DNA of 64,000 nucleotides, from the NCBI RefSeq assembly GCF_900128495.1, contig NZ_LT635801.1, positions 2,411,083 to 2,475,082 of the forward strand, in the 5' to 3' direction. This document shows positions 1 through 64,000 of the stretch, piece by piece. The notes under the pieces are model-generated. The model made no database searches. It saw nothing but the letters and a program-made list of their open reading frames with translations, and was not told where the DNA came from. The position numbers and the translations under genes are program-made. The DNA comes from Bacteroides ilei (GTDB lineage Bacteria > Bacteroidota > Bacteroidia > Bacteroidales > Bacteroidaceae). Each line of letters opens with the position of its first letter. Positions within the stretch are counted from its first letter, which is position 1.

Positions 1-431
1 CTTCCGGCCGTATCCACCGTATCTTCCTCTTCGCCCGACTTGGCTGCCACACGCTGGTACGACAGGCCGCTGATGGCGGCTATCAGGTCGGCTCCCGGAC
101 GGAAGTTGATGCGCACCTTTTCTATCTGGCTGGCGCTGTACTCGTCCTTCGTCACCGCTCCTGTCCCGCTCAGACCTATCTGGAACGAGCCCAGATCGCC
201 CAGACGGACAATCTCGCCGTTCTGCAGCCCTTCGGTCACCACTTCACTCAGGGCTACCAGCACCGCCATGATGTCGGCGCGGGTCACTGTACACGATTTC
301 TGGATACGTTCCGCCATCATGCGGATGCTCATCACGCCGCGGGCCTGTGCCTGTGCGTAATATTTCACTTCACCTTCAGGGTCTCTGGGGTTCTTTCTCG
401 GTACTACCGAGTAGGTCACTGCTCTGTCCAT
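1..431 (-). CDS. HU-related DNA-binding protein (3' end off the window)
   Basis: Reading the minus strand from the ATG at 431-429 gives an open frame of about 143 codons that runs off the left edge. It begins MDRAVTYSVVPRKNPRD and contains MSIRMMAERIQKSCTVTRAD, then VRLGDLGSFQI and RPGADL. This is the pattern of the Bacteroidales HU-related family (HU/IHF fold with an extended N-terminus): a helical dimerisation half, then the beta-strand region with the GxFxI motif. These proteins are presumed to bind DNA as dimers. The visible tail is acidic (SGEEEDTVDTAG). The C-terminus is not in the window, so integrity cannot be judged. It lies downstream of the GH43 gene on the same strand but is separated by about 150 bases. 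Confidence 0.85.
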   Translation of the reverse strand, partial: MDRAVTYSVVPRKNPRDPEGEVKYYAQAQARGVMSIRMMAERIQKSCTVTRADIMAVLVALSEVVTEGLQNGEIVRLGDLGSFQIGLSGTGAVTKDEYSASQIEKVRINFRPGADLIAAISGLSYQRVAAKSGEEEDTVDTAG

Positions 432-503
432 AATAAAACTCTACTTTTTAAACGTTAAACATCTGTCGAAGACCTGGGGGTTGCAACCTTTCATCTTACA
501 CTG

Positions 504-511
504 CAAAGGTA
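504..511 (-). promoter_or_regulatory. Possible -7 box for the HU-related gene
   Basis: The minus strand reads TACCTTTG here, matching the Bacteroides -7 consensus TAnnTTTG, about 70 bases before the HU-related start. I see no clear TTTG -33 box at the expected distance, so this is weak. Confidence 0.3.
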
Positions 512-583
512 ACATCCCCCGCATGGTCCATGTAGAGTTTTGTCGGATAGGCCTGTGTTAGGTAGAAATTATTTTTCAGCCGT

Positions 584-1972
584 TCATTCGGCAGCCGTAA
601 ATTTCCACCAGTCCAGCATGAACAGGTTACGCTGCTGCTTCTTGCAGCCGTGGAACACCAGGTACAGGTCGTGCACTCCCTTCACCGGCTGTACGTCGGT
701 CTTGAAGGTCTTGAGCTGGGTCTTGGTGTTCGCAATCTGTACGGTACCTATCTTTGTTCCGTCTTCCGCGTCCAGCACGATGTCTATTGATCCTCCGTAC
801 AGATGGCACGAAGCCGAAATCTCGAAGCTTCCGGCACCGTTGCCGAAGTCCACGCCTTTCACCAGGATGTATTCGCCGTCGTCAACACCGGTCACCAGCT
901 GGTTCCAGCGGTCGCGTGCCCATTCGTTCTTCGGGGTGGTCTTGAGTCCGTATCCCCACGCCATGGTCTCGGCTTCCACCTGGCGGTACGGATTGAAATT
1001 CTCTATCTGGTTCAGCGTACAGTCATGGAAGTACGGAAGTTCCTGGATGGTTCCGTCGGGGTTGTAGGTCATCTCGGCGGCCGATACGGAACGGCGTTCG
1101 GCATGGCGGCTGGTCTCCAGGCGGAAAATGTCGTAGTTCAGGCCGAAGCAGTACGACTTGCCCTTGTAGTCGATGATGCCCGGGTGGTTACCGCGGGTAC
1201 GCACCGTATGGTCCATGATGTGTCCCTTGTATTCCCACGGTCCCAGCGGCTTGTCGCTCATGGCGTAGCCGATGCCTTCCGGACAACAGGTCGAAGCGAA
1301 GGCCAGGTAATAATGTCCGTTGCGCTTGTAGAACCACGGCCCTTCCTGGTAGTCTTCTATGTGGGGCATCTTCATGATCTCGCCCGAATAGGATATCATG
1401 TCTTTATTCAGCTTCACGCAGTAGATGTTCGGGTTTCCCCAGTACATGTAGGCCTGGCCGTCATCGTCTATGAATACGGTCGGGTCGATGTCGTCCCAGT
1501 GTTCCTTCTGCCATACCAGCGGCTTGCCCAGCGGGTCCTTGAACGGACCGTAAGGCGAGTCGGCCACCAGCACTCCTATTCCGTGGCCGTGTATCGGGCA
1601 GTACATGTACCACTTGCCGTCACGTTCCACCACGCACTCGGCCCATGCGCCGTTGTCGCCCTTGTACCATTCGAAATCTTTCAGTGAGGCCACCGCACCG
1701 CGGTCCTGCCAGTTCACCATGTCGGTCGAGGTATACAGCAGCCAGTCGCGCATCTTGAATCCTTCGGCATCGTCCTCGTCGTGGGTGGTATACAGATATA
1801 CGGTATCGTTATATACCATCGGAGCCGGGTCGGCCGTGTATTTGGTCTGTATGATAGGCATGTTCAGTTTCACGTCGTCGGCGGTATTCTGTCCGAAAGC
1901 CGCACCTGGAACCAGAATGGCCAGTGCCATGGAGGCGGCGCAGGTTCCGATTGTCTTTTTCAGGTTTTCCAT
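584..1972 (-). CDS. Exported family 43 glycoside hydrolase with C-terminal CBM6-like domain
   Basis: A 462-residue protein with an N-terminal signal peptide (MENLKKTIGTCAASMALAILV, likely cleaved after AFG). The GH43 five-blade propeller spans about 35-320. The expected acidic triad is visible: general base D48 in the TADPAPMVYN segment, pKa-modulating D163 in DDIDPTVFIDDDG, and general acid E210 in YQEGPWFY. Residues about 330-460 look like a CBM6-type beta-sandwich (VEAETMAWGYGLKT, then FGNGAGSFEISASC, ending FMLDWWKF). GH43 enzymes are inverting beta-xylosidases, arabinofuranosidases or arabinanases; the exact substrate cannot be read from sequence. It is the last gene of the GH31-GH97-GH43 operon, 78 bases after GH97, and probably acts in the periplasm or at the surface. 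Confidence 0.9.
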   Translation of the reverse strand: MENLKKTIGTCAASMALAILVPGAAFGQNTADDVKLNMPIIQTKYTADPAPMVYNDTVYLYTTHDEDDAEGFKMRDWLLYTSTDMVNWQDRGAVASLKDFEWYKGDNGAWAECVVERDGKWYMYCPIHGHGIGVLVADSPYGPFKDPLGKPLVWQKEHWDDIDPTVFIDDDGQAYMYWGNPNIYCVKLNKDMISYSGEIMKMPHIEDYQEGPWFYKRNGHYYLAFASTCCPEGIGYAMSDKPLGPWEYKGHIMDHTVRTRGNHPGIIDYKGKSYCFGLNYDIFRLETSRHAERRSVSAAEMTYNPDGTIQELPYFHDCTLNQIENFNPYRQVEAETMAWGYGLKTTPKNEWARDRWNQLVTGVDDGEYILVKGVDFGNGAGSFEISASCHLYGGSIDIVLDAEDGTKIGTVQIANTKTQLKTFKTDVQPVKGVHDLYLVFHGCKKQQRNLFMLDWWKFTAAE

Positions 1973-2050
1973 AATGCTAACAAATTATCATTTATATATT
2001 ATAAAGGTATATTCTTTCCTGTTGCCATAGGGCATCGCTCCGTCCGGCAC

Positions 2051-3997
2051 TCATTCGGGCTGTACCACAGCCACGAATCCGCCGCGGGGCTGTCCGTCCA
2101 GCGTGCCGGGCAGCGAACCCTTGTCGACCGTCACTTCCGTTATCTTCCACGGACTGGCCTTGTCGCCGCTGTCCTCGAACAGGGTAAGGCGGTAACGGCC
2201 CTCCTTCAGGAACGACCAGTCCATCTGGAAGCTGCAGGCCGTATCTTTCCCGTTCAGCGCCCCCACATACCATTGCTTCCCGCTTCTGCGGGCCATGATC
2301 ACGTGGTCGCCCGGATAGCCCGATACCAGCCGTGTCTCATCCCACGCCACAGGCAGCTGTCCCATGAATGTCTTCACCGCTTCCGGCTGTGCCAGGTAGC
2401 TCTCGGGCTTGTCGGCCCAGTGCTGCAGTCCCGATTCGAACACCACCGGAAGGGCCAGCTCGTGCGCATGACTGGTGATATGCGGATGCTGGGAGTCGGA
2501 GAAGGTACACGGCGTATAGTCCATCGGACCCACCACGTTACGGGTAAACGGCAGGGTGGCGTTATGCGCGGCGGCCTTGTCGGTCAGCACCGGAGCGTTG
2601 TTGTACCATTCGGCCCCGTACACGGCTTCCACACTCATCAGGTTCGGATAGGTACGTTGCCATCCGCGCGGAATGGTAGCCCCGTGGAAGTTCACCATCA
2701 GCTTGTGGCGTGCGGCCGATTCCAGCAAATCCTGGCAGTATTCCATGGTAGGCTCGGTATCGCCCTCAAAGAAATCGATCTTCACGCCGGCCACTCCGTG
2801 CTCTTCCAGCCAGGCGAATTCCTTCTCGCGGTTCTCGGGAGCATTCAGCTTGAACAGCGGTCCCCCCGCCCCGTTGGTAGTCCACGCCGTAGAAGAATTG
2901 TACCACAGCAGGGTACGCACATTCCGTTCGGCGGCATACTTCAGGGCATCTTCTATGGTACCTCCGTTGCCCATGATGTCCCATTCCCAGTCTATCAACA
3001 CATAAGGCAGCTTCAGCTCGGCTGCCATGTCAATGTACTGCTTTACCAGCTGGTAGTCTCTCGAACCCCGGTTATAGGCCCAGTATATCCACGATACACT
3101 TCCCGGACGGATCCAGGAGGTATCCTTCAGGCGGTTCGGACGGCTCACGTCGGTAACCAGCGTCGATTCCGTCACATCCTTCAACGATCCTACGATGGCC
3201 ACCCGCCACGGCGTGTGCCAGTCGCCGGTTATCTCCCGGTCATTTTCGGCCGGAACCACCCGGTAGTCGGTAGCCAGCACGTCGTTCATCAGTGACGAAG
3301 CGCTCTGCATCCGGTCTATGTCGGCTTCCGAGAGCAGGGCCCACACATCTTCTCCGGCCTGTATCAGCGCCGGATAGCCCCAGTGACGGTTCTCGCCCTC
3401 ACCGGTTTCGCTCATCGGGAAGAAATCTTCATAAGAAAGGTTGAACTTCTGCATCCAGCGTCGGGTGCCCTCCGCAATCCGGTAGGTGGTCAGTTCACTG
3501 GCCGGTGTATCCTTGTCCAGTCCCGGCAGTTCATAGCGAAAAGCGATCCCGTCGTCATACAGGCGCACCCGCATGTCGAAAGGCTTGCCCAGCGAATCGG
3601 TGAAATGGAAAAGATACTCTTCCGCCTCGCTGCTGCACACCTTCCGCTTGCCGGTCAGCATGGTATAGTTTTCCGAAATATGTACGGGTTTGTCCACACG
3701 CTCCAGCCTGAGCCCCGCCCCTCTTCCCTTGCGGGTCTGCATGCCGGTATACGGCAGGGTCATCACTTCCGTCTGTCCCTGTTTACCGGTATAGCTGAGG
3801 TTGAAGGAAATTCCGTTCCCCTGTACTTCACTGTATGTAAGGCATATCCTGCCGTCGGGCGACAGGAGTTTTTCTGCGGCGGCTCCCGGCTGCAGGCAGG
3901 CTGTTGTCATCACAGTACCTTCCATCCCTGCAGCCTGCATGGGCACCAGGCCCAGCAGCGGCAGGAATGCGATGGGTACAATCCATCGGTTCTTCAT
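2051..3997 (-). CDS. GH97 alpha-glycosidase, probably of the retaining type
   Basis: A 648-residue exported protein (signal peptide MKNRWIVPIAFLPLLGLVPM, cleavage near QAAG). It has the GH97 layout: an N-terminal beta-sandwich (about 30-280), a TIM barrel (about 290-560) and a C-terminal beta domain. GH97 includes inverting SusB-type alpha-glucosidases and retaining alpha-galactosidases. The retaining group has an Asp nucleophile on barrel strand 4 and a Glu acid/base later. Here D408 in GVAGVKIDFF and E457 in LMSVEAVYGAE fit that arrangement, so a retaining, alpha-galactosidase-like activity is more likely than SusB-type activity. That subgroup call is inference. It starts 21 bases after GH31, so the genes are very probably co-transcribed. 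Confidence 0.9.
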   Translation of the reverse strand: MKNRWIVPIAFLPLLGLVPMQAAGMEGTVMTTACLQPGAAAEKLLSPDGRICLTYSEVQGNGISFNLSYTGKQGQTEVMTLPYTGMQTRKGRGAGLRLERVDKPVHISENYTMLTGKRKVCSSEAEEYLFHFTDSLGKPFDMRVRLYDDGIAFRYELPGLDKDTPASELTTYRIAEGTRRWMQKFNLSYEDFFPMSETGEGENRHWGYPALIQAGEDVWALLSEADIDRMQSASSLMNDVLATDYRVVPAENDREITGDWHTPWRVAIVGSLKDVTESTLVTDVSRPNRLKDTSWIRPGSVSWIYWAYNRGSRDYQLVKQYIDMAAELKLPYVLIDWEWDIMGNGGTIEDALKYAAERNVRTLLWYNSSTAWTTNGAGGPLFKLNAPENREKEFAWLEEHGVAGVKIDFFEGDTEPTMEYCQDLLESAARHKLMVNFHGATIPRGWQRTYPNLMSVEAVYGAEWYNNAPVLTDKAAAHNATLPFTRNVVGPMDYTPCTFSDSQHPHITSHAHELALPVVFESGLQHWADKPESYLAQPEAVKTFMGQLPVAWDETRLVSGYPGDHVIMARRSGKQWYVGALNGKDTACSFQMDWSFLKEGRYRLTLFEDSGDKASPWKITEVTVDKGSLPGTLDGQPRGGFVAVVQPE

Positions 3998-4018
3998 AAC
4001 ATTTCTATTTTATCAAAT

Positions 4019-6640
4019 TTATTTCAAGGTTAAAAAATCAAGTGTCATCTTCTTTCCGTCGTATACCACTTCCTTCATCTCTTTCCGGAGGCTTGTACGA
4101 CCGGATACCACAACCACCTTCATCCGGCGTTTCTCAGGCATTCCGTCATAACTGCCCTTACGTCCTTCTATGGTGAGCTGTTTCCGGGCGTCATCCCATA
4201 CCATGCGTGTCTCCGCGCAGGCTCCTTTTTCGTAGTTGTAGTTGTCGCCTTCGTCTTCATAGAGGCGGAACGTACCGTCGCTTCCCGCATAGATACGTAT
4301 CTCGAGGTCCGATGCCAGGGCTTCGGCCACACCGCCGGTCTTCGAAGCCATCGGGACGATGCTTCCGGCCTTCACGTACACAGGAATGGTCTCCATCGAT
4401 ACACCGGCACTGATACGGCCTCCGTTTCCGGCATAGCGGCCGCTGTTGAAGTCATACCATCCGCCTTGTGTCTGCGGCAGGTACACTTCCATCGACTTGA
4501 TTCCCGGTTCCACTACCGGCGCAATCAGGAGCGACGGCCCGAACATGTACTGGTACTTCAGGGCCAGGGCTGCGGTATCGGCAGGGAAATCCATCACCAG
4601 CGGACGCATCAGCGTACCTCCGTCCATCGTCACTCCGGCAGCTCCGGAATAGATGTAGGGCAGCAGGCGGTAACGCTGTTCGAGCGACTTGCGGGCCAGG
4701 CGGGTCACCTCTTCCCCGTAGTTCCAGAATTCGGTATCGGTCATGTATCCGTGCACACGCATCAGCGGCAGGTAGACCGATGTCTGCAGCCATCTCAGGA
4801 AACGTTCGTGGTAAGCCTTGTCGGTATACTGGCCGTTGCCCGGACGGAAGAAACCTCCGGCGTCATAGGTCCACCAGGGTATACCGCATACGGAAATTCC
4901 CAGACCGGCCACAATCTGGCGGCGGAAAGTCTCCCAGTCGTTACCTACGTCGCCCGACCATGTGGCGAATCCGTAACGCTGCATGCCGGTGTAGGCGCAC
5001 CGGGTAAGAATCATCGCGCGGCGGTCGCCCAGGTCTTTCCTCAGCCCGTCAGATACGGTACGGTTCACCACCATCGGGTAGATGTTGCGGAACACCTCGC
5101 CTGGATAGCGGCCCGCGTCCACACGGCGTCCCAGCAGGTCGTCGTTCTCGGGTTCGGTGGCATCCAGCCACAGGGCGTCTATGCCGCAAGGCTTCAGCAG
5201 ACTGTCGCGCATGTTCTGCCAGTAGTAGGCTGCCGCATCACGGTTGAAGAAGTCAATCCATTGGGTATCCTTTATATAATAGGAACGGGCGGCCATCCGC
5301 TTGCCCAGTTCCGAGTTGGGATCAACCTTCGACCATACCGAAAGCATGAACTTCATGTCCATGGCATGGAGGCTGTCGGTCATCGCCTTGGGCGACGGGT
5401 AGAACTCCTCGTCGAACTTCATGGCATTCCAGCCGTACTTGCCCCAGTACTGCCAGTCCTGAACAATCATGTCTACAGGCAGCTTTTCGCTTCTGAACCG
5501 TGCGGCAGTACCCAGCAGCTCGTCCTGCGAGTGGAAGCGCTCCCGGCAGTGGATGTATCCCAGGGCCCAGGCAGGCATCAGGGGACATCCGCCCGTCACC
5601 TGGCGGTAGGAAGCGATCACGTCATCGGCCTTGCCCGCAAAGAAGGTATAGTCGATGCCGTCCGATACCGGCGAACGGAACACCGTGGTGTCGTCCACCT
5701 TCCGGTAATATACGGTAGGGTTGTCGTCCTTGGTCAGTTCCGATTCCAGCCGGTGCTTCCCCGCGCTCAGGTCTACGATGACCGAAGCTGTAGGCGGCAG
5801 CCACAGATTGTTCATCTCGATCACGGTCTTCCCGTCCACCTTCAGGTTGTGGCGGCGTGCCATCCGGCTGCCCACATCCAGCAGCAGGGCGTACTGTCCG
5901 CCCGTAGGCACGTCAATCTCGGCCGTGAACACATTGCTCTGGCGCACTTCGGTCACCCCGCCCGTAGTGGAAGTCACGTTCACCGTCGTCGTGCTCCCGC
6001 CTGCGGCGCTCCGCTGCATGGCCACCTTGTCCGATGCCGGATTGAACTCCGTCATGCCGTAGTTGTTCCACAGCACCCCGTATCCCTTGCTCGAGATCAC
6101 GAAGGGGATGGATATCTGGGTGTTCACCTGCGTCAGCCGGCGGCTCAGTCCCCGCACGTTCAGGTAATTGTCCTGGAACTGTCCCAGTCCGTACAGGTAC
6201 TCGTCCTTATCGGTGTGAAATCCCTGTTCGGCAATGCAGGTCTTCTCGCCCTGCACCTCCGACGGGGTGATGCTGCACCCCTCTTCGGCCAGCAGCAGCC
6301 TGCCGTCGGGCGACAGGAAGCGGATACCTCCGGCCGATACTTCCACGCTCAGCCCTTTCAGTTCCACCACATCCTTCCCGTCGGCCTTCCTTACCTTGTA
6401 CTTCGGATGTTCCGTTTCCACATATACCATTTCGGGGAGGTCATGTCCGCCTTCTCCCGGCTTGATGATCCGTACGGCGTTATCGGCCAGCGGCACGATC
6501 CGTGTGGTCTGTCCGCCCGCAGTGTAGCGGTATCCGTAGTCCCCGTCCTGCTGGGGAAGACCCCGGTCTGCAGCCGCTACATCAGCAACCGACATGCCGC
6601 AACCCAATAAAAAAGAAAATAACAGCAATTGCTTTTTCAT
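4019..6640 (-). CDS. GH31 alpha-glycosidase with an inserted PA14-like domain (alpha-xylosidase/glucosidase type)
   Basis: An 873-residue exported enzyme (signal peptide MKKQLLLFSFLLGCGMSVADVAAA). The N-terminal galactose-mutarotase-like domain covers about 30-220. A PA14-like insert sits at about 232-340 (VFTAEIDVPTGGQYALLLDV, then LSAGKHRLESEL). The catalytic barrel follows to about 680, then C-terminal beta domains. The nucleophile is D493 in ALWLDATEPEND and the acid/base is D564 in ATWSGDVGNDW. A PA14 insert in this position is known from Bacteroides xyloglucan alpha-xylosidases, so that activity is a good guess, but alpha-glucosidase cannot be excluded. It is the first gene of the operon; no SusC/SusD pair is present in the window. 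Confidence 0.9.
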   Translation of the reverse strand: MKKQLLLFSFLLGCGMSVADVAAADRGLPQQDGDYGYRYTAGGQTTRIVPLADNAVRIIKPGEGGHDLPEMVYVETEHPKYKVRKADGKDVVELKGLSVEVSAGGIRFLSPDGRLLLAEEGCSITPSEVQGEKTCIAEQGFHTDKDEYLYGLGQFQDNYLNVRGLSRRLTQVNTQISIPFVISSKGYGVLWNNYGMTEFNPASDKVAMQRSAAGGSTTTVNVTSTTGGVTEVRQSNVFTAEIDVPTGGQYALLLDVGSRMARRHNLKVDGKTVIEMNNLWLPPTASVIVDLSAGKHRLESELTKDDNPTVYYRKVDDTTVFRSPVSDGIDYTFFAGKADDVIASYRQVTGGCPLMPAWALGYIHCRERFHSQDELLGTAARFRSEKLPVDMIVQDWQYWGKYGWNAMKFDEEFYPSPKAMTDSLHAMDMKFMLSVWSKVDPNSELGKRMAARSYYIKDTQWIDFFNRDAAAYYWQNMRDSLLKPCGIDALWLDATEPENDDLLGRRVDAGRYPGEVFRNIYPMVVNRTVSDGLRKDLGDRRAMILTRCAYTGMQRYGFATWSGDVGNDWETFRRQIVAGLGISVCGIPWWTYDAGGFFRPGNGQYTDKAYHERFLRWLQTSVYLPLMRVHGYMTDTEFWNYGEEVTRLARKSLEQRYRLLPYIYSGAAGVTMDGGTLMRPLVMDFPADTAALALKYQYMFGPSLLIAPVVEPGIKSMEVYLPQTQGGWYDFNSGRYAGNGGRISAGVSMETIPVYVKAGSIVPMASKTGGVAEALASDLEIRIYAGSDGTFRLYEDEGDNYNYEKGACAETRMVWDDARKQLTIEGRKGSYDGMPEKRRMKVVVVSGRTSLRKEMKEVVYDGKKMTLDFLTLK

Positions 6641-6716
6641 AGTTCAAATTATTTTGTGTTTTTCATTATTAATATCTATGTGTAATAAAAGTATCTTCAA
6701 AAAGCTTCCTATCTCA

Positions 6717-6724
6717 CAAAATTA
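6717..6724 (-). promoter_or_regulatory. Possible -7 box for the GH31-GH97-GH43 operon
   Basis: The minus strand reads TAATTTTG, matching TAnnTTTG, about 77 bases upstream of the GH31 start. No convincing TTTG -33 element was found, so only the -7 element supports this. Confidence 0.35.
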
Positions 6725-6793
6725 TCCACATATACAGAACGGAAGAAAAAATCATGTTACATGTATCACCCACGCATGTTACATAGATAAGAA

Positions 6794-6826
6794 AAAAGCC
6801 CCCGGGAATTCCTCCCGGGGGCTTTT
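6794..6826 (-). terminator. Intrinsic terminator ending the signalling cluster
   Basis: A perfect 14-bp stem (6794-6807 pairing with 6813-6826) has a 5-base loop and a GC-rich core. On the minus strand it is followed by a T run. It lies 57 bases past the stop of the BACON-domain gene. The A/T flanks are symmetrical, so it could also stop plus-strand transcription. It insulates the signalling cluster from the GH operon. Confidence 0.9.
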
Positions 6827-6882
6827 CCATCTATCATTTTTCATTTTGTCCTGATCACCGGACGACAGGAACCGGCATGCCG

Positions 6883-7545
6883 TCATTTCTTTTTCTTGAA
6901 GAAACCGCCTACTTTGTCCATCACCTTTTCAACATTTTTTCTCTTGTCCTGGTTCACCACGAGATTCACTTCCTTGTCACCGCATTTCACCACAATGACT
7001 CCCGAACGGTCTTCCTCCCCGGTATTCTCTTCGGCTTCTACCGTAAACTTCTTCTCGCTCAGGTAAACCGTAACCCACTCCGGATTGGAAGCGATTTCCC
7101 AGTCGTCATAGTTACACTCCACCTCCACACTCTGGGTAGCCCCTTCCTTGGGCTTCGACTTGAAGTCCAGACGGGTTTCCGACAGACTCAGTTCCACATT
7201 CTTATGAGTTTTCTTTTTTGAAGTCACAGCTGGTTCCGACTGTGTGGTATTCTGGGATTTACTTCCTGAACTGTTTTTCGCACGGATTGCCCTGATATTA
7301 TTGTTACAAATCGCAATCTGATTGTCACATATCTTCTTTTTTTCCGCCGTAGTATAAACAACCTTTGCTGCACGGAATTTCTTGATGGCGGCATTCTGCG
7401 ATGCTATTGTCTGCACCTGTTGCAACTGCTGCCCTTCCATAAACAGTTTGTCCCCGTTCGACTGTGCCACCATACCTGCCGGCACGCAAAGCATCAGGAC
7501 AAAAACCAACATTCTGCAAAATTTCACTAAACTCATAACCTTCAT
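6883..7545 (-). CDS. Exported BACON-domain protein, last gene of the kinase operon
   Basis: A 220-residue protein with a signal peptide (hydrophobic stretch LVFVLMLCVPAGMVAQ). Residues about 30-85 are helical and Gln/Asn/Lys-rich. A Ser/Thr/Lys linker follows at about 90-115. A BACON-type beta-sandwich spans about 117-203 (LSLSETRLDFKSKPKEG, NPEWVTVYLS, GVIVVKCGDKEVNLVVNQD). The C-terminus is strongly basic (GGFFKKKK). BACON domains occur in Bacteroidetes surface and periplasmic proteins, often as spacers or ligand-binding modules. Its ATG overlaps the kinase stop codon as ATGA, so it is translationally coupled to the kinase. M4 is an alternative start. Its role is unknown; a periplasmic partner of the membrane-anchored kinase is inference. 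Confidence 0.85.
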   Translation of the reverse strand: MKVMSLVKFCRMLVFVLMLCVPAGMVAQSNGDKLFMEGQQLQQVQTIASQNAAIKKFRAAKVVYTTAEKKKICDNQIAICNNNIRAIRAKNSSGSKSQNTTQSEPAVTSKKKTHKNVELSLSETRLDFKSKPKEGATQSVEVECNYDDWEIASNPEWVTVYLSEKKFTVEAEENTGEEDRSGVIVVKCGDKEVNLVVNQDKRKNVEKVMDKVGGFFKKKK

Positions 7546-8966
7546 CTATTTTTTTTAAATTCACCTATTGATTCGGCACGCTGGCGGCACGAACCCGCCA
7601 TTTCACTTTCACCCAATACTTCAAGTTGGTCGGCCTGATCCAGCAAATCCAACCGGATGGTATCCAACGCCAGTGAAACCGACGTCATCTTCTCTTCCAG
7701 ATCGGGATATGACACTCCGTACACCGAATCCTGCTCCAGCTTCTGGCGGATGGACTCATAAATGGTATAGGCACTCATCAGTATCTGTTCATAATCGTCC
7801 GTTTCCTTCTTCAGCCCCAGCACCAGCTTCTTGTCGGCTTCATCCTTCAATTCGTTGATGTCAGCCTCGAATTGGGTCTTCTGCTGTTCGAATTCAGCCT
7901 GTCGCGCCAGCTGCTCGGCCTCGTCCTGCCTGCTGTTTACGGCTACCAGGACACCTGCTATCACTACCACCACCACAACGGCCGCCGCCAGTAATATTTT
8001 TTTCTTCTTTGCCGGCATACCCATGCCTCCCGCATTCATGGTTTCCAGCGCCACACGCATCTGGGCACAGGTCTGATAACGCTGCTCCTGCTTCTTCGCA
8101 CAGGCTATGCCTATAATCTCACGCAGGTTCTTGTCTTTGATTACCTTCAGGGGCAGCTTTTCCTTCAGCTGTTTTTCCAGAATCTCATGGCAGGCTCCCT
8201 CAAACGGCGTATGCCCTACAATACACTGGTACAGCAGGATTCCCACGGCATAAATGTCGGTTGTCTGGTTCTGAGCCTTCACATCCCCTATCGCCAGTTC
8301 GGGAGCGGCATATTCAGGCTTTCCCATAAAGCGGCCCGAAACGGTAAGCGGCCTGTCGTTTGTAGTCAGGTTGTTCATCTGCTTGCATATACCGAAATCT
8401 ATCAGTTTGATGTGCCCGTCGGCAGTCACCATGATATTCGACGGATCTATGTCACGATGAATGTATCCGGCGTCATGCAAGGCCATCAGTCCCGAAAGCA
8501 CGTTCACCACCACAATCTTGGCAAAATGTTCCGGATCGTTCCTGAAATCCTGCAGTAACTTCACGGCATAAGCCACCTCTTCACCGTTCCGGTCCTTGGT
8601 CTTCCCTTCCAGTATATCCGAAAGCGAAACGCCGGTAAGCAGTTCACTCACCACATGATAATGTTTCACCACCGCACCGTTCTGAATGGTTTCAGATATC
8701 TCGATAAAGCCCAGCATTTCCACCAGATTATCGTTCCGCAGACGGATGGAAGCCTCTCTCCGCGCCCGTTCGATGGCCTGCGGCGGCAGGTCGTCATACA
8801 GGAATTTAATAGCTACCGGACGCGTGGAACCAGTCTTCTCGTTCACACAGATACCTTTGAACACCTGCCCCATACCGCCCACACCTATCGGCTGGTCGTC
8901 CGAATCCACCTGATAGCAGATCCCGTTACGTCTTTCCGTCTCTCCTTGTATTCTTATCAAAGACAT
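7542..8966 (-). CDS. Membrane-anchored Ser/Thr protein kinase with a periplasmic coiled coil
   Basis: A 474-residue Hanks-type kinase. Visible elements are the glycine loop IGVGGMGQVF (27-36), K54 in VAIKF, helix-C E71, the catalytic loop H170-R171-D172, D190-F191-G192, the APE-like PEYAAPE segment, and the C-lobe DIYAVGILLYQ. The catalytic loop reads HRDIDPSN, so the usual Lys two residues after the catalytic Asp is Asp174. A Lys-led membrane helix lies at about 321-344 (KKKKILLAAAVVVVVVIAGV). A charged, coiled-coil-prone region to the C-terminus probably lies in the periplasm. This resembles PknB-like sensor kinases but without PASTA repeats. It follows a PP2C gene by 25 bases, a common kinase/phosphatase pairing. 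Confidence 0.95.
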   Translation of the reverse strand: MSLIRIQGETERRNGICYQVDSDDQPIGVGGMGQVFKGICVNEKTGSTRPVAIKFLYDDLPPQAIERARREASIRLRNDNLVEMLGFIEISETIQNGAVVKHYHVVSELLTGVSLSDILEGKTKDRNGEEVAYAVKLLQDFRNDPEHFAKIVVVNVLSGLMALHDAGYIHRDIDPSNIMVTADGHIKLIDFGICKQMNNLTTNDRPLTVSGRFMGKPEYAAPELAIGDVKAQNQTTDIYAVGILLYQCIVGHTPFEGACHEILEKQLKEKLPLKVIKDKNLREIIGIACAKKQEQRYQTCAQMRVALETMNAGGMGMPAKKKKILLAAAVVVVVVIAGVLVAVNSRQDEAEQLARQAEFEQQKTQFEADINELKDEADKKLVLGLKKETDDYEQILMSAYTIYESIRQKLEQDSVYGVSYPDLEEKMTSVSLALDTIRLDLLDQADQLEVLGESEMAGSCRQRAESIGEFKKNR

Positions 8967-8991
8967 AATACTCCTCTCTTTAATTTATATG

Positions 8992-10464
8992 TTATAACTT
9001 TTCCTTTATCTTCTTTAATGTCGCCTGAATTTCCGTCAATACCTCCTGAGCCTTCCGGGTACTTCTGTACAGGCCGTCAGAACCGGGACGGTCTACCAGC
9101 ATGGCCATACCCTCATCGCCAAGCTGATTCCTTATCTTTGCCGTCTCGGAGGCGTATTGCCCTCCGGTCCGTTCATCAAACTGTTCCAACAGCTCCAGAA
9201 TCTTGTTACGGCACTGAAGCTTGGCTTTCGAAATATCCTGCTGTGACGAACGGGCTATTGTCTTCATCTGTTCCAGATGTCCCAGAATCTTATCCAGTAT
9301 CACGGCGGGTGTTTCGGCATCCACCTTTCCTTTGTCCTTAACCTGTTGCTCTTCCGCAACGTCTCTTTTTCCCGATTGTCCAAGTGCTTCCAGTTCTGCC
9401 TTCAATGCTTCCAGCTCATTGCGTAAAGAGTCATTTTCCCGGTCAAGCATTCTTATCAGCCTTTCCGAATCCAGTGTTCCCCCTTCCATCAGTTGGGTAT
9501 AGCGCAGTTCATACGGCTGCAGATGCTCTACCTTACTCACCAGGTCCTTTACCCTATCACGCAATTCACCGTTCTCTTTCCCGTTTCGGATAAAGAGAAA
9601 GACATTCAACACAATGCTTGCCAGCAGAAATACCGACAAGGCACCAAGTATAATCCGAATCTGTCTGTCCATCTTGTCTTTAAGTCTTGAATCCATCATC
9701 GTTTCAATTACCGCTATCGTATGGTTGTCATGATGCCCCCCCTGAGACATTCCTATACGGTCTGTCTCCATATCCAGGTTAGACACCAGCGACTGCATGT
9801 CGGGATAGCCTGTAAAACGCATCTCAAGTTCCTCAGCCGGCATCACTCCCCATATACCGTCGGTACACAATACGAACCTGTCACCTTTTCTGAAAGGCTG
9901 TTCATCGAATTCCGGCGTATGGTTACTGGTACTTCCCAAAGCACGCATAATGACATTCGACTGTGGAGAAGTACGTGCCTCCTCTTCTGTCATCGCCTTG
10001 TTGCGCACCAGTTCGTTCACCAGCGAATGGTCGGACGTACGGAATACAACCTGTCTGCCGCCCCGTATCCGGTAACAGCGGCTGTCGCCCAAATGGGCTA
10101 TTATCGCCGATTCCCCGTTGATAAGGATAGCCACCAGCGTAGAGCCCATACCTCTGAGCTGGGGAACCTCCTCCATCTTGCTGTACAAGGCATCATTGGC
10201 TATGGTAACAGCCTTCTGCAGGGCTTGCCTGCGCGACATCTGCGGACTGCATGATCCGAGCACCCGCATCAGTTCGTTTTTCACGATATAGGATGCGGTC
10301 TTTCCGCCGGGACCTCCGCCCATTCCGTCGCACACCACAACCAGAAAACCCAGCGGAGTATCCATATACCCCCAATCATCCTGGTTCTCCGCCCGGCCTC
10401 CTATCATGGAACTGCCGACACCACGGACAGGGAATCTTTCCGAAATAATCTGAACGGCCGACAT
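8992..10464 (-). CDS. Membrane-anchored PP2C-type Ser/Thr phosphatase
   Basis: A 490-residue protein with an N-terminal PP2C domain (about 15-255). All metal-binding signatures are present: RAENQDD (D29), VCDGMGGG (D46), HLGDSR, CTDG (D203) and HHDNHT (D247, N248). A single membrane helix at about 271-293 (IILGALSVFLLASIVLNVFL) is followed by a long charged coiled coil to the C-terminus, probably periplasmic. PP2C enzymes remove phosphate from Ser/Thr in a Mn/Mg-dependent reaction and usually reverse a neighbouring kinase, here the one 25 bases downstream. It is closely similar over its whole length to the degenerate PP2C at 41665-43137, including the start (VQIISERFPVRGV), so the two are duplicates. 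Confidence 0.95.
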   Translation of the reverse strand: MSAVQIISERFPVRGVGSSMIGGRAENQDDWGYMDTPLGFLVVVCDGMGGGPGGKTASYIVKNELMRVLGSCSPQMSRRQALQKAVTIANDALYSKMEEVPQLRGMGSTLVAILINGESAIIAHLGDSRCYRIRGGRQVVFRTSDHSLVNELVRNKAMTEEEARTSPQSNVIMRALGSTSNHTPEFDEQPFRKGDRFVLCTDGIWGVMPAEELEMRFTGYPDMQSLVSNLDMETDRIGMSQGGHHDNHTIAVIETMMDSRLKDKMDRQIRIILGALSVFLLASIVLNVFLFIRNGKENGELRDRVKDLVSKVEHLQPYELRYTQLMEGGTLDSERLIRMLDRENDSLRNELEALKAELEALGQSGKRDVAEEQQVKDKGKVDAETPAVILDKILGHLEQMKTIARSSQQDISKAKLQCRNKILELLEQFDERTGGQYASETAKIRNQLGDEGMAMLVDRPGSDGLYRSTRKAQEVLTEIQATLKKIKEKL

Positions 10465-10478
10465 AGGTTAAAAAACAA

Positions 10479-11729
10479 TTACTTTTTTATCACAAAGGGG
10501 ATAGCCGTACGGCTCTTGGCGTCATATAACGCGAACATTCCGACCCCGTCTATCTTATACTCAACCTTCGTTGTATTGTTCACACTCGTTTCCAGACTTA
10601 CAGGACGGTAGGACGCATTCACCAGATCCTTGTAGCTGAAACTATGGACTGTTTTCTTTTTCACTACCGATGTGGTCACCTTCACCAGTTGGAAAACTTC
10701 TGTACCAGCCCCGTCAGCACAATTATATTCAACCGTAACCAATGTGGTATTGCCGTCGCCCTTTTGAATGTCCGGATTCTTTCCGGCCGATGCCAATACC
10801 AGTAAATCATCATCTTCAGTAACATTGACGGCAGTCACTTTCTGGCGGTTAACCATGACTTCCCCTGCGGCCAGCAGGACATCATACTTCGGACTGTAGC
10901 GAGGATTGATCTCCTTCCTCACCTCATCAATGTCCGAAACCTTGACGCTCTGGATGGCACCGTCTGCCTGCTGCAGCAGAAAATAATTTTCCGAATCATT
11001 CTTTCCACCGTAATTCTGCTCGATAATGATTCCCTTCATTTCGGTCATACCCTTCTTCAGACGGATTACATCCAACAACTCACTCTGTTCAAACAGGGTC
11101 TGTTCCGGATTGACCGGACGGAACGTATACTTGACCACGTCACCTATCTTGAACGACTGCACCACACCGTTGTCGAGATACAGGCTCAGGGTCGTATCGG
11201 TTTCCCCGGCATACTCTCCTTCCACTTCCTGACCCGTCTTCAGCTTGTAGATACGGTTGATACCCGAAAGTGCAGTCTTCGGACGTTTTTCGCCCCGGAT
11301 GGCTTCCACGTCCTTCCATTGCAGGAAATACGTGCCCGGAGCCATCTCCAGGTATTTCACTGTAGCACCCCGTTCCAGAATCCGTACCTTCATGACCGTC
11401 TTGTCTTTTGTCACGATGTCATGGAGAACAAGCTTGCGTCCATCTCCGGTACCCTCAAAAGCGTCATGCTTCTCTGCCCAGTCAATCCAGGCTTTGTCGA
11501 GCGACTTGATATCATAGGCTCTTCCGTCTGAAATACGCTTCACGTCATCCGCTTTCAGACAGATCAGTGCAAAATCCGACTGGAAAGTAAGGTTTCCCTT
11601 GTCATCCTGTTTCTGTATGTAACCGTTCAGTTCGGAACCATTCTTCAGAATGATCTTCTGGACAACCACTGCCTCTGCCACCTGACAGCAGGCAAGGAAC
11701 ATCCCGAACAAAATTGCCAGTTTCTTCAT
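10479..11729 (-). CDS. Exported protein with three similar beta modules, function unknown
   Basis: A 416-residue protein with a signal peptide (MKKLAILFGMFLACCQVAEA). I do not recognise a named family. Three short segments resemble each other: ILKNGSELNGYIQKQ near the start, KLKTGQEVEGEYAGE in the middle and LKKGMTEMKGIIIEQ later. Each is followed by beta-strand-rich sequence ending in an acidic ISDG/IGDV/VSDI-type turn. The pattern suggests three copies of a small SH3- or Sm-like beta barrel. The last third is beta-rich and ends IPFVIKK. It lies inside the operon, 21 bases after the FHA-trypsin gene and 14 bases before the PP2C gene, and is presumably periplasmic. Confidence 0.75.
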   Translation of the reverse strand: MKKLAILFGMFLACCQVAEAVVVQKIILKNGSELNGYIQKQDDKGNLTFQSDFALICLKADDVKRISDGRAYDIKSLDKAWIDWAEKHDAFEGTGDGRKLVLHDIVTKDKTVMKVRILERGATVKYLEMAPGTYFLQWKDVEAIRGEKRPKTALSGINRIYKLKTGQEVEGEYAGETDTTLSLYLDNGVVQSFKIGDVVKYTFRPVNPEQTLFEQSELLDVIRLKKGMTEMKGIIIEQNYGGKNDSENYFLLQQADGAIQSVKVSDIDEVRKEINPRYSPKYDVLLAAGEVMVNRQKVTAVNVTEDDDLLVLASAGKNPDIQKGDGNTTLVTVEYNCADGAGTEVFQLVKVTTSVVKKKTVHSFSYKDLVNASYRPVSLETSVNNTTKVEYKIDGVGMFALYDAKSRTAIPFVIKK

Positions 11730-11750
11730 AATTGCCTCCCGATTTTAGAA

Positions 11751-13283
11751 TTACTTTTTGTAAGGAGTCTCCAAAAGTTCCTTTACATATTTGGCCTTGA
11801 TCCCGTAATTGAATCCCTGGGTAATCTCCACACCCGAGTTCAATACACCTATCAGCATACCTTTGTCGTCAAAGATAGGAGAACCGCTTGCACCATGAAA
11901 CGATGCGGCGTCAAAGCCGAACCGATACTCTGTATCTGCCTGAATGATGTTACCGCCACGTCCAAGTACCTGAAGACCTTTCTCCGACTTGTCGTCCTGC
12001 AGACCGGTTCCGAACGGGAAACCGATGGTATATACATGTTTGCCCACATGCAGCTGTTTGTCATTTACATCCATTGAATCAGTCACGTTGATATAACGGC
12101 AGCCCGAAGGAATCTCTGCCCGGTTCGACTGTACCAAAGCCACGTCATTGTCTATATTGTCACCGGCCGAAAGGACTCTGCAGGTCACGGCATTGTCTGA
12201 TGACAGATACCTGCCCTGAGGTATCAACAGGATATTGTCCAGTACACCCTTCACCTTGATCAATGAAGTATAGGCCGAATACGGAGTGGCCCCGTCACTT
12301 GCCAGGATTCCAAAGAAATCCTTCTGAGCGGCCCATTGGGCGTATTTTTCCTTCAGGGCGGCTTCAAGCCCCTTGATCTGGTCATTTCCCAGCCATGGCT
12401 TTACCACGTGCAGGTTCGTAACCAGCTTACCGTCCTTGGAAATGAAGAAGCCTGTACCCGAATACTGGCCGAAATGCGAAATGATCTCACTGGAATACTG
12501 CTCCGGTACCGACAGGAATTCATTGTTGACACGTACAAATTTCAACGGCAACGGAAAATCTACAGGCAGTTTACTCATATCGACGCCTTCAATAGTCAAT
12601 TCATAATGGTATACCCCGATAAGTAACACCACAGAATTGTTATAACGCGCGTATAGTTGCGAATCATCCAGCTTCGACGAACCGCCGACCCATTTCCAGA
12701 TACCCAGCCCCAGACCGGCCAGAACCACTATGACAGCTGCCACAATCCCGACCGACTTCCAATTGAAACCCGGCCAGTCAAGGCGGTTCATATCCAGCGG
12801 TACTCCGCCGCAAACCACTACGCTTTTCCGCGTAATCGGGCAGGCCGTATTCGGCGCAATCTTACGCCCGTCTACTGTCGTACCGTTCTTGCTGTGGTCA
12901 AATATATAGGTCTTGTTGTTCTTTTCCCGCTTTATGGTGGCATGGTAACGGCTCACGGTAGGCCCCGACAACTGTATGTCATTGTTGAAGTGTGAACCTA
13001 CACCCCATATAGCCTTGTAACGTGAATTGTCTTCCGGCATCGGCACCTGCATCCACTGCAGTTCCACGTCGGCAAAAGTGATGGTATCACCACGCATGAC
13101 CTTCACCGGTTTTCCCGGCTTCACCTGCTGCCCCATTACAAACGTACCGTTGAAACTGCCCTTATCCTCCAGCAGTATGTCTCCGTTATCCAATAAGGTC
13201 AGTTCGGCGTGCAATGCACTAACCTTGTCACTATGCAATACGATATCACAACTTACGTCGCGACCAATCTTTAACAGTCTCAT
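11751..13283 (-). CDS. Tandem-FHA, membrane-anchored trypsin-like protease
   Basis: A 510-residue fusion. FHA domain 1 (about 1-80) shows IGRDVSCDI, SALH and GSFNGTFV. FHA domain 2 (about 90-165) shows VGSHFNNDI, SRYH and HSKNGTTV. A membrane helix lies at about 178-198 (VGIVAAVIVVLAGLGLGI). The C-terminal half is an S1-type protease with a complete triad: H292 in VTNLHVV, D380 in NDVALV and S466 in HGASGSPI. FHA domains bind phosphothreonine peptides. The helix places FHA in the cytoplasm and, by inference, the protease in the periplasm, as in DegS/HtrA-like proteases. No PDZ is seen in this protein. A phosphorylation signal inside the cell could thus gate proteolysis outside it; that link is inference. 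Confidence 0.93.
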   Translation of the reverse strand: MRLLKIGRDVSCDIVLHSDKVSALHAELTLLDNGDILLEDKGSFNGTFVMGQQVKPGKPVKVMRGDTITFADVELQWMQVPMPEDNSRYKAIWGVGSHFNNDIQLSGPTVSRYHATIKREKNNKTYIFDHSKNGTTVDGRKIAPNTACPITRKSVVVCGGVPLDMNRLDWPGFNWKSVGIVAAVIVVLAGLGLGIWKWVGGSSKLDDSQLYARYNNSVVLLIGVYHYELTIEGVDMSKLPVDFPLPLKFVRVNNEFLSVPEQYSSEIISHFGQYSGTGFFISKDGKLVTNLHVVKPWLGNDQIKGLEAALKEKYAQWAAQKDFFGILASDGATPYSAYTSLIKVKGVLDNILLIPQGRYLSSDNAVTCRVLSAGDNIDNDVALVQSNRAEIPSGCRYINVTDSMDVNDKQLHVGKHVYTIGFPFGTGLQDDKSEKGLQVLGRGGNIIQADTEYRFGFDAASFHGASGSPIFDDKGMLIGVLNSGVEITQGFNYGIKAKYVKELLETPYKK

Positions 13284-13319
13284 AAGCTTAATATAATTTA
13301 GTTGTTTTTCATAATATCC

Positions 13320-13934
13320 TTATCCACGGCGGCGGAAAGTTCCATTCTCTTTTGCAGGTTGCTCTTCTTTCTGCCCATCCACTTTTTTCTGTTCGTCTGC
13401 CCGTTTTTGCTGTACGGCGGCCTTTCTCTTCCGTTCAGCTTCCGCCTTCCGGGCACGGTCGATGGAATCGGCACGGGCTTGCCGGATAGAATCCTGCTCT
13501 TTCTTCTCCCGCTCTTCCTGTTCCAGCCTCTTGGCTGCGGCATTGACCGAAATACTGTCAACCTGCATTCCGGCCGGCTGCGGATCATCTCCTCCTGTCA
13601 TCGCCCTTATTCCGAAAAAGGCTCCAACCACCACAATCAGTCCCAGCACGGCAAAAGCTACATAACGCAAGACCCCTACCGGATTGGGTACCACCCCCCA
13701 GTCCAGACGGGCCACATGCGCAAACGAAACGTTGTCCTTACGGGTCACCGGAACCGCCACGTTCGGATTGATCCGGATGCCGTTCACATACGTACCGTTA
13801 TGGCTCTGGTCTGTAATGGTCATCTTCCCCGACGGATATACATGGAGGACTGCGTGACGACGGCTCACCACATCCGTACTGTCATTTATCACAATATCAC
13901 AATTGGTATCTCTACCGATAGAATATACTTTCAT
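13320..13934 (-). CDS. FHA-domain membrane protein with a charged C-terminal tail
   Basis: A 204-residue protein. The N-terminal FHA domain (about 1-78) is canonical: IGRDTNCDI, SRRH at 24-27 and QSHNGTYVNG. A membrane helix lies at about 88-108 (VLRYVAFAVLGLIVVVGAFF). The rest is a Lys/Glu/Arg-rich segment with coiled-coil character (KRLEQEEREKKEQDS onward) ending in FRRRG. It lies 11 bases after a PP2C gene and 36 bases before the FHA-trypsin gene. A likely role is as a membrane adaptor recruiting phosphorylated partners; no enzymatic domain is visible. Confidence 0.92.
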   Translation of the reverse strand: MKVYSIGRDTNCDIVINDSTDVVSRRHAVLHVYPSGKMTITDQSHNGTYVNGIRINPNVAVPVTRKDNVSFAHVARLDWGVVPNPVGVLRYVAFAVLGLIVVVGAFFGIRAMTGGDDPQPAGMQVDSISVNAAAKRLEQEEREKKEQDSIRQARADSIDRARKAEAERKRKAAVQQKRADEQKKVDGQKEEQPAKENGTFRRRG

Positions 13935-13945
13935 AGCAATCAGTT

Positions 13946-14971
13946 TTATTCGTTAGATTTGTTCAGTTTCATTTTCTTCAGTACGGCAATGGAATCTTTC
14001 AGCTGTCTGACAGAATCTTTATATACCGAAACCTTCTGCTCCAGGGTGCAGACGCTGTCGGCGGGAACGGGCGCCCCGAATGTTCCTCCCCGGCCTGCCT
14101 GTGCCACATTCAGCACAATACTGGCAGCACAAACGACCGACAGGGCCCCCACTATCAATTTCGTTTTCTTTGACATCTTTGATTTAAGTATAGAATTCTT
14201 TTTAGTTTCAACTACAGCAAGTGTCAGGTTATCATGGCCGCCACCCGAATTACGGCCCAGGTTATCTACAACGGTGGCCATATCATCTACCAGCGCTCCC
14301 AGTACACAGTTGGTCCGTGTAACCAGTTTCAGAAGTTCCTTTTCGGGCATCGACCCGTGTACACCGTCGGTGCACAGCATGAAACGGTCACCTTTTTCAT
14401 AAGGAAGCACTGCGGTATCCACCTCCACGTCGGGACGTATGCCCAGTGCCCTTGTAATGATATTCGACTGGGCCGATAAACGAGCCTGCTCCTCGGTGAT
14501 TACCTTCGAACGTACCAGTTGCGCCACTACCGAATGGTCGCCCGTACGGAAAACCCTCGAATGTCCACGCAACTGGTATATCCGGCTGTCACCCACATGT
14601 GCCACATAGGCCGCCTGTCTGGAAAGGAGAAGCACCGTAGCGGTGGTACCCATTCCGCGCAGTTCAGGATATTCCTGCCCCTGTTGCCAGATAGCCCGGT
14701 TCGCCCGCTGTACTGCGCCGGCTATAAGGGCAGTCATATCTTCCTCCCCGTCGGCTTCCTCCACTCCGGCCATGATTTCCCGCACAGCCATAGACGAGGC
14801 CGTTTTCCCTGCAGGACCGCCTCCCATACCGTCGCACACCGTTACAAGAAAACCGTGGCGTGTCTGCAGTGCCCCATACGAATCCTGGTTTTCTGTCCGT
14901 CCTCCTATCCTCGATTCGGCAAAGCCGACGGCCAGCTCATTATCTTCCGTATGTAATTGTTCTAGTTCCAT
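13946..14971 (-). CDS. Membrane-anchored PP2C-type phosphatase, partner of the adjacent kinase
   Basis: A 341-residue protein with a full set of PP2C motifs: GRTENQDS (D30), VCDGMGGG (D47), HVGDSR, CTDG (D202) and GGHDNLT (D247). A membrane helix at about 271-290 (LIVGALSVVCAASIVLNVA) leads to a short C-terminal tail (about 50 residues) with a coiled-coil-like end (VRQLKDSIAVLKKMK). It overlaps the end of the upstream kinase gene by 10 bases, so the two are tightly coupled. It should dephosphorylate Ser/Thr residues modified by that kinase. Confidence 0.95.
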   Translation of the reverse strand: MELEQLHTEDNELAVGFAESRIGGRTENQDSYGALQTRHGFLVTVCDGMGGGPAGKTASSMAVREIMAGVEEADGEEDMTALIAGAVQRANRAIWQQGQEYPELRGMGTTATVLLLSRQAAYVAHVGDSRIYQLRGHSRVFRTGDHSVVAQLVRSKVITEEQARLSAQSNIITRALGIRPDVEVDTAVLPYEKGDRFMLCTDGVHGSMPEKELLKLVTRTNCVLGALVDDMATVVDNLGRNSGGGHDNLTLAVVETKKNSILKSKMSKKTKLIVGALSVVCAASIVLNVAQAGRGGTFGAPVPADSVCTLEQKVSVYKDSVRQLKDSIAVLKKMKLNKSNE

Positions 14972-15879
14972 AACTTGTTCATTATTTTCTGAAGCAAAGA
15001 CAGCTCAGGCTGCAGTGCCTCCTGAATCGCGCGTTTGAACTCCTGTGCGGTCTGATAACGTTTCTTCTGGTCTTTTTCCGTAGCCTTCCAGATTACCTGC
15101 ATCAGCCTTTTCGGAACCGCCGTACTGTCGGGAAGCTTCATTTTCATCTGACGGGTCAGCGTCTCCGCTTCCGAAGCGCATGCCATCGGATTTTTCCCCG
15201 TAAGCAGCTCATAAAAGGTAAGTCCCAGCGCATAGATGTCGGTCGTAGCGTTGATGTCTGCCTCCTCCCCGTTCTGCCCCCTCAGCAACTGTTCGGGAGC
15301 CGCATACTCGGGGGTTCCTATAAACCCGAACGAAGAGAACTTGTTGCCGCCGTTCATCCGGGCAATCCCCAGATCCATCAAACGCACGTTGGTCCCGTTC
15401 TCCACCATGATGTTCGACGGCTTCACGTCACGGTGTACCACCCCCCGCGAATGGACATATGCCAGGGCGTCCAACACATAGGCCACCACCTTACAGATCT
15501 TATCCACCCGCCCGGGCGACTGCGCGAAACGTCTCACGTAAACGTCCGAATCCTCTCCCTGTACATAATGGCTTAGGATAAAGATCGGGCCCACATCCGG
15601 AGCGTATTCACAATAGCCTACCATCTCTACCAGGTTGGGATGACGGAAAGTCAGTGAGGCTTCCTGGCGGGCGCGTTCCCTGATCTGCCTGTTGTTGGCA
15701 TAGAAATCCTTTACACGCTTTACGGCCACCAGTTCACCGGTACGGCAGCGGTAACCCAGATAGACATCGCCCATGGCACCACTGCCCAGCGGCTCTTCCA
15801 TCGGATTATAACAATACCATTCCCCCCTTACCCAAAGATAAAGGTATGGATCGTTCGCTCTTTGCACTACTGTACGCAT
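14962..15879 (-). CDS. Cytoplasmic Ser/Thr protein kinase
   Basis: A 305-residue Hanks-type kinase with little outside the catalytic domain and no membrane helix. Visible are the glycine loop LGSGAMGDVY (31-40), K54 in VAVKRV, helix-C E73, the catalytic loop HRDVKPSN (H149-R150-D151), a DLG in place of DFG (D169), GTPEYAAPEQ and TDIYALGLTFYELLTG. The DLG variant keeps the metal-binding Asp and is common in active kinases. The N-terminus reads MRTVVQRA, which resembles KRTVIQGL at the start of the FHA protein encoded just upstream. This may be a phosphosite or docking motif (see findings). The gene lies 28 bases after the FHA gene and overlaps the PP2C gene. Confidence 0.96.
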   Translation of the reverse strand: MRTVVQRANDPYLYLWVRGEWYCYNPMEEPLGSGAMGDVYLGYRCRTGELVAVKRVKDFYANNRQIRERARQEASLTFRHPNLVEMVGYCEYAPDVGPIFILSHYVQGEDSDVYVRRFAQSPGRVDKICKVVAYVLDALAYVHSRGVVHRDVKPSNIMVENGTNVRLMDLGIARMNGGNKFSSFGFIGTPEYAAPEQLLRGQNGEEADINATTDIYALGLTFYELLTGKNPMACASEAETLTRQMKMKLPDSTAVPKRLMQVIWKATEKDQKKRYQTAQEFKRAIQEALQPELSLLQKIMNKLWN

Positions 15880-15907
15880 ATCACTGTCCTCATACCCGCC
15901 ATTTCAG

Positions 15908-16735
15908 TCAGAATCCCATGGTTCCGCCTTTGTTTCCTCCCGAGAATGATCCATCCATACCAACCGTACCACGGCCGGCACCACCCGGCTCACTGCCTGT
16001 TGTGCTGCCTCCGTTGAAATGCGGAGGGACAGGCCCGAAATTCCCCGGACGGGTATAACCGCTCCGGGCCGGCCCGTATGGTTCTTCTTCCTCTTCAGGC
16101 TCAGTTTCTACCGGTATGAAGTTGGGAGCAACCGACAAGCCCAATGTATGCGGATCTACCAGAATCAGGTAAAGCTCGTAATTGTCGCCTATGGTAATGA
16201 CATCACCGTTGAAACATTCCTCGGCCGAGAAACCCAGGCTGTGCCCGTTCAGCATCGTCCCGTTTGTAGAACGGGCGTCACTGATGGATGCAATCACCTT
16301 GTCGGGATTCTTCATCTTGCGTACCACCAGTACCGCATGATCGGCCGAAACAGTGCCTTCCAGCAGCTGGATGTCGCACGACGGATCCTTACCTATCGTG
16401 TTCTGCCCCATCTGCAAAGGCCAGAACTCACCGGCCAATGTACGTGACACTGAATAAAGGAAACCCACTACAGGCTTTCCCGAATTCTTGAACTTGCGTA
16501 CCGGATCATTCGGCTGGGCAGAAACACTACCCCCTTGTTGTCCGGCATAGCCGGAATCATTACGTGAATTCGGAGCCGGACTCCCCATTCCCGGCACATA
16601 AGTACCACGTCCGTTTCCGGCCGGACGCTCCCTCCGTGAATAAAAGCCGGAATTTCCACCTCCGTTGTTCTGATTGCCGTATTGAGGCGAATCATCAGGC
16701 TCCAAGCCCTGAATTACAGTTCGTTTCTGAGACAT
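15908..16735 (-). CDS. Soluble FHA-domain protein, first gene of the kinase operon
   Basis: A 275-residue protein without a signal peptide or membrane helix. The N-terminal 80 residues are Gly/Asn/Ser/Pro-rich and disordered, starting MSQKRTVIQGLEPDD. The FHA domain spans about 90-195, with IGKDPSCDI (Lys in place of the usual Arg), SADH at 130-133 and STNGT at 156-160. The tail is acidic (ETEPEEEEEP) and then Gly/Pro-rich. The layout recalls GarA/FhaA-type proteins, where a threonine near the N-terminus is phosphorylated and bound by the protein's own FHA domain. T6 in KRTVIQ is the obvious candidate. It heads the operon ending at the terminator at 6794-6826. Confidence 0.92.
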   Translation of the reverse strand: MSQKRTVIQGLEPDDSPQYGNQNNGGGNSGFYSRRERPAGNGRGTYVPGMGSPAPNSRNDSGYAGQQGGSVSAQPNDPVRKFKNSGKPVVGFLYSVSRTLAGEFWPLQMGQNTIGKDPSCDIQLLEGTVSADHAVLVVRKMKNPDKVIASISDARSTNGTMLNGHSLGFSAEECFNGDVITIGDNYELYLILVDPHTLGLSVAPNFIPVETEPEEEEEPYGPARSGYTRPGNFGPVPPHFNGGSTTGSEPGGAGRGTVGMDGSFSGGNKGGTMGF

Positions 16736-16795
16736 AGCATTACGATATTTATGGTTAAACTCTTATTTGCCCTTTAAAAAAATAAATATATGCAA

Positions 16796-16824
16796 CAAAA
16801 TTATAAAAAAATCCATATATCAAA
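16796..16824 (-). promoter_or_regulatory. Promoter of the FHA-kinase-PP2C operon
   Basis: On the minus strand a -33 TTTG (16824-16821) is followed after 17 bases by TAATTTTG (16803-16796), matching TAnnTTTG. The bases from the -7 box onward (TTGCATAT then an A/T tract) closely match those at the 35.7-kb promoter. The transcript would start about 50 bases before the FHA gene. The -33 spacing is slightly short. Confidence 0.6.
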
Positions 16825-16975
16825 TATCTTTTACTATAAAATTTGTCGCTAACATATAGTTTTATCCTTTTTTATTTACATGACAAAAAAGCTACAAAAA
16901 CAGAGCATTTATATCAACATATGTACAGAAACGAATGTCAACCTGCACAAACAGGACCTTTACAGCACCTGGTTC

Positions 16976-19900
16976 CTACCGGCATTTCCCGTATGCTTCC
17001 TTCAGCTCATTGACATAATCCTTATAGGGAATATGATGGCTGCTCAGGCGGATTCCCAGCATACCGGCCGGATAACGCAGGTCCAGAACCTCACCGTAAC
17101 GGTTCGGATTTCCCCAGTATTCTACAGGAAGGAGAACTATATGTTTCTTCTTGTCTTTCTTTTTCTCCTGCTCTTCGAAAAATCCGTTTACCGGCATGGT
17201 ATAGTCCCAGTCACACCACCTCAACACAATGTAGTTGCCTGTATAACCGTCTTTGGCCAACATTCCATCAGGAACTTCCACATTCCCTATCACGACAGCC
17301 TTGTCGGCAGCCAGGTCCTCGAAATTCCGGCCGGAAGCCTCTACATTCATGAACCGTACTCCTCCGAATGTAAATCCGTCATCGGTAATATCCTCAACCT
17401 TCTGCGCCTTAAAGTCCGAAACCTCCCCAATCATCGAACCTGCCATTTCAACATGATTGATATTGCGATATAGGCCAGACTTATATCTTTCGGCCGCCTT
17501 TTCATCTTCGAAACCCTTCACGTCAAAGCTGACGTACGGTTCCAATGTCGTATAATCAAAAGTTACATTCAGGTATCTGTCATAGTACTCCCAGTGACCG
17601 CCTAACCTGTAGTTCAGGTGGACAAACACAGTAGTGCTGTCTACATTATCCCATGACGTATCCCCCTTCATATCGACTTCCATTTCACCGTTTTCCTTCA
17701 ACGAAAGTACGCACGAAGATAAAAGGAGTTCAGGAATCGTAGTCCACCATTGCCCTACCAGCCGCCTGGAGTCTGTGTCATTAACCAGGTTTACCGTTCT
17801 GGCGGAAGCGGGCGTCTCCTCCAGGCCATTCCCTTTTTTCTTCTCTTTTGCTACCAGCCTTGACAGCGTATAGATAACCGTGGGGCCCTCAACGACCAGC
17901 GTTTCGTCCGAAAGGGATTTCACCAGAAACAGATTGTCCAAATTTCCGACATTCATTCTCCCGGTAAAGTAGGCAGGGTCATTTTTGATCATATTCTTGA
18001 CAACAGACCATATTTCCGCTTCCTTGCTGCTGTCTCCTCCTACCATACTGATATATTCCAGTTCCGGCTGTAATTTTCCGGAAAGCCTCCACTCCAGGAA
18101 CTTACCCGATATGCGCCATTCCCCGTCAAGATCCTGACGGTATCTGACGATAACCGATGTTTCATCATCATAGATAAACGAAGCGTATTTTTCCACATGA
18201 CCTTCCAGGGTTCCGTCCTTCAGCAAGACCATCCTGACGTCGAGCGAATCACCGGCTGCACCGGAACGGAATTCCCATGTGCCCACAAATCCGTCGGCCT
18301 CTATCCGGGGAACATCCGTCATTTCGCGCGAAATGGCAGGTTCCGTACGTTTCAGTAACGGCAACAACTGCTCATACACCTCATCCGATACCATTACCTT
18401 AAGCCACCGGGTATTCACGGAATTTTCAGTACATTCCCAGTCAACCACATCCCTACCGTTTCTTGTCAGGAAGAAATGCAGGTCCGGATATTCCGAAACA
18501 TTACTCCGAAACATTGAATGCATGTTCTTAAAGACAGAAGAATCCTCTCCCATCCTCCATACCATGTCACCGTCTTTCATACACGAGGCCACCAGGACCG
18601 CCGGATCGGTAACCAGCCTGCCGTACGGAAGGGTCCTTTCACTGCGGTACATGTCGGTATAAGCCAGAATAAGACAATTACTGCCCGAATAATCCTTTCC
18701 ATCGAAGTCTCTTTCCTTCACCAATGGAGCATCCGACTCCATATTTTCCAGGACACAGCCCTGGATCCGTTCCACCTGTTTCCAGGTCAGATAACGGATG
18801 TGGGCAAGGTATCCCAGGTCCGAGGGGGAACCTTTCAGACCGTCTATCTTCACCAGACCGTATTCCAACGTTTCCGGATCTACCCGGAACACCACCATGC
18901 TACGGTTCCGGCCGGCGTCCACCACCGAATGGAGTGTCCAGCTCCTGATCAAGTCATCAACACTTATTCCAGTGATGCCGAGTGAAAGGACATCGGCGGC
19001 ATATCCACCGTCAATCAGAACCAAATCGTTGTCACGGAGCCCCAGCCGGTAAGCTGCCGAATCGGTCACCTCTATGGTCATCAGTTTCGGACACGCATCC
19101 TTGAACAGGCCCTGGTCGGTTATAGGCTGGTTATTCTCGTCATAATGCTTCGCCCCTCCCTGATACAGGAGTTTCGTATAATAATAGATGCCGGTTCTAA
19201 AATATACATAATCGGGTTCACCGAACTCGTCACGTCCGATAAAGGATGACAGCTGCTCTCCCGAGGTGGAATACATGACTTTCCCTCTGTAATACCGGAT
19301 CGAAGGATCTCCCCCCGCACGGCACGTTACCCCGTAGGCATTCGCATCATCCTCACTGAGGACATTGCCGTTCTTGTCGTATCTCCATATGTAAGACTTT
19401 GTCAGTGCACCCTGTTCATCATACGTCCGGACAAAGCTCCTGACAGATTCCGATAATGTATCCTGTACAATTTTCTCAACCGCATAATCCCCGAAAGGAT
19501 TGCAAAGACGTCCGTTGCCGTCATAATAGCTGTCCGTGTATCTGTATCGGTTCGGGCGCTCTATATATTCGATCCTGTTGAAAGCGAACTCCTTGCTTTT
19601 ATCCGGATTCCCGTCTTTATCATAATAGGCACGCAGCGTAATACGGCCCCGGGCATCCAGTGAATCGATTCTGGTACTGCCATCCTCCCATCTGACAAAT
19701 GAATAACCCTTGCCGGTTTCCTCCATGTAACTCTTTATCTCCTTACCGTCTACCACACTGTATTCTTCATACAGAATCCGGTTACCTTCGTCATCATACC
19801 TGTAGACAACTCCCGACAGATACCCTTCTGTCGAACAGGGCTTCCTGTCTTTTCCCAGATAAACACTTCGTATGGTTCTTCCGGCATCATCGTATTCGTG

Positions 19901-21073
19901 CATCACAAAAGCCGTACCCGCGGAACTCTCCGTCGGCTCACCGTTCTTGTCATAATTCACCACTTCCGTCATATTCCCCCGGTCATCGAATGTATAGACT
20001 GTCCGGTGTACCCCGTATGCATTGGTGTCGGGCACATCATCCGCCGTATAATAGGCTTCCTCCGTATTTCTGCCGTAACGGTCATATTTAAATCGGATCT
20101 TTATGACATTTTTCTTGCTTTCCACATTCCGGCTGTCCGGCATCCGCATCGGCTGCCACTTGTCGTCCATGTACATGGACGAAACATTCTGGTGGTCGGC
20201 ATTCCATTCATATTCCACTCCACAGTTGTTCCAGTTGTCGATGGTCAGGTTTCCATCCCCGTCTCTCGACTGTTGCTGCACGACATGCCCGTACCTGTCA
20301 TAGGCGAAAGCCTCCATAGCTACCCCGTCCGAGTTGGGTTTCCGGCGTCCTTTCGCATCTATGTATTCCACGATGGAATCATTCCCCCACCGGTCTTCGG
20401 TCAGACGCACCAGTGTCCCGTAGGTAAACAGTGAATCCTTCCTCATTTCGGCAGGCAGGCCGTAACAGTCCTTGTAAGAGCCTATATATTGTCCGTTCCC
20501 TATCGGCACGCGCGAGTAGGTATACACGATGTTTCCGTCCTTATCGTACACACGTTCCTGAATGACATTCTTTCCCGACGGGTCGGGTACAAACTCATAA
20601 ATGCAGTTTGTCTTCAGCTTTTCAATCCATTCGGCATTTGCCGTGGTATCCGTATCTGCCGAACCCAGCTTCAGGATATAAGGCGACAAATAGCTGGAAG
20701 CAAAGTTTCCGTAAGCGTCTATGGTCTCCATCTTTCCCCAGTTTCCGGAAGGATAGCGGTGGGTGAAACGGTACGACAGACTTCTATGTGAAGCATCCTC
20801 CTTACTGATCGTATCCATGGGAAGTATCCAGCCATACTGTTTCTTGGTCTGTGTACTGTATATCGTATCGTTCCCGTACAGGCTGCGGCTCCGTACTTCC
20901 TTCCGTCTTTCCGTCTCCGTCCGTTCCGTTGCCCCGTCATTCCGCATCACGGCATCCGTTTCCCTTCCGGTAAGCCCCACACTCTTTCTGATGCTTTGCG
21001 GATAGAGTAATACCGGCCATGACAGCAGCAGCCATACCGGCAGCATGCAGATTCCTGTCAGTTGTCTTTTCAT
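16976..21073 (-). CDS. Large exported YD/RHS-like repeat protein with a PDZ-like domain
   Basis: A 1365-residue protein with a signal peptide (MKRQLTGICMLPVWLLLSWP). The N-terminal half has repeated strands of the YD/RHS type (YDKDGNIVYTYSRVP, FAYDRYGHVVQQQS, YTFDDRGNMTEVVNYDKNG, YRYDDEGNRILYEE). The middle has a PDZ-like segment (DSAAYRLGLRDNDLVLIDG). The C-terminal half is beta-rich, with several lipocalin-like or NTF2-like stretches (GTWEFRSGAAGDSLDVRMVL; GQWWTTIPELLLSSCVLSL). Its repeats are clearly related to those in the next two upstream genes. It is the last gene of the operon read from the 35.7-kb promoter. I cannot name a function; a periplasmic or surface scaffold or receptor is inference. 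It does not carry the conserved RHS core or a toxin tip. Confidence 0.8.
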   Translation of the reverse strand: MKRQLTGICMLPVWLLLSWPVLLYPQSIRKSVGLTGRETDAVMRNDGATERTETERRKEVRSRSLYGNDTIYSTQTKKQYGWILPMDTISKEDASHRSLSYRFTHRYPSGNWGKMETIDAYGNFASSYLSPYILKLGSADTDTTANAEWIEKLKTNCIYEFVPDPSGKNVIQERVYDKDGNIVYTYSRVPIGNGQYIGSYKDCYGLPAEMRKDSLFTYGTLVRLTEDRWGNDSIVEYIDAKGRRKPNSDGVAMEAFAYDRYGHVVQQQSRDGDGNLTIDNWNNCGVEYEWNADHQNVSSMYMDDKWQPMRMPDSRNVESKKNVIKIRFKYDRYGRNTEEAYYTADDVPDTNAYGVHRTVYTFDDRGNMTEVVNYDKNGEPTESSAGTAFVMHEYDDAGRTIRSVYLGKDRKPCSTEGYLSGVVYRYDDEGNRILYEEYSVVDGKEIKSYMEETGKGYSFVRWEDGSTRIDSLDARGRITLRAYYDKDGNPDKSKEFAFNRIEYIERPNRYRYTDSYYDGNGRLCNPFGDYAVEKIVQDTLSESVRSFVRTYDEQGALTKSYIWRYDKNGNVLSEDDANAYGVTCRAGGDPSIRYYRGKVMYSTSGEQLSSFIGRDEFGEPDYVYFRTGIYYYTKLLYQGGAKHYDENNQPITDQGLFKDACPKLMTIEVTDSAAYRLGLRDNDLVLIDGGYAADVLSLGITGISVDDLIRSWTLHSVVDAGRNRSMVVFRVDPETLEYGLVKIDGLKGSPSDLGYLAHIRYLTWKQVERIQGCVLENMESDAPLVKERDFDGKDYSGSNCLILAYTDMYRSERTLPYGRLVTDPAVLVASCMKDGDMVWRMGEDSSVFKNMHSMFRSNVSEYPDLHFFLTRNGRDVVDWECTENSVNTRWLKVMVSDEVYEQLLPLLKRTEPAISREMTDVPRIEADGFVGTWEFRSGAAGDSLDVRMVLLKDGTLEGHVEKYASFIYDDETSVIVRYRQDLDGEWRISGKFLEWRLSGKLQPELEYISMVGGDSSKEAEIWSVVKNMIKNDPAYFTGRMNVGNLDNLFLVKSLSDETLVVEGPTVIYTLSRLVAKEKKKGNGLEETPASARTVNLVNDTDSRRLVGQWWTTIPELLLSSCVLSLKENGEMEVDMKGDTSWDNVDSTTVFVHLNYRLGGHWEYYDRYLNVTFDYTTLEPYVSFDVKGFEDEKAAERYKSGLYRNINHVEMAGSMIGEVSDFKAQKVEDITDDGFTFGGVRFMNVEASGRNFEDLAADKAVVIGNVEVPDGMLAKDGYTGNYIVLRWCDWDYTMPVNGFFEEQEKKKDKKKHIVLLPVEYWGNPNRYGEVLDLRYPAGMLGIRLSSHHIPYKDYVNELKEAYGKCR

Positions 21074-21090
21074 AGCGTCCTCCTTTCTGG

Positions 21091-22194
21091 TTAGAATGTC
21101 AGCGGGTCATTGTCCAGGTCATAAAAGGTCTCTCCCAGAAGTTCACCCGTGTCGGAATATTCGTATACCACCCGGTGTATGCCGGCCAGGGTCGTATCGG
21201 GGTTCCCTCCGGCATCCAGGAAGACCATCTCCCGCTTCCTGCCCCACTTGTCAAGCTTCACCAGGCAGCGTATGTAGGTCTCCAGCTTCCCCGCCCTTCC
21301 TTCCGGCATCCGCATCGGCCGCATCTCCTGGTCCACCCGGGTTATGGTATAGCTGTTGCCGGCATCGTCATATTCATAGACGTTGCCGCAGTTGCCCCAG
21401 TTGTCTATCATGTAGTCGCCTACGGCATTGTTCGAACTGCTCCGCAGCACACGCCCTTTCTCATCGTATGTATACTGGCGCTGGTCCACCCCGTCGTTGT
21501 TCAGCCGCCGGAAACCCGCCCCGTCCAGGTAGTCAATGATGGAATCATACCCGTGCCTGTCGTAAGTGATCATCACCACATTTCCATAGGCATAGTTACC
21601 CGATTCAGCAATATCCACCGGATAACCGTAATCGTTGGTATAGCTTGCCACCACCCGGTTCCTGCCGTTCCTGATGGGCTGGAACCCGTAAATCATATAG
21701 TTGTTTTTGTCGTAGGCCCGTTCTTCGGCCACCTGTTCGCCCGAAAGGTCGGACGTGATATACCACTGGCATATCCGCGCCAGCTTGTCTCTCCATTCAC
21801 GGTTCTCGTCCGACGTATCCGATTCGGGGTCGAGTATGTAGGTCCCCTGCCCGTGGTCCGATGTCAGCGAATCACCGTGCATGGCCTGTATATGCTGCCA
21901 GTGCCCTTTCGCGTTCTTCAGGGCCAGCTTGAAATAATACGGCAGGTGGTCGGCCACCTCCTGGGTAATGGGGTCGCCCTTTCCCACAATCCACGAATAC
22001 CTGCGGGTAATGTCCCGGTACAGTACATAGTCGGGTTCGGGAGCAGCTTCCCCCGCTTTTGCCTTTACCACTCTTGGAGCAGGTTTTTCAAGTACCAGCC
22101 TAGTCTCTTCGTTGGGTCTGAAACGGCTCAGCTGCTGCGCTTCGGCTACCGTGATGCCGGCAGCCAGAAGCAGGAACAATAACGCTTTCTTCAT
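21091..22194 (-). CDS. Exported YD/RHS-like repeat protein (short paralogue)
   Basis: A 367-residue protein with a signal peptide (MKKALLFLLLAAGITVAEA). After about 80 residues it carries YD-like repeats (YDKNNYMIYGFQPIRNG, YTYDEKGRVLRSSSNNAVG, YEYDDAGNSYTITRVDQE, YEYSDTGELLGETFYD). It parallels the first third of the 1365-residue protein downstream, including the order DNWGNCG then MRPMRMP, so the two are paralogues. It ends before any PDZ-like region. It may be a natural short form or a truncated copy; the stop is followed after 17 bases by the next gene and no remnant is visible. Confidence 0.78.
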   Translation of the reverse strand: MKKALLFLLLAAGITVAEAQQLSRFRPNEETRLVLEKPAPRVVKAKAGEAAPEPDYVLYRDITRRYSWIVGKGDPITQEVADHLPYYFKLALKNAKGHWQHIQAMHGDSLTSDHGQGTYILDPESDTSDENREWRDKLARICQWYITSDLSGEQVAEERAYDKNNYMIYGFQPIRNGRNRVVASYTNDYGYPVDIAESGNYAYGNVVMITYDRHGYDSIIDYLDGAGFRRLNNDGVDQRQYTYDEKGRVLRSSSNNAVGDYMIDNWGNCGNVYEYDDAGNSYTITRVDQEMRPMRMPEGRAGKLETYIRCLVKLDKWGRKREMVFLDAGGNPDTTLAGIHRVVYEYSDTGELLGETFYDLDNDPLTF

Positions 22195-22197
22195 GTG

Positions 22198-25100
22198 TCA
22201 GTCCTCCTTTTCCATTTGTCGTTGAACCCATTCATACTCCGTACCGGTCAGAGCCAGCACATGGAACTCGGCACCCGGTCCTTCCTCCGCTCCGGCACCT
22301 ATGCGCTCTGTCACTTCCGCATAACCTCTCCGGATATCCGGCCGCAACACCGTGATCACACTGGGTTCCGCCCCGATCCGTTTCCATTCCTGTTCCAACA
22401 TCCGTGTATCCATCCCGAAGCTCCACCGCCCACAGGCCACAATCCGGTCGCCGTCCTTCAGTCCGGCCCGGTACAGTACACTTTCCTTGTCCAGGATGTG
22501 CAGGTAAGGAATGTAATGGCCGCTCAGGTCGGTCGGGGTCACGAAATTCATCTGGCTGTACGAATTGGAGATGATGTACTTCTTTTTCCCATAGATGAAA
22601 AGACGCCCCTTGCAGTCCAGGTATTCGGTCTCCCAGTAGCTGACACCGTCATACAGCACGCTGTTGTCCTCCCACTCGTTCACGGCACGTATATTGGCGT
22701 AATTGTTGTCGTTGTTCTTGTTGAAATAGATCTTGTAATACTCGAATCCTTCCTCTTCCCAGCTTCTGCAGCGTACCGGCGTACCGTCTATGCCGCATAC
22801 CGCACGGCCTATCTGCTGCCCGTTCTGGATGAAGTACATCATCGACTTCACGATCTTCCCCCCGGCGTCATAGATCCGGTACTTCGATACGATACCGTTC
22901 GGGTCGGTCGTGGTCTCCTTCCTGAAATAGGAGGTCACATTACCGTAAGCGTCCGTCTTTGTCTCCAGCGGAAGGACGGAGCCTTGTTCCTCGTCGTACG
23001 TGTAATACGAAGAGACGGTCACATTCCCTTTCCGGCTTCTCACCACCCGGTGGAACACCAGGATGGAATCCTGACCGGAACCGTTCCTGAACCACTGTCC
23101 GTTGATCTTCCGGCCTTTCTCACCATAGAAAGATGTTACAAGGGTATTCCCGCTGATGGAATCCACCCGCTTCACCAGCGGAACCGGCTTGGTGATGTCA
23201 TTCACCTCCTCGGTTACCACATCCTGCTGCCGGGTCACGGTCCTCCGGTAGGCGGTCACGTTCCGTGCGTTGACGCGCTCCTCCAGGGTAAGCCTGTCGG
23301 CATCGTCGTATGCCCACTTCCACCGGTAAATCTCGTCACCGGTCTTTCCGTAAGGTGTTCCCCGGGCGGTAAGGACACTCTTCGACACCAGGATGCCTCC
23401 GGCATCGTACTCATATTTATAGATGGCAGGAATCCCTTCGTCCATACGGCCGTCTATCCGGGTCTCGAGCACGTTACCCCGTCCGTCACGGGTGGTGACC
23501 AGTTCGGCCACGGCCTTCCCGTCGCGGCTGTCGAACAGGAATTCACGCCCCCCGGTGCTGACGGTCATCACATACCCCAACGGTCCCCTGGCAGGATCGG
23601 ATGCCAGCGCCTGGATGGAATCACGGATGCTCATGCTGTTGGCATACCAGGTAACGATACTGTCGTTCGCCGCCCGGAAATAGATGGTGTTATATGCCTG
23701 GCCCGACTGGCGGGTGGGCTGTGCGTATTCGTTCAAGATGTACTTGCACACAACACCGTCGGCGGCATAGACCCAGAGGTAACCGCTCACGCCCGGCTCA
23801 ATCTCCTGGCACACCCCGTTATAGTCGTAATAAGTGATGCCTACCAGCCGCCCCCTGTCATCCCACGAGAGCTTGGCCTGTTCCACACCGCTGTCGCGCA
23901 CCTGCAGACTCTGGCCACGGCCCGACACGAAATGTACCCAGGCTTCCCTGTCGTTCATGTATGAATAGTTCAGCTCGAACAGTACCGTCCCTTTTTCGTT
24001 GACGTATTCTTCCTTGATGATACGCCCGTTCTTGTCTTCGTTGATCCTGATACCGGTCACCGACGACAGCAGACCCGAGAACAGGGTACCTTTCGCATCG
24101 GTCTCCGCACATTCACCTATCTCCAGGGCCTTCAAGCGGGGACTGTGGGGCAGCTTCCCGTTCGACGACCGTACCTCGATTTCCGAAACGTGCGTCAGCC
24201 ATCCCGTATGCTTCAGGCAATAGTACAGCGGCGTCACCTTACATTCCGCATCGCCGAGCTCAAAGAACGGCAGTCCCACTATCTGTCCGTTCCGGATGTC
24301 GTAGCGGGTGAAGTTCCCGCTGTATACATGGAACTTCAGGAAATAGGTAACCGCACCTATCAGCAGCAGGGAAACGATCACCGTACCGAAAAACGCCGTA
24401 CGCCTGCGGTTCTGCCTTCTCGCCCGCCGGGCGTTCTCCATCAGCAGCTTCCGCTTGCGCTCTTCCTCCGCCAGCAGCTTCTGCTTCTCTTCTTCCTGCT
24501 CCCGGAGCTGCGCCCGGACCTCGCGGCGGTTCTTCACCACCCCGCACAGGATGTCGTGGATGTATTCCACACGTATGTCGCCTCCGTACGAGAACAGGCG
24601 CAGCAGTTTCCGGCCTTCACAGCCTTCGCAGCCGTCGGCAAGCTTCCTGATGTCTTCGGCTGCCACCCCATGGGCCGTCAGGTCCGAAAACGACACATTG
24701 TTGCGCCGCCCCTCGTTGGTGATGAGCACGTCTTCCAGGTAATCGGCCGTAGCCTGCGGTATGTCACGGATGGAGTCCTCATAGAAATCCTTGATGATAT
24801 CATCGCTGAACTGGTCCACCAGTCCGGCCGTAATGCAGCCTCCCTCGGGCATCTTCTCATAGAGGCGGCTCAGGTAGAGCGAGAGGATGGCGGCGTCCAC
24901 GTCTATTTCGGGAATCCCGTCGAGCAGGAAATCCTTCCGCCCCGTCACCTTCTGGATGATCAGTGCGGCCACATCCTTCTGCACCAGTCCCGGACGGGGC
25001 TTCATGATGATCTCGGCGGCCTGCTCCTCGTTGATGGGCTGCAGGGCGAAACGGTTGACCTTCATCACGGGGATGTAGGCGGTATAGCGTTCCAGGTACG

Positions 25101-25788
25101 AGAGGAAATCCTCACGCAGGGTAAACACGATGTGGTACCTGGGCGACTGCAGGTATTCGGGCATCCCGCTGCCGCCGTCTTCATCCAGGTCGATATCAAG
25201 GTCCAGGTCGTCCAGACTGGCTACCTGTACAGGTGCCGGCTTCACGACAGGCTCCGACGTATCCGTCATGGCGTTGACGATGTATTGCGGCGTGACGTCG
25301 TTCAGCAAATCGGCCAGTTCGGCAAAGAACCGGGTCTTCACCTTCTCGTTCTGCTGCAGGGTGAAGATCTCCTCAAACTGGTCGAACACCAGCAGCAGCT
25401 GCACTTCCTTCCCGTCCTTATCACTGAAAGTATTGCGGTGCAGGTACTCCCAGATGGTTTCACGGTCCTTGTCTATGACCGGAACCACTTCATTCACCGT
25501 CACACCGGCCTTTACCACCGCCACACGGATCTGCTCCATATAGTCTCCCTCACGGTGATGGTCGAAACGGATTCCCACCGGGAACAGGCCGCAGGCTCTC
25601 GCCACAGGGAAGATACCTGCGTTCAGGATGGACGACTTACCGATACCCGACTTTCCGTACAGCACGGTCTGGGTATTGTTGATGATGTATTGTGAGAGAC
25701 TTTCTATCTCCCGGTTTCTTCCGTAGAGTATCTCACCCTCCACGTAGAAGTTCAGCCCTTTCCAGGGATTATCTGTCTTAGTTGCCAT
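22198..25788 (-). CDS. nSTAND ATPase fused through a membrane helix to a periplasmic repeat/PDZ region
   Basis: A 1196-residue protein. It starts NPWKGLNFYVEGEILYGR, the entry motif of nSTAND-type NTPases. Walker A is GKSGIGKS (45-52) and Walker B is LLLVFDQFEE (131-140). A sensor-like arginine segment, VFTLREDF, lies near 221-228. A winged-helix-like part and a charged coiled coil (about 420-460) precede a membrane helix at about 464-484 (AFFGTVIVSLLLIGAVTYFL). The rest, about 700 residues, has YD-like repeats and ends in a PDZ-like domain (ESVLYRAGLKDGDRIVACG). STAND ATPases act as ligand-triggered switches in bacterial immunity and plant NLRs. A membrane-anchored form that could sense on the periplasmic side is unusual. 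It overlaps the SIR2-TIR gene by 11 bases. Confidence 0.88.
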   Translation of the reverse strand: MATKTDNPWKGLNFYVEGEILYGRNREIESLSQYIINNTQTVLYGKSGIGKSSILNAGIFPVARACGLFPVGIRFDHHREGDYMEQIRVAVVKAGVTVNEVVPVIDKDRETIWEYLHRNTFSDKDGKEVQLLLVFDQFEEIFTLQQNEKVKTRFFAELADLLNDVTPQYIVNAMTDTSEPVVKPAPVQVASLDDLDLDIDLDEDGGSGMPEYLQSPRYHIVFTLREDFLSYLERYTAYIPVMKVNRFALQPINEEQAAEIIMKPRPGLVQKDVAALIIQKVTGRKDFLLDGIPEIDVDAAILSLYLSRLYEKMPEGGCITAGLVDQFSDDIIKDFYEDSIRDIPQATADYLEDVLITNEGRRNNVSFSDLTAHGVAAEDIRKLADGCEGCEGRKLLRLFSYGGDIRVEYIHDILCGVVKNRREVRAQLREQEEEKQKLLAEEERKRKLLMENARRARRQNRRRTAFFGTVIVSLLLIGAVTYFLKFHVYSGNFTRYDIRNGQIVGLPFFELGDAECKVTPLYYCLKHTGWLTHVSEIEVRSSNGKLPHSPRLKALEIGECAETDAKGTLFSGLLSSVTGIRINEDKNGRIIKEEYVNEKGTVLFELNYSYMNDREAWVHFVSGRGQSLQVRDSGVEQAKLSWDDRGRLVGITYYDYNGVCQEIEPGVSGYLWVYAADGVVCKYILNEYAQPTRQSGQAYNTIYFRAANDSIVTWYANSMSIRDSIQALASDPARGPLGYVMTVSTGGREFLFDSRDGKAVAELVTTRDGRGNVLETRIDGRMDEGIPAIYKYEYDAGGILVSKSVLTARGTPYGKTGDEIYRWKWAYDDADRLTLEERVNARNVTAYRRTVTRQQDVVTEEVNDITKPVPLVKRVDSISGNTLVTSFYGEKGRKINGQWFRNGSGQDSILVFHRVVRSRKGNVTVSSYYTYDEEQGSVLPLETKTDAYGNVTSYFRKETTTDPNGIVSKYRIYDAGGKIVKSMMYFIQNGQQIGRAVCGIDGTPVRCRSWEEEGFEYYKIYFNKNNDNNYANIRAVNEWEDNSVLYDGVSYWETEYLDCKGRLFIYGKKKYIISNSYSQMNFVTPTDLSGHYIPYLHILDKESVLYRAGLKDGDRIVACGRWSFGMDTRMLEQEWKRIGAEPSVITVLRPDIRRGYAEVTERIGAGAEEGPGAEFHVLALTGTEYEWVQRQMEKED

Positions 25789-27157
25789 AGTTCAATTCCC
25801 TTTCCATCCGTTTAAATTCCTGAACTCTTTCACAAAGCTTGTCGGCAATGCCTTCTATATCGGCCGAATAACTGTACCATGCGGCGTTCTGACTGCTGAA
25901 CGACCGGGGTATCGCCGTATTCTCGTTATAGAAGTCGAAACCCTGCTCGGCTACCGGACAGATAAAAGGAAGTCCGCCCCGCTTCACGGATACGGCATCG
26001 GCTTCCAGCCACTCGGTACGGTATTCATGTTCCTGCAGAATCTCGGCCTCGATGTTCTTCGTCAGGACGGGCACGAACAGGCGGCTCTGCCTGATGCCCG
26101 CCATGATCTTCTGCTTCCAGCCTTCCCATTCACGGATACCGCCTCCCGTATCGAACCATACGTTCAGCCCCCGGCTGCTCAGAATGTCAAACAGGTGGCT
26201 GGCTACAGCCGAATCGCTGCGCGAATAAGAGATAAACAGGTCGTAGTTGAATACCGGCCCCCTGGGTACGGCCTGGTTCGCCCGACGGTAGATACGGGTC
26301 ACTATTTCATTGACCGCCTTTTCCGGATCGGTCTGTACAAACGTTTCCAGGCGGTTCAGGAACTGCTCCAATGAATTTTCGATGTGACTGCTCACGAACA
26401 CCGAAGGCTGGTTGCGCTCGGCCGAGCGCATGAAGTACCAGATGAACCGGAACAGCCAGTCGCTGTAGTTGTTGCCCAGAAACAGCAGGTACTTCTGCCT
26501 GATCACTTCGGCCAGCAGTCGGGGCACTCCCGTACCCGACATCCACGCCTTGCAGAACTGCATCATGTCAATGTCGGTCACCACGTAGCGGTGGGGTTCG
26601 ATGCTGTACTTGCCGAACATGTAGAACACGGTAGGCTGCCTCAGTTCCCGCTCGTTCATGATATCGCCCGCCCCCACCCGTGTGTCGTGGATGGGGTTGT
26701 TCGTGAACTGCAGCACCCTCACGCTCCCCTCTCCCCACACGTCGTCCATGGCCTTCTCTACCACACCCGTAAACGAGGTGGTGATCACAAAGGGGAACTT
26801 CTTGGTCTGCAGGAGCTTCAGCAGCAGTTCCGACGGTTTCGAAGGGATCTGACTCAGCACCTTGTATATCAGCGGATATATCTTGTCGCGCTTGTTGTCT
26901 ACGGCCGCCGTGAATGTCTTGTCGTACACCAGTTGTGCAAACGACTGCGGGTTCGACGTCACGCCATACTTCTTGGCAAAGAACCTGATCAGCTGGGTAT
27001 GCAGGTTTTCCGGGTCGTCTACCTGGAAATCAGGCCCTATCACAGGTATCACGTTTCCCTCCATCACTTCATCCAGGAGGGACTTCCACCGGTTCTCGGT
27101 CTCTTCCTTGTTCACGTCAATGTCTATGTCGACAATGTCAAAATCTTCCAGACTCAT
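25778..27157 (-). CDS. SIR2-like/TIR-domain protein
   Basis: A 459-residue cytoplasmic protein. Residues about 20-290 resemble the SIR2_2 type: VIPVIGPDF (37-44), FPFVITTSFTG (121-131) and LLFLGNNYSDWLFR (224-237). Where active SIR2 NADases have TTNYD and a catalytic HG, this protein has TTSFT and MFGKY. The SIR2-like part may therefore be inactive or only bind a nucleotide. Residues about 303-445 form a TIR domain (YDLFISYSRSD, GLNVWFDTGG, SRLFVPVLT). It has a candidate catalytic Glu in EYRTEWLEA (E382). TIR domains in bacterial defence consume NAD or make signalling nucleotides. Translational overlap with the nSTAND gene suggests the two act as a sensor-effector pair. That is inference. Confidence 0.88.
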   Translation of the reverse strand: MSLEDFDIVDIDIDVNKEETENRWKSLLDEVMEGNVIPVIGPDFQVDDPENLHTQLIRFFAKKYGVTSNPQSFAQLVYDKTFTAAVDNKRDKIYPLIYKVLSQIPSKPSELLLKLLQTKKFPFVITTSFTGVVEKAMDDVWGEGSVRVLQFTNNPIHDTRVGAGDIMNERELRQPTVFYMFGKYSIEPHRYVVTDIDMMQFCKAWMSGTGVPRLLAEVIRQKYLLFLGNNYSDWLFRFIWYFMRSAERNQPSVFVSSHIENSLEQFLNRLETFVQTDPEKAVNEIVTRIYRRANQAVPRGPVFNYDLFISYSRSDSAVASHLFDILSSRGLNVWFDTGGGIREWEGWKQKIMAGIRQSRLFVPVLTKNIEAEILQEHEYRTEWLEADAVSVKRGGLPFICPVAEQGFDFYNENTAIPRSFSSQNAAWYSYSADIEGIADKLCERVQEFKRMERELNYGN

Positions 27158-27224
27158 AGTATGATAGTATTTGAGGTTCAGGTTTTCGGGTTTGTTTCTC
27201 TTCCGTACCGCTTCCGTCGTCCCG

Positions 27225-28559
27225 TCACGGCTTCTGGCCCGTCTGGGGCGATCCGCCTGCCGGCTTGCCCGACGCCGCCGGAGCTCCTCCCGTCATCTGT
27301 GCCTTGGAGGCGCTTGCCGAACCGCTCAGGCCCAGTGCCTGTACCCCGTAATTGAGCAGGGGTGTATAGGTGGCCTTCAGGATGGTGGAACTGTTGTCGC
27401 GGAAGGTGGTCACGATGTCCGAAATGTAGTCGTTGCCATTTTTACCGTTGTTCTGCATGCGTACAAGCTGCTTGTAGTCCTTGTGCCAGTCGCGTGCGCG
27501 ACCGTCTTTCGGGTTGTAGCGGCACTTCTGGCTCATCACCACCTTCATCTTGTACTCGCCGGTTCCCCACGACGGACTGGTGGCCGATACGGGCATGTAC
27601 GAGCGGGGCACCACAAAGCAGTCGCCGCTGATGTCTATCGTCTCCTGCCCCCGGGCCAGCGCTTCCTCACGGCTGTAGAAATAGACCGAATCACGCAGCA
27701 TGGATTCCTTTATGGGGATGTCGACCGAGAAAGAGCCCAGGTGCACGTCCTGATACACCTGTACCGCCTCGTTGATCCACGATGAAGTAATGTCCATGCG
27801 GATGTTCACACTCGGTTCCTGCTGCTCGTTGAAGTCGAACCGGCTGATGGTGTTCCAGTATTCCTGCTCATCCTCCGAAGCGTCCTCGCCCGGCCCCATG
27901 ATCCGGTTGGCCGACAGGTTGGGCAGGTACGACTCGTACGGATGGAACTCCAGCGTGTCGAGCACCAGGTAGAACTTGCTGTGCATGAAAAGGTGGGTAA
28001 AGCGGGCCGTGTCCAGGTGGCACACCATGCGCAGCACATCCCTGCCGCCCCGGCGCGCACGGAAGGTGATGCCGTCGAAATTCATGTCGGTGGGGTCCAG
28101 CGGACCGTAGTTCGAGGGCATGCGGTAAAAGTCGCGCTGTCCTTTCACCGACTGCAGACTGTCTATGAACATACATTCACGGTTACGCATGGCCTCCCAT
28201 TTCGCCCTCTGTTTCTTGCGTATCTTGGTCAGGTTGATGATTTCGGTACTGATTACGTTCACCACCGAAGTCACTCCCCCGTAGAGCATGGCCTGACCCA
28301 GATCGAGCAGCACGCCCCGGTTTTTCGAGCGGTACTTCGAGGCCACGGCGTTCAGCTTGTTACGCCGCTCGCTGGTCATCGGGTTGACGTCTACCACAAA
28401 CTCGTCGCGCAGCGGCAGGCCGTTCATGCTCTGCGGGACAGATATGCCGGCTCCCGCCGGACGGCCTTCTCCGGGCCGGCTGCCGCCTTCGGCTCCGGGC
28501 TGTGCCCAGACGCCGGTAAAGAACAGGGGCAGGATGAATAACAGTGCTTTCCTTTTCAT
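27225..28559 (-). CDS. Exported protein of unknown function
   Basis: A 444-residue protein with a signal peptide (MKRKALLFILPLFFTGVWA). A Gly/Pro-rich stretch (about 20-40) is followed by a mixed alpha/beta body. A weakly hydrophobic segment, LLDLGQAMLYGGVTSVVNVIS, lies at about 85-105. The C-terminus is Gly/Ala/Ser/Pro-rich and disordered (GGAPAASGKPAGGSPQTGQK). I do not recognise a domain. It lies between the CHAT gene (46 bases upstream) and the SIR2-TIR gene (67 bases downstream), in the same operon. Confidence 0.7.
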   Translation of the reverse strand: MKRKALLFILPLFFTGVWAQPGAEGGSRPGEGRPAGAGISVPQSMNGLPLRDEFVVDVNPMTSERRNKLNAVASKYRSKNRGVLLDLGQAMLYGGVTSVVNVISTEIINLTKIRKKQRAKWEAMRNRECMFIDSLQSVKGQRDFYRMPSNYGPLDPTDMNFDGITFRARRGGRDVLRMVCHLDTARFTHLFMHSKFYLVLDTLEFHPYESYLPNLSANRIMGPGEDASEDEQEYWNTISRFDFNEQQEPSVNIRMDITSSWINEAVQVYQDVHLGSFSVDIPIKESMLRDSVYFYSREEALARGQETIDISGDCFVVPRSYMPVSATSPSWGTGEYKMKVVMSQKCRYNPKDGRARDWHKDYKQLVRMQNNGKNGNDYISDIVTTFRDNSSTILKATYTPLLNYGVQALGLSGSASASKAQMTGGAPAASGKPAGGSPQTGQKP

Positions 28560-28605
28560 AGTCGTATTTCCTTAATTTTCATATTCCATATTGTATATTT
28601 TCCGG

Positions 28606-30975
28606 CTACATTCCGTCTATCAGGATGAAGGCGTCATAGTAGCGGGGTTTCCCGTATGTCTTCTTCACTGTCAGGTCGGGCAGCTGTGCCCGGCGGTACC
28701 TCTTTTCGGTGACGGCTGTCCGCAGGGTTTCCCGGGCATGGAAGAACGCGTCGTGCAGACTCTCCCCCCGGTCGAGGTTGGCCGTCAGGTTCCGCATCAG
28801 AATCGCGGTGGCCTGGTCGTCCACTTCCCACAGACTTGCCACCACGGCCCGTACCCCCGCCGTCTTCAGTCCGCGCTGCAGCCCCGACACACCGTCGGCA
28901 GTCACATACCCCAGTCCCGACTGGCAGGCCGAGAGCACCACCAGGTCTACGTCCGAGAGGTCGAGCGACGCCAGTTCCCGTGCCGAGAGCACCCCGTCCA
29001 GACTGGCCGGATTGAAGTCCCTGTCGTTCAGGTTGGTCTCCGCACCCGCCAGATACAGGCAGGTCCTCGACAGCTGCTCGTCGGTAGCCAGAGGCCGGAT
29101 GTCGGTCCCTGCCGTCTCCGCGTCGGGGAATGTCCCGTGCGTGGCGATGTGCACCAGAGGGTACCTCCCCATCAGCCGGCGCACCGCCGCTTCCGAAGCC
29201 GAGACATCGGTCAGCAGGGTATCCCGCTTCCCTTCGCCCCGCAGGGCAGCTATGCTGTCCACTTCCGCCAGCGACCCTTCCAGGTAAGGCAGACCCGCAC
29301 CCGCGGCAGCCATGGCGGCGTATGCCACCTCGTCGTTCCCTTCCGTACCGTCTCCGTCATCAGCGGTCTTGTAGTCCACCCCGCCGCACAGCAGCATCGC
29401 CTCCGTGCGCACCGCCGGCCGCTTCTCCACCAGCATCCGCGTAGACGTCAGGCGGTAAAATTTCCGGTCCTTCAGGGCATCCGGCAGCAGGTATTCCACG
29501 GCCAGCAGGTGAAAAATCCCGTCGGCGGCGAAATACACCGAGGCGGCACCGTCCAGCGCCTCCACCAGCTGCCTGTTCCATATCTTCCCGGCCAGCACAC
29601 TGTCGGCATACAGCAGGTCCTTCCCTTCGTGCTCCGTCGATGCCAGCGCCTCCCCGACGGTCGTCCCGCCGTCCAACCGGAGCGATGTCAGCTCATCCAG
29701 CGCGCCCACCTCCACAAACACGGGAGCCGGAGCCTTCCTGCCCAGCACCAGCGCACCCAGCCGGCTCTTCCCCGCCTTTCCGTAGGCGATGAACTCCACG
29801 GCGGCCGACGACGCAGGCAGGGCTGCCCGTACCTTCTTCCAGTCCACCCTTACCGCCGACAGGGCCCCGGCGCGCTGCCGCTCCGTCATGCCGGGAGCGA
29901 ACACACGCCCCATCTGCAGGAGCACCGCCTTGCTGAACAGGGCCACGTCATACAGCAGACCCGGATCCTTGTCCTCCAGCCGGTAGCAGTCGGTCACGAA
30001 AGGCTGTTCGGCCATCCAGAACTGTTCCCGCTGCGAGGCACTCATGGCCACAAACTGCCGGTCCACATACTTCCTCGCCACCGCAAGGTATTCCTTATAA
30101 TACGCCAGAGCCCGGGCGTCATACCTGCCCGTAGCATCGTATTCCAGCATCAGCACCTTGGCAGCCTTGCGCAGCGCCTCCGCCAGCATGCGGCTGTCGT
30201 TCTCTTTTCTGAAGAAGGAAACCACCTCCTCCATCACCTCCCGCGCATCGGCATACCGCCCCATGCGCGCCAGGCAGAGCGCCCGTTGCGACTCGATCTC
30301 CCGGCGTTCCTGCAGGCTTCCCTGCACCCGTGCGGCGGTCCCGAACCGCCTGCCCGCCAGGATGGAATCAAGCTGTGCCAGCGCTTCGGCGTAACGCTCC
30401 TGCCTGTAATACAGCTGTGCCAGATCATCCCGTACGGCATCCGCATGATCGAATCCGGCATTGGGGGTAAGAGCCGCCTGCAGGCGTTCTTCCGACCGCC
30501 GGTAGTCGCCCGCCAGAAAATACATGCAGCCTTCCACCCGGGCCAGCTCGGCCTCATAGCCTTCCGTAAGCGCCTCATTACCGAACGCACGTGTAGCGAG
30601 CGCTTCGCGCAGCTCTCCCGCCACCTCGCGCATATCGGCGTAAAGCCCCAGCTTATACGCCACCTCGGCACGGCTCTTCACCGCCGGCCAGTAAGGAAAA
30701 CGGAACTCACCGTCGCCCAGTCCGGCCACCGTAATCCCGGCAGCGTCCATCGCACGGTCCATCATCCGGGCCACTGTTCCGAACGCAGCATACGCATCCA
30801 GATACTCCTTCCGGTCGTTCAGGTCGTACGCCTCCAGGTAGCGGTCGGTCACCGCATCGGCAAACACCCTCTCCTGCGCCCCCGTACCGGCAGCCGCCGC
30901 CAGCAGGGCAACAAGGACCGACAGTCTGTAAATAGTGTGGCATATCCTTTTCATACGGTATCCTCCTTCCGTCAT
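28606..30975 (-). CDS. Exported TPR-like/CHAT-domain protein (caspase-related peptidase fold)
   Basis: A 789-residue protein. A signal peptide (MKRICHTIYRLSVLVALLAA) starts at residue 8. Helical repeats of TPR type fill about 35-330 (AYKLGLYADMREVAGELREA, ALAQLDSILAGR). The CHAT domain fills the last 380 residues. Its catalytic dyad is visible: H613 in LVHIATHG and C684 in LSACQSGLG, followed by GVSGLQRGLKTAGVRAVVASLW. CHAT domains are separase/caspase-like cysteine peptidases, known from HetF and TPR-CHAT effectors. The ATG at 30975 overlaps the previous stop as ATGA. The ATG at 30954 has a GGAGG sequence just upstream and gives a more usual signal peptide, so it is a strong alternative start. 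An exported CHAT protein is unusual. Confidence 0.93.
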   Translation of the reverse strand: MTEGGYRMKRICHTIYRLSVLVALLAAAAGTGAQERVFADAVTDRYLEAYDLNDRKEYLDAYAAFGTVARMMDRAMDAAGITVAGLGDGEFRFPYWPAVKSRAEVAYKLGLYADMREVAGELREALATRAFGNEALTEGYEAELARVEGCMYFLAGDYRRSEERLQAALTPNAGFDHADAVRDDLAQLYYRQERYAEALAQLDSILAGRRFGTAARVQGSLQERREIESQRALCLARMGRYADAREVMEEVVSFFRKENDSRMLAEALRKAAKVLMLEYDATGRYDARALAYYKEYLAVARKYVDRQFVAMSASQREQFWMAEQPFVTDCYRLEDKDPGLLYDVALFSKAVLLQMGRVFAPGMTERQRAGALSAVRVDWKKVRAALPASSAAVEFIAYGKAGKSRLGALVLGRKAPAPVFVEVGALDELTSLRLDGGTTVGEALASTEHEGKDLLYADSVLAGKIWNRQLVEALDGAASVYFAADGIFHLLAVEYLLPDALKDRKFYRLTSTRMLVEKRPAVRTEAMLLCGGVDYKTADDGDGTEGNDEVAYAAMAAAGAGLPYLEGSLAEVDSIAALRGEGKRDTLLTDVSASEAAVRRLMGRYPLVHIATHGTFPDAETAGTDIRPLATDEQLSRTCLYLAGAETNLNDRDFNPASLDGVLSARELASLDLSDVDLVVLSACQSGLGYVTADGVSGLQRGLKTAGVRAVVASLWEVDDQATAILMRNLTANLDRGESLHDAFFHARETLRTAVTEKRYRRAQLPDLTVKKTYGKPRYYDAFILIDGM

Positions 30976-32120
30976 TTTCCCGGGTTATGGTTGATAATCA
31001 CAAACGCCATGTTCTTTCCCGAAGTGTTCTTCAGCGTCAGCCTGAACCGGTCCTTCCGGGTCACCTTCCCGTCCAGCTGCACATAACACACCCCGTCCTT
31101 CACCGTAGCCGAAGAGAACTTCCTGCCGTCTTTCGTCACCTCCGCACCGAACGTGGCCGAAGCCTCATACGGCACAATGGCAAACCGCTGCAGGCCCTCC
31201 CGGCCCGTAATCTCATAATTCACCGTAGCACCCTTCTTCACCGTAATCTCGATGAACGAGTACCGGTAGCGCGCGTCCTGCCCGTTGCGGAACCTCCCGC
31301 CGGTATTCACCGCCCCGCCCTGCCTCCGGGCAATCCGGTAGCCGATGTCGTTGATGCCGAACATGTCTACAGGGTCTTTCGACGTACATTCCCCCTGCCG
31401 GTCGATGTCTATCTCGTCCATCAGCGTCCATTCCATGTCGTACAGCAGCTCACGCTCCACCCGGACGGTGTTGGCAGGCATCCGCAGCTCCTTGCACCTC
31501 CGCACCAGCGCCTGCATCTCCGCCGTCACTCCCGTCTGCGCCTGCAGCACAAGCGGCATGAAAGTCATCAGCAGGAAAAGCGCCACAGTCACCATCTCCT
31601 CGGGCCAGAACCCCACGAGCGACGAGGCATACGCCTTCCCGCCCGTATTGGTGAGCCGCCTGGCGGGACACACCTTCGCGGCAGCTGCTTCACGGGCCGC
31701 CATCAGGATCTCCTCCATCGGAGGCCTCGCCTGCGGTTCATAAGCCAGGCACCGGTACACCAGGTCGCTCAACCTGCGGCTGCAGTGCGCCGACCCCATG
31801 TGAGGCACCTCCGTCCGTGCCGTCTGGTTCCTTCCCCCCATGCCGTCGAACACATGCATGCCCGTCACGGCATAGAACGCCAGGGCGCCCAGGCTCCATA
31901 CCGCAGCGGCGGCACCCTCCTTCTCCGGAGCAGCGAACGGAGCGTCCGTCTCCCCGCTTCCGGCATCCGCCGACAAGGCGATGCGGTCGTCCTCCACCAC
32001 GATGTCCGCGGCCGAGAACGCCGCCCTGCCATGCTGCAGCCAGCTTCCGGCCACACATTCCATCAGGGTCCAGACGGCCTTCTCCGTCATATATCCGGCT
32101 ATATGGTCCAGTGTAATCAT
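30972..32120 (-). CDS. Degenerate kinase C-lobe, membrane helix and exported beta domain (pseudokinase-like)
   Basis: A longer frame exists, but the ATG at 32120 overlaps the upstream stop as ATGA and gives a 382-residue protein. Residues 1-145 read like a kinase C-lobe without an N-lobe: AVWSLGALAFYAVTG (73-87) matches the DxWSLGxxxYxxxTG helix, and RRLSDLVYRCLAYEPQARPP (115-134) matches the Cys/Arg-Pro end of the fold. The glycine loop, the VAIK lysine and the HRD and DFG residues are missing; GRAAFSAADI and SADAG stand at the corresponding places. A membrane helix lies at about 176-193. The exported part (about 195-382) is beta-rich and ends in a PPC-like sandwich (DRFRLTLKNTSGKNMAFVII). 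It probably acts as a scaffold or receptor, not an enzyme. Confidence 0.75.
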   Translation of the reverse strand: MITLDHIAGYMTEKAVWTLMECVAGSWLQHGRAAFSAADIVVEDDRIALSADAGSGETDAPFAAPEKEGAAAAVWSLGALAFYAVTGMHVFDGMGGRNQTARTEVPHMGSAHCSRRLSDLVYRCLAYEPQARPPMEEILMAAREAAAAKVCPARRLTNTGGKAYASSLVGFWPEEMVTVALFLLMTFMPLVLQAQTGVTAEMQALVRRCKELRMPANTVRVERELLYDMEWTLMDEIDIDRQGECTSKDPVDMFGINDIGYRIARRQGGAVNTGGRFRNGQDARYRYSFIEITVKKGATVNYEITGREGLQRFAIVPYEASATFGAEVTKDGRKFSSATVKDGVCYVQLDGKVTRKDRFRLTLKNTSGKNMAFVIINHNPGK

Positions 32121-33502
32121 CTTCTGTATGTTATTGAATCGTCCATCAATCCTCCATGTGCGCGCAGCAGGTGCACCTCGGTTACGGGAACCGCCCAGAA
32201 CACCCCCTGTTTGGCCATCCCGTCGGCCTTCGACACGATGCCTATCACCTTGATCCGGTTGCCCGTACGCGCCACCACAGGCCCGCCCGAATTTCCCGGG
32301 TTGACCGGCGCCATCATCTGGATGCATCCGCGCAGGTTCTCCCCCTTGCCGTCAAACTCCAGGTGCTGGCTGTTTCCGTACACCTTCACACACAGTTCGT
32401 CGGCGTTGTTGTCGTTCACCGGGAAACCGATCACGGCAATCTCCTTGTCGGCCTGGCGGTCAAAACGCTTCAGGTCCTCCAGCGATGCCAGCTCCAGGTT
32501 GCCCGTAATGCCCCCTTCCGCCTCCACATAAGCAAAGTCGCCCAGCTCCATGTCGCGGCGGTTGGCCAGCGGCATGATGGTGCGCCAGTATATCGGTTCC
32601 TTCTCCGTCCCCAGACGCAGCACCTTGTCGCGCGTCTTGTTGAAACGGAAGTCGGTAGAATACAGGTAGAAAGTCTCCAGTCCGTTGCTGATCACGCAGC
32701 GCGCCTTCACCCCGTAGGCATCCGTGCCCTGCGTCCGGTTCCTCGTCTCCGCTTCGGCGGCCATCCTCACGGCGGGCGGCATCTTCACGTCGAAGCCGGT
32801 CCCGTCCCATTTCTCGTCGGTAATCCAGGGCTCCACACAGTGCCGTGCGGTGACAAAGAGCCCCTCGTCGGTCAGGAAGCACGTACCCGAAGCCGGCACC
32901 TCCAGCGCCACCGCCTCCAGCACCTCCTGCCACGGCCCCCCTGCCACGGCCGTATCGTGCACCAGGTACACCGAATCGACGGTGATGCGGTAAATGCTCC
33001 GGTCGAACACGTCCAGGTTCTCCTGCCGCAGCGGGTTCCTTCCCCGTCCGGTAAACACGGCCACCAGCGCCACCGCCAGAGCCGCCGCCACGGCCGCCAG
33101 CATGGCATACTGCATACGGCGTCCCTGCACCCTTTCCCTGTACACCAGTCCCTTGCGTGCGTCATACTCACCGTCGCGGCACACCACGAAATCCAGCCGG
33201 GTACGCCCGTTGTCCGTCACCACCGTAATACCGTCGCCTCCCGCCAGCCTCCGGCACACCTGCAGCGGCGTCCCGTTCACCAGCACACTGTAGCAGTCGG
33301 TCCGCTTCACGATGATCCACCCCTTCCCGTCGGGATCGGGCAGCACCGACGCCATCACCTCCGGCTCAAACCCGTCCGAAGCGTGTATGTACACGTCGCA
33401 CGAAGGCGACTGGCCGATGTCTACGGGCTTCTGTCCGCAGAACACCACGTCGCCCACCTGCTTCTTCAGCGGCGAATTACGGTATATCAGCTTGTAATAC
33501 AT
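32117..33502 (-). CDS. FHA-like, membrane-anchored trypsin-like protease
   Basis: A 461-residue protein. The N-terminal ~110 residues look like an FHA fold with partly eroded motifs (VDIGQSPSCDVYIHASD, DCYSVLVNGTPL); the SxxH signature is not evident. A membrane helix lies at about 132-151 (YAMLAAVAAALAVALVAVF). The C-terminal protease has H221 in LFVTARHCV, a candidate Asp at D322 in GDFAYV and S405 in PGNSGGPVV, followed by a typical HtrA-like end. The layout matches the tandem-FHA protease at 11751-13283, so the cluster encodes two such proteins. It overlaps the RyR-domain gene by 16 bases and the pseudokinase gene by 4. Confidence 0.88.
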   Translation of the reverse strand: MYYKLIYRNSPLKKQVGDVVFCGQKPVDIGQSPSCDVYIHASDGFEPEVMASVLPDPDGKGWIIVKRTDCYSVLVNGTPLQVCRRLAGGDGITVVTDNGRTRLDFVVCRDGEYDARKGLVYRERVQGRRMQYAMLAAVAAALAVALVAVFTGRGRNPLRQENLDVFDRSIYRITVDSVYLVHDTAVAGGPWQEVLEAVALEVPASGTCFLTDEGLFVTARHCVEPWITDEKWDGTGFDVKMPPAVRMAAEAETRNRTQGTDAYGVKARCVISNGLETFYLYSTDFRFNKTRDKVLRLGTEKEPIYWRTIMPLANRRDMELGDFAYVEAEGGITGNLELASLEDLKRFDRQADKEIAVIGFPVNDNNADELCVKVYGNSQHLEFDGKGENLRGCIQMMAPVNPGNSGGPVVARTGNRIKVIGIVSKADGMAKQGVFWAVPVTEVHLLRAHGGLMDDSITYRR

Positions 33503-34935
33503 GACTTGATAATTAAAGGAATACCCTGTGTAAGCACCTTGTCGTACACATCCACGTTCTTTCCGGTACCGTCTTCCCTGAGGTCGGAAAAAGCCCTCAG
33601 GTCGTAATGTATCTTCTGTTCCCTCAGCACCTTCTTCATCCGTATGTCATCCTCCACCAGCTTCTGCTCGGCATCGGTCACGGGCCGGTACCCAAGAATA
33701 AGCTCCTCCACACTCCACCGGTTGTGTTCCACCTCGGTGAGGATGTCGACCTCATTCATCGATACCGCATAAAACGTGTCCCAGTCGCCGCGGCTGTGAC
33801 CGAGCGAATGCATCTTCGGACCGAACGTCATGGCGTTGAAGATATTCGAATACTGTTTCGGGAGAGAAGGCACGGCCGCCCACTGGCTGTCGAGCACATC
33901 CGTGTCAATGGCCGACGGAGCCGATACAGGCTCGCCCGGCTTCAGTGAGAATACATAGTTATAGACATAGTTCACCCTTTTGGCCATCTCCTTCAGCGCC
34001 CAGAGCGTATCAAGACTGCATATCCCGCTACCGAAAGGCAGTACGGAGTCATAGAGGCTGCACCCCTTGGCCAGTTCCATCATGTCCGGCTCCTCCAGCC
34101 GGCACAGCACAGGCACCTGCGCCCGGTACACCTCTTCGGGCAGTGAAAGAGATTCGGTGAAGTTCCGCTGCATATCATCGTGGCACACGGCCAGCGTCAG
34201 CTGTTGTCCGGGGTTACAGGCCCATTCCACAAGCTTCCGCCTCAGGGCGGCGTTCCCCAGGCTCCCGCTCACGAACTCCCATTCCACATCCACGAAATCC
34301 TCGCGCGTGTCCCTGTACAGCGGCGTATGGCACACACACTGCGGCATCTCGTCGCCCAGATCCAGGCTGCGGTAATACGAGTGTTCGAACAGGTGGCAGT
34401 AACGCTGCAGCATCCGGTCGCGGAAGCCGGATACGTCATCGTCCACCACCGTAATGCGCGTCCGCAGGCGGTGGTCACGGCAGTAGTTGGGATAATGCGC
34501 CACCAGCGCCGCATTGACCACCAGGGCTTCGGCCATATCGTTCCCTCCGGCCACCACCAGGTGCACCGTAGTTTCAGAATCCCTCGTGATGCCGTCGCGG
34601 TCCAGCGGCGGGAACGGCGTCTGCACCGCCGGGAACTGCACAAACAGCGTCTTGGCAGTCAGGTCGGCCACCGTAACGGCCAGCACATCCACCTTCCGGT
34701 GCACATATTCCGGCACGCCTGCCGTCTGCATGATCCACAGCGAGATCTGGTTTTCCAGTATCAGGAAACACTCCAGCCGCTTTCCGCCGTGGGCACCGAT
34801 ATCGTATTCCGAAGCCACCTGCAGGAGCCGCCTTACGGCAGCGCTGTCATCGGGCTCCGGATACACTATCCCGCCGGCAGCCCGTTCACGGGCCACCAGC
34901 GGGAAACCATCAGTAATATGACTTGTTATAAGCAT
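33487..34935 (-). CDS. RyR-domain protein with a Rossmann-like N-terminal region
   Basis: A 482-residue cytoplasmic protein. The C-terminal ~90 residues match the bacterial RyR domain: ILTEVEHNRWSVEELILGYR (the conserved EHxRW motif), then KIHYDLRAFSDLRED. The N-terminal ~250 residues have alternating strands and helices with VHLVVAGGNDMAEALVVNAA, a Gly-rich strand-turn-helix resembling a TrkA-N/Rossmann nucleotide site. In prokaryotes RyR domains are found near TrkA-N, CARF-like and other conflict or nucleotide-signalling genes and are thought to bind ligands. Here it could be a small-molecule sensor for the system; that is inference. It lies 53 bases after the PPC-domain gene. Confidence 0.85.
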   Translation of the reverse strand: MLITSHITDGFPLVARERAAGGIVYPEPDDSAAVRRLLQVASEYDIGAHGGKRLECFLILENQISLWIMQTAGVPEYVHRKVDVLAVTVADLTAKTLFVQFPAVQTPFPPLDRDGITRDSETTVHLVVAGGNDMAEALVVNAALVAHYPNYCRDHRLRTRITVVDDDVSGFRDRMLQRYCHLFEHSYYRSLDLGDEMPQCVCHTPLYRDTREDFVDVEWEFVSGSLGNAALRRKLVEWACNPGQQLTLAVCHDDMQRNFTESLSLPEEVYRAQVPVLCRLEEPDMMELAKGCSLYDSVLPFGSGICSLDTLWALKEMAKRVNYVYNYVFSLKPGEPVSAPSAIDTDVLDSQWAAVPSLPKQYSNIFNAMTFGPKMHSLGHSRGDWDTFYAVSMNEVDILTEVEHNRWSVEELILGYRPVTDAEQKLVEDDIRMKKVLREQKIHYDLRAFSDLREDGTGKNVDVYDKVLTQGIPLIIKSCITS

Positions 34936-34988
34936 CCCCGGTTATTATATAATATGTATAATCCTGATTACGGCAGGAGCTGCGCCTG

Positions 34989-35645
34989 TCAGTTGGTCCT
35001 CAGCACATAATTGTTATACACATTTCCACGGTTCACGATCTTGATGACGAACAGACCCGTCCAGCGCGGATTGAAAGTCACCACACAGTCGTCCGTATAG
35101 TCCACATCCTTCGCAATCAGGTTGTTGTTCTCGTCGTATACATACAGGTCGAGGTCGGTATCACCGTCGCCTATCACCACTACCGTAGCCTGCCTGTTGG
35201 CGTCGAACGTAATGTTATACACATCCGTACTGCCCGCGTTCACCGAACTTTCGGCGTAACGTGCGCCGTTGGTGGCTCCCCGTACATTATTCTTCACTTC
35301 GTCAATCAGTGCCAGCAGTACCCCGTCGTCACCGGCCTTGGCCTTGGCATCGGCCAGCAGCTGTTCCGGATCCAGGGAAATATTCCCCTTCTTGTCTCCT
35401 GCCGGAGTCTCCGTACCCGAACCGGTCTTCTCCCGTTCTTCCTTCACAAGCCCCGCCTTCTTCGAGAGGCGTGCCGCCTGTATCAGCGAAAGGGCATCGT
35501 CATTGGCATACCCGAACTTCGACAGCTGGGCTGCCATGCGGATCAGATTTTCAGACTGCGGAACAACAAGCGTGTTGTCCTTCTCCTCCTGTGCGGCTGC
35601 TGTCACCGGCAGCAGAAACGCAACGGCTAACAATAGATTCTTCAT
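34989..35645 (-). CDS. Exported PPC-like domain protein, first gene of the 35.7-kb operon
   Basis: A 218-residue protein with a signal peptide (MKNLLLAVAFLLPVTAAAQ). Residues about 30-115 are helical (NLIRMAAQLSKFGYANDD, EQLLADAKAKAGDDGVLLAL). The C-terminal ~85 residues form a pre-peptidase C-terminal (PPC)-like beta-sandwich: ATVVVIGDGDTDLDLYVYDE, then GLFVIKIVNRGNVYNNYVLRT. PPC domains are periplasmic or secreted modules often attached to proteases. It stands first after the promoter at 35719-35748, about 75 bases downstream of the -7 box. Confidence 0.82.
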   Translation of the reverse strand: MKNLLLAVAFLLPVTAAAQEEKDNTLVVPQSENLIRMAAQLSKFGYANDDALSLIQAARLSKKAGLVKEEREKTGSGTETPAGDKKGNISLDPEQLLADAKAKAGDDGVLLALIDEVKNNVRGATNGARYAESSVNAGSTDVYNITFDANRQATVVVIGDGDTDLDLYVYDENNNLIAKDVDYTDDCVVTFNPRWTGLFVIKIVNRGNVYNNYVLRTN

Positions 35646-35718
35646 TTTCTTCAGTTTTTAATGGTTTTCATCATAGGGTTTTCAGACTTAAGGCCTCGTC
35701 TTAAATAAAGATATGCAA

Positions 35719-35748
35719 CAAATTTAGTAAATTTTCCGTATAATCAAA
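35719..35748 (-). promoter_or_regulatory. Promoter of the PPC-to-YD-repeat operon
   Basis: On the minus strand a -33 TTTG (35748-35745) is followed after 18 bases by the -7 box TAAATTTG (35726-35719). The downstream bases TTGCATATCTTTATTT closely match those after the -7 box of the 16.8-kb promoter. This promoter should drive ten genes, from the PPC gene to the 1365-residue repeat protein. Confidence 0.7.
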
Positions 35749-35759
35749 ATTTTATTTAC
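35734..35759. repeat. 26-bp direct repeat, copy 1
   Basis: These 26 bases (starting TTCCGTATAATC) recur exactly and in the same orientation at 41647-41672. Copy 1 contains the -33 element of the 35.7-kb promoter. The two copies bound the AT-rich caspase-like submodule. Confidence 0.9.
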
Positions 35760-35790
35760 AAATTTATTCTTCAGGAAAAACAAAATGTCA
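35759..35790 (-). promoter_or_regulatory. Conserved upstream element of the 35.7-kb promoter
   Basis: On the minus strand this reads TGACA, 16 bases, then GAATAAATTTG, ending exactly 32 bases before the -7 box. The same two blocks with the same 16- and 32-base spacings occur before the promoter at 43.25 kb. This suggests a shared activator or repressor site. Confidence 0.6.
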
Positions 35791-35795
35791 TTGCC

Positions 35796-37994
35796 TTAAA
35801 AATAAACGGTTGCACCAATGTTCATCAATTTATTCTGTTTTACTTTGTACTCCTCACTGCCCGACATATTCACAAAACCTTTCGACATGGTAAAATTCAG
35901 CTGAAATCTATTGATTCTCAGTGCAGCACCATATTCAAGTGAAGCATTAAAATGCTTCATGTCAAGTTCTTTGTCATACAGATTCTGAGAATCAAAGGTT
36001 TCCCCATCCGAACGTAAATAAATCCTGCCTTTAATCCCATAATCAAGACCGATACCTCCATAAAATGCCAACTGGAACCATTTGCTGAAATTAAGTGAAT
36101 ACTTTAAGTGGACCGGCATATACAAACTATGTTCTTCGGATGTATAATGATAATCAATACCCTCTTCCGTCAGATTTTCACTTTTATCGAAATAATACTC
36201 ATAATATAGACCCGTATTGATACCGAAACCATATCCAAATTGAGGATCTATACGAAGACCGAATTGAACCCCGTTAGTATACTGATCTTCCCCAAACACA
36301 TCCATTTTTTCTTTCGTATCTCCCCAATCGTACACCCACTGTTTTTGTACATATCCTGCCGACAAGCCAACACAATATTTGTCTTTGGCTTCATTGAACT
36401 GATGAGAAGAATAGGTATATACATGACTGTCTGACAGACTGCCGGTATTTGTGTGGTTATAATTATTCATTGATGTATGCGACTGTGAAGACGGATGACT
36501 TTGAATATTTGAATGATTATTTCCGACATTATCGGTATGACTTACAGAATTATAGGGAACACTGCCACCTGCATTACTTGAAACTTGTCTTATCAATTTC
36601 CGGACATCTTCTCTCGAAGCAGGCCAAAGCTCCAATCCCATGAATTCTCTCAAGTTTTCAATATCTTTTTCCAGCCTATCACCTTCCAATGACTTTTCCA
36701 GCCATTTTATGCCCTCTTCTTTCCTGAATGAAAATTCGGATTCCGTGGCAAGGATTTTGCCCAGGATTGCCATAGTAACCGTATTTCCAGTTTCTGCCGA
36801 TCTTTCGTACCACTTTACAGCTTCCTTTTTATTTCCCACATTATATTCCTCTAATGCCAGACAGAAAAATGCAGGAGGATAATTTTTCTCTGCCGCTATC
36901 TTCAAATATGACATGGCTTCCGAATATGTCATATCTTCATCACTAATTCCAATCGAATAAGATTGATATATATTCCAGGCCACATAAATCATGTATGCAG
37001 CTTCCACCGCATTATCTTCATTGGCCTCTACACTTTTTTTCAGATAATAGGCTGCCTTTTTACTGTCAGCATCAGGAAAATTAGCTTTAGGCATACTATA
37101 AAACAGACCCAGCATATAATACACTCCACCCAAGGATTGGTAAGACTCTGCTCCTTTCAACAACTCAGATTCTAGTTGTCTATAACATTGAAAGGCATCC
37201 ATATACCGTCCTTCCTGCAAGGCTATTTGCCCTTTTATGCTCAAAATATATCCGATATCACCAAGCAGATTCGCATAATTGAGGGCTGCTTTAAAATCCA
37301 AAGACATAACACATGACAGATAGGCTCCCATATAACAATCTCTTTTCATGCTAAACTTTTTTCCACCGTTATTGACGGCTTCTTCAAAATAAGACAGAGC
37401 CTTTTTATATTCTTGCTTAGCAAAAGCGTCAAGTCCTTTTGAATAACTTAATATAGGACTGTCTTTGCACACAAACGCCGTAATTTTCCCGCTTTTCCGA
37501 CTATAAATCAACTTTCGTTCCGTAGATTTTCCCAAAGAAGGCAATTTCTGTTCCACATTGAAGACAATCACCGTATTCAGTAACCGGTCATGTTCCAGTT
37601 GGGGTGTCATTGCCATCAGGTATTGCTCTCCCGTAAATGCGCTGTAAGCTCCAGATACAGAAAAATCATATTCCTGATACATTTCACAGGCACTAAATGT
37701 AGGCTTTGACAACTGCATTTCCAGTTTTGCAGGATATTGCCGTTGTATTGCCATCAAATAATTACGCAATGTAGTTTCCGTATTTGTCTTTATATCGTCA
37801 AAAGCCGAACAGTCCGCACCGGAACACAATGCAAAGATTTCCGTGTTCAACATCCGCTCCCCATTGCTGAACCTGACCAACAGGTCGCAGAATCGGGTAG
37901 CACATTGCAAGGCTTCTTGTTTCTGAGTTTCAGTCAATGCCTGAGCCGACGCAAAAAATGGTATACAGCTCAATATTAATAATAGATATCTCAT
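35796..37994 (-). CDS. Exported Sel1/TPR-repeat protein with a C-terminal outer-membrane beta-barrel
   Basis: A 732-residue protein with a signal peptide (MRYLLLILSCIPFFASAQ). The first ~190 residues are mixed alpha/beta. Residues about 190-460 are helical repeats of Sel1/TPR type (GLDAFAKQEYKKALSYFEEA, EDMTYSEAMSYLKIAAEKN, GNKKEAVKWYERSAETGNTV). A Ser/Asn/His-rich linker follows. The last ~200 residues alternate aromatic and Gly residues in amphipathic strands (FGLRIDPQFGYGFGINTGLY, FQLAFYGGIGLDYG) and end in Phe, as porin-like barrels do. It is probably an outer-membrane protein with a periplasmic repeat domain. It overlaps the previous gene as ATGA and is the last gene of the caspase-like submodule. 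Confidence 0.88.
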   Translation of the reverse strand: MRYLLLILSCIPFFASAQALTETQKQEALQCATRFCDLLVRFSNGERMLNTEIFALCSGADCSAFDDIKTNTETTLRNYLMAIQRQYPAKLEMQLSKPTFSACEMYQEYDFSVSGAYSAFTGEQYLMAMTPQLEHDRLLNTVIVFNVEQKLPSLGKSTERKLIYSRKSGKITAFVCKDSPILSYSKGLDAFAKQEYKKALSYFEEAVNNGGKKFSMKRDCYMGAYLSCVMSLDFKAALNYANLLGDIGYILSIKGQIALQEGRYMDAFQCYRQLESELLKGAESYQSLGGVYYMLGLFYSMPKANFPDADSKKAAYYLKKSVEANEDNAVEAAYMIYVAWNIYQSYSIGISDEDMTYSEAMSYLKIAAEKNYPPAFFCLALEEYNVGNKKEAVKWYERSAETGNTVTMAILGKILATESEFSFRKEEGIKWLEKSLEGDRLEKDIENLREFMGLELWPASREDVRKLIRQVSSNAGGSVPYNSVSHTDNVGNNHSNIQSHPSSQSHTSMNNYNHTNTGSLSDSHVYTYSSHQFNEAKDKYCVGLSAGYVQKQWVYDWGDTKEKMDVFGEDQYTNGVQFGLRIDPQFGYGFGINTGLYYEYYFDKSENLTEEGIDYHYTSEEHSLYMPVHLKYSLNFSKWFQLAFYGGIGLDYGIKGRIYLRSDGETFDSQNLYDKELDMKHFNASLEYGAALRINRFQLNFTMSKGFVNMSGSEEYKVKQNKLMNIGATVYF

Positions 37995-38800
37995 AGCTTA
38001 TCATCATTTTTCAGTTTCGTAATATTGCTTATCAACCACCCTTTATTATATGAATCCGCTTTCTCGAACCTTTCAACGGTAAAACCATAGTCATCAAGCC
38101 GAAAGTGATAAATCACTTTTGTCACAGTCTGCAATTTAATCTTACCGGTCGATACGAGATAGGCAAATACAGTCAGAAGATCGGGCCTGTATCCTTTATA
38201 AAACAAAGCCTGTACCGACTTGGCATTATGGTTTACGGTTTCAGGTAATGTCATGAACGAAGTACCATGTGCACCCGGCATGATAGAGGCCCCCGACCTG
38301 ATGGTATCGGTCAGCTCCGCAAAAGCCGGGGTTTCTATATCTGTAATTACCCATTTATAAATGACATCCTCTACCTGTTCTGTCCGTAAAAAGATTCTGG
38401 CAGGATAGGTTTTCCCATTCATCGAGAATGATGATATAGCTTCGGCATTCCATGTAGTATCCGTATAATGGATCTGTTTGTCATTCGCTATTACATAATT
38501 CAAGAAAGCCGTTGAAACAGAATCCAGAACCCCATTTTTGTCAGCAAATGTATCGAGATTCAAAAGCGTTACAAGATTCTTGCGCTTCATGACGGAATCA
38601 TTGGAGACGCTGTCCGTATTTGCCACAATCGGATCTCCCTTATAATCCGTTTCATAATTAAAACGCCGGAAAAACTCATCAATCAGTTTAACTTTAAACT
38701 GTAATTCCTGTTCATCTATCGCTTGTGTGAAAATCTGGGCATCTACAGCATTCATACCTATTATCCCAGACAAGAATATGATAAGTGTGATCTTTTTCAT
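37991..38800 (-). CDS. Exported protein of unknown function (caspase submodule)
   Basis: A 269-residue protein with a signal peptide (MKKITLIIFLSGIIGMNAVDA). The body is mixed alpha/beta without a domain I recognise. Segments such as FDRKVKLIDEFFRRFN-like helices followed by short strands (YPARIFLRTEQVEDVIYKWV) recall NTF2-like folds, and the neighbouring exported proteins show a similar rhythm. It starts 6 bases after the 210-residue gene and is coupled by ATGA to the outer-membrane protein gene. It is AT-richer than the genes upstream and downstream of the submodule. Confidence 0.75.
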   Translation of the reverse strand: MKKITLIIFLSGIIGMNAVDAQIFTQAIDEQELQFKVKLIDEFFRRFNYETDYKGDPIVANTDSVSNDSVMKRKNLVTLLNLDTFADKNGVLDSVSTAFLNYVIANDKQIHYTDTTWNAEAISSFSMNGKTYPARIFLRTEQVEDVIYKWVITDIETPAFAELTDTIRSGASIMPGAHGTSFMTLPETVNHNAKSVQALFYKGYRPDLLTVFAYLVSTGKIKLQTVTKVIYHFRLDDYGFTVERFEKADSYNKGWLISNITKLKNDDKL

Positions 38801-38806
38801 AGGAAA

Positions 38807-39439
38807 TCAATTATTATCCAATTTAGTCGTTTCCGATACATTTATATCTCCAAACTTCATATCCCAATAAGTTCCAAGGCTACCGTCCTCGATACGTTGG
38901 ATATAAATATCGACATCCTTTTGCGTATAATCCCGATAAACGACAACTTCACCCGATTGCCCTGTAAAGTATTGAAAGAACGTACAGGTTCCCATATACA
39001 TATTTGCACTGACTTTATAGAGATTACTTATCATACATGTCTTAGCTTTCTTAAGCTCTACCCTTGTATAAGGGAGATTCCTTAAATTTGACAAATATTT
39101 TTTTAATGTCGGACTGGGGGTACGTACCGTAACCCTTCCGTTTTTATCAATTGACGAGACCTGCATTTTTACAGCATCATGCCATTCGTTGTTTGCATCT
39201 TTCCAAGGGTCGCCTTTTCCCATGAACATGTCAGGAATCGTCTTGATATAATGATCTTTGATCTCAGAACTTTGTTGTTTGTCCGCTATGATCTCCAATC
39301 CCATCTGAAAGGCGTCGACACGCTCCTGACATTGAATCTTAAAGGCTTCAAGTTCTTCTTGCGTCAAATCATGTGTCTGCTGGGCGTTTACCGTCAAAAA
39401 TGAAACGGCCAGCGATAAAAGCAATAATAATTTTTTCAT
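38807..39439 (-). CDS. Exported small protein of unknown function (caspase submodule)
   Basis: A 210-residue protein with a clear signal peptide (MKKLLLLLSLAVSFLTVNAQ). It begins with a helix (LTQEELEAFKIQCQERVDAF) similar in style to the start of the outer-membrane protein two genes downstream (LTETQKQEALQCATRFCDLL). It then has beta-rich segments. I recognise no named family. It lies 12 bases after the caspase-like gene. Confidence 0.75.
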   Translation of the reverse strand: MKKLLLLLSLAVSFLTVNAQQTHDLTQEELEAFKIQCQERVDAFQMGLEIIADKQQSSEIKDHYIKTIPDMFMGKGDPWKDANNEWHDAVKMQVSSIDKNGRVTVRTPSPTLKKYLSNLRNLPYTRVELKKAKTCMISNLYKVSANMYMGTCTFFQYFTGQSGEVVVYRDYTQKDVDIYIQRIEDGSLGTYWDMKFGDINVSETTKLDNN

Positions 39440-39451
39440 TGTATTATTTTT

Positions 39452-40663
39452 TTACTGATAATGTATTTCATGGACTTTCAAATATGTCACTTTTCCCGCA
39501 TTATTCCGGTTCATTTCAAGTACAACCACCTGATCCATTTTTGTAGCTATACTCAAATAGTTAAGATAGCTATCTATATCACAGGTATTTACAATAGTCC
39601 TGTTATCAAATCCAACCACCTGTACTTTCGCAGATGTCCCCTCAAAATATTTCTTGGCCTTCGGTATATTCCGTATCCGGTCAAGTCTGGATATACTTTG
39701 ATTACATATCATTGATAATGAATAGGAAATGTTATCCTGCTGATTTGTTTCCACATCATTTGAAGAAAGTGGAGCCTGCGGTGGGGTCACGATATCCGTA
39801 TTTGTCGAAGGCGACTGAACCGGAGTGATATTTTCCTGATATATAGGTACCTGAGGACGTCTGGAATTACCGTTAATATCGGTTTTCGTCAAATCTTTTG
39901 TCAAAACAATTGTATTATTCATCAATGACGGCCAACTTACATTTTCGTTTTGTCCAACAAAATATTGCAGAACACATAAAAAAGAATGAGTAAGATAACC
40001 TCCGGCATTATACCATTTCCCGTTCTCTGAGAAGACATAACATCCTGATGGATATTCAGGCTCGCTCGATGCGGCGATGAGTCCGCCTTTAACATTAAGA
40101 AACAGATTCTTATATACATTACAAGTTCCCTTAGACAAAATTGTCGCACCCTTTGAAGCGTTGCCTTCACTCCTGTAATATCCTTCCACCAACGAATTAC
40201 ATAAATCCCCCATAACAACAGTAAGCCGGGGGTTCTTTTTCATAATACGTGAATAGACATCATACAAGGGATATAATTGGGCATTACTGTTATAGTCCTC
40301 ATCATTTACAAACAGACACATTTCAGGAAAATCGGTCTTCTCATTCATTGCACGGCCTCCGTGTCCCGAATAATAAAAAAACACAATATCCTCAGGCGAG
40401 CAAGAAAGATCTGCAAGCACTTTATTCAAATTATTGTGATTGAAATTTGCAGGAGATCCATAATAATAATATTTTTTTAATGTATAGCCAATAGATTTCG
40501 CTATCGTGGTCATTTCAAGCCCCATCCGCTTGAAGTCTACTGCAACAGATTCCCCAATGCTATTATTCTGGGTATTGGCAAAAATAATCGCATGAAACGT
40601 TTGTCCGACAATTGCAACCGGAACCAACAGCGACAATGCTATTATAAAAACAAGCTTTTTCAT
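39452..40663 (-). CDS. Exported caspase-like (C14) peptidase
   Basis: A 403-residue protein with a signal peptide (MKKLVFIIALSLLVPVAIVG). Residues about 22-245 form a caspase p20-like domain: HAIIFANTQ on the first strand, DIVFFYYSGHGG with catalytic H101, and RLTVVMGDLCNS with catalytic C155. The linker (about 275-310) is Thr/Pro/Asn-rich and the C-terminus (about 310-403) is a separate alpha/beta part of unknown type. Bacterial caspase-like proteases (orthocaspases/metacaspases) usually cleave after Arg/Lys and act in stress or abortive defence. Export to the periplasm is atypical and suggests an envelope target. It lies 6 bases after the lipoprotein gene. Confidence 0.92.
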   Translation of the reverse strand: MKKLVFIIALSLLVPVAIVGQTFHAIIFANTQNNSIGESVAVDFKRMGLEMTTIAKSIGYTLKKYYYYGSPANFNHNNLNKVLADLSCSPEDIVFFYYSGHGGRAMNEKTDFPEMCLFVNDEDYNSNAQLYPLYDVYSRIMKKNPRLTVVMGDLCNSLVEGYYRSEGNASKGATILSKGTCNVYKNLFLNVKGGLIAASSEPEYPSGCYVFSENGKWYNAGGYLTHSFLCVLQYFVGQNENVSWPSLMNNTIVLTKDLTKTDINGNSRRPQVPIYQENITPVQSPSTNTDIVTPPQAPLSSNDVETNQQDNISYSLSMICNQSISRLDRIRNIPKAKKYFEGTSAKVQVVGFDNRTIVNTCDIDSYLNYLSIATKMDQVVVLEMNRNNAGKVTYLKVHEIHYQ

Positions 40664-40669
40664 CTTCTG

Positions 40670-41227
40670 TCATTTTATAAGTTTTTGATAATATTCTTCT
40701 GCAGGAAATTTCCGATAAGCCCATCTGGCCATCGGACGTTTGTCATACATTTGATAAAACTTGAAGTCACCTTCCACATCCGATATTGCCACCTCTTCTG
40801 TCCCAAAAGAAATAAACATAAAGGCCTTACATTTTCCTAACATAAATTCCAGTGCAATATTAGGGTGGAACGGCTGACGTATAGGAGCGTATCTTTTTAT
40901 ATACCACTTTTTGTCAGAAATAATAAATGATAAAACGGCCTTTTCATCCTTTCCCAGCAAACCGGCATCACGCTTGATTACATAATTGAAAAGGCTGTCC
41001 CTTGTTCCAACAGAATCTCTGAGTGCAGAGAAATCAACCATCCTATAGACGCGTACCTTACTTGCATTTATAATGATAGAATCTATAGAATCACTATAAA
41101 TTACCGATGTAGAATCATTATCAGCAAGATTGTCAGCCAAATGATGTGAGCATGAATTCTTGAATAATGTACAGGACACCAAACTTGCAGAAACCACCAA
41201 GAGTCCGATAAGATATTTATAGCGCAT
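40670..41227 (-). CDS. Small lipoprotein of unknown function, first gene of the caspase submodule
   Basis: An in-frame extension to 41269 exists, but the ATG at 41227 gives a typical lipoprotein signal (MRYKYLIGLLVVSASLVSC, lipobox LVSC). AAGGAG lies 12-18 bases upstream. The mature ~165 residues are mixed alpha/beta, with DSLFNYVIKRDAGLLG and VLSFIISDKKWYIKRY resembling segments of the 269-residue protein (LNYVIANDKQIHY). The two may be distant relatives. The anchored position just before the caspase-like gene suggests a regulator or receptor for it; that is inference. Confidence 0.78.
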   Translation of the reverse strand: MRYKYLIGLLVVSASLVSCTLFKNSCSHHLADNLADNDSTSVIYSDSIDSIIINASKVRVYRMVDFSALRDSVGTRDSLFNYVIKRDAGLLGKDEKAVLSFIISDKKWYIKRYAPIRQPFHPNIALEFMLGKCKAFMFISFGTEEVAISDVEGDFKFYQMYDKRPMARWAYRKFPAEEYYQKLIK

Positions 41228-41570
41228 AAGTATTTTTATAGCTCCTTCAGTTCCCCAGCAGCATTTCATTTATAATAAGAAACGTGGAACTGCAATGCAT
41301 CTTGTATGCAATTATAAATTTTTCCAATTACTAATTACAAGATAAACATAACGCCTCTTTTTTCATATGTATTAGATATAACTTTACGTATACAGACACA
41401 AAAATATATAATTTATTTAACAAACAATCATCTCCATGATATTTTTTTACACCTATATACATTTAAATAAATTCCATATTTTTACTAAATCCAAAAACAT
41501 TTCCAAATATCATCAGTGAATGACCTGACAGGCGTATTTCATATCAGAATACGTATCCGCATTTCTCATT
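41228..41570. other. AT-rich intergenic region upstream of the lipoprotein gene
   Basis: About 340 bases without a convincing gene. It should hold the promoter of the lipoprotein/caspase operon. One minus-strand TAnnTTTG match (TATTTTTG at 41406-41399) is seen, but its nearest TTTG is only 14 bases upstream, so I do not call a promoter. Nothing else is evident. Confidence 0.5.
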
Positions 41571-41629
41571 GCATATTGTCACAAAAAAGGCCGGTATCAT
41601 TTGAACCGGCCTTTTTTGTGACAATATGC
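41571..41629 (-). terminator. Terminator with a 25-bp perfect stem
   Basis: Positions 41571-41595 are the exact reverse complement of 41605-41629, with a 9-base loop. The inner part is GC-rich (GGCCGGT/ACCGGCC) and the flanks give a T run on either strand. It lies 35 bases after the stop of the degenerate PP2C gene, so it ends that unit and separates it from the caspase operon. Confidence 0.9.
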
Positions 41630-41646
41630 AAGATTTATATAAAAAA

Positions 41647-41672
41647 TTCCGTATAATCAAAATTTTATTTAC
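41647..41672. repeat. 26-bp direct repeat, copy 2
   Basis: Identical to 35734-35759. Here it spans the last codons and stop of the degenerate PP2C gene (stop at 41665-41667). A degenerate version of the -7 region follows at the right distance on the minus strand (TAAATCTTG), suggesting a decayed copy of the 35.7-kb promoter. Confidence 0.9.
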
Positions 41673-43137
41673 TAATATCTTTCCTGATCTTTTCCACGAT
41701 GGCCCGGATATTGTCCAGTGCCTTCCGCGACATCTGTGTATTCCGGTACATCCCGTCCTCTCCGGGCTTGTCTATCAGCATGGACAGCTTTCCGTCGCCC
41801 AGTTTCTCTCTTATCTCTTCCGTCTGCGCACTATAGTTCTGTCCGGTCAGCCGGTCAAAATGCCCCAGCCGTTTCAGGATTCTGCTACGGTATTGCGACT
41901 TCATGTCCAGCACCTCCCCGAGCACAGATCCCGATACATCCTTCATCCTGTTCAGGTAACCGTCCACCTCGTCAAGTATCGCTTCCGGCGTATCCGACAA
42001 TCCCGGAGAATCCGGCACGTCCGGCAAGACAAACTTTTCCGACGGTGCCGGCACGGTCTTATCCTTGCCCGGAACCTTTTCTTTTCCAGACTCGCCGGCT
42101 TTGGTTCCCGGTTGTACCGCACCTTTCAGTCCGGCTCCCAGACTGTCCGGTCCATTATGTAACGAATCAGTTTTCCCTTCCATCAGCCGGTTATAGCGCA
42201 ATTCATAGGGCTTCAGACGTTCCACTTCACTCATCAGACTCTTCATTCCGTTCTGCAGCTCCTTGTCCTGTTCTTCATTACGGATATAGAGGTTGATGTT
42301 CAATGCGATGCTTGCCAATAGCAATACCGCCAGCACAGCTACCATAATTCTACCCAATCTGCTCATCTTTTCCTTTAATATTGAATTTGTCATTGTTTCA
42401 ACTACAGCTATCGTACGGCTGCCGGGATATTCTCCTGCACCAACGGCTGCCGGATCCAGACCGGCCACCAGCGACTCCATGTCGGGCCTGCCCGTAAAAT
42501 GCTTTTCCAGTTCCCGCTCCGGCATTATCCTCCATATACCGCCGGTGCACAGAATGAACCTGTCGCCTTTTCTGAAAGGCTGTTCCCCGATTTCCGGCAA
42601 ATGGTTACCGGGCCTTCCCAGCACCCGTGTTACGACGTCCAACTCGGGCGAAGTGCGGGCTTCTTCTTCCGTCATGACCTTGTCTGCCACCATTTCGTTC
42701 ACCAACAAATGGTCGGACGTACGGAACACCACCCGTCTCCCGTGCCGTATCCGGTAACAGCGGCAGTCACCCAAATGGGCTATCATTGCCGATTTCTCAC
42801 TGATAAGGATAGCCACCAGTGTAGAACCCGCCCCCTTGAGCCGGGAATCCTTCTCCCTTTTTTCGTACAAGGTATCATTGGCAACGGCCACAGCCTTCTG
42901 GAAGGCCTCCCTGCGTGACATCTGCCCGTCGCATGAACCGAGCACACGCATCAGCTCCTGTTTCACGATACACGAAACAGTATTGCCTCCCGGACCTTCA
43001 CCTACCCCGTCGCATACCACCACCAGGAACCCCAGCGGAGTATCCATATAGCCCCAGTTATCCGGGTTTCCACTCCCTGATACAGAAGCAGCCACGCCAC
43101 GGACCGGAAATCTTTCTGATATAATCTGAACTGCCAT
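41665..43137 (-). CDS. Degenerate PP2C-like membrane protein (probable pseudophosphatase)
   Basis: A 490-residue paralogue of the PP2C at 8992-10464, with the same length, the same start motif (VQIISERFPVRGV), a membrane helix at about 262-286 and a coiled-coil C-terminus. The metal-binding motifs are eroded. RAENQD has become SGSGNPD. CDGMGG is CDGVGE, keeping D43. GDSR is GDCR. CTDG is CTGG, losing the Asp at 199. HHDNHT is YPGSRT, losing the Asp at 239. Loss of two metal ligands predicts no phosphatase activity. The frame is intact, so it may serve as a phospho-protein binder or competitor. It heads the cluster, with its own promoter and terminator. Confidence 0.9.
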   Translation of the reverse strand: MAVQIISERFPVRGVAASVSGSGNPDNWGYMDTPLGFLVVVCDGVGEGPGGNTVSCIVKQELMRVLGSCDGQMSRREAFQKAVAVANDTLYEKREKDSRLKGAGSTLVAILISEKSAMIAHLGDCRCYRIRHGRRVVFRTSDHLLVNEMVADKVMTEEEARTSPELDVVTRVLGRPGNHLPEIGEQPFRKGDRFILCTGGIWRIMPERELEKHFTGRPDMESLVAGLDPAAVGAGEYPGSRTIAVVETMTNSILKEKMSRLGRIMVAVLAVLLLASIALNINLYIRNEEQDKELQNGMKSLMSEVERLKPYELRYNRLMEGKTDSLHNGPDSLGAGLKGAVQPGTKAGESGKEKVPGKDKTVPAPSEKFVLPDVPDSPGLSDTPEAILDEVDGYLNRMKDVSGSVLGEVLDMKSQYRSRILKRLGHFDRLTGQNYSAQTEEIREKLGDGKLSMLIDKPGEDGMYRNTQMSRKALDNIRAIVEKIRKDISK

Positions 43138-43243
43138 AATAGAATCTCTTTTCAGTTTACTTTAGCATAGACGGAACGACGGTCCGGCCCGCCCCCATAG
43201 TACGGGCATGCCGTTTTTCCGTCCTTTCATTGAAATTAAGAAA

Positions 43244-43251
43244 CAAATGTA
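43244..43251 (-). promoter_or_regulatory. -7 box of the degenerate PP2C gene
   Basis: The minus strand reads TACATTTG, matching TAnnTTTG, about 107 bases before the start codon. A clear -33 TTTG is not seen. The conserved element at 43284-43315 sits at the same distance as at the 35.7-kb promoter, which supports the call and may compensate for the weak -33. Confidence 0.55.
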
Positions 43252-43283
43252 GCGAAAATTTAATACATCCACTGCTTCATTTC

Positions 43284-43315
43284 CAAATTTATTCCTTATG
43301 AAACAAAAAATGTCA
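43284..43315 (-). promoter_or_regulatory. Conserved upstream element of the 43.25-kb promoter
   Basis: On the minus strand this reads TGACA, 16 bases, then GAATAAATTTG, ending 32 bases before the -7 box. Both blocks and both spacings equal those at 35759-35790. Confidence 0.6.
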
Positions 43316-43352
43316 ATTTGAAATCCGTATCTTTACCCCAAATAATCCCACC

Positions 43353-44000
43353 ATGCAGATACACACGGAATGTTTCAATCCCTACCACACCAACTGCTAC
43401 TTCCTGACCGACGAGACCAGCGGCAGTACGGCAGTCATCGACCCCGGATGCTATTTCCGGCGTGAACGCACGCGTGTGCAGCGCCTGGCACTCCTTAACG
43501 GCTGGCACATCGAGCTGGTCATCGCCACCCACCTCCACATAGACCACATCTTCGGCGTACATTTCCTGACCTCCACCTACGGATGTCCTTTCGGAGCTTC
43601 TCCGGCCGACAACTACTGGATAGACCTGGCTCCCCGACGCTGCAGGGAAGTGGGTCTGGAGGCCAGAGTCAGCTTCGACGAGCCCGGTCTCCACCTGAGC
43701 CATGGTGACACGATCCGTTTCGGAAAAGAAAGCCTTTCGGTCATCAGCCTGCCCGGACACTCACCCGGCAGCCTCGTATTCTACAGTCCGGATTCCCGCT
43801 GCCTGTTTTCGGGCGATACACTGGTAAAGGGAAGCATCGGCCGCACCGACCTTCCGGGAGGTGACCACGACCTGCTGACAGCCGGTATCCGCAACAAGCT
43901 GTTCTCCCTCCCCGACGATACCGCAGTCTACCCCGGACATTATGAAAAGACCACCATCGGTGCAGAAAAAGAGAATAACCCCTTCCTGCGAATTTTATAG
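43353..44000 (+). CDS. Metallo-beta-lactamase-fold hydrolase (glyoxalase II-like)
   Basis: A 215-residue protein with the MBL metal motif HLHIDH (T-H60-L-H62-I-D64-H65), then LPGHSPGSLVFY, the SGDTLVKGSIGRTD segment and a final YPGHYEKTTIG. This is the compact MBL type common in Bacteroidetes, often annotated as a glyoxalase II-like hydrolase of thioesters; the true substrate is unknown. It is cytoplasmic. It is divergent from the degenerate PP2C gene, sharing a 215-base intergenic region, and is probably a conserved neighbour outside the signalling cluster. Confidence 0.92.
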   Translation: MQIHTECFNPYHTNCYFLTDETSGSTAVIDPGCYFRRERTRVQRLALLNGWHIELVIATHLHIDHIFGVHFLTSTYGCPFGASPADNYWIDLAPRRCREVGLEARVSFDEPGLHLSHGDTIRFGKESLSVISLPGHSPGSLVFYSPDSRCLFSGDTLVKGSIGRTDLPGGDHDLLTAGIRNKLFSLPDDTAVYPGHYEKTTIGAEKENNPFLRIL

Positions 44001-44059
44001 TATAAAGATTTGTGGGTAATGAAATAATTACCTATTTTTGTAAAAGCAATAATACAACC

Positions 44060-44299
44060 ATGCCTACAATATTCATCTTATTCGGTTTTCGATTCATGTT
44101 CTATGCAAATGACCATGAACCTATTCATGTACATGTAATAAAAGGGAATGTAAGCGCTAAATTCCTTTTATTTCCGGTAACATTGGTAAAAAATAATGGT
44201 TTAAAGCCATCAGAACTTAAGCTTGTTGAAGCTATCATTGAAGAAAACCAGGAAATTATTGCAGAACATTGGAACAAATTTTTTAATAACGCAAAATAA
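44060..44299 (+). CDS. DUF4160 family protein
   Basis: A 79-residue protein read from the ATG at 44060. It has the DUF4160 signature FYANDHEPIHVHV followed by a strand (SAKFLLF) and a helix ending in EHWNKFF. DUF4160 proteins are usually encoded next to DUF2442 proteins, as here, and the pair has been proposed as a toxin-antitoxin-like unit; no activity is established that I can cite. It lies 8 bases before the DUF2442 gene. Confidence 0.85.
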   Translation: MPTIFILFGFRFMFYANDHEPIHVHVIKGNVSAKFLLFPVTLVKNNGLKPSELKLVEAIIEENQEIIAEHWNKFFNNAK

Positions 44300-44307
44300 T
44301 TTTGATT

Positions 44308-44724
44308 ATGGGAAACATGATGATAGAAAAAGTATGGCTGACCGATACGGCAATTTGGATACGTACTACCGACGGCAACGAAGCATGCGAGAAATTTTCC
44401 GATTTCCCAAGACTACGGTTTGCAACCCCTGAGCAACGGAATAATTTCACGCTGAGCGACGAAGGCATTCACTGGAATGAAATCGATGAAGATCTCAGTT
44501 TTGAGGGCTTCTTCCGTAAAAAAGCATCCAATCCCCTGTATGATCTATTCATAAACCATCCGGAACTGAACGCCTCTGCCATTGCACGCCGGCTGGGTAT
44601 GTCACAAAGTCTGTTCGCGCAATATATCAGCGGGACAAAGAAACCTTCCAAAGAACGGATGGAAGAAATTTTTGAAACGATACGTTCTGTGGGACGGGAA
44701 TTGTCCTCCATCTCAGTTGCCTGA
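44308..44724 (+). CDS. DUF2442 protein with a C-terminal helix-turn-helix
   Basis: A 138-residue protein from the ATG at 44308; an upstream TTG in frame is less likely. Residues 1-75 match DUF2442 (VWLTDTAIWIRTTDGNEA, FPRLRFATPEQRNNF, GIHWNEIDEDLSFEGFF). Residues about 85-135 look like an HTH (LNASAIARRLGMSQSLFAQY, SGTKKPSKERMEEI). The HTH suggests autoregulation and the antitoxin side of a DUF4160/DUF2442 pair. Confidence 0.85.
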   Translation: MGNMMIEKVWLTDTAIWIRTTDGNEACEKFSDFPRLRFATPEQRNNFTLSDEGIHWNEIDEDLSFEGFFRKKASNPLYDLFINHPELNASAIARRLGMSQSLFAQYISGTKKPSKERMEEIFETIRSVGRELSSISVA

Positions 44725-44759
44725 AAACGAAGAGCATTGCACAGAACACCCCGCACCCG

Positions 44760-45005
44760 CTACGGCTCCCCCAGCTGCGAGATGATGAGCTCCACTTCCG
44801 GCTTGAGGAAATGCTTCCGGTACTTGTCATAACCCATTTCCTTCAGGCCCTCGCGCACGGCGGGGCAGCGGTTTATCCAGCGGTTCAGTGTCTGGAGGGC
44901 GGTGGCTGTACTTGCGTCGGGGAAATAGAGGCGGGCCAGTTCCGACTTGCGGTAGACCCTGAGACGGAACGGTTCGTCTTCGGTTGAATTCCGGTAATAT
45001 GTCAT
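44760..45005 (-). CDS. DUF4248 family protein
   Basis: An 81-residue protein from the ATG at 45005 (MTYYRNSTEDEPF); the longer frame to 45062 lacks support. It has the DUF4248 pattern: FRLRVYRKSELARLYFPDA, TLNRWINRCPAVREGL, GYDKYRKHFLKPEVELII and a final LGEP. The pattern of helices suggests a MerR-like winged helix. In Bacteroides these small proteins are often found near HU-related and BT4734-type genes, as in this region. Function unknown. Confidence 0.85.
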   Translation of the reverse strand: MTYYRNSTEDEPFRLRVYRKSELARLYFPDASTATALQTLNRWINRCPAVREGLKEMGYDKYRKHFLKPEVELIISQLGEP

Positions 45006-45130
45006 AGGTTGAACTGTTTTATAAATTGATATAAATATACTATATTTCAACCTATTATACAAATATATTAAAGTAAAAGATCACATTATTCCATACTGTA
45101 AAAAGTCTATGGATCATAGTTCAAAAACCA

Positions 45131-46117
45131 TCAGAGAGCCTTCAGAGTAAACGCCTCTATAAAATCAATCATGCCGTTCGAATCACGGTAATGCAGCCAT
45201 GCATCTTCTTCATGACTCAGCTCTGAAATCCCGGCAGCCGACATGCCCTTGAAACGGAGTACCACCTGATCCAGCACCCGCAGATCGGCAGCCGAAAAAC
45301 AGGCAATATCGGGAAGAGACAACGGACAAAGTTGAGTCCCATAATTTCCAGACGGGAAGACCACCTCTTCGGTACAGACATCATCCAGCAGGCTGTAGAC
45401 CCTGTCCCAGCGCACAGGCACCGGACCGAACTGAATGGCCTTATATGCCAACCCCGTCATGCCATAGCCACGCGTCTTATACGAATAGAAATCCGCATAG
45501 AACAACAACTTGTTCATCTTGGTAGTAAAAGTATCACCACATTTCTGCAGAAAATACAGCACCACGTTCTTCAACCTTACATACGATTGGGGGGCATAAC
45601 CGTTCCATTCTCCCCGGCCATACGTCTCAAAAACAAGTCTTTCCCTCACATCCGGCATATTCCGCTCTATCGCTTTGTCCAGCTTGGCCACTATCCCGGC
45701 ATATTCCTTCCCTTCAAACTGGTTTCCGGCATTCTCCACAAAAGCCCTGAAGATTTCGGGTTGCCTGATGGAACCCAGAATCTTACCATTCGCCTCACTA
45801 GGCATATCACCGTTTTCATACAAACGGTACTGGTTGTTACCGAATCCCAAAATCTCCGACATCTTCGCCGCCGACAATCCATACATCTGCCGGAGTTGCC
45901 GGATCTCATCCGGAAACGGAATTCCGTATTTCACCCGATACCTGTTATACACCTGCAACAGATTGATTTCATCAATATCCGTTGTGGTAAAACGTTCTCC
46001 GGTATCTACACACTGGTAACTGAGGTGCATGTAACGGAAGGGCTCTTTACGGAACGTCAGTTCGGATTCCTCCCGCACCAAAACCACTTTTCCTCCTGTA
46101 AACGGACTCTTCATCAT
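45131..46117 (-). CDS. Antitoxin: HTH (MqsA-like) fused to a Panacea/SocA-like domain
   Basis: A 328-residue protein; M2 at 46114 is an alternative start. The N-terminal part resembles MqsA-type antitoxins: YQCVDTGERFTTTDIDEINL, then an HTH (LRQMYGLSAAKMSEILGFG). Residues about 180-320 match the Panacea (SocA/DUF4065) domain: NVVLYFLQKCGDTFTTKMNK, LLFYADFYSYKTRGYGMTGL and AYKAIQFGPVPVRWD. Panacea domains are known antitoxin modules that neutralise several toxin types. It follows its probable toxin gene by 9 bases, and toxin-first order is typical of mqsRA-like pairs. The HTH probably represses the operon. Confidence 0.88.
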   Translation of the reverse strand: MMKSPFTGGKVVLVREESELTFRKEPFRYMHLSYQCVDTGERFTTTDIDEINLLQVYNRYRVKYGIPFPDEIRQLRQMYGLSAAKMSEILGFGNNQYRLYENGDMPSEANGKILGSIRQPEIFRAFVENAGNQFEGKEYAGIVAKLDKAIERNMPDVRERLVFETYGRGEWNGYAPQSYVRLKNVVLYFLQKCGDTFTTKMNKLLFYADFYSYKTRGYGMTGLAYKAIQFGPVPVRWDRVYSLLDDVCTEEVVFPSGNYGTQLCPLSLPDIACFSAADLRVLDQVVLRFKGMSAAGISELSHEEDAWLHYRDSNGMIDFIEAFTLKAL

Positions 46118-46126
46118 AATCTAACT

Positions 46127-46474
46127 TTATTTAAAAGGGTATTTCATCCGATATTCGGCTAAATGGAATGAAATACAGATGGTTTGACTATTTTCCCTAC
46201 CTAAACAGATCTTTATATAAACTTCCCTGTTTTTGATAACCTTACCGAATACCCATATTTCTCCCAATCCATATAAGGCATCCACAAAAGGACCTTCCGA
46301 GTAGTCTGCAACCGTCAGACTGCCGACAACCGATTCTCTAAAGGCCGGAGTAATCTCTAATTCAGCCAAGGTCCGGATATTCTTTCCTCTATCATCTCTG
46401 AAAATAATCCGGAAAACCTTCATTTTCTGATGAAACTGCCTTAAAAACAGCTCCACTCTTTCTTTCGGAACCAT
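46127..46474 (-). CDS. Probable toxin of the Panacea/MqsA-like antitoxin pair
   Basis: A 115-residue protein. The last 60 residues (GLGEIWVFGKVIKNREVYIK, then CISFHLAEYRMKYPF) resemble small toxins encoded before MqsA-like antitoxins in Bacteroidales. The alpha/beta layout fits the RelE/MqsR fold, which cleaves mRNA, but I cannot identify catalytic residues. The call rests on context (9 bases before the antitoxin, same strand) and this resemblance. Confidence 0.75.
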   Translation of the reverse strand: MVPKERVELFLRQFHQKMKVFRIIFRDDRGKNIRTLAELEITPAFRESVVGSLTVADYSEGPFVDALYGLGEIWVFGKVIKNREVYIKICLGRENSQTICISFHLAEYRMKYPFK

Positions 46475-46696
46475 AATTACAATGCAAATATAATGTTTTC
46501 ATTTGATTTTACATAATAATTCCAATAAAATCAAACTTTAAAGTTGAATTTAGAAGAATCATAAAAGATATGGACCAGTTAAGAACCTACACCTGCCACA
46601 CATATCATAACGCATGCCTGTAGAGATTTGCATGTTAAAGAACTTGGAATTCTGCCAGAAGAACTTGGAATGTTTCTATAAAGAATAAGGTATGGT

Positions 46697-46759
46697 GGTC
46701 CGCACGGCTTGAGGTGATGGCCCGCACGGCCTGAAGTGATGGTCTGCACACCCTGACGT
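46697..46759. repeat. Degenerate 22-bp tandem repeat, about 3 units
   Basis: Units start at 46697, 46719 and 46741 with a period of exactly 22. Units 1 and 2 differ by only a few bases (consensus starting GGYCCGCACGGCYTGA) and unit 3 is partial. No gene overlaps. Confidence 0.8.
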
Positions 46760-46891
46760 TCCGTCTGTCTCACAGTCTCACTTTTCTCATAATAGTTGCG
46801 CGTACCTGCACAAAACCCTTATAACCCCTTTTACTCCAATGCGTTACGGCGTAAAATAACGGTCGCTGCATACCGTCCGGCCGCTGCCAGA

Positions 46892-46914
46892 GGCGCACCG
46901 ACTCCGGGTGCGCC
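46892..46914 (-). terminator. Hairpin after the primase-like gene
   Basis: GGCGCACC (46892-46899) pairs with GGTGCGCC (46907-46914) across a 7-base loop, 20 bases after the primase-like stop on the minus strand. There is no T run, so termination is uncertain. Confidence 0.4.
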
Positions 46915-46934
46915 ATAAAACAAGATGAAAAGAA

Positions 46935-49454
46935 TCAGCCTATCTTTCTGTATTTACCTTCGGGAAGCAGTTCCAGAAGTCCCTGCTTCACCATCTTCTT
47001 GAGCCTGCGGTAGGATGTGGCCCTTGATATGCCCCGCTTCGCCATTTCCGATACAAAGTCGTGGGCGTAGAACTCTTCGGGAAGGACCTCCAGCACCAGC
47101 CGGCACGTAAAGAACGTCTTCATCCGCTTGCGGTTCGAATTCATGTCGGGCAGCGTGGTGAGCAGCTGCAGGCTGTGCCGCATCAGTGTCTTCACCAGCT
47201 CCATCGCCACCGCGAAATCCTCGTCGGTACACACGTACTCCTTCATGGTCATGCCTTCCTCGAACTTGCGGATGGCGGTGAATATCATGGCCAGGCGTGC
47301 CGCCTGCACCCCGTGACGCACCACAATGGAGTGTGCCGCGTCATTCCCCTCCATCTGCACCTGACGCATCACGCGGCGGAAGTAGCGGGTATGCTCGTTC
47401 CACTGCCGGCGCGACAGGCGTACCTCGGTGGGCCACTTCTCGAGGAAGTCGAACATGGCCTTCACACGCACGGCCAGGCCGTCGAACACGTCCGACACGT
47501 CGGCCATGCTGTCGTCCGGAGCCGCCGAGAACCACTGCGGGTCGGCCGAGTAGAGCAGCACCAGGAAACGGCTCAGCATACCGTCTTCGCTGCTGGGGAT
47601 GAACACGCTCACCTGGTTGGGCGTACCAGACATGCACAGAGCCATCTTGGGCGCCACAATGCGGATGGGCCTCCCGTCTACCTTGAAGTTCTGCCCCACC
47701 GATTCGTGCATGGCAATCTTGCGCAGCTCGGGCGAGTGCCGTCCGTAGTCGGAGCTCACGGCGTTGCTCATTTCGTCTATCTCCGAGGCGTTCATCACCG
47801 GTCCGTAGGGCTGGATGGCCTCTATGCTGCGCATCATCTGACTTTTCGACATGGTGGGGCTCAGCATGATGAGCTTGTGCACCGGCTCGTGGCCCGGGTC
47901 CAGCTCCCAGTCGGGTTCCCGCTTCTCACGCATGGCCCGCTGCTGCTCCAGGTTCCAGCGGCTCAGGTCGCGCTTGTACTTCCGGGCTGCCTGCGTGTAC
48001 TCCGCGTCCCACTGCTTCTGGATCTCTTCGGGCAGACGGGCGGCGTAAGACATCACCCCCTTGCCCGATCCGGCTCCCGCCACCACCATGATGAACAGGT
48101 GCGGATAGAACCGCTTGCCCGAGTAGAGCATCGACACGTTGGGCAGGCAGGCGCTCACGTTGCTCAGCAGGGCCAGCAGCAGCACATCCTTCAGCTGGCG
48201 GGTGCGTGCGGCCACCAGTCCGTCGGCCAGGATCGAGGGTAGCGCCTCATACACCTCATCGCTTATCAGCGGGCAGTTCCGCTCGATGATTTCCTCCTCA
48301 TCGTCCTCATCCTCAAGATCTTCCGCGGTTTTGTACGGAGCCGCGCAACTATTATGAGAAAAGTGAGACAATGAGACAAGGCGTTCATCGGCCTGTTCCT
48401 CGGCGTGGCTGTATCCCCAGCGCAGGCGGGTCTCGATGAAACGGTCGGTCACCTCGCCACCGCCCAGCCTTTCCACGGCCATACGGACCAACTGGCGCAG
48501 GTCGGCATGCGTAAGGCGCCGGAAACGGGCCCGCTGCCCCAGCCGGATGAAGAAATTGTTCCGCTCGCCCACGATGAAGGGGTTGTACGTAAGGAAGCGT
48601 CTGAAGAAGCGCGACAACTGCTGTGCCGACATGGACGATTTCCCCTCACCATCCGCGGGGGCACTCCCGGGGACATCCGATGCGACACCTGACGCGGACC
48701 CTGAGGATGAAGCGGATGCGCAACCCCCATCCGGAGCGGGGGCCGATGCCGAAGACCGACCGCAGGCGGCATCCTGCCCGGAAGCGGACTCCGTCTGTGT
48801 CTTCCTCTCGTCTGCAAGGCCTTGCAGAAGCGCCTGTGTAACGGGCGAGCTCTCCGCCCCTTCCGGCTCCCCCAGGCAGGCGGAAGGGAACTCCTCCGTA
48901 GCCTCCATGGACGGACGCGCCAGCAGTCCGGGATCGAACGAGGCGTACGACGTGCGGCAGATGTCCTTGCACTGCCCGTCGAGCGGACAACCCGTAACCT
49001 GCCGCAGCGCCTCCATGAGCTCTACATACACCTCACGGTAGCGGTACAGCGGCACCAGTCCGATGCGGGCGAAGAAACGCAGCCCCTTGCCCGAAGCCGT
49101 GACGTGCACGGCACACAGCCACGGACACTCGCGCATGGCCCTTTCCTTGATGTACTCCAGCACCTCGGGACTGTCCGACACATGGTCGGCGTCGAGCATG
49201 CACACCCCCGTGCGGTCTTCCAGAAACTCGGGCTTGCGCGCCGCCAGCGTGTTTCCCGCCACCATGAGGGCAGGCAGCGACTGCTTCACCCGTGCCGCCT
49301 CCTCGTCTTTTCCTTCGGCCTTGAGCCTGCGGTACTGTTCCACCTGTGCGCGCCATTTTCCGCCACGCACCATTTCCAGCCATTCGGCCAGCGGCAGCAG
49401 AGAAGCCTCGCCGCCGTTCACTTTCCTGTAGAAAGTGCAGATAATCTTTTCCAT
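46935..49454 (-). CDS. BT4734/VirE-like N-terminal and DUF3987 primase-helicase-like protein
   Basis: An 839-residue protein. The N-terminal ~210 residues match the BT4734-like/VirE N-terminal domain, which resembles a primase-polymerase fold (GVCMLDADHVSDSPEV, HVTASGKGLRFFARIG, CKDICRTSYASFDP). A Ser/Ala/Gly-rich linker covers about 215-275. A PriCT-like helical region follows. A DUF3987 ATPase core starts near 400, with the P-loop MVVAGAGSGKGVM. The C-terminus has a winged-helix look (VSEMAKRGISRATSYRRLKK). Such proteins are frequent in Bacteroides next to DUF4248, HU-related genes and capsule loci, and are thought to derive from mobile elements. No recombinase or other element gene is nearby, so mobility is not shown. 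Confidence 0.88.
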   Translation of the reverse strand: MEKIICTFYRKVNGGEASLLPLAEWLEMVRGGKWRAQVEQYRRLKAEGKDEEAARVKQSLPALMVAGNTLAARKPEFLEDRTGVCMLDADHVSDSPEVLEYIKERAMRECPWLCAVHVTASGKGLRFFARIGLVPLYRYREVYVELMEALRQVTGCPLDGQCKDICRTSYASFDPGLLARPSMEATEEFPSACLGEPEGAESSPVTQALLQGLADERKTQTESASGQDAACGRSSASAPAPDGGCASASSSGSASGVASDVPGSAPADGEGKSSMSAQQLSRFFRRFLTYNPFIVGERNNFFIRLGQRARFRRLTHADLRQLVRMAVERLGGGEVTDRFIETRLRWGYSHAEEQADERLVSLSHFSHNSCAAPYKTAEDLEDEDDEEEIIERNCPLISDEVYEALPSILADGLVAARTRQLKDVLLLALLSNVSACLPNVSMLYSGKRFYPHLFIMVVAGAGSGKGVMSYAARLPEEIQKQWDAEYTQAARKYKRDLSRWNLEQQRAMREKREPDWELDPGHEPVHKLIMLSPTMSKSQMMRSIEAIQPYGPVMNASEIDEMSNAVSSDYGRHSPELRKIAMHESVGQNFKVDGRPIRIVAPKMALCMSGTPNQVSVFIPSSEDGMLSRFLVLLYSADPQWFSAAPDDSMADVSDVFDGLAVRVKAMFDFLEKWPTEVRLSRRQWNEHTRYFRRVMRQVQMEGNDAAHSIVVRHGVQAARLAMIFTAIRKFEEGMTMKEYVCTDEDFAVAMELVKTLMRHSLQLLTTLPDMNSNRKRMKTFFTCRLVLEVLPEEFYAHDFVSEMAKRGISRATSYRRLKKMVKQGLLELLPEGKYRKIG

Positions 49455-49556
49455 AATGAGAAGATTTAAAAATTAGACAATATGTTTTTTTCATAGCGCC
49501 GGTATTTGGACCGGCGGCACAAAGGTATACAGGGGGCCACGGCCTCCAAAAACAGA

Positions 49557-49626
49557 GAAATCCACCCTTTGCCGTCCGTACCCTGCTGTATCCCAGCGGG
49601 GTTAGGATTCGCAAAGGGTAGATTTC
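49557..49626. repeat. Nested inverted repeats (possible structured RNA or recombination site)
   Basis: An outer 16-bp inverted repeat with one mismatch (49557-49572 and 49611-49626) encloses an inner 8-bp hairpin (49581-49588 with 49594-49601, one G-T pair). It lies about 100 bases upstream of the primase-like gene and no gene overlaps it. Confidence 0.65.
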
Positions 49627-49672
49627 CGGCGGTGGAAAAAAATTTCACATTTTTTTCTTCAGGCGGTTCCGT

Positions 49673-50062
49673 CTAGGCCCTTTCCTTGCGGCGGCGCTCC
49701 TTGCGCATGTCTCCGCCCGCACGCCAGGAATTCCCGTCGGGCATCCCCCCGCAATGCTGCTCCCACGACCTTCCGCAGCACCTGCAGGGCGCCCCTTCCA
49801 CAAACTCACGGCACGCATTGCCGCATCTTTTCCGGCTGCGGGGCTTCACCCGTCGGGTCATCTTCACCAGCCGGGCCAGCAGGCGGTACGCCCTGTTCAT
49901 CAGCACCCACGAGTCATGCGAATAGTAATACTCCTCCGCCAGCTGCTCTACGGTTCTACACAGGAGCTTTACCAGCCCCATCTTCTGCCGGTGCGTCATC
50001 CGGTTCTCTTCACTCTTTCTTTCCGGGACGCCTGCGTCTTCCGGTTTCCTCATCTTTTTCAT
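49673..50062 (-). CDS. Small basic Cys-containing protein, uncertain gene
   Basis: A 129-codon minus-strand frame starting MKKMRKPEDAG. It is Arg/Lys-rich, with a possible Cys cluster (CGNACREF, CRCCGRSWEQHCGG) that could bind metal. I recognise no family. A plus-strand frame of similar length overlaps it. It is kept because of a plausible start after an AT-rich stretch, the strand matching the primase-like gene and helical text (LLCRTVEQLAEEYYYSHDSW) that reads like protein. Treat as tentative. Confidence 0.45.
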   Translation of the reverse strand: MKKMRKPEDAGVPERKSEENRMTHRQKMGLVKLLCRTVEQLAEEYYYSHDSWVLMNRAYRLLARLVKMTRRVKPRSRKRCGNACREFVEGAPCRCCGRSWEQHCGGMPDGNSWRAGGDMRKERRRKERA

Positions 50063-50239
50063 GGTAATAGATTTAAAAAAATATAAAAATAATAACTCCG
50101 GCCGATCTCCGCTGCCGCCGTAAGTGTTATAAATGACAGTTTTCTACGCGGCAATCGTTAAAATCGGACAAATAACTGCAAAATTAACACGGATAACCGC
50201 AATAACAGGCTTAATAAGGAAAAACAATTAACACACGGC

Positions 50240-50271
50240 TTTGCTTATTCCTTAAAATAGTGTTATTTTTG
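50240..50271 (+). promoter_or_regulatory. Promoter of the capsule/exopolysaccharide operon
   Basis: A -33 TTTG (50240-50243) is followed after 20 bases by the -7 box TATTTTTG (50264-50271), a full match to the Bacteroides consensus. The leader to the first gene would be about 85 bases. I see no inverted repeats flanking it, so it does not look like an invertible capsule promoter, and no UpxY/UpxZ-type genes are present. The rest of the ~300-base gap from 50063 shows nothing further. Confidence 0.75.
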
Positions 50272-50364
50272 CATCCGTTAATCCGCGTACGGGGGTATTG
50301 CGGTCCACCCCATAAAGGAAACCACGGAAACCAAACAAACAGTAAAAGAAGAACAAACGGAACC

Positions 50365-51771
50365 ATGAAGAATCCGAACATACACTTCAACAGTATCATC
50401 ATCACCTGTGTATTGCTGGGCGACATATTCATCTGCGGAGGGGTACTCTACCTGTTCAACGGGTGGGCACAGCTGTACGGCTGCTGCCCCGCGCTGACCG
50501 ACAACTTCCCCCAGATCCTGATCACCCTCCTTCTGTGCTACCTGGTATGTAACATCCGTCGGGGCGTGATCCTGCACCGCACCAAGGTGTACGCCTTCCA
50601 GATTGTGATGACGGTATTCAAGAACGTACTCCTTTTCGCCCTGCTCTCGGCGGTGGTGCTCATGGCGGGCAAATACCTCGACGCCATCAGCGTGATCTAC
50701 CTGGTCTACATTGTCATTACCTTCATAGTCATCTGCATATGGCGGCTCATGTTCCGCGCGCTGGTGAAGGAATACCGGCGTCACGGCGGCAACATGAAGC
50801 GCACGGTACTGGTGGGAAGCACCTCGAACAACCGCGAGCTGTTTCACGAGCTGACCGACGACCCGTCGACCGGATATTCCGTGCTGGGCTACTTCGACGA
50901 GGGGCCCAACCCCAAATTTCCCGAATGTACCTACCTGGGAAAGCCCGATGAGGTGATGCGGTGGCTGAGCATGCATCCGCAGGTGCACTACCTGTTCTGC
51001 TGCCTCCCCTCCCGCTACAGCGAGACCATCGTGCCCATCATCAACTACTGCGAGAACAACCTGGTGCACTTCTACAGTGTGCCCAACCTGCGCAACTACC
51101 TGCACAACCGGGTGTATTTCAACATGATGGGCAACGTGCCCTACCTCAGCCTCCGTCAGGACCCGCTGAGCCTGCCCGAGAACCGCCTGCTGAAGCGTGC
51201 CTTCGACGTGGTGTTCTCACTGCTCTTCCTGTGCACCCTGTTCATCCCCATCCTGATCATCGTGACCATCGTGACCAAGATCACCATGCCGGGACCGGTG
51301 TTCTTCCGCCAGAAACGGAACGGACTGAACGACAAGGAATTCTACTGCATCAAGTTCCGCTCCATGAAGGTGAACGCCCAGGCCGACACCCTGCAGGCCA
51401 CCAAGGACGACCCCCGCAAGACCCGCTGGGGGAACATCATGCGCAAGACCAACATAGACGAGCTGCCCCAGTTCATCAACGTACTGCTGGGCGACATGAG
51501 CATAGTGGGCCCGCGCCCGCACATGCTGAAGCATACCGAAGAATATTCACGGCTGATAGACAAGTATATGGTACGCCACTTCGTGAAACCGGGTATCACT
51601 GGCTGGAGCCAGGTTACCGGCTACCGGGGTGAGACCAAGGAACTCAAGGACATGGAAGGCCGCATTATAGGCGACATCTGGTACATCGAGCACTGGAGCT
51701 TCTGGCTGGACCTGTACATCATCTACAAGACCGTAGCGAACGCCGTACACGGCGAAAAGAACGCCTACTGA
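50365..51771 (+). CDS. Undecaprenyl-phosphate sugar phosphotransferase (WcaJ-like, polysaccharide initiation)
   Basis: A 468-residue protein from the ATG at 50365; the in-frame upstream extension has no membrane-protein character and lies in the leader. Membrane helices fill about 10-135. A CoA-binding_3/Rossmann-like domain follows (TVLVGSTSNNRELFHEL). After another membrane segment comes the PglC-like catalytic domain: FDVVFSLLFLCTLFIPILII, PGPVFFRQKRNG, FYCIKFRSMK, KTNIDELPQFINVLLGDMSI and VGPRPHM. These enzymes transfer sugar-1-phosphate from a UDP-sugar to undecaprenyl phosphate, the first step of capsule repeat-unit synthesis, at the inner membrane. First gene after the strong promoter. 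Confidence 0.95.
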   Translation: MKNPNIHFNSIIITCVLLGDIFICGGVLYLFNGWAQLYGCCPALTDNFPQILITLLLCYLVCNIRRGVILHRTKVYAFQIVMTVFKNVLLFALLSAVVLMAGKYLDAISVIYLVYIVITFIVICIWRLMFRALVKEYRRHGGNMKRTVLVGSTSNNRELFHELTDDPSTGYSVLGYFDEGPNPKFPECTYLGKPDEVMRWLSMHPQVHYLFCCLPSRYSETIVPIINYCENNLVHFYSVPNLRNYLHNRVYFNMMGNVPYLSLRQDPLSLPENRLLKRAFDVVFSLLFLCTLFIPILIIVTIVTKITMPGPVFFRQKRNGLNDKEFYCIKFRSMKVNAQADTLQATKDDPRKTRWGNIMRKTNIDELPQFINVLLGDMSIVGPRPHMLKHTEEYSRLIDKYMVRHFVKPGITGWSQVTGYRGETKELKDMEGRIIGDIWYIEHWSFWLDLYIIYKTVANAVHGEKNAY

Positions 51772-51949
51772 TACGCGGGCGTACCCCAACGGCGTATCGA
51801 CTATTTTTACGTAACCTCACCGCTTACCTTGCATCTTCTGCCGACGTGAAGATGGGACAGGTAACGGCGAAGCGCGCCCGGAAGTGAAGGCCCCGGATCC
51901 GCGCTTTAGAAACAAAAAACAAGTATATACTCACATAATTACAGACACA

Positions 51950-52381
51950 ATGATCATTGCCGTAGATTTCGACGGAACTATCGTCGAACACAAGTATCCT
52001 GCCATTGGGCGGGAAATTCCTTTTGCTATCGAAACCCTGAAGAAGCTGCAGGCGCAGCACAACAAGCTCATCCTGTGGAGCGTGCGTGAAGGACGCCTGC
52101 TCGACGAGGCGATAGCGTTCTGCCGCGAGCGGGGGCTGGAATTCTATGCCGTAAACCGCGACTACCCCGAAGAGGAGAAGGGACAGAACAACCATTACTC
52201 ACGGAAGCTGAAGGCCGATGTGTTCATAGACGACCGCAACCTGGGCGGACTGCCCGACTGGGGGACCATCTATGAAATGGTGACCCACAAGCTGAGTTAC
52301 GAAGATCTGATGAACCGGTATGAAGAGGACGCCGAGCCCCGGAAACCGAAAGGATTCCTTTCGCGCCTGCTGGGCAAATGA
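51950..52381 (+). CDS. Small HAD-like hydrolase (BT0820-like)
   Basis: A 143-residue protein from the ATG at 51950. The HAD motif I is IIAVDFDGTIVEH (D6, D8) and motif II is in KLILWSVREG. Motif IV-like acidic residues are in ADVFIDDRNLGG. There is no cap domain. The C-terminus is basic (KGFLSRLLGK). Similar small proteins are common in Bacteroides capsule loci; the substrate is unknown. It stands between the initiating transferase and Wza, about 178 bases after the former. Confidence 0.85.
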   Translation: MIIAVDFDGTIVEHKYPAIGREIPFAIETLKKLQAQHNKLILWSVREGRLLDEAIAFCRERGLEFYAVNRDYPEEEKGQNNHYSRKLKADVFIDDRNLGGLPDWGTIYEMVTHKLSYEDLMNRYEEDAEPRKPKGFLSRLLGK

Positions 52382-52430
52382 CCTTATTTTTTATCACTGG
52401 AAAACAAATCCGTAAATTATAGAAACTTGT

Positions 52431-53231
52431 ATGAAGAATATCAAAAGACTGACACTGATACTGGCGCTAGCCGCCGGACTGGCAGGATGCACCTCCTACA
52501 GGAACGTGCCCTACCTGCAGGACATCGAGACCGTGAACAACTACGGTAAGGAAATCCCCTTATACGACGCCAAGATCATGCCCAAGGACCTGCTGAGCAT
52601 TACGGTAAACACTACCGACCCGCAGGCGGCAGCTCCTTTCAACCTGACCGTGCAGACCCCGCTCAATGCTGCACAAACCAACATTTATACGACGTCATCT
52701 CCATCCTTACAGCAATACCTGGTAAACAACGAGGGGGAGATAGACTTCCCTGTACTGGGACGCCTCAAGGTGGGCGGACTTACCAAGAATGAGGCTGAAA
52801 GCCTAATCCGCGAAAAGCTGCAGCCCTACCTGAAAGAGACTCCCATCGTGACCGTGCGCATGGCGAACTACAAGATATCCGTGCTGGGTGAGGTGGCACA
52901 TCCCGGCAGCTTCACGGTGAGCAACGAGAAGGTGAACGTGCTGGAAGCCCTGGCCATGGCAGGCGACATGACGGTGTACGGCGTGCGTACCAACGTGAAG
53001 CTGATCCGGGAGGACGCCGAAGGCAAGCGCGAGATCATCCCGCTGGACCTCACCAAGAGCGACCTGGTGCTCTCGCCCTACTTCTACCTGCGGCAGAACG
53101 ACATCCTCTACGTGACCCCGAACGAGACCAAGGCGAAAAGCTCCGACATCGGCACCACCACCACCACGTGGATATCCGCCACGTCCATCCTGATCTCGCT
53201 CGCCAGCCTGATCGTGACCATATTGCGATAA
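52431..53231 (+). CDS. wza: Wza-type polysaccharide export lipoprotein
   Basis: A 266-residue lipoprotein (MKNIKRLTLILALAAGLAGC, lipidated C20). A polysaccharide-export domain spans about 40-135 (IMPKDLLSITVNTTDP, NEGEIDFPVLGRLKVGGLTK). An SLBB-type domain follows (KISVLGEVAHPGSFTVSNEK). A C-terminal hydrophobic helix lies at about 245-264 (ISATSILISLASLIVTIL). It forms the outer-membrane export channel together with the Wzc protein encoded 39 bases downstream. It is shorter than E. coli Wza, as usual in Bacteroidetes. Confidence 0.95.
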   Translation: MKNIKRLTLILALAAGLAGCTSYRNVPYLQDIETVNNYGKEIPLYDAKIMPKDLLSITVNTTDPQAAAPFNLTVQTPLNAAQTNIYTTSSPSLQQYLVNNEGEIDFPVLGRLKVGGLTKNEAESLIREKLQPYLKETPIVTVRMANYKISVLGEVAHPGSFTVSNEKVNVLEALAMAGDMTVYGVRTNVKLIREDAEGKREIIPLDLTKSDLVLSPYFYLRQNDILYVTPNETKAKSSDIGTTTTTWISATSILISLASLIVTILR

Positions 53232-53270
53232 CCAGAATGAAATCATCAAACGACAAAGAAACCGAACGAT

Positions 53271-55730
53271 ATGACTGAAATACAAGACCCGAATACCGAA
53301 CAGCAGCACGAAGAAAGCATCAACCTGTATGCCATCTTCTTCAAGTACCTGGCTTACTGGCCCTGGTTTGTGGCAAGCGTCGTGGCGTGCCTCGTCATCG
53401 CCTTTGTGTACCTGCGCTACCAGGCACCCGTATATAACGTCACTTCCGCCGTCCTCATCAAGGAGGAAGATTCCCGCAGCAAAGGCATGAATGCGGCGGG
53501 AGGAGCCTTCGAGGCCCTGCAGAGCATGGGCGGCTTCTCCATGAGCAACAACTTCGACAACGAGCTGCAGATCCTGCAGAGCCGCACCCTCATCCGCAAG
53601 GTGGTGACCCGGCTGGGCCTGTACATCTCCACCGCCGAGAGGCGGATGACGGGCTACGACCTTCCGTTATACAAGGACTCCCCCATCGAGGTGTACATGG
53701 CACCCCTGGAAGCCGAGAAACTGGAAGCAGGGGCGAAACTGAATTTGGACTACAGCCCTGAAGGCAAGCTGCGCGTAAAGGTACGCTATACGCTTAATGG
53801 GGAAAAGCAGGAGACCGCCCAGGACTTTGACAAGCTGCCCGCCGTATTCCCCACCCCCGCCGGCGTGTTCAGCTTCACCCTGAACGACTCCATCCTGACC
53901 GGATGGAAGAAAGCCCATAGCGGAGACATCCGGCTGAGCGCGTATGTGGGTTCTCCATCCGCCGTGGCGAAGGCCTACGGAGCTAACCTGAGTGTGGAAG
54001 CCACTTCAAAGACCACCACCATCGCCCAGATATCGGTACAGAACACCGACAAGCAACGCGCCGTGGACTTCATCAACTGCCTGGTGGCGTTCTATAACCA
54101 GGACGCCAACGACGAAAAGAACGAGGTGGCGCAGAAGTCGGCGGAATTCATCGAGGAGCGCATCGGCATCATCAACCAGGAACTGGGCAGCACCGAAAGC
54201 CAGCTCGCCGCCTTCAAGCAGAAATCAGGGCTGACCGACATCACCAGCGACGCCCAAATGGCCCTGCAGGAAAACTCCAAGTACGAGCAGCTGCGCATCG
54301 AGAACCAGACCCAGATCCGCCTGGTGGAGTTCCTGCGCGACTACATCAACAACCCCGCCAACGAGCAGGAAGTGATTCCTTCGAACGTGGGCCTGCAGGA
54401 CCAGAACCTGAGCACGGTGATCGACCAGTATAACAACATGATCATCGAGCGCAAGCGTCTGCTGCGCACCTCATCGGAAAACAACCCTGCCGTAATCAAC
54501 ATGAACACCGGCATCGAGGCGATGCGCACCAACGTACGCACCACGGTGGCGAGTGTGCTGAAAGGGCTCCAGATCAGCCAGACGAACATCGACCGCCAGG
54601 CACGCAAGTTCGAAGGCCGCATCAGCAGCGCCCCCCAGCAGGAGAAGGAATTCCTGAGCATCGCCCGCCAGCAGGAAATCAAGGCCCAGCTCTACATCAT
54701 GCTGCTGCAGAAGCGGGAGGAAAACGCCATCACCCTGGCGGCTACCGCCACCAACGGGCGCATCATCGAAGAAGCACAGGCTGATCCCTACCCTGTTTCG
54801 CCCAAGAAGAAGATTATCGCCCTGGCGGCCCTGGTCATCGGCCTGGGCATTCCGGTAGGTTTCGTCTACCTACGTGACCTACTCAAGTACAAGATAGAGA
54901 ACCGGGAGGACGTAGAGAAACTGACCGACGTATCCATCCTGGCGGAACTGCCCCGTGGCAAGAAGCCCGAAAAGGGAGCCATCGTGGTACGCGAGAACAA
55001 GAACGACATCATGGAAGAGACCTTCCGCGGCCTGCGCACCAACCTGCTGTTCATGCTGGAGAAGGGGCAGAAGGTAATCCTCTTCTCCTCCACCCAGCCG
55101 GGCGAAGGGAAATCGTTCGTGGCGGGAAACACCGCCGTCTCACTTGCCTTCCTGGGCAAGAAAGTCATCATAGTTGGTATGGATATCCGCAAGCCCGGAT
55201 TGAACAAGGTATTCAACCTGAGCCGCCGTGCCGAGGGTATCACCAACTACCTGAGCGACCCCGAACACGTCAACCTATTCGACATGATCCAGCGTTCCGA
55301 CATCAGCCCGAACCTGGACATCCTGCCGGGCGGACCGGTCCCCCCCAACCCCACCGAGCTGGTGGCACGCACCGTGCTGGAAGACGCCATCAACCAACTG
55401 AAGGAACGCTATGACTACGTCATCCTCGACACCGCCCCCATCGGAATGGTGACGGATACCGCCATCATCGGCCGTGTAGCCGACATGTGCGTGTACGTAT
55501 GCCGTGCCGACGTGACCCCCAAAGCCGGCTACCGCTACATCAACGTGCTACGTGACGAACATAAGTTCCCGAAACTGGCTACCGTGATCAACGATATTGA
55601 CATGAGCAAGCGAAAGAATAGTTATGGTTACGGATATGGTGCAAAATATGGCTATGGTTATGGCTATGGTTATGGCTATGGTTTTGAAGCAAACAAGAAG
55701 TCCGGCTCAAAGAAAAATACAGAGGCTTAG
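53271..55730 (+). CDS. wzc: Wzc-type polysaccharide co-polymerase and tyrosine autokinase
   Basis: An 819-residue inner-membrane protein. TM1 is at about 27-47 (YLAYWPWFVASVVACLVIAF). The Wzz periplasmic domain with long coiled coils fills the middle. TM2 is near 512-532 (IIALAALVIGLGIPVGFVYL). The BY-kinase domain has Walker A STQPGEGKS (about 605-613), Walker A' VGMDIRKPG and Walker B VILDTAPIG. The C-terminal tail carries a Tyr-Gly run from about 783 (GYGYGAK then YG six times), the autophosphorylation cluster. It controls chain length and export with Wza. Confidence 0.96.
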   Translation: MTEIQDPNTEQQHEESINLYAIFFKYLAYWPWFVASVVACLVIAFVYLRYQAPVYNVTSAVLIKEEDSRSKGMNAAGGAFEALQSMGGFSMSNNFDNELQILQSRTLIRKVVTRLGLYISTAERRMTGYDLPLYKDSPIEVYMAPLEAEKLEAGAKLNLDYSPEGKLRVKVRYTLNGEKQETAQDFDKLPAVFPTPAGVFSFTLNDSILTGWKKAHSGDIRLSAYVGSPSAVAKAYGANLSVEATSKTTTIAQISVQNTDKQRAVDFINCLVAFYNQDANDEKNEVAQKSAEFIEERIGIINQELGSTESQLAAFKQKSGLTDITSDAQMALQENSKYEQLRIENQTQIRLVEFLRDYINNPANEQEVIPSNVGLQDQNLSTVIDQYNNMIIERKRLLRTSSENNPAVINMNTGIEAMRTNVRTTVASVLKGLQISQTNIDRQARKFEGRISSAPQQEKEFLSIARQQEIKAQLYIMLLQKREENAITLAATATNGRIIEEAQADPYPVSPKKKIIALAALVIGLGIPVGFVYLRDLLKYKIENREDVEKLTDVSILAELPRGKKPEKGAIVVRENKNDIMEETFRGLRTNLLFMLEKGQKVILFSSTQPGEGKSFVAGNTAVSLAFLGKKVIIVGMDIRKPGLNKVFNLSRRAEGITNYLSDPEHVNLFDMIQRSDISPNLDILPGGPVPPNPTELVARTVLEDAINQLKERYDYVILDTAPIGMVTDTAIIGRVADMCVYVCRADVTPKAGYRYINVLRDEHKFPKLATVINDIDMSKRKNSYGYGYGAKYGYGYGYGYGYGFEANKKSGSKKNTEA
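55647..55682 (+). repeat. Six tandem hexamers encoding Tyr-Gly in the Wzc tail
   Basis: TATGGC and TATGGT alternate six times, in frame, encoding (YG)6. Slippage by whole hexamers would change the number of Tyr residues without breaking the frame. Confidence 0.9.
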
Positions 55731-55736
55731 TCAGTC

Positions 55737-55761
55737 GCCGGCAGATTTAAAATCTGCCGGC
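55737..55761 (+). terminator. Hairpin after wzc
   Basis: A perfect 10-bp stem (GCCGGCAGAT with ATCTGCCGGC) and a 5-base loop, 7 bases after the wzc stop. No T run follows, so it may attenuate transcription rather than fully terminate it, or stabilise the upstream mRNA. It marks the change to AT-rich DNA. Confidence 0.5.
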
Positions 55762-55914
55762 ACAAATATGCATTCAATCTGATTCGTAATTCGATAGAAA
55801 TTGCCGAAGAATAGGAAAATTCTTTGTTAAGTTAACCGATACATAATTAGGGAGTTCTTTAAGCAAATTTATAATAAAATTAAATGAAAGATTCTTCAAG
55901 ATTTAAGTAAAGTA

Positions 55915-57438
55915 ATGTCCGACAACTTCAATAAAAACAGAATATTCAAGAATACCATTCTACTCTATGTCAGAATGTTATTCACCATGTGGCTCAATCT
56001 TTATACCACAAGACTTGTATTAGCAAATCTTGGTGTAGATGATATGGGAGTATATGGAGTTGTAGGCAGCTTAACCAGCATGTTTACCGTGTTTACTAAT
56101 GGTATAACAGATTCCATACAGAGGTTTATAACATTCGAACTGGGGAAAAAGGACGGAAACACAAACAATGTCTTTTGTACATCCATCAATTTATTATTCA
56201 TAGTATCAATAGCATTAGCAATATTACTTGAAACTGCTGGCATATGGATCCTCAACAATAAAATTAATATACCGGAAGATTCTATGGATGCTGCTTTCTG
56301 GGTATATCAATTCTCAATATTTGCTTGCTTGGTGAATATTATCAGTATTCCTTATAATGCACTCATTATAGCGCATGAAAAGATGAATGCCTTTGCAGCT
56401 ATATCAATTATTCAAGTAATTCTGACATGTGCGTCGGCTTATAGCCTCTCTTTCTTCAATGATAATAAGTTGTTTGTCTATGCTTTATTAACAGCCATTG
56501 TTGGTGTATTGATACGTATTATTTATCAGATATATTGTCATTACAAATTTAGCGAAGCAAAATATAAATTTCTCATAGACAGGCAACTGATAAAGGATAT
56601 AGGAAAATATGCGAGTATTTCAACAATATCATCCGTATTACATCTGATTGCATATCAGGGAATAACATTTGTCATAAATTGGACATTCGGAGTAACTTTG
56701 AATGCCGTTTATAATATTGCTATGCAATTAAAAAACTCAACATTGTCTTTCTCCCTTAATTTATTAAAAGCAATTTCCCCACAAATAACCAAAACGTATG
56801 CAAGCGGAGAAATAGAAGTACACAAGAACTTGGTATATACAGGAAGTAAGTTAGAAACTTTTTTAATCTTATTTATTATGATACCATTCCTTTTCAAGAC
56901 TGAATATATAATGAATTTATGGTTAGGTGAAGTTCCTGAATATACAATTGCTTTTGTAAAAGCAATTATTTTTATCAGTCTTATTTATTCTGCTTTCGAA
57001 CCAATAAGAACTGCAGTTTTGACAACCGGCAGAATAACGAAATTTATGATTATACCTAATGGCTTCTATCTTTTAGTCCTTCCAATAGGATATGCAATTG
57101 GCAAATTATCTGAGAACCCAACATTTATGATTGTCTCCATTACCTTAATGGAAACAATCACATGCATATTAAGGATTTATTTCGCATCTAAAGTAACAAC
57201 TTTACAGATAAAAGAAATTACAAAAAAAATAGTATTCCCTGCTTTCATGGTTGCAGTATTTTCTTGTGCTATATGTTATCTGCTGTGTATAATCTGTAGT
57301 AATGATTTATTTGGATTATGCATAATACTCTTTACAAATAGTTTATCACTTATAGGAATTATTTATTTGATAGGGCTATCAAATAAAGAAAGAAATACAG
57401 TCAATAATATTTTTTCTAAAATATTAAACAAGAAATAA
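55915..57438 (+). CDS. Oligosaccharide flippase (Wzx-like, MATE/MOP superfamily)
   Basis: A 507-residue membrane protein with about 12-14 hydrophobic helices spread evenly along it. The start resembles polysaccharide-transport proteins of this superfamily (NTILLYVRMLFTMWLNLYTT, RLVLANLGVDDMGVYGVVGS). It should flip undecaprenyl-linked repeat units across the inner membrane. The gene is visibly AT-rich compared with wza/wzc, as serotype-specific capsule genes usually are, suggesting exchange by transfer. Confidence 0.9.
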   Translation: MSDNFNKNRIFKNTILLYVRMLFTMWLNLYTTRLVLANLGVDDMGVYGVVGSLTSMFTVFTNGITDSIQRFITFELGKKDGNTNNVFCTSINLLFIVSIALAILLETAGIWILNNKINIPEDSMDAAFWVYQFSIFACLVNIISIPYNALIIAHEKMNAFAAISIIQVILTCASAYSLSFFNDNKLFVYALLTAIVGVLIRIIYQIYCHYKFSEAKYKFLIDRQLIKDIGKYASISTISSVLHLIAYQGITFVINWTFGVTLNAVYNIAMQLKNSTLSFSLNLLKAISPQITKTYASGEIEVHKNLVYTGSKLETFLILFIMIPFLFKTEYIMNLWLGEVPEYTIAFVKAIIFISLIYSAFEPIRTAVLTTGRITKFMIIPNGFYLLVLPIGYAIGKLSENPTFMIVSITLMETITCILRIYFASKVTTLQIKEITKKIVFPAFMVAVFSCAICYLLCIICSNDLFGLCIILFTNSLSLIGIIYLIGLSNKERNTVNNIFSKILNKK

Positions 57439-57755
57439 TCATGATACTACAGGTAAAGATATAGAAATAACATCTCAACTGGATTTATAATTTTAAAACA
57501 TGTCAGACCTAACTTTTGTGCAACAATCACGCGTTTTAAATGCTCTTCGCTTCCCCTTGGCATGCATGGTAGTGATTATCCATTGCAAAATCAATCCCGA
57601 AAATTGGATTTTACCTAATTGGTTTCAATTAACAGGTGAAGAATTTAGTGCTGCTATACAAATCTTACTATCTACCATATTCAGTGGAGTTGCAGTACCA
57701 ACATTTTATTTATTATCTGGATATTTCTTTTTTTATCACATAAAATCTTTTAATT

Positions 57756-57771
57756 TATATATATATATATA
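57756..57771 (+). repeat. (TA)8 dinucleotide tract at the acyltransferase frameshift
   Basis: Eight TA units lie exactly where the reading frame is lost. Adding one unit, or removing two, would restore the frame from part 1 to part 2, so a slippage origin is likely. Confidence 0.8.
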
Positions 57772-58235
57772 AATTAAAAAAACGGATATACACGTTGCTT
57801 ATTCCTTATTTATCATGGAATCTCTTGTATATTCTATATATCCTACTGCAAAAGGTTGCCGCCTCTTGCTTGAATTTAAATGATAAGCCTGTACGATCAA
57901 ATATCTCAGACTTTTTTAAGAATAATGGTTATTTACACATGTTATGGGACTGTCAGATTTGGGAGTTAGTTAATGCCAATATATTAGGGTATAACAGCCT
58001 TAATAGCGGCCCTATTCTAATTCCAATGTGGTTTATTCGAGATCTTATTATAGTAGTAATCATTTCACCCATTATTTTTACAGCATTACGTAAATTTAAA
58101 TATTGGTTTATTATAGCATTAGGTATATGCTATATAACTAAAATATGGCCCAATATCCATGGATTTTCCATTGATGCTATATTTTTCTTTAGTTCTGGAG
58201 CTTATTTCAGTATCTATACTAAAAATATGATAAAT

Positions 58236-59557
58236 CATTAGTGTCCCGTTAAAATCGGGACAAATTAATATTAATCAAACAATCCCGGAAAAAGGGAAGA
58301 ATTGAGTTCTTTGACATCGTTGAAATTAGTCTTATCAAACAGTTCCTTAAGGCATGTTTTGTCCGTAAGAGAAATGCTTAGAATTTGTAGAACTTCATAT
58401 GTTGACCGTTCCAGTTGCATATCATGTTGCACTATAGCAACAAGGCAATAACTGATAATGGCAGTACTGATTTGGATTCGAACAGCGTTCTCCGTAGTAC
58501 CCCAAAACTTCTTAATTTTGAGGTGCTGCTTTAGCCATTTGAAGAACAACTCAACCTGCCAGCGGTTTTTATACAGTTCGACGATTTCAAGTGAAGTGAG
58601 ATGAAAAGCATTGGTAAGAAAGACAAACTCTCTATCCTGATTTTCGTCTCTGTACTTCACTAAGCGCAACCGCTCAGGATACTTCTGCCGAGTGATTATG
58701 TCGGTAAGTTCTATTACAGAATCGGTAAGTACATTCTTTGGCAATCTGCGTCTCCATCGGATACATTTAAACTGTAGATTCTTCTTGGCTCTCACCACAA
58801 AGAAAGACTCGTGCAAATGTATCTTATAGAGTTCTTTGAAGGCATTGTAACCACGGTCAAACACATAGTAAGACTCTGATTCATAAGGAATATACTTCAT
58901 TGCTTTTGAATCGTGGACAGATGCTGTAGAGAAGTGGAAGTATGCTGGGACTTGTGCTTCCAAGTCATACAACACATGAGCTTTTACACCACCTTTCTTC
59001 TTACGAAACTTGGCCCACCAAAAGATAGACAGACATAAAGGTATTGTCGTAGAATCGAAAGCATACACATGCCCTTTCAACTTAAAAATATCTGTTGCCT
59101 GTTTTTTCCGAGCCTGTTCCATCATGAAGAATGCAAAGTCTTCAAAGATGCGGTAATCTCGATTTTGGTTGGCTGAAGCAAATGTCGTTTTAGCAATAGG
59201 ATTCCGTCCTATTCCAAGATGATAGCATTTGGTATGATGCGCTTCCAGCGCCACGACTACATCGCGTAAACTTTCACGATTACTAAGCTGACCAAACATC
59301 AGTGCAAGAAGTTGGTTCCAGCACGTGAATGACTTGACATACCGATTGCCATTGTATTTGTCAACTAAGTGGCGAAACTTATCTTTATCAAGAAATTCTA
59401 CCAATTGGGCAAAGATATATTTGTTTTTGTTCATATGCAGTCTATCTTATAGACTACAATGTAGCAATTTCAAATCGTCGCACCCTAAAAATGCTTGTAA
59501 AAGACTATATTTCAACTATTTCAAAGACCGATTCCCTTTTTTAACGGGACAGTAGTG
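58236..59557. mobile_element. IS4-family insertion sequence (about 1322 bp)
   Basis: Imperfect 19-bp terminal inverted repeats (17 of 19 matching; the inner 13 bases TGTCCCGTTAAAA are perfect) lie at both ends. A 9-bp target duplication ATGATAAAT flanks them at 58227-58235 and 59558-59566. It contains one intact transposase gene on the minus strand and interrupts the acyltransferase gene. Confidence 0.92.
58271..59434 (-). CDS. IS4-family DDE transposase with N-terminal DUF4372
   Basis: A 387-residue protein that appears complete. The N-terminal part matches DUF4372 (FAQLVEFLDKDKFRHLVDKY, SFTCWNQLLALMFGQLSNRE). The catalytic triad is visible: first Asp in HVYAFDSTTIPLCLS, second Asp in YYVFDRGYNAF, and Glu in YKNRWQVELFFKWLKQHLKI (the Y-x2-R-x3-E-x6-K signature). 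Perfect inner terminal repeats and an intact frame suggest the element can still move. Confidence 0.95.
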   Translation of the reverse strand: MNKNKYIFAQLVEFLDKDKFRHLVDKYNGNRYVKSFTCWNQLLALMFGQLSNRESLRDVVVALEAHHTKCYHLGIGRNPIAKTTFASANQNRDYRIFEDFAFFMMEQARKKQATDIFKLKGHVYAFDSTTIPLCLSIFWWAKFRKKKGGVKAHVLYDLEAQVPAYFHFSTASVHDSKAMKYIPYESESYYVFDRGYNAFKELYKIHLHESFFVVRAKKNLQFKCIRWRRRLPKNVLTDSVIELTDIITRQKYPERLRLVKYRDENQDREFVFLTNAFHLTSLEIVELYKNRWQVELFFKWLKQHLKIKKFWGTTENAVRIQISTAIISYCLVAIVQHDMQLERSTYEVLQILSISLTDKTCLKELFDKTNFNDVKELNSSLFPGLFD

Positions 59558-60075
59558 ATGATAAATGAATTAAAACGATTGCGTAAATGGGCATTTTCTA
59601 TATATATTCCAATGACTTTATCAATGATATATTTCAATGGAATTTATACACCTATAGGAGCAACTATATATCCTTTTTATATCATTGTAGGGATTGTTAC
59701 AATAATTAACATAATTACAATACTAGAAGAAAGAGGTAAACAACTAACAAACTACAAATTATCTGAAACAACATTTTTCATTTATGCATTTCATGGATTT
59801 ATAGGGTTGAGAATTGCAGGATTAATTTTAAATCTTCTGTTCCCCATAACTAACAACTATTGGCCTTACATAACAATTCATTACCTGCTAAAACCAATCC
59901 TTACTATTGGCATCTGCCTTATCGCATTCTATTTAATGAAGAAATATATTCCTTCTACCATGAATATGTTGACTGGAAATAGAAATTAATAGATACAATT
60001 TCATCAACACTACATTAAAAAACTTGGTATTCACTTTTTATAGAGAGCTTTAAACTTAATAATATATTTAAATCC

Positions 60076-61191
60076 ATGAGAATCCTTTTTATAACCAAAC
60101 TATTACCACCTTTGGTAGACGGTGTAGGTGATTATACATTTAATCTAGCCAAGCAATTTGTAAGAAATGGCCATGAAGTATATATTATATGCAAGGATAA
60201 TCCTAAAATAAATTCTGAAGTAAGCGGAATGACAATACTTCCTATCATAAAAAAATGGAATTTCGATTGCTATAAACCTATCATAAGACTAATAAAGGAG
60301 AAAAAAATCGACATAGTGTCTTTACAATATGTACCACATGGTTTTCAGACAAAAGGTTTACCGTTTCCTTTAATAAAGTTGACTAATAAGATAAAAAAAC
60401 ATAATGTAAAATTATTTACGTTCTGTCATGAAGTAAGTGTTGAGAAAGAAAAAGGAAATATAAAAAGAACTTTACTAAGTTGGCTAATGCAACATATAAG
60501 TAAAAGAATTATAGAAAACAGTGATTATGTTGCAACAAGTATAGAATATTATAGAAATATGATATTCAAGTTGGTTCCTAATAAAAAGAATATTCCGCTT
60601 ATTCCAATTGCCAGTAATATTCCTGAAGTGCAAATATCTGAGGACGAACTTTGTTCTTTTAAAAAAGATATAGCTGCTAATGATGAAACTATCATATCTT
60701 TTTTTGGGGTAAGAAATATTCAGACAAGCATAGATGCCATTAATGAATTAATAGATGAAGGATATAAGTTGAAGGTCCTGATAATAGGTAAAACGTCAAA
60801 TAACTTTCCCAAGAATTTACCTAATGACACCATAAAAACAGGAATTCTTAACATGGAAGATATTGATAAATATTTCAAGATTACAGACATTTTTATATTA
60901 CCTCAGGACAGTATATATGGATGTTCTTTTAAAAGCGGTTCTTTTTCTGCCGCTTTAAGAAATAAATTACCTATTATAACCGCAAAAGGCAAAATGACAT
61001 CAGTAATGTTAGAGAATAATAGAAATATACTATTTACAGACTTTAATTATATAAAGGAGATAAAGACATCTATTTTATTTTTATTAAAGAATAAAGATGT
61101 AGCTTCAGTTATAGGTAATAATGCATATAATATTGGAAAGGACTTTTCATGGAGTGAAACTTATAAAAAATATATCAACATACTAAAATAA
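60076..61191 (+). CDS. Glycosyltransferase family 4 (GT-B)
   Basis: A 371-residue cytoplasmic or membrane-associated protein. The N-terminal GT4 entry reads MRILFITKLLPPLVDGVGDY, with LAKQFVRNGHEVYIICKDN. The C-terminal half contains ISFFGVRNIQTSIDAINELI, LKVLIIGK, FKITDIFILPQDSIYGCSFK and SGSFSAALRNKLPIITAKGK, where the donor-binding E-x7-E motif is not obvious. It probably adds one sugar of the capsule repeat unit. It is strongly AT-rich like the flippase and acyltransferase. It is the last capsule gene before the IS66 copies. Confidence 0.88.
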   Translation: MRILFITKLLPPLVDGVGDYTFNLAKQFVRNGHEVYIICKDNPKINSEVSGMTILPIIKKWNFDCYKPIIRLIKEKKIDIVSLQYVPHGFQTKGLPFPLIKLTNKIKKHNVKLFTFCHEVSVEKEKGNIKRTLLSWLMQHISKRIIENSDYVATSIEYYRNMIFKLVPNKKNIPLIPIASNIPEVQISEDELCSFKKDIAANDETIISFFGVRNIQTSIDAINELIDEGYKLKVLIIGKTSNNFPKNLPNDTIKTGILNMEDIDKYFKITDIFILPQDSIYGCSFKSGSFSAALRNKLPIITAKGKMTSVMLENNRNILFTDFNYIKEIKTSILFLLKNKDVASVIGNNAYNIGKDFSWSETYKKYINILK

Positions 61192-61286
61192 ACTGAATAA
61201 ACAAGAAATCAACGTAAGCATACTATTTTCCGCCTTGACGCACATTATTCACAAACCTACCTTTGCGCCATAACCAAATAACAACA

Positions 61287-61661
61287 ATGATTATGGCGAA
61301 AGAAAAAGTAAACTATCAGGAGGTATATGACCTCTATCAGTTATGCAGCGAGACCAAGGGTCTTCGCGAGTTCTGTGCGGATTATGGGGTAAATTATGAG
61401 AAGTTCATGAACTGGCAGCGTCATCAACTGTGGAGCGAGAAGTTAGGCAAGACTGTTCATGTAGAACAACCTAAGGTTGCCAAAGTCCAGATAACCGGCA
61501 AGCCTTGCAACAGTCCAACTGTAAAGTTGGAAGTGAAACAGCCTGAAGGTGAATCTCCGATTAAGTGGGTAAAACTGCAATTGACATCCGGCGCGACACT
61601 GTTTCTGAGAAACACCACAGTTCTTGATTTGAGTCTGTTGCTTAATAAAATGATAGGATGA
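61287..61661 (+). CDS. tnpA: IS66 accessory protein TnpA, copy 1
   Basis: A 124-residue protein from the ATG at 61287; the ATG at 61293 is also possible. It has the small IS66 TnpA layout: a Trp/Tyr-rich helical N-terminus (YQEVYDLYQLCSETKGLREF, YGVNYEKFMNWQRHQLW) and a C-terminal strand region (PIKWVKLQLTSGATLFL). The stop is one base before the tnpB start. It differs from the other two copies at several bases and residues (for example Gly at KGLREF where they have Asp). Confidence 0.88.
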   Translation: MIMAKEKVNYQEVYDLYQLCSETKGLREFCADYGVNYEKFMNWQRHQLWSEKLGKTVHVEQPKVAKVQITGKPCNSPTVKLEVKQPEGESPIKWVKLQLTSGATLFLRNTTVLDLSLLLNKMIG

Positions 61662-61662
61662 T

Positions 61663-62007
61663 ATGCTTGGACTGAGTGCTAACCTGAACTATTACCTGTT
61701 CAACGGTAATGTGGATTTGCGGAAAGGAATCTTCCGTCTGTGTGAGAGTATAAGGGAAGATATGTCACTTGACCCGAGTGATGCATCCAATGTATATATG
61801 TTCATGTCCCGTAACCGCAAGGTCGTGAAGATACTTCATTACGAACGTGGTTTTTATGTGCTTTATGAGAAACGTCCAGTCATGGGTAGATTCAAGAAAC
61901 CTGTATTTGATGAGGTCTCCAAATGCTACCGGATACAATGGTCGGATATGGCCTATCTTACGGAAAGCATAGTGGTTGACAAGATGTACGTTAGTCCGAA
62001 ATATTAA
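61663..62007 (+). CDS. tnpB: IS66 accessory protein TnpB (Orf2), copy 1
   Basis: A 114-residue protein with the conserved IS66 Orf2 pattern: YYLFNGNVDLRKGIFRLCES, NVYMFMSRNRKVVKILHYER and GFYVLYEKRPVMGRF. It is required for IS66 transposition along with TnpA and the TnpC transposase. It appears complete. Confidence 0.93.
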   Translation: MLGLSANLNYYLFNGNVDLRKGIFRLCESIREDMSLDPSDASNVYMFMSRNRKVVKILHYERGFYVLYEKRPVMGRFKKPVFDEVSKCYRIQWSDMAYLTESIVVDKMYVSPKY

Positions 62008-62094
62008 TATTAATACACTGATTATCAATAAAATAATATAAAAATAAACGGTAAAAAGTTTGCGTAACTGCCTGATTTTTCGTACCTTTATATC

Positions 62095-62997
62095 ATGATT
62101 GATGAAAGAGCATACGAGTTACTTTGCTGCCAGCTGGGTCTGGCGAATGAGGAAAAGGCAGGGCTTCGCAAACAGGTAAACGAACTGATTGCGAGGCTTA
62201 AGACTATTGAAAAATCAAACAAAGAGAACTCCAAGGCTCTGGTTGATACAATCAATGACCTAAAAGATTCCCTCGAAAAGCAATCAGCCACGGTTGAACA
62301 TTACAGGAAGGAAATGGAACTTATGAGAAGGCAGCTTGAAGCAAAAGACGAGGTGAACATGATGCTTGCAAATGAGATATCCAATCTCAGGCTTCAGCTT
62401 GAGGACAGCCGGAAACACCGTTTCGGCCGTACCTCCGAGCAAAGAAGGCTGCTGAACAACCGTAACATTGACAAGTCCGCAATGGGGAAGTCCGAGTATG
62501 ACGGTTCTGACAAGAAAGATGATAATAATAAGGCTGATGGTAACGAATCCGGTGGCAATACCTCTCCCGGTAACGTACCTGCACAGAACTGCAGAGCTTC
62601 AAGGAAAAAGGAAACTGCTCCCCGTGCAGAAAAGACCAGGCTAAAGGTGGATAAGGTAATTGTTCATGAAATAGAAGACTATTACCAACTCCCGGATGGT
62701 GCAAGGCTTATGAACCGTAACGGAATGGCTGATGTGTGGGAATACAGGGTCATAGAACATGTAAGGGCTCATAATGTGGAGCATGTGTACAAGGTGGCGA
62801 GGGTAAAGCTTGCCGACGGCACTTTCACAAGCACGATGGAGCATCCCTTGAAAAACCTTGGAGGAATCTTCTCTCCTGAACTGCTTGCCCGCCTGCTTTG
62901 TCTGAAATATGACTTCAGCATGCCTGAAAATAGACAGATAAGGCTGCTTGCAAGAGAAGGTATCCATATAAGCAACACCACGCTGAACAGCTATATC
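62095..62997 (+). pseudogene. tnpC: IS66 transposase TnpC, N-terminal 301 codons only
   Basis: Codons 1-301 give the coiled-coil N-terminus (LARLKTIEKSNKENSKALVD), the QLEDSRKHRFGRTSEQRRLL segment typical of IS66 and the region leading to the DDE core (RLLCLKYDFSMPENRQIRLL). The frame then crosses at 62998 into the left end of copy 2 and stops at 63057. The DDE catalytic domain is missing, so this copy is inactive. Confidence 0.92.
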
Positions 62998-63386
62998 GTA
63001 AGCATTCTATTTTCCGCCTTGACGCACATTATTCACAAACCTACCTTTGCGCCATAACCAAATAACAACAATGATTATGGCGAAAGAAAAAGTAAACTAT
63101 CAGGAGGTATATGACCTCTACCAGTTATGCAGCGAGACCAAGGATCTTCGCGAGTTCTGTGCGGATTATGGAGTAAACTACGACAAGTTCATGAACTGGC
63201 AACGTCATCAGCTTTGGAGCGAGAAGTTAGGCAAGACAGTTCAGGTTGATCAGCCCAAGGTTGCTAAAGTCCAGATAACCGGCAAGCCTTGCAACAGTCC
63301 GACTGTAAAGATGGAGGTGAAACAGCCTGAAGGCGAACCACCAATAAAATGGGTTAAGTTACAACTGGCGTCTGGAGCGACACTGT
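62998..63386 (+). mobile_element. IS66-family element, copy 2, cut off after 389 bp
   Basis: It starts with GTAAGCATTCTATTTTCCGC immediately after truncated tnpC. It is interrupted inside tnpA by the left end of copy 3. All 389 bases are identical to the first 389 bases of copy 3. Confidence 0.88.
63071..63386 (+). pseudogene. tnpA: IS66 tnpA, copy 2, truncated
   Basis: About 105 codons identical to copy 3 up to the segment LQLASGATL. The frame then runs into the copy 3 terminus and stops at 63454. Confidence 0.88.
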
Positions 63387-63459
63387 GTAAGCATTCTATT
63401 TTCCGCCTTGACGCACATTATTCACAAACCTACCTTTGCGCCATAACCAAATAACAACA

Positions 63460-63834
63460 ATGATTATGGCGAAAGAAAAAGTAAACTATCAGGAGGTATA
63501 TGACCTCTACCAGTTATGCAGCGAGACCAAGGATCTTCGCGAGTTCTGTGCGGATTATGGAGTAAACTACGACAAGTTCATGAACTGGCAACGTCATCAG
63601 CTTTGGAGCGAGAAGTTAGGCAAGACAGTTCAGGTTGATCAGCCCAAGGTTGCTAAAGTCCAGATAACCGGCAAGCCTTGCAACAGTCCGACTGTAAAGA
63701 TGGAGGTGAAACAGCCTGAAGGCGAACCACCAATAAAATGGGTTAAGTTACAACTGGCGTCTGGAGCGACACTGTTTCTGAGAAACACCAGCGTTCTTGA
63801 TCTGAGTCTGTTGCTTAATAAAATGATAGGATGA
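63460..63834 (+). CDS. tnpA: IS66 accessory protein TnpA, copy 3
   Basis: A complete 124-residue TnpA. Same layout as copy 1, with a few substitutions (for example KDLREF, YDKFMNW, VQVDQPK). The stop codon lies one base before tnpB. Confidence 0.88.
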   Translation: MIMAKEKVNYQEVYDLYQLCSETKDLREFCADYGVNYDKFMNWQRHQLWSEKLGKTVQVDQPKVAKVQITGKPCNSPTVKMEVKQPEGEPPIKWVKLQLASGATLFLRNTSVLDLSLLLNKMIG

Positions 63835-63835
63835 T

Positions 63836-64000
63836 ATGCTTGGACTGAGTGCTAACCTGAACTATTACCTGTTCAACGGTAATGTGGATTTACGGAAAGG
63901 CATCTTCCGTTTGTGTGAAAGTATAAGGCAAGAGATGTCACTTGACCCTAGTGATGCGTCCAATGTATATATGTTCATGTCCCGTAACCGGAAGGTCGTC
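63836..64000 (+). CDS. tnpB: IS66 accessory protein TnpB, copy 3 (3' end off the window)
   Basis: The first 55 codons (MLGLSANLNYYLFNGNVDLR onward) match copy 1 closely, with a few changes such as RQEMSLD for REDMSLD. It is cut by the window edge. Confidence 0.9.
   Translation, partial: MLGLSANLNYYLFNGNVDLRKGIFRLCESIRQEMSLDPSDASNVYMFMSRNRKVV

Follow-up and report, generated by a model that had tools for sequence, protein, structure and literature searches.

A tandem FHA, membrane-helix and protease protein encoded with kinases and phosphatases in Bacteroidota, with two protease forms on one FHA module

Introduction

In a stretch of 64,000 nucleotides from Bacteroides ilei (the whole of which is called the window below), one open reading frame encodes two FHA domains, a membrane helix and an HtrA-like protease domain in a single chain, which is referred to here as FFP (FHA-FHA-TM-protease). 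The gene lies in a tightly spaced group of kinase, PP2C phosphatase and further FHA genes, the FHA-bearing form is accompanied by kinase and phosphatase genes at every locus examined, and its conserved FHA half is joined at the helix to either of two distantly related protease forms, A (that of the window) and B. With moderate confidence, we read FFP as an inside-out phospho-switch with an exchangeable protease output, one arm of a membrane phospho-signalling operon, the direction being the weakest step of this reading. More tentatively, FFP may belong to a transmembrane system general to Bacteroidota, with a conserved cytoplasmic chassis of kinases, phosphatases and FHA proteins acting on a periplasmic protease that can be exchanged by a swap at the helix; intracellular phosphorylation would thereby lead to selected cuts in the envelope.

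Phospho-signalling and envelope proteolysis are each well known, and a single chain joining them would, if true, be a direct wire between the two. The presence of kinases, phosphatases and FHA proteins on one piece of DNA makes the idea that phosphorylation commands periplasmic proteolysis directly testable, and the natural exchange of proteases provides ready-made chimeras, in which near-identical FHA parts are carried on two different proteases. No description of an FHA-TM-protease chain was recognised in the literature searched, which lay mostly outside subscription journals.

Architecture, predicted fold and operon

The reading frame of FFP is exact, from an ATG at 13283 to a stop codon ending at 11751 on the minus strand. 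By Pfam, two stretches match FHA (PF00498), with 3.6e-33 and 114.3 bits for the protein as a whole (cut-off 20.7), and Trypsin_2 follows behind them (2.9e-12); residues 177-195 form the only strong hydrophobic stretch, with a mean Kyte-Doolittle value of 2.57 (the next best 19-mer reached 1.12). An earlier note, made from the sequence without database searches, had proposed this order of domains with the helix at about 178-198, and had named H292, D380 and S466 as the catalytic triad; both proposals are borne out. The triad codons are CAC (12410-12408), GAC (12146-12144) and AGC (11888-11886), and the three residues are invariant in 18 of 18 rows of an alignment of FFP with 17 relatives from other genomes, in which the same domain order was sought and which align over both FHA domains, the helix and the protease. 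When further FHA-bearing and FHA-less relatives were included, the triad was intact in 39 of 39 rows (that of the window among them), in forms A and B alike, so no loss was seen in homologues. A chance ORF or a wrong frame is ruled out by the 17 relatives, which align over both halves of the protein. Cys368 (window 12180-12182), which lies just before the catalytic Asp, is kept in 37 of the 39 rows. A disulfide between C368 and C395 was considered as proof of a periplasmic location and dropped, as C368 is the sole Cys behind the helix in two loci (L032 and L033).

A model of FFP predicted from ten sequences (mean pLDDT 81.2, pTM 0.55) contains two strand-rich regions at the places expected for FHA domains and, after a long helix, a C-terminal half that is again rich in strands, in which residues 301-326 form a helix between the catalytic His and Asp. 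The C-terminal half of this model matches HtrA/Deg proteases (best Foldseek value 2.4e-11), and the best VIA-align match is HhoA (Z 19.9, rmsd 2.4 over 167 residues), in agreement with the trypsin-like protease that had been called from the sequence. By its own predicted model (pLDDT 78.5), the form B protease is HtrA-like too, matching Deg2 in VIA-align with Z 22.4 and rmsd 2.4 over 191 residues. The VIA-align matches concern the protease half of both models only, the FHA half being assessed by sequence alone. No PDZ domain was found in FFP by Pfam at E 0.01, and the chain ends 30 residues past Trypsin_2; lacking a PDZ domain, FFP is called HtrA-like here and not a member of the HtrA family.

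FFP is the fifth of nine minus-strand genes that run from 16735 to 6883 with gaps of at most 37 bases or overlaps (Table 1), a spacing from which a single transcript would be expected. Its eight companions are two Ser/Thr kinases, two PP2Cs, two further FHA proteins, a 416-residue protein and a BACON protein. The GR position of the FHA protein encoded by the first gene varies among its relatives, and the 416-residue protein stands behind FFP in 15 of the 16 loci that share the gene order of the window (type I), in several of them with other genes between. Such extra genes were seen in L132 (7622-12400), L131, L133, L114 and L120. Those of L132 encode WG-repeat, OMP-barrel and S41 peptidase proteins (by Pfam) and a lipoprotein-like protein, and that of L120 a WG-repeat protein (also by Pfam); the inserts of L131, L133 and L114 were judged by size and order only, and one inserted protein of L114 had no Pfam match.

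Table 1. Features of FFP and of its operon in the window, in the direction of the genes
Feature	Position	Strand	Basis
FHA protein, first operon gene; GK for GR	15908..16735	-	Pfam, motif reading
Ser/Thr kinase; K54, HRD and DLG motifs present	14962..15879	-	Pfam, motif reading
PP2C with membrane helix 272-290 and C-terminal tail; metal-ligand motifs present	13946..14971	-	Pfam, motif reading
Single FHA-TM protein; canonical GR, SRRH, NG	13320..13934	-	Pfam, motif reading
FFP (FHA-FHA-TM-protease), 510 aa, protease form A of two	11751..13283	-	ORF, Pfam, relatives, trees
FHA1 of FFP, residues ~5-70; GR, SxxH and NG all present	13074..13271	-	Pfam, motif reading
FHA2 of FFP, residues ~95-155; SxxH and NG present, GS instead of GR	12819..13001	-	motif reading
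Single membrane helix of FFP, residues 177-195 (175-200 in model)	12699..12755	-	hydropathy, predicted model
HtrA/S1C-like trypsin-fold protease domain of FFP, residues 276-480	11844..12458	-	Pfam, predicted fold, triad
Secreted 416-aa protein, signal-like start	10479..11729	-	sequence; Pfam scan
Second PP2C with TM 271-289 and long C-terminal tail; metal-ligand motifs present	8992..10464	-	Pfam, motif reading
Ser/Thr kinase with TM 324-342 and C-terminal tail	7542..8966	-	Pfam
BACON-domain protein, signal-peptide-like start, last operon gene	6883..7545	-	Pfam
Terminator-like hairpin after last gene, 17 pairs, 9 G-C; consensus match only	6792..6828	-	hairpin search

Distribution and linkage to kinase and phosphatase genes

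Matches to FFP at 1e-15 or better were found in 20 of 301 genomes of the family, representing 9 of 30 genera; the FHA-bearing form occurs in 18 of the 301, and G033 and G038 have the FHA-less relative only. In a phylum-wide draw, 16 of 395 genomes matched the profile at 1e-20, comprising seven with the FHA-bearing form, five with FHA-less protease relatives and four with FHA-only matches in longer frames; five of the seven FHA-bearing genomes belong to one family (f18) of the same phylum and another class than the window. Loci were also obtained from Prevotella (L030 and L031), Alistipes (L032), Dysgonamonadaceae (L033) and Paludibacteraceae (L034). The comparison set consists of 39 distinct loci, 28 that bear FHA, counting the window, and 11 that encode a relative of the same protease with no FHA domain, with L035 and G210, which are the same record, counted once. 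Left out of the counts were L039-L109 (71 of 80 loci), whose matches lie mostly or wholly in the FHA region, such as L039 with several FHA and kinase matches and no protease match, and L040 with FHA domains and an ABC transporter, as well as L157-L164, which are FHA-only matches or second pieces.

In the phage collection, nothing matched FFP at 1e-10. The plasmid collection gave one FFP record (Phocaeicola massiliensis OY726067.1), which was not counted; its plasmid label is doubtful because its FFP is 100% identical in the alignment to that of G080, which sits on a 3.1 Mb contig. Three FHA-less loci (L139, L140 and L141) have an N-terminal part of about 500 residues before the TM helix and the same protease; in L140, the one of them scanned, this part had sub-cut-off Pfam matches to Ig-like (Big_1) and CarboxypepD_reg domains.

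In the DNA at hand, both a kinase and a PP2C gene were found within 3 kb of FFP in 28 of 28 FHA-bearing loci, compared with 0 of 11 FHA-less loci, in some of which the flanks are short (337 bases on the left of L036, 454 on the right of G449). The search was made by tblastn at 1e-5 with the kinases and PP2Cs of the window as queries, and among the FHA-bearing loci the farthest nearest kinase was 2870 bases away and the farthest nearest PP2C 1772 bases. The corresponding Fisher p of 6e-10 is not to be taken at face value, since a single change of the FHA label accounts for its distribution on the protease tree and the 28 and 11 loci are thus not 39 independent cases. The linkage is nevertheless kept across three gene arrangements, namely type I (16 loci), type II (7 loci, in the order FFP, FHA, PP2C, kinase, kinase) and that of f18 (5 loci). 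Wherever the alignment of a kinase copy reaches these positions, HRDxxxxN retains its Asp and Asn, and DxG its Asp and Gly; several copies differ in the Arg of HRD, and the Lys is unaligned in some distant pairs. The Asp ligands of PP2C are kept in all covered copies except that of L124, which has Glu for one Asp. These co-encoded kinases and phosphatases accord with a link of FFP to phosphorylation.

Orientation in the membrane

No signal peptide precedes FHA1, and there is only one strong hydrophobic stretch in FFP, from which an N-in/C-out orientation, that of a type II membrane protein, would be expected. When the lipobox rule for recognising lipoprotein starts was applied by eye, 4 of the 11 FHA-less relatives (L038, G336, G356 and G449, the last three of which are close kin on the protease tree) were seen to begin with lipobox or lipobox-like signal sequences, suggesting that the protease family is probably exported in other settings. 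In 16 of 28 proteins compared, the N-side flank of the helix carries the higher net charge; in 6 the two flanks are equal, and in 6 the N side has the lower value. The charge rule is thus a weak guide to topology, and in the FFP of the window, where the flanks are balanced, it gives no guidance.

Conservation falls at the helix. Mean identity in five membrane proteins encoded by the type I operon was 53-63% before the helix versus 17-32% behind it (in brackets, the pairs in which the part before the helix is the better conserved): 55% versus 32% in FFP (119 of 120 pairs), 53% versus 23% in the TM kinase (85 of 85), 63% versus 19% (10 of 10) and 57% versus 17% (90 of 90) in the two PP2Cs, and 60% versus 21% in the single-FHA protein (120 of 120). 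This pattern fits an operon with a constant inner and a varied outer side, although conservation alone is no proof of topology. The earlier note had placed the protease in the periplasm and the FHA domains inside, and this placement is favoured by the missing signal peptide, the single helix, the lipoprotein-like relatives and the drop in conservation, while the charge rule lends it little.

Two protease forms on one FHA module

The protease tree (39 rows) divides the type I proteases between two distinct clades. Form A comprises the window, G300, L030, G233, G196, G013, G168 and L032 (support 95/92), and form B comprises L031, G193, G242, G251, G272, G062, G080 and G256 (support 100/100), with the type II, f18 and FHA-less rows on the form A side of the form B branch. 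The clearest pair is that of the two Prevotella loci, L030 and L031, which share 90% identity in the FHA part versus 21% in the protease part, the fall being located at residues about 166-225, that is, in the membrane helix and what follows it. Over all 64 A-B pairs, the mean identity is 54% in the FHA part and 24% in the protease part (maximum 29%), compared with 57% and 47% for A-A pairs and 58% and 38% for B-B pairs.

The tree of the FHA part does not separate the two forms. The best tree implies three changes of form, two of which are forced by well-supported branches, and form B as one clade was rejected (p 6e-14). A second FHA tree, built without five rows (G256, L032, L034, G207 and G210) and flagged by the program for meeting long branches, again implied three changes, two of them forced, and rejected the one-clade hypotheses for B (p 4e-5) and for A (p 0.0015). 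On the protease tree, holding L030, G233 and L031 together was rejected as well (p 6e-59). All these p-values are too good, as the groups were named after the first tree had been seen. As read from the sequences, the histories of the FHA and protease halves are discordant, with the break at the helix; in the other membrane proteins of the operon, the divergence behind the helix does not track the A and B forms. The nucleotide identity of L030 and L031 in the FHA part is only about 65-83%, with no fresh recombination scar, so the exchange would be old.

That absence of a visible fresh scar would also suit a different history, in which both forms go back to ancient paralogues, neighbours in the same operon before they were differentially lost. 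In its favour too, type I as one clade on the protease tree was not rejected at 0.05 (p 0.054). However, paralogy has to face the rejections of form B as one clade on both FHA trees and of the joint L030, G233 and L031 group on the protease tree, and it would also need the FHA halves to have been evened out between the copies, and we therefore regard it as improbable beside an exchange of proteases.

Phosphate reading by the FHA domains

GR, SxxH and NG are named as FHA motifs in a passage of PMC1262709. According to the earlier note, both FHA domains of FFP would read phosphothreonine; this claim goes too far, since the motifs are complete in FHA1 of the window but FHA2 has lost the Arg of GR. 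The same loss was found in FHA2 of all 16 type I proteins (Ser in 7, Thr in 8, Lys in 1), while FHA1 keeps the Arg in 11 of 16 and has Ser in the other five, in which neither FHA domain has it. Phosphate reading by FFP thus cannot be general, and these five type I proteins may themselves be without it. Among type II proteins, Arg is present in 5 of 7 FHA1 domains (Lys in 2) and in 5 of 7 FHA2 domains (Lys in 1, Ser in 1), and in f18 it is present in 5 of 5 FHA2 domains and in 4 of 4 readable FHA1 domains, to which G605 can be added when its frame is read from upstream of the first ATG. In the single-FHA membrane protein of type I, none of the motif residues (G, R, S, H, N and G) has been lost, either in the window or in any of the 15 relatives. 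A division of labour may be suggested for type I, in which the FHA-TM protein and often FHA1 of FFP would read phosphate and FHA2 would be structural.

The losses in FHA2 and in the five proteins devoid of the Arg would also be expected if the FHA pair were only a degenerate or constitutive scaffold, which docks an always-active envelope protease at the kinase-phosphatase complex independently of phosphorylation, and a second TM-anchored protease of the window (32117-33502) has a still more degenerate FHA-like part. Such a role appears unlikely to us, given that FHA1 of the window retains GR, SxxH and NG, that most type I FHA1 domains retain GR, and that both domains retain it throughout the readable f18 proteins.

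Proposed mechanism

In the phospho-switch that we prefer, the tandem FHA module would lie in the cytoplasm and the HtrA-like protease, without PDZ, in the periplasm. The kinases and PP2Cs of the operon would set the phosphorylation state of the operon partners, and FHA1, together with the neighbouring single-FHA membrane protein, would bind a phosphorylated partner, with FHA2 mainly structural or dimer-forming. Assembly of this kind could cluster or order the protease domains across the membrane, by which envelope cleavage would be switched on or positioned. Oligomer state and allostery are common switches of HtrA proteases, which would make clustering a natural trigger for FFP. The two distant protease forms would have been fitted to one conserved FHA chassis, and candidate partners on the outside include the 416-residue protein, the WG-repeat, OMP-barrel and S41 peptidase proteins of L132 and the WG-repeat protein of L120.

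The direction of signalling may also be reversed. In that case, the periplasmic protease and the tails of the kinase and phosphatases would sense the envelope and cleave partners or FFP itself, with the FHA domains relaying the event inward, as in membrane-anchored site-1-like proteases. One kinase, the PP2Cs and the single-FHA protein do have C-terminal parts behind the helix that could be sensed or cut, envelope-type genes stand between FFP and its usual neighbour in L132 and L120, and membrane-anchored HtrA proteases such as DegS are known sensors. On the other hand, FHA domains are generally modules for binding and not for output, PDZ, the usual sensor of HtrA proteases, is not found in cis in FFP by Pfam, and a Pfam scan of all nine operon proteins detected no transcription or sigma factor family. 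Signalling from outside to inside is accordingly judged rather unlikely. A last alternative is that the protease-like domain serves as a ligand-binding sensor. This role has been suggested for the domain at the C-terminus of RsgI9 from Clostridium thermocellum: a section of PMC12203970 states that its protease-like part is reported to bind polysaccharide, and its S1C-NTF2 structure (7sjy) is a structural neighbour of both the form A and the form B model. For FFP we consider it very improbable, because the triad is kept in every row even though the two forms average so low an identity.

Comparison with known systems

Among known proteases, those of the HtrA/Deg group (S1C) are closest to FFP, with which they share the trypsin fold (as the best structural matches) and the His-Asp-Ser order; DegS in addition has a single N-terminal membrane anchor. 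FFP differs from them by the lack of PDZ and by about 170 residues of tandem FHA domains before the helix, and it is far below the NCBIfam cut-offs for degP_htrA_DO (37 of 416 bits) and DegS (19.8 of 423). FFP is thus like a membrane-anchored HtrA protease in which the PDZ sensor is replaced by FHA domains before the helix and which is joined to a kinase-PP2C-FHA cassette. MarP (Rv3671c) of mycobacteria is also a membrane-tethered periplasmic trypsin-fold protease, with several membrane helices and no known FHA domain. One match of the form B model is the MarP structure 3k6y (Z 20.2, albeit at rmsd 10.6), but FFP reached only 19.7 bits against the 250 of the MarP family model (NCBIfam NF033740).

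Bacterial modules of FHA, kinase and PP2C genes include the mycobacterial PknB region and PpkA-PppA-Fha of T6SS. The likeness to them lies in the adjoining kinase, PP2C and FHA genes, a clustering that a passage of PMC1262709 notes in M. tuberculosis, whereas FFP is distinguished by a protease behind the helix and fell below the cut-offs for FhaB (50.3 of 125 bits) and TagH (TIGR03354; 43.4 of 120, from the FHA part only).

Predicted conflict systems offer another comparison. Part of PMC7159879 describes trypsin-like and caspase-like peptidases in VMAP/MoxR-vWA and other such systems, with FHA occurring sporadically among the effectors, and in another predicted conflict system trypsin-like peptidases fused to TM segments together with a NucA nuclease. 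STAND, TIR and CHAT genes lie near the operon of the window as well, but the protease of FFP sits behind a membrane helix, and neither MoxR nor vWA was found by Pfam among 22 cluster proteins (small ORFs at 37991-38800, 38807-39439 and 40670-41269 lay outside the scan). A plain T6SS or VMAP part was rejected as an identity for FFP, as TagH was below cut-off and MoxR and vWA were absent from the scanned proteins. Of the 25 cluster proteins, 10 were run through PADLOC, which placed none confidently in a defence system; its matches were a kinase to PD-T4-6 and other kinase models, FFP to RT-Protease_XI (4.6e-10, in the protease part), and a SIR2-TIR protein with weak TIR/SIR2 matches.

RsgI9 resembles FFP in its cytoplasmic regulatory domain, its one TM segment and its S1C-like domain outside, and differs in having an anti-sigma N-terminus where FFP has FHA domains; a section of PMC12203970 reports ligand binding and autocleavage for it.

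Other genes of the window

The window holds several further minus-strand genes of note. The second TM-anchored trypsin-fold protein mentioned above (32117-33502) has an N-terminal part that looks like a worn-out FHA domain, with GQ for GR, no SxxH and NG kept (hhalign 69%, 4.4e-5), and matches to it at 1e-10 were found in 6 of 301 family genomes, its own included. A third PP2C (41665-43137) is by sequence a copy of the one at 8992-10464 with metal-ligand motifs lost (CTDG to CTGG, GHDN to YPGS), and is likely a pseudophosphatase. In the product of 30972-32327, likely a membrane pseudokinase, the match to the kinase profile is limited to the C-lobe and lies below the cut-off (3e-4); a hydrophobic stretch and one more domain come after it. 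Between 22198 and 30975, an nSTAND1 ATPase with a long C-terminal half, a SIR2-TIR protein and a TPR-CHAT protein are encoded close together on the same strand, which looks like an immune or conflict module adjoining the operon. A caspase-like (C14) protein with a signal-peptide-like start (3.6e-5) is encoded at 39452-40663, also on the minus strand.
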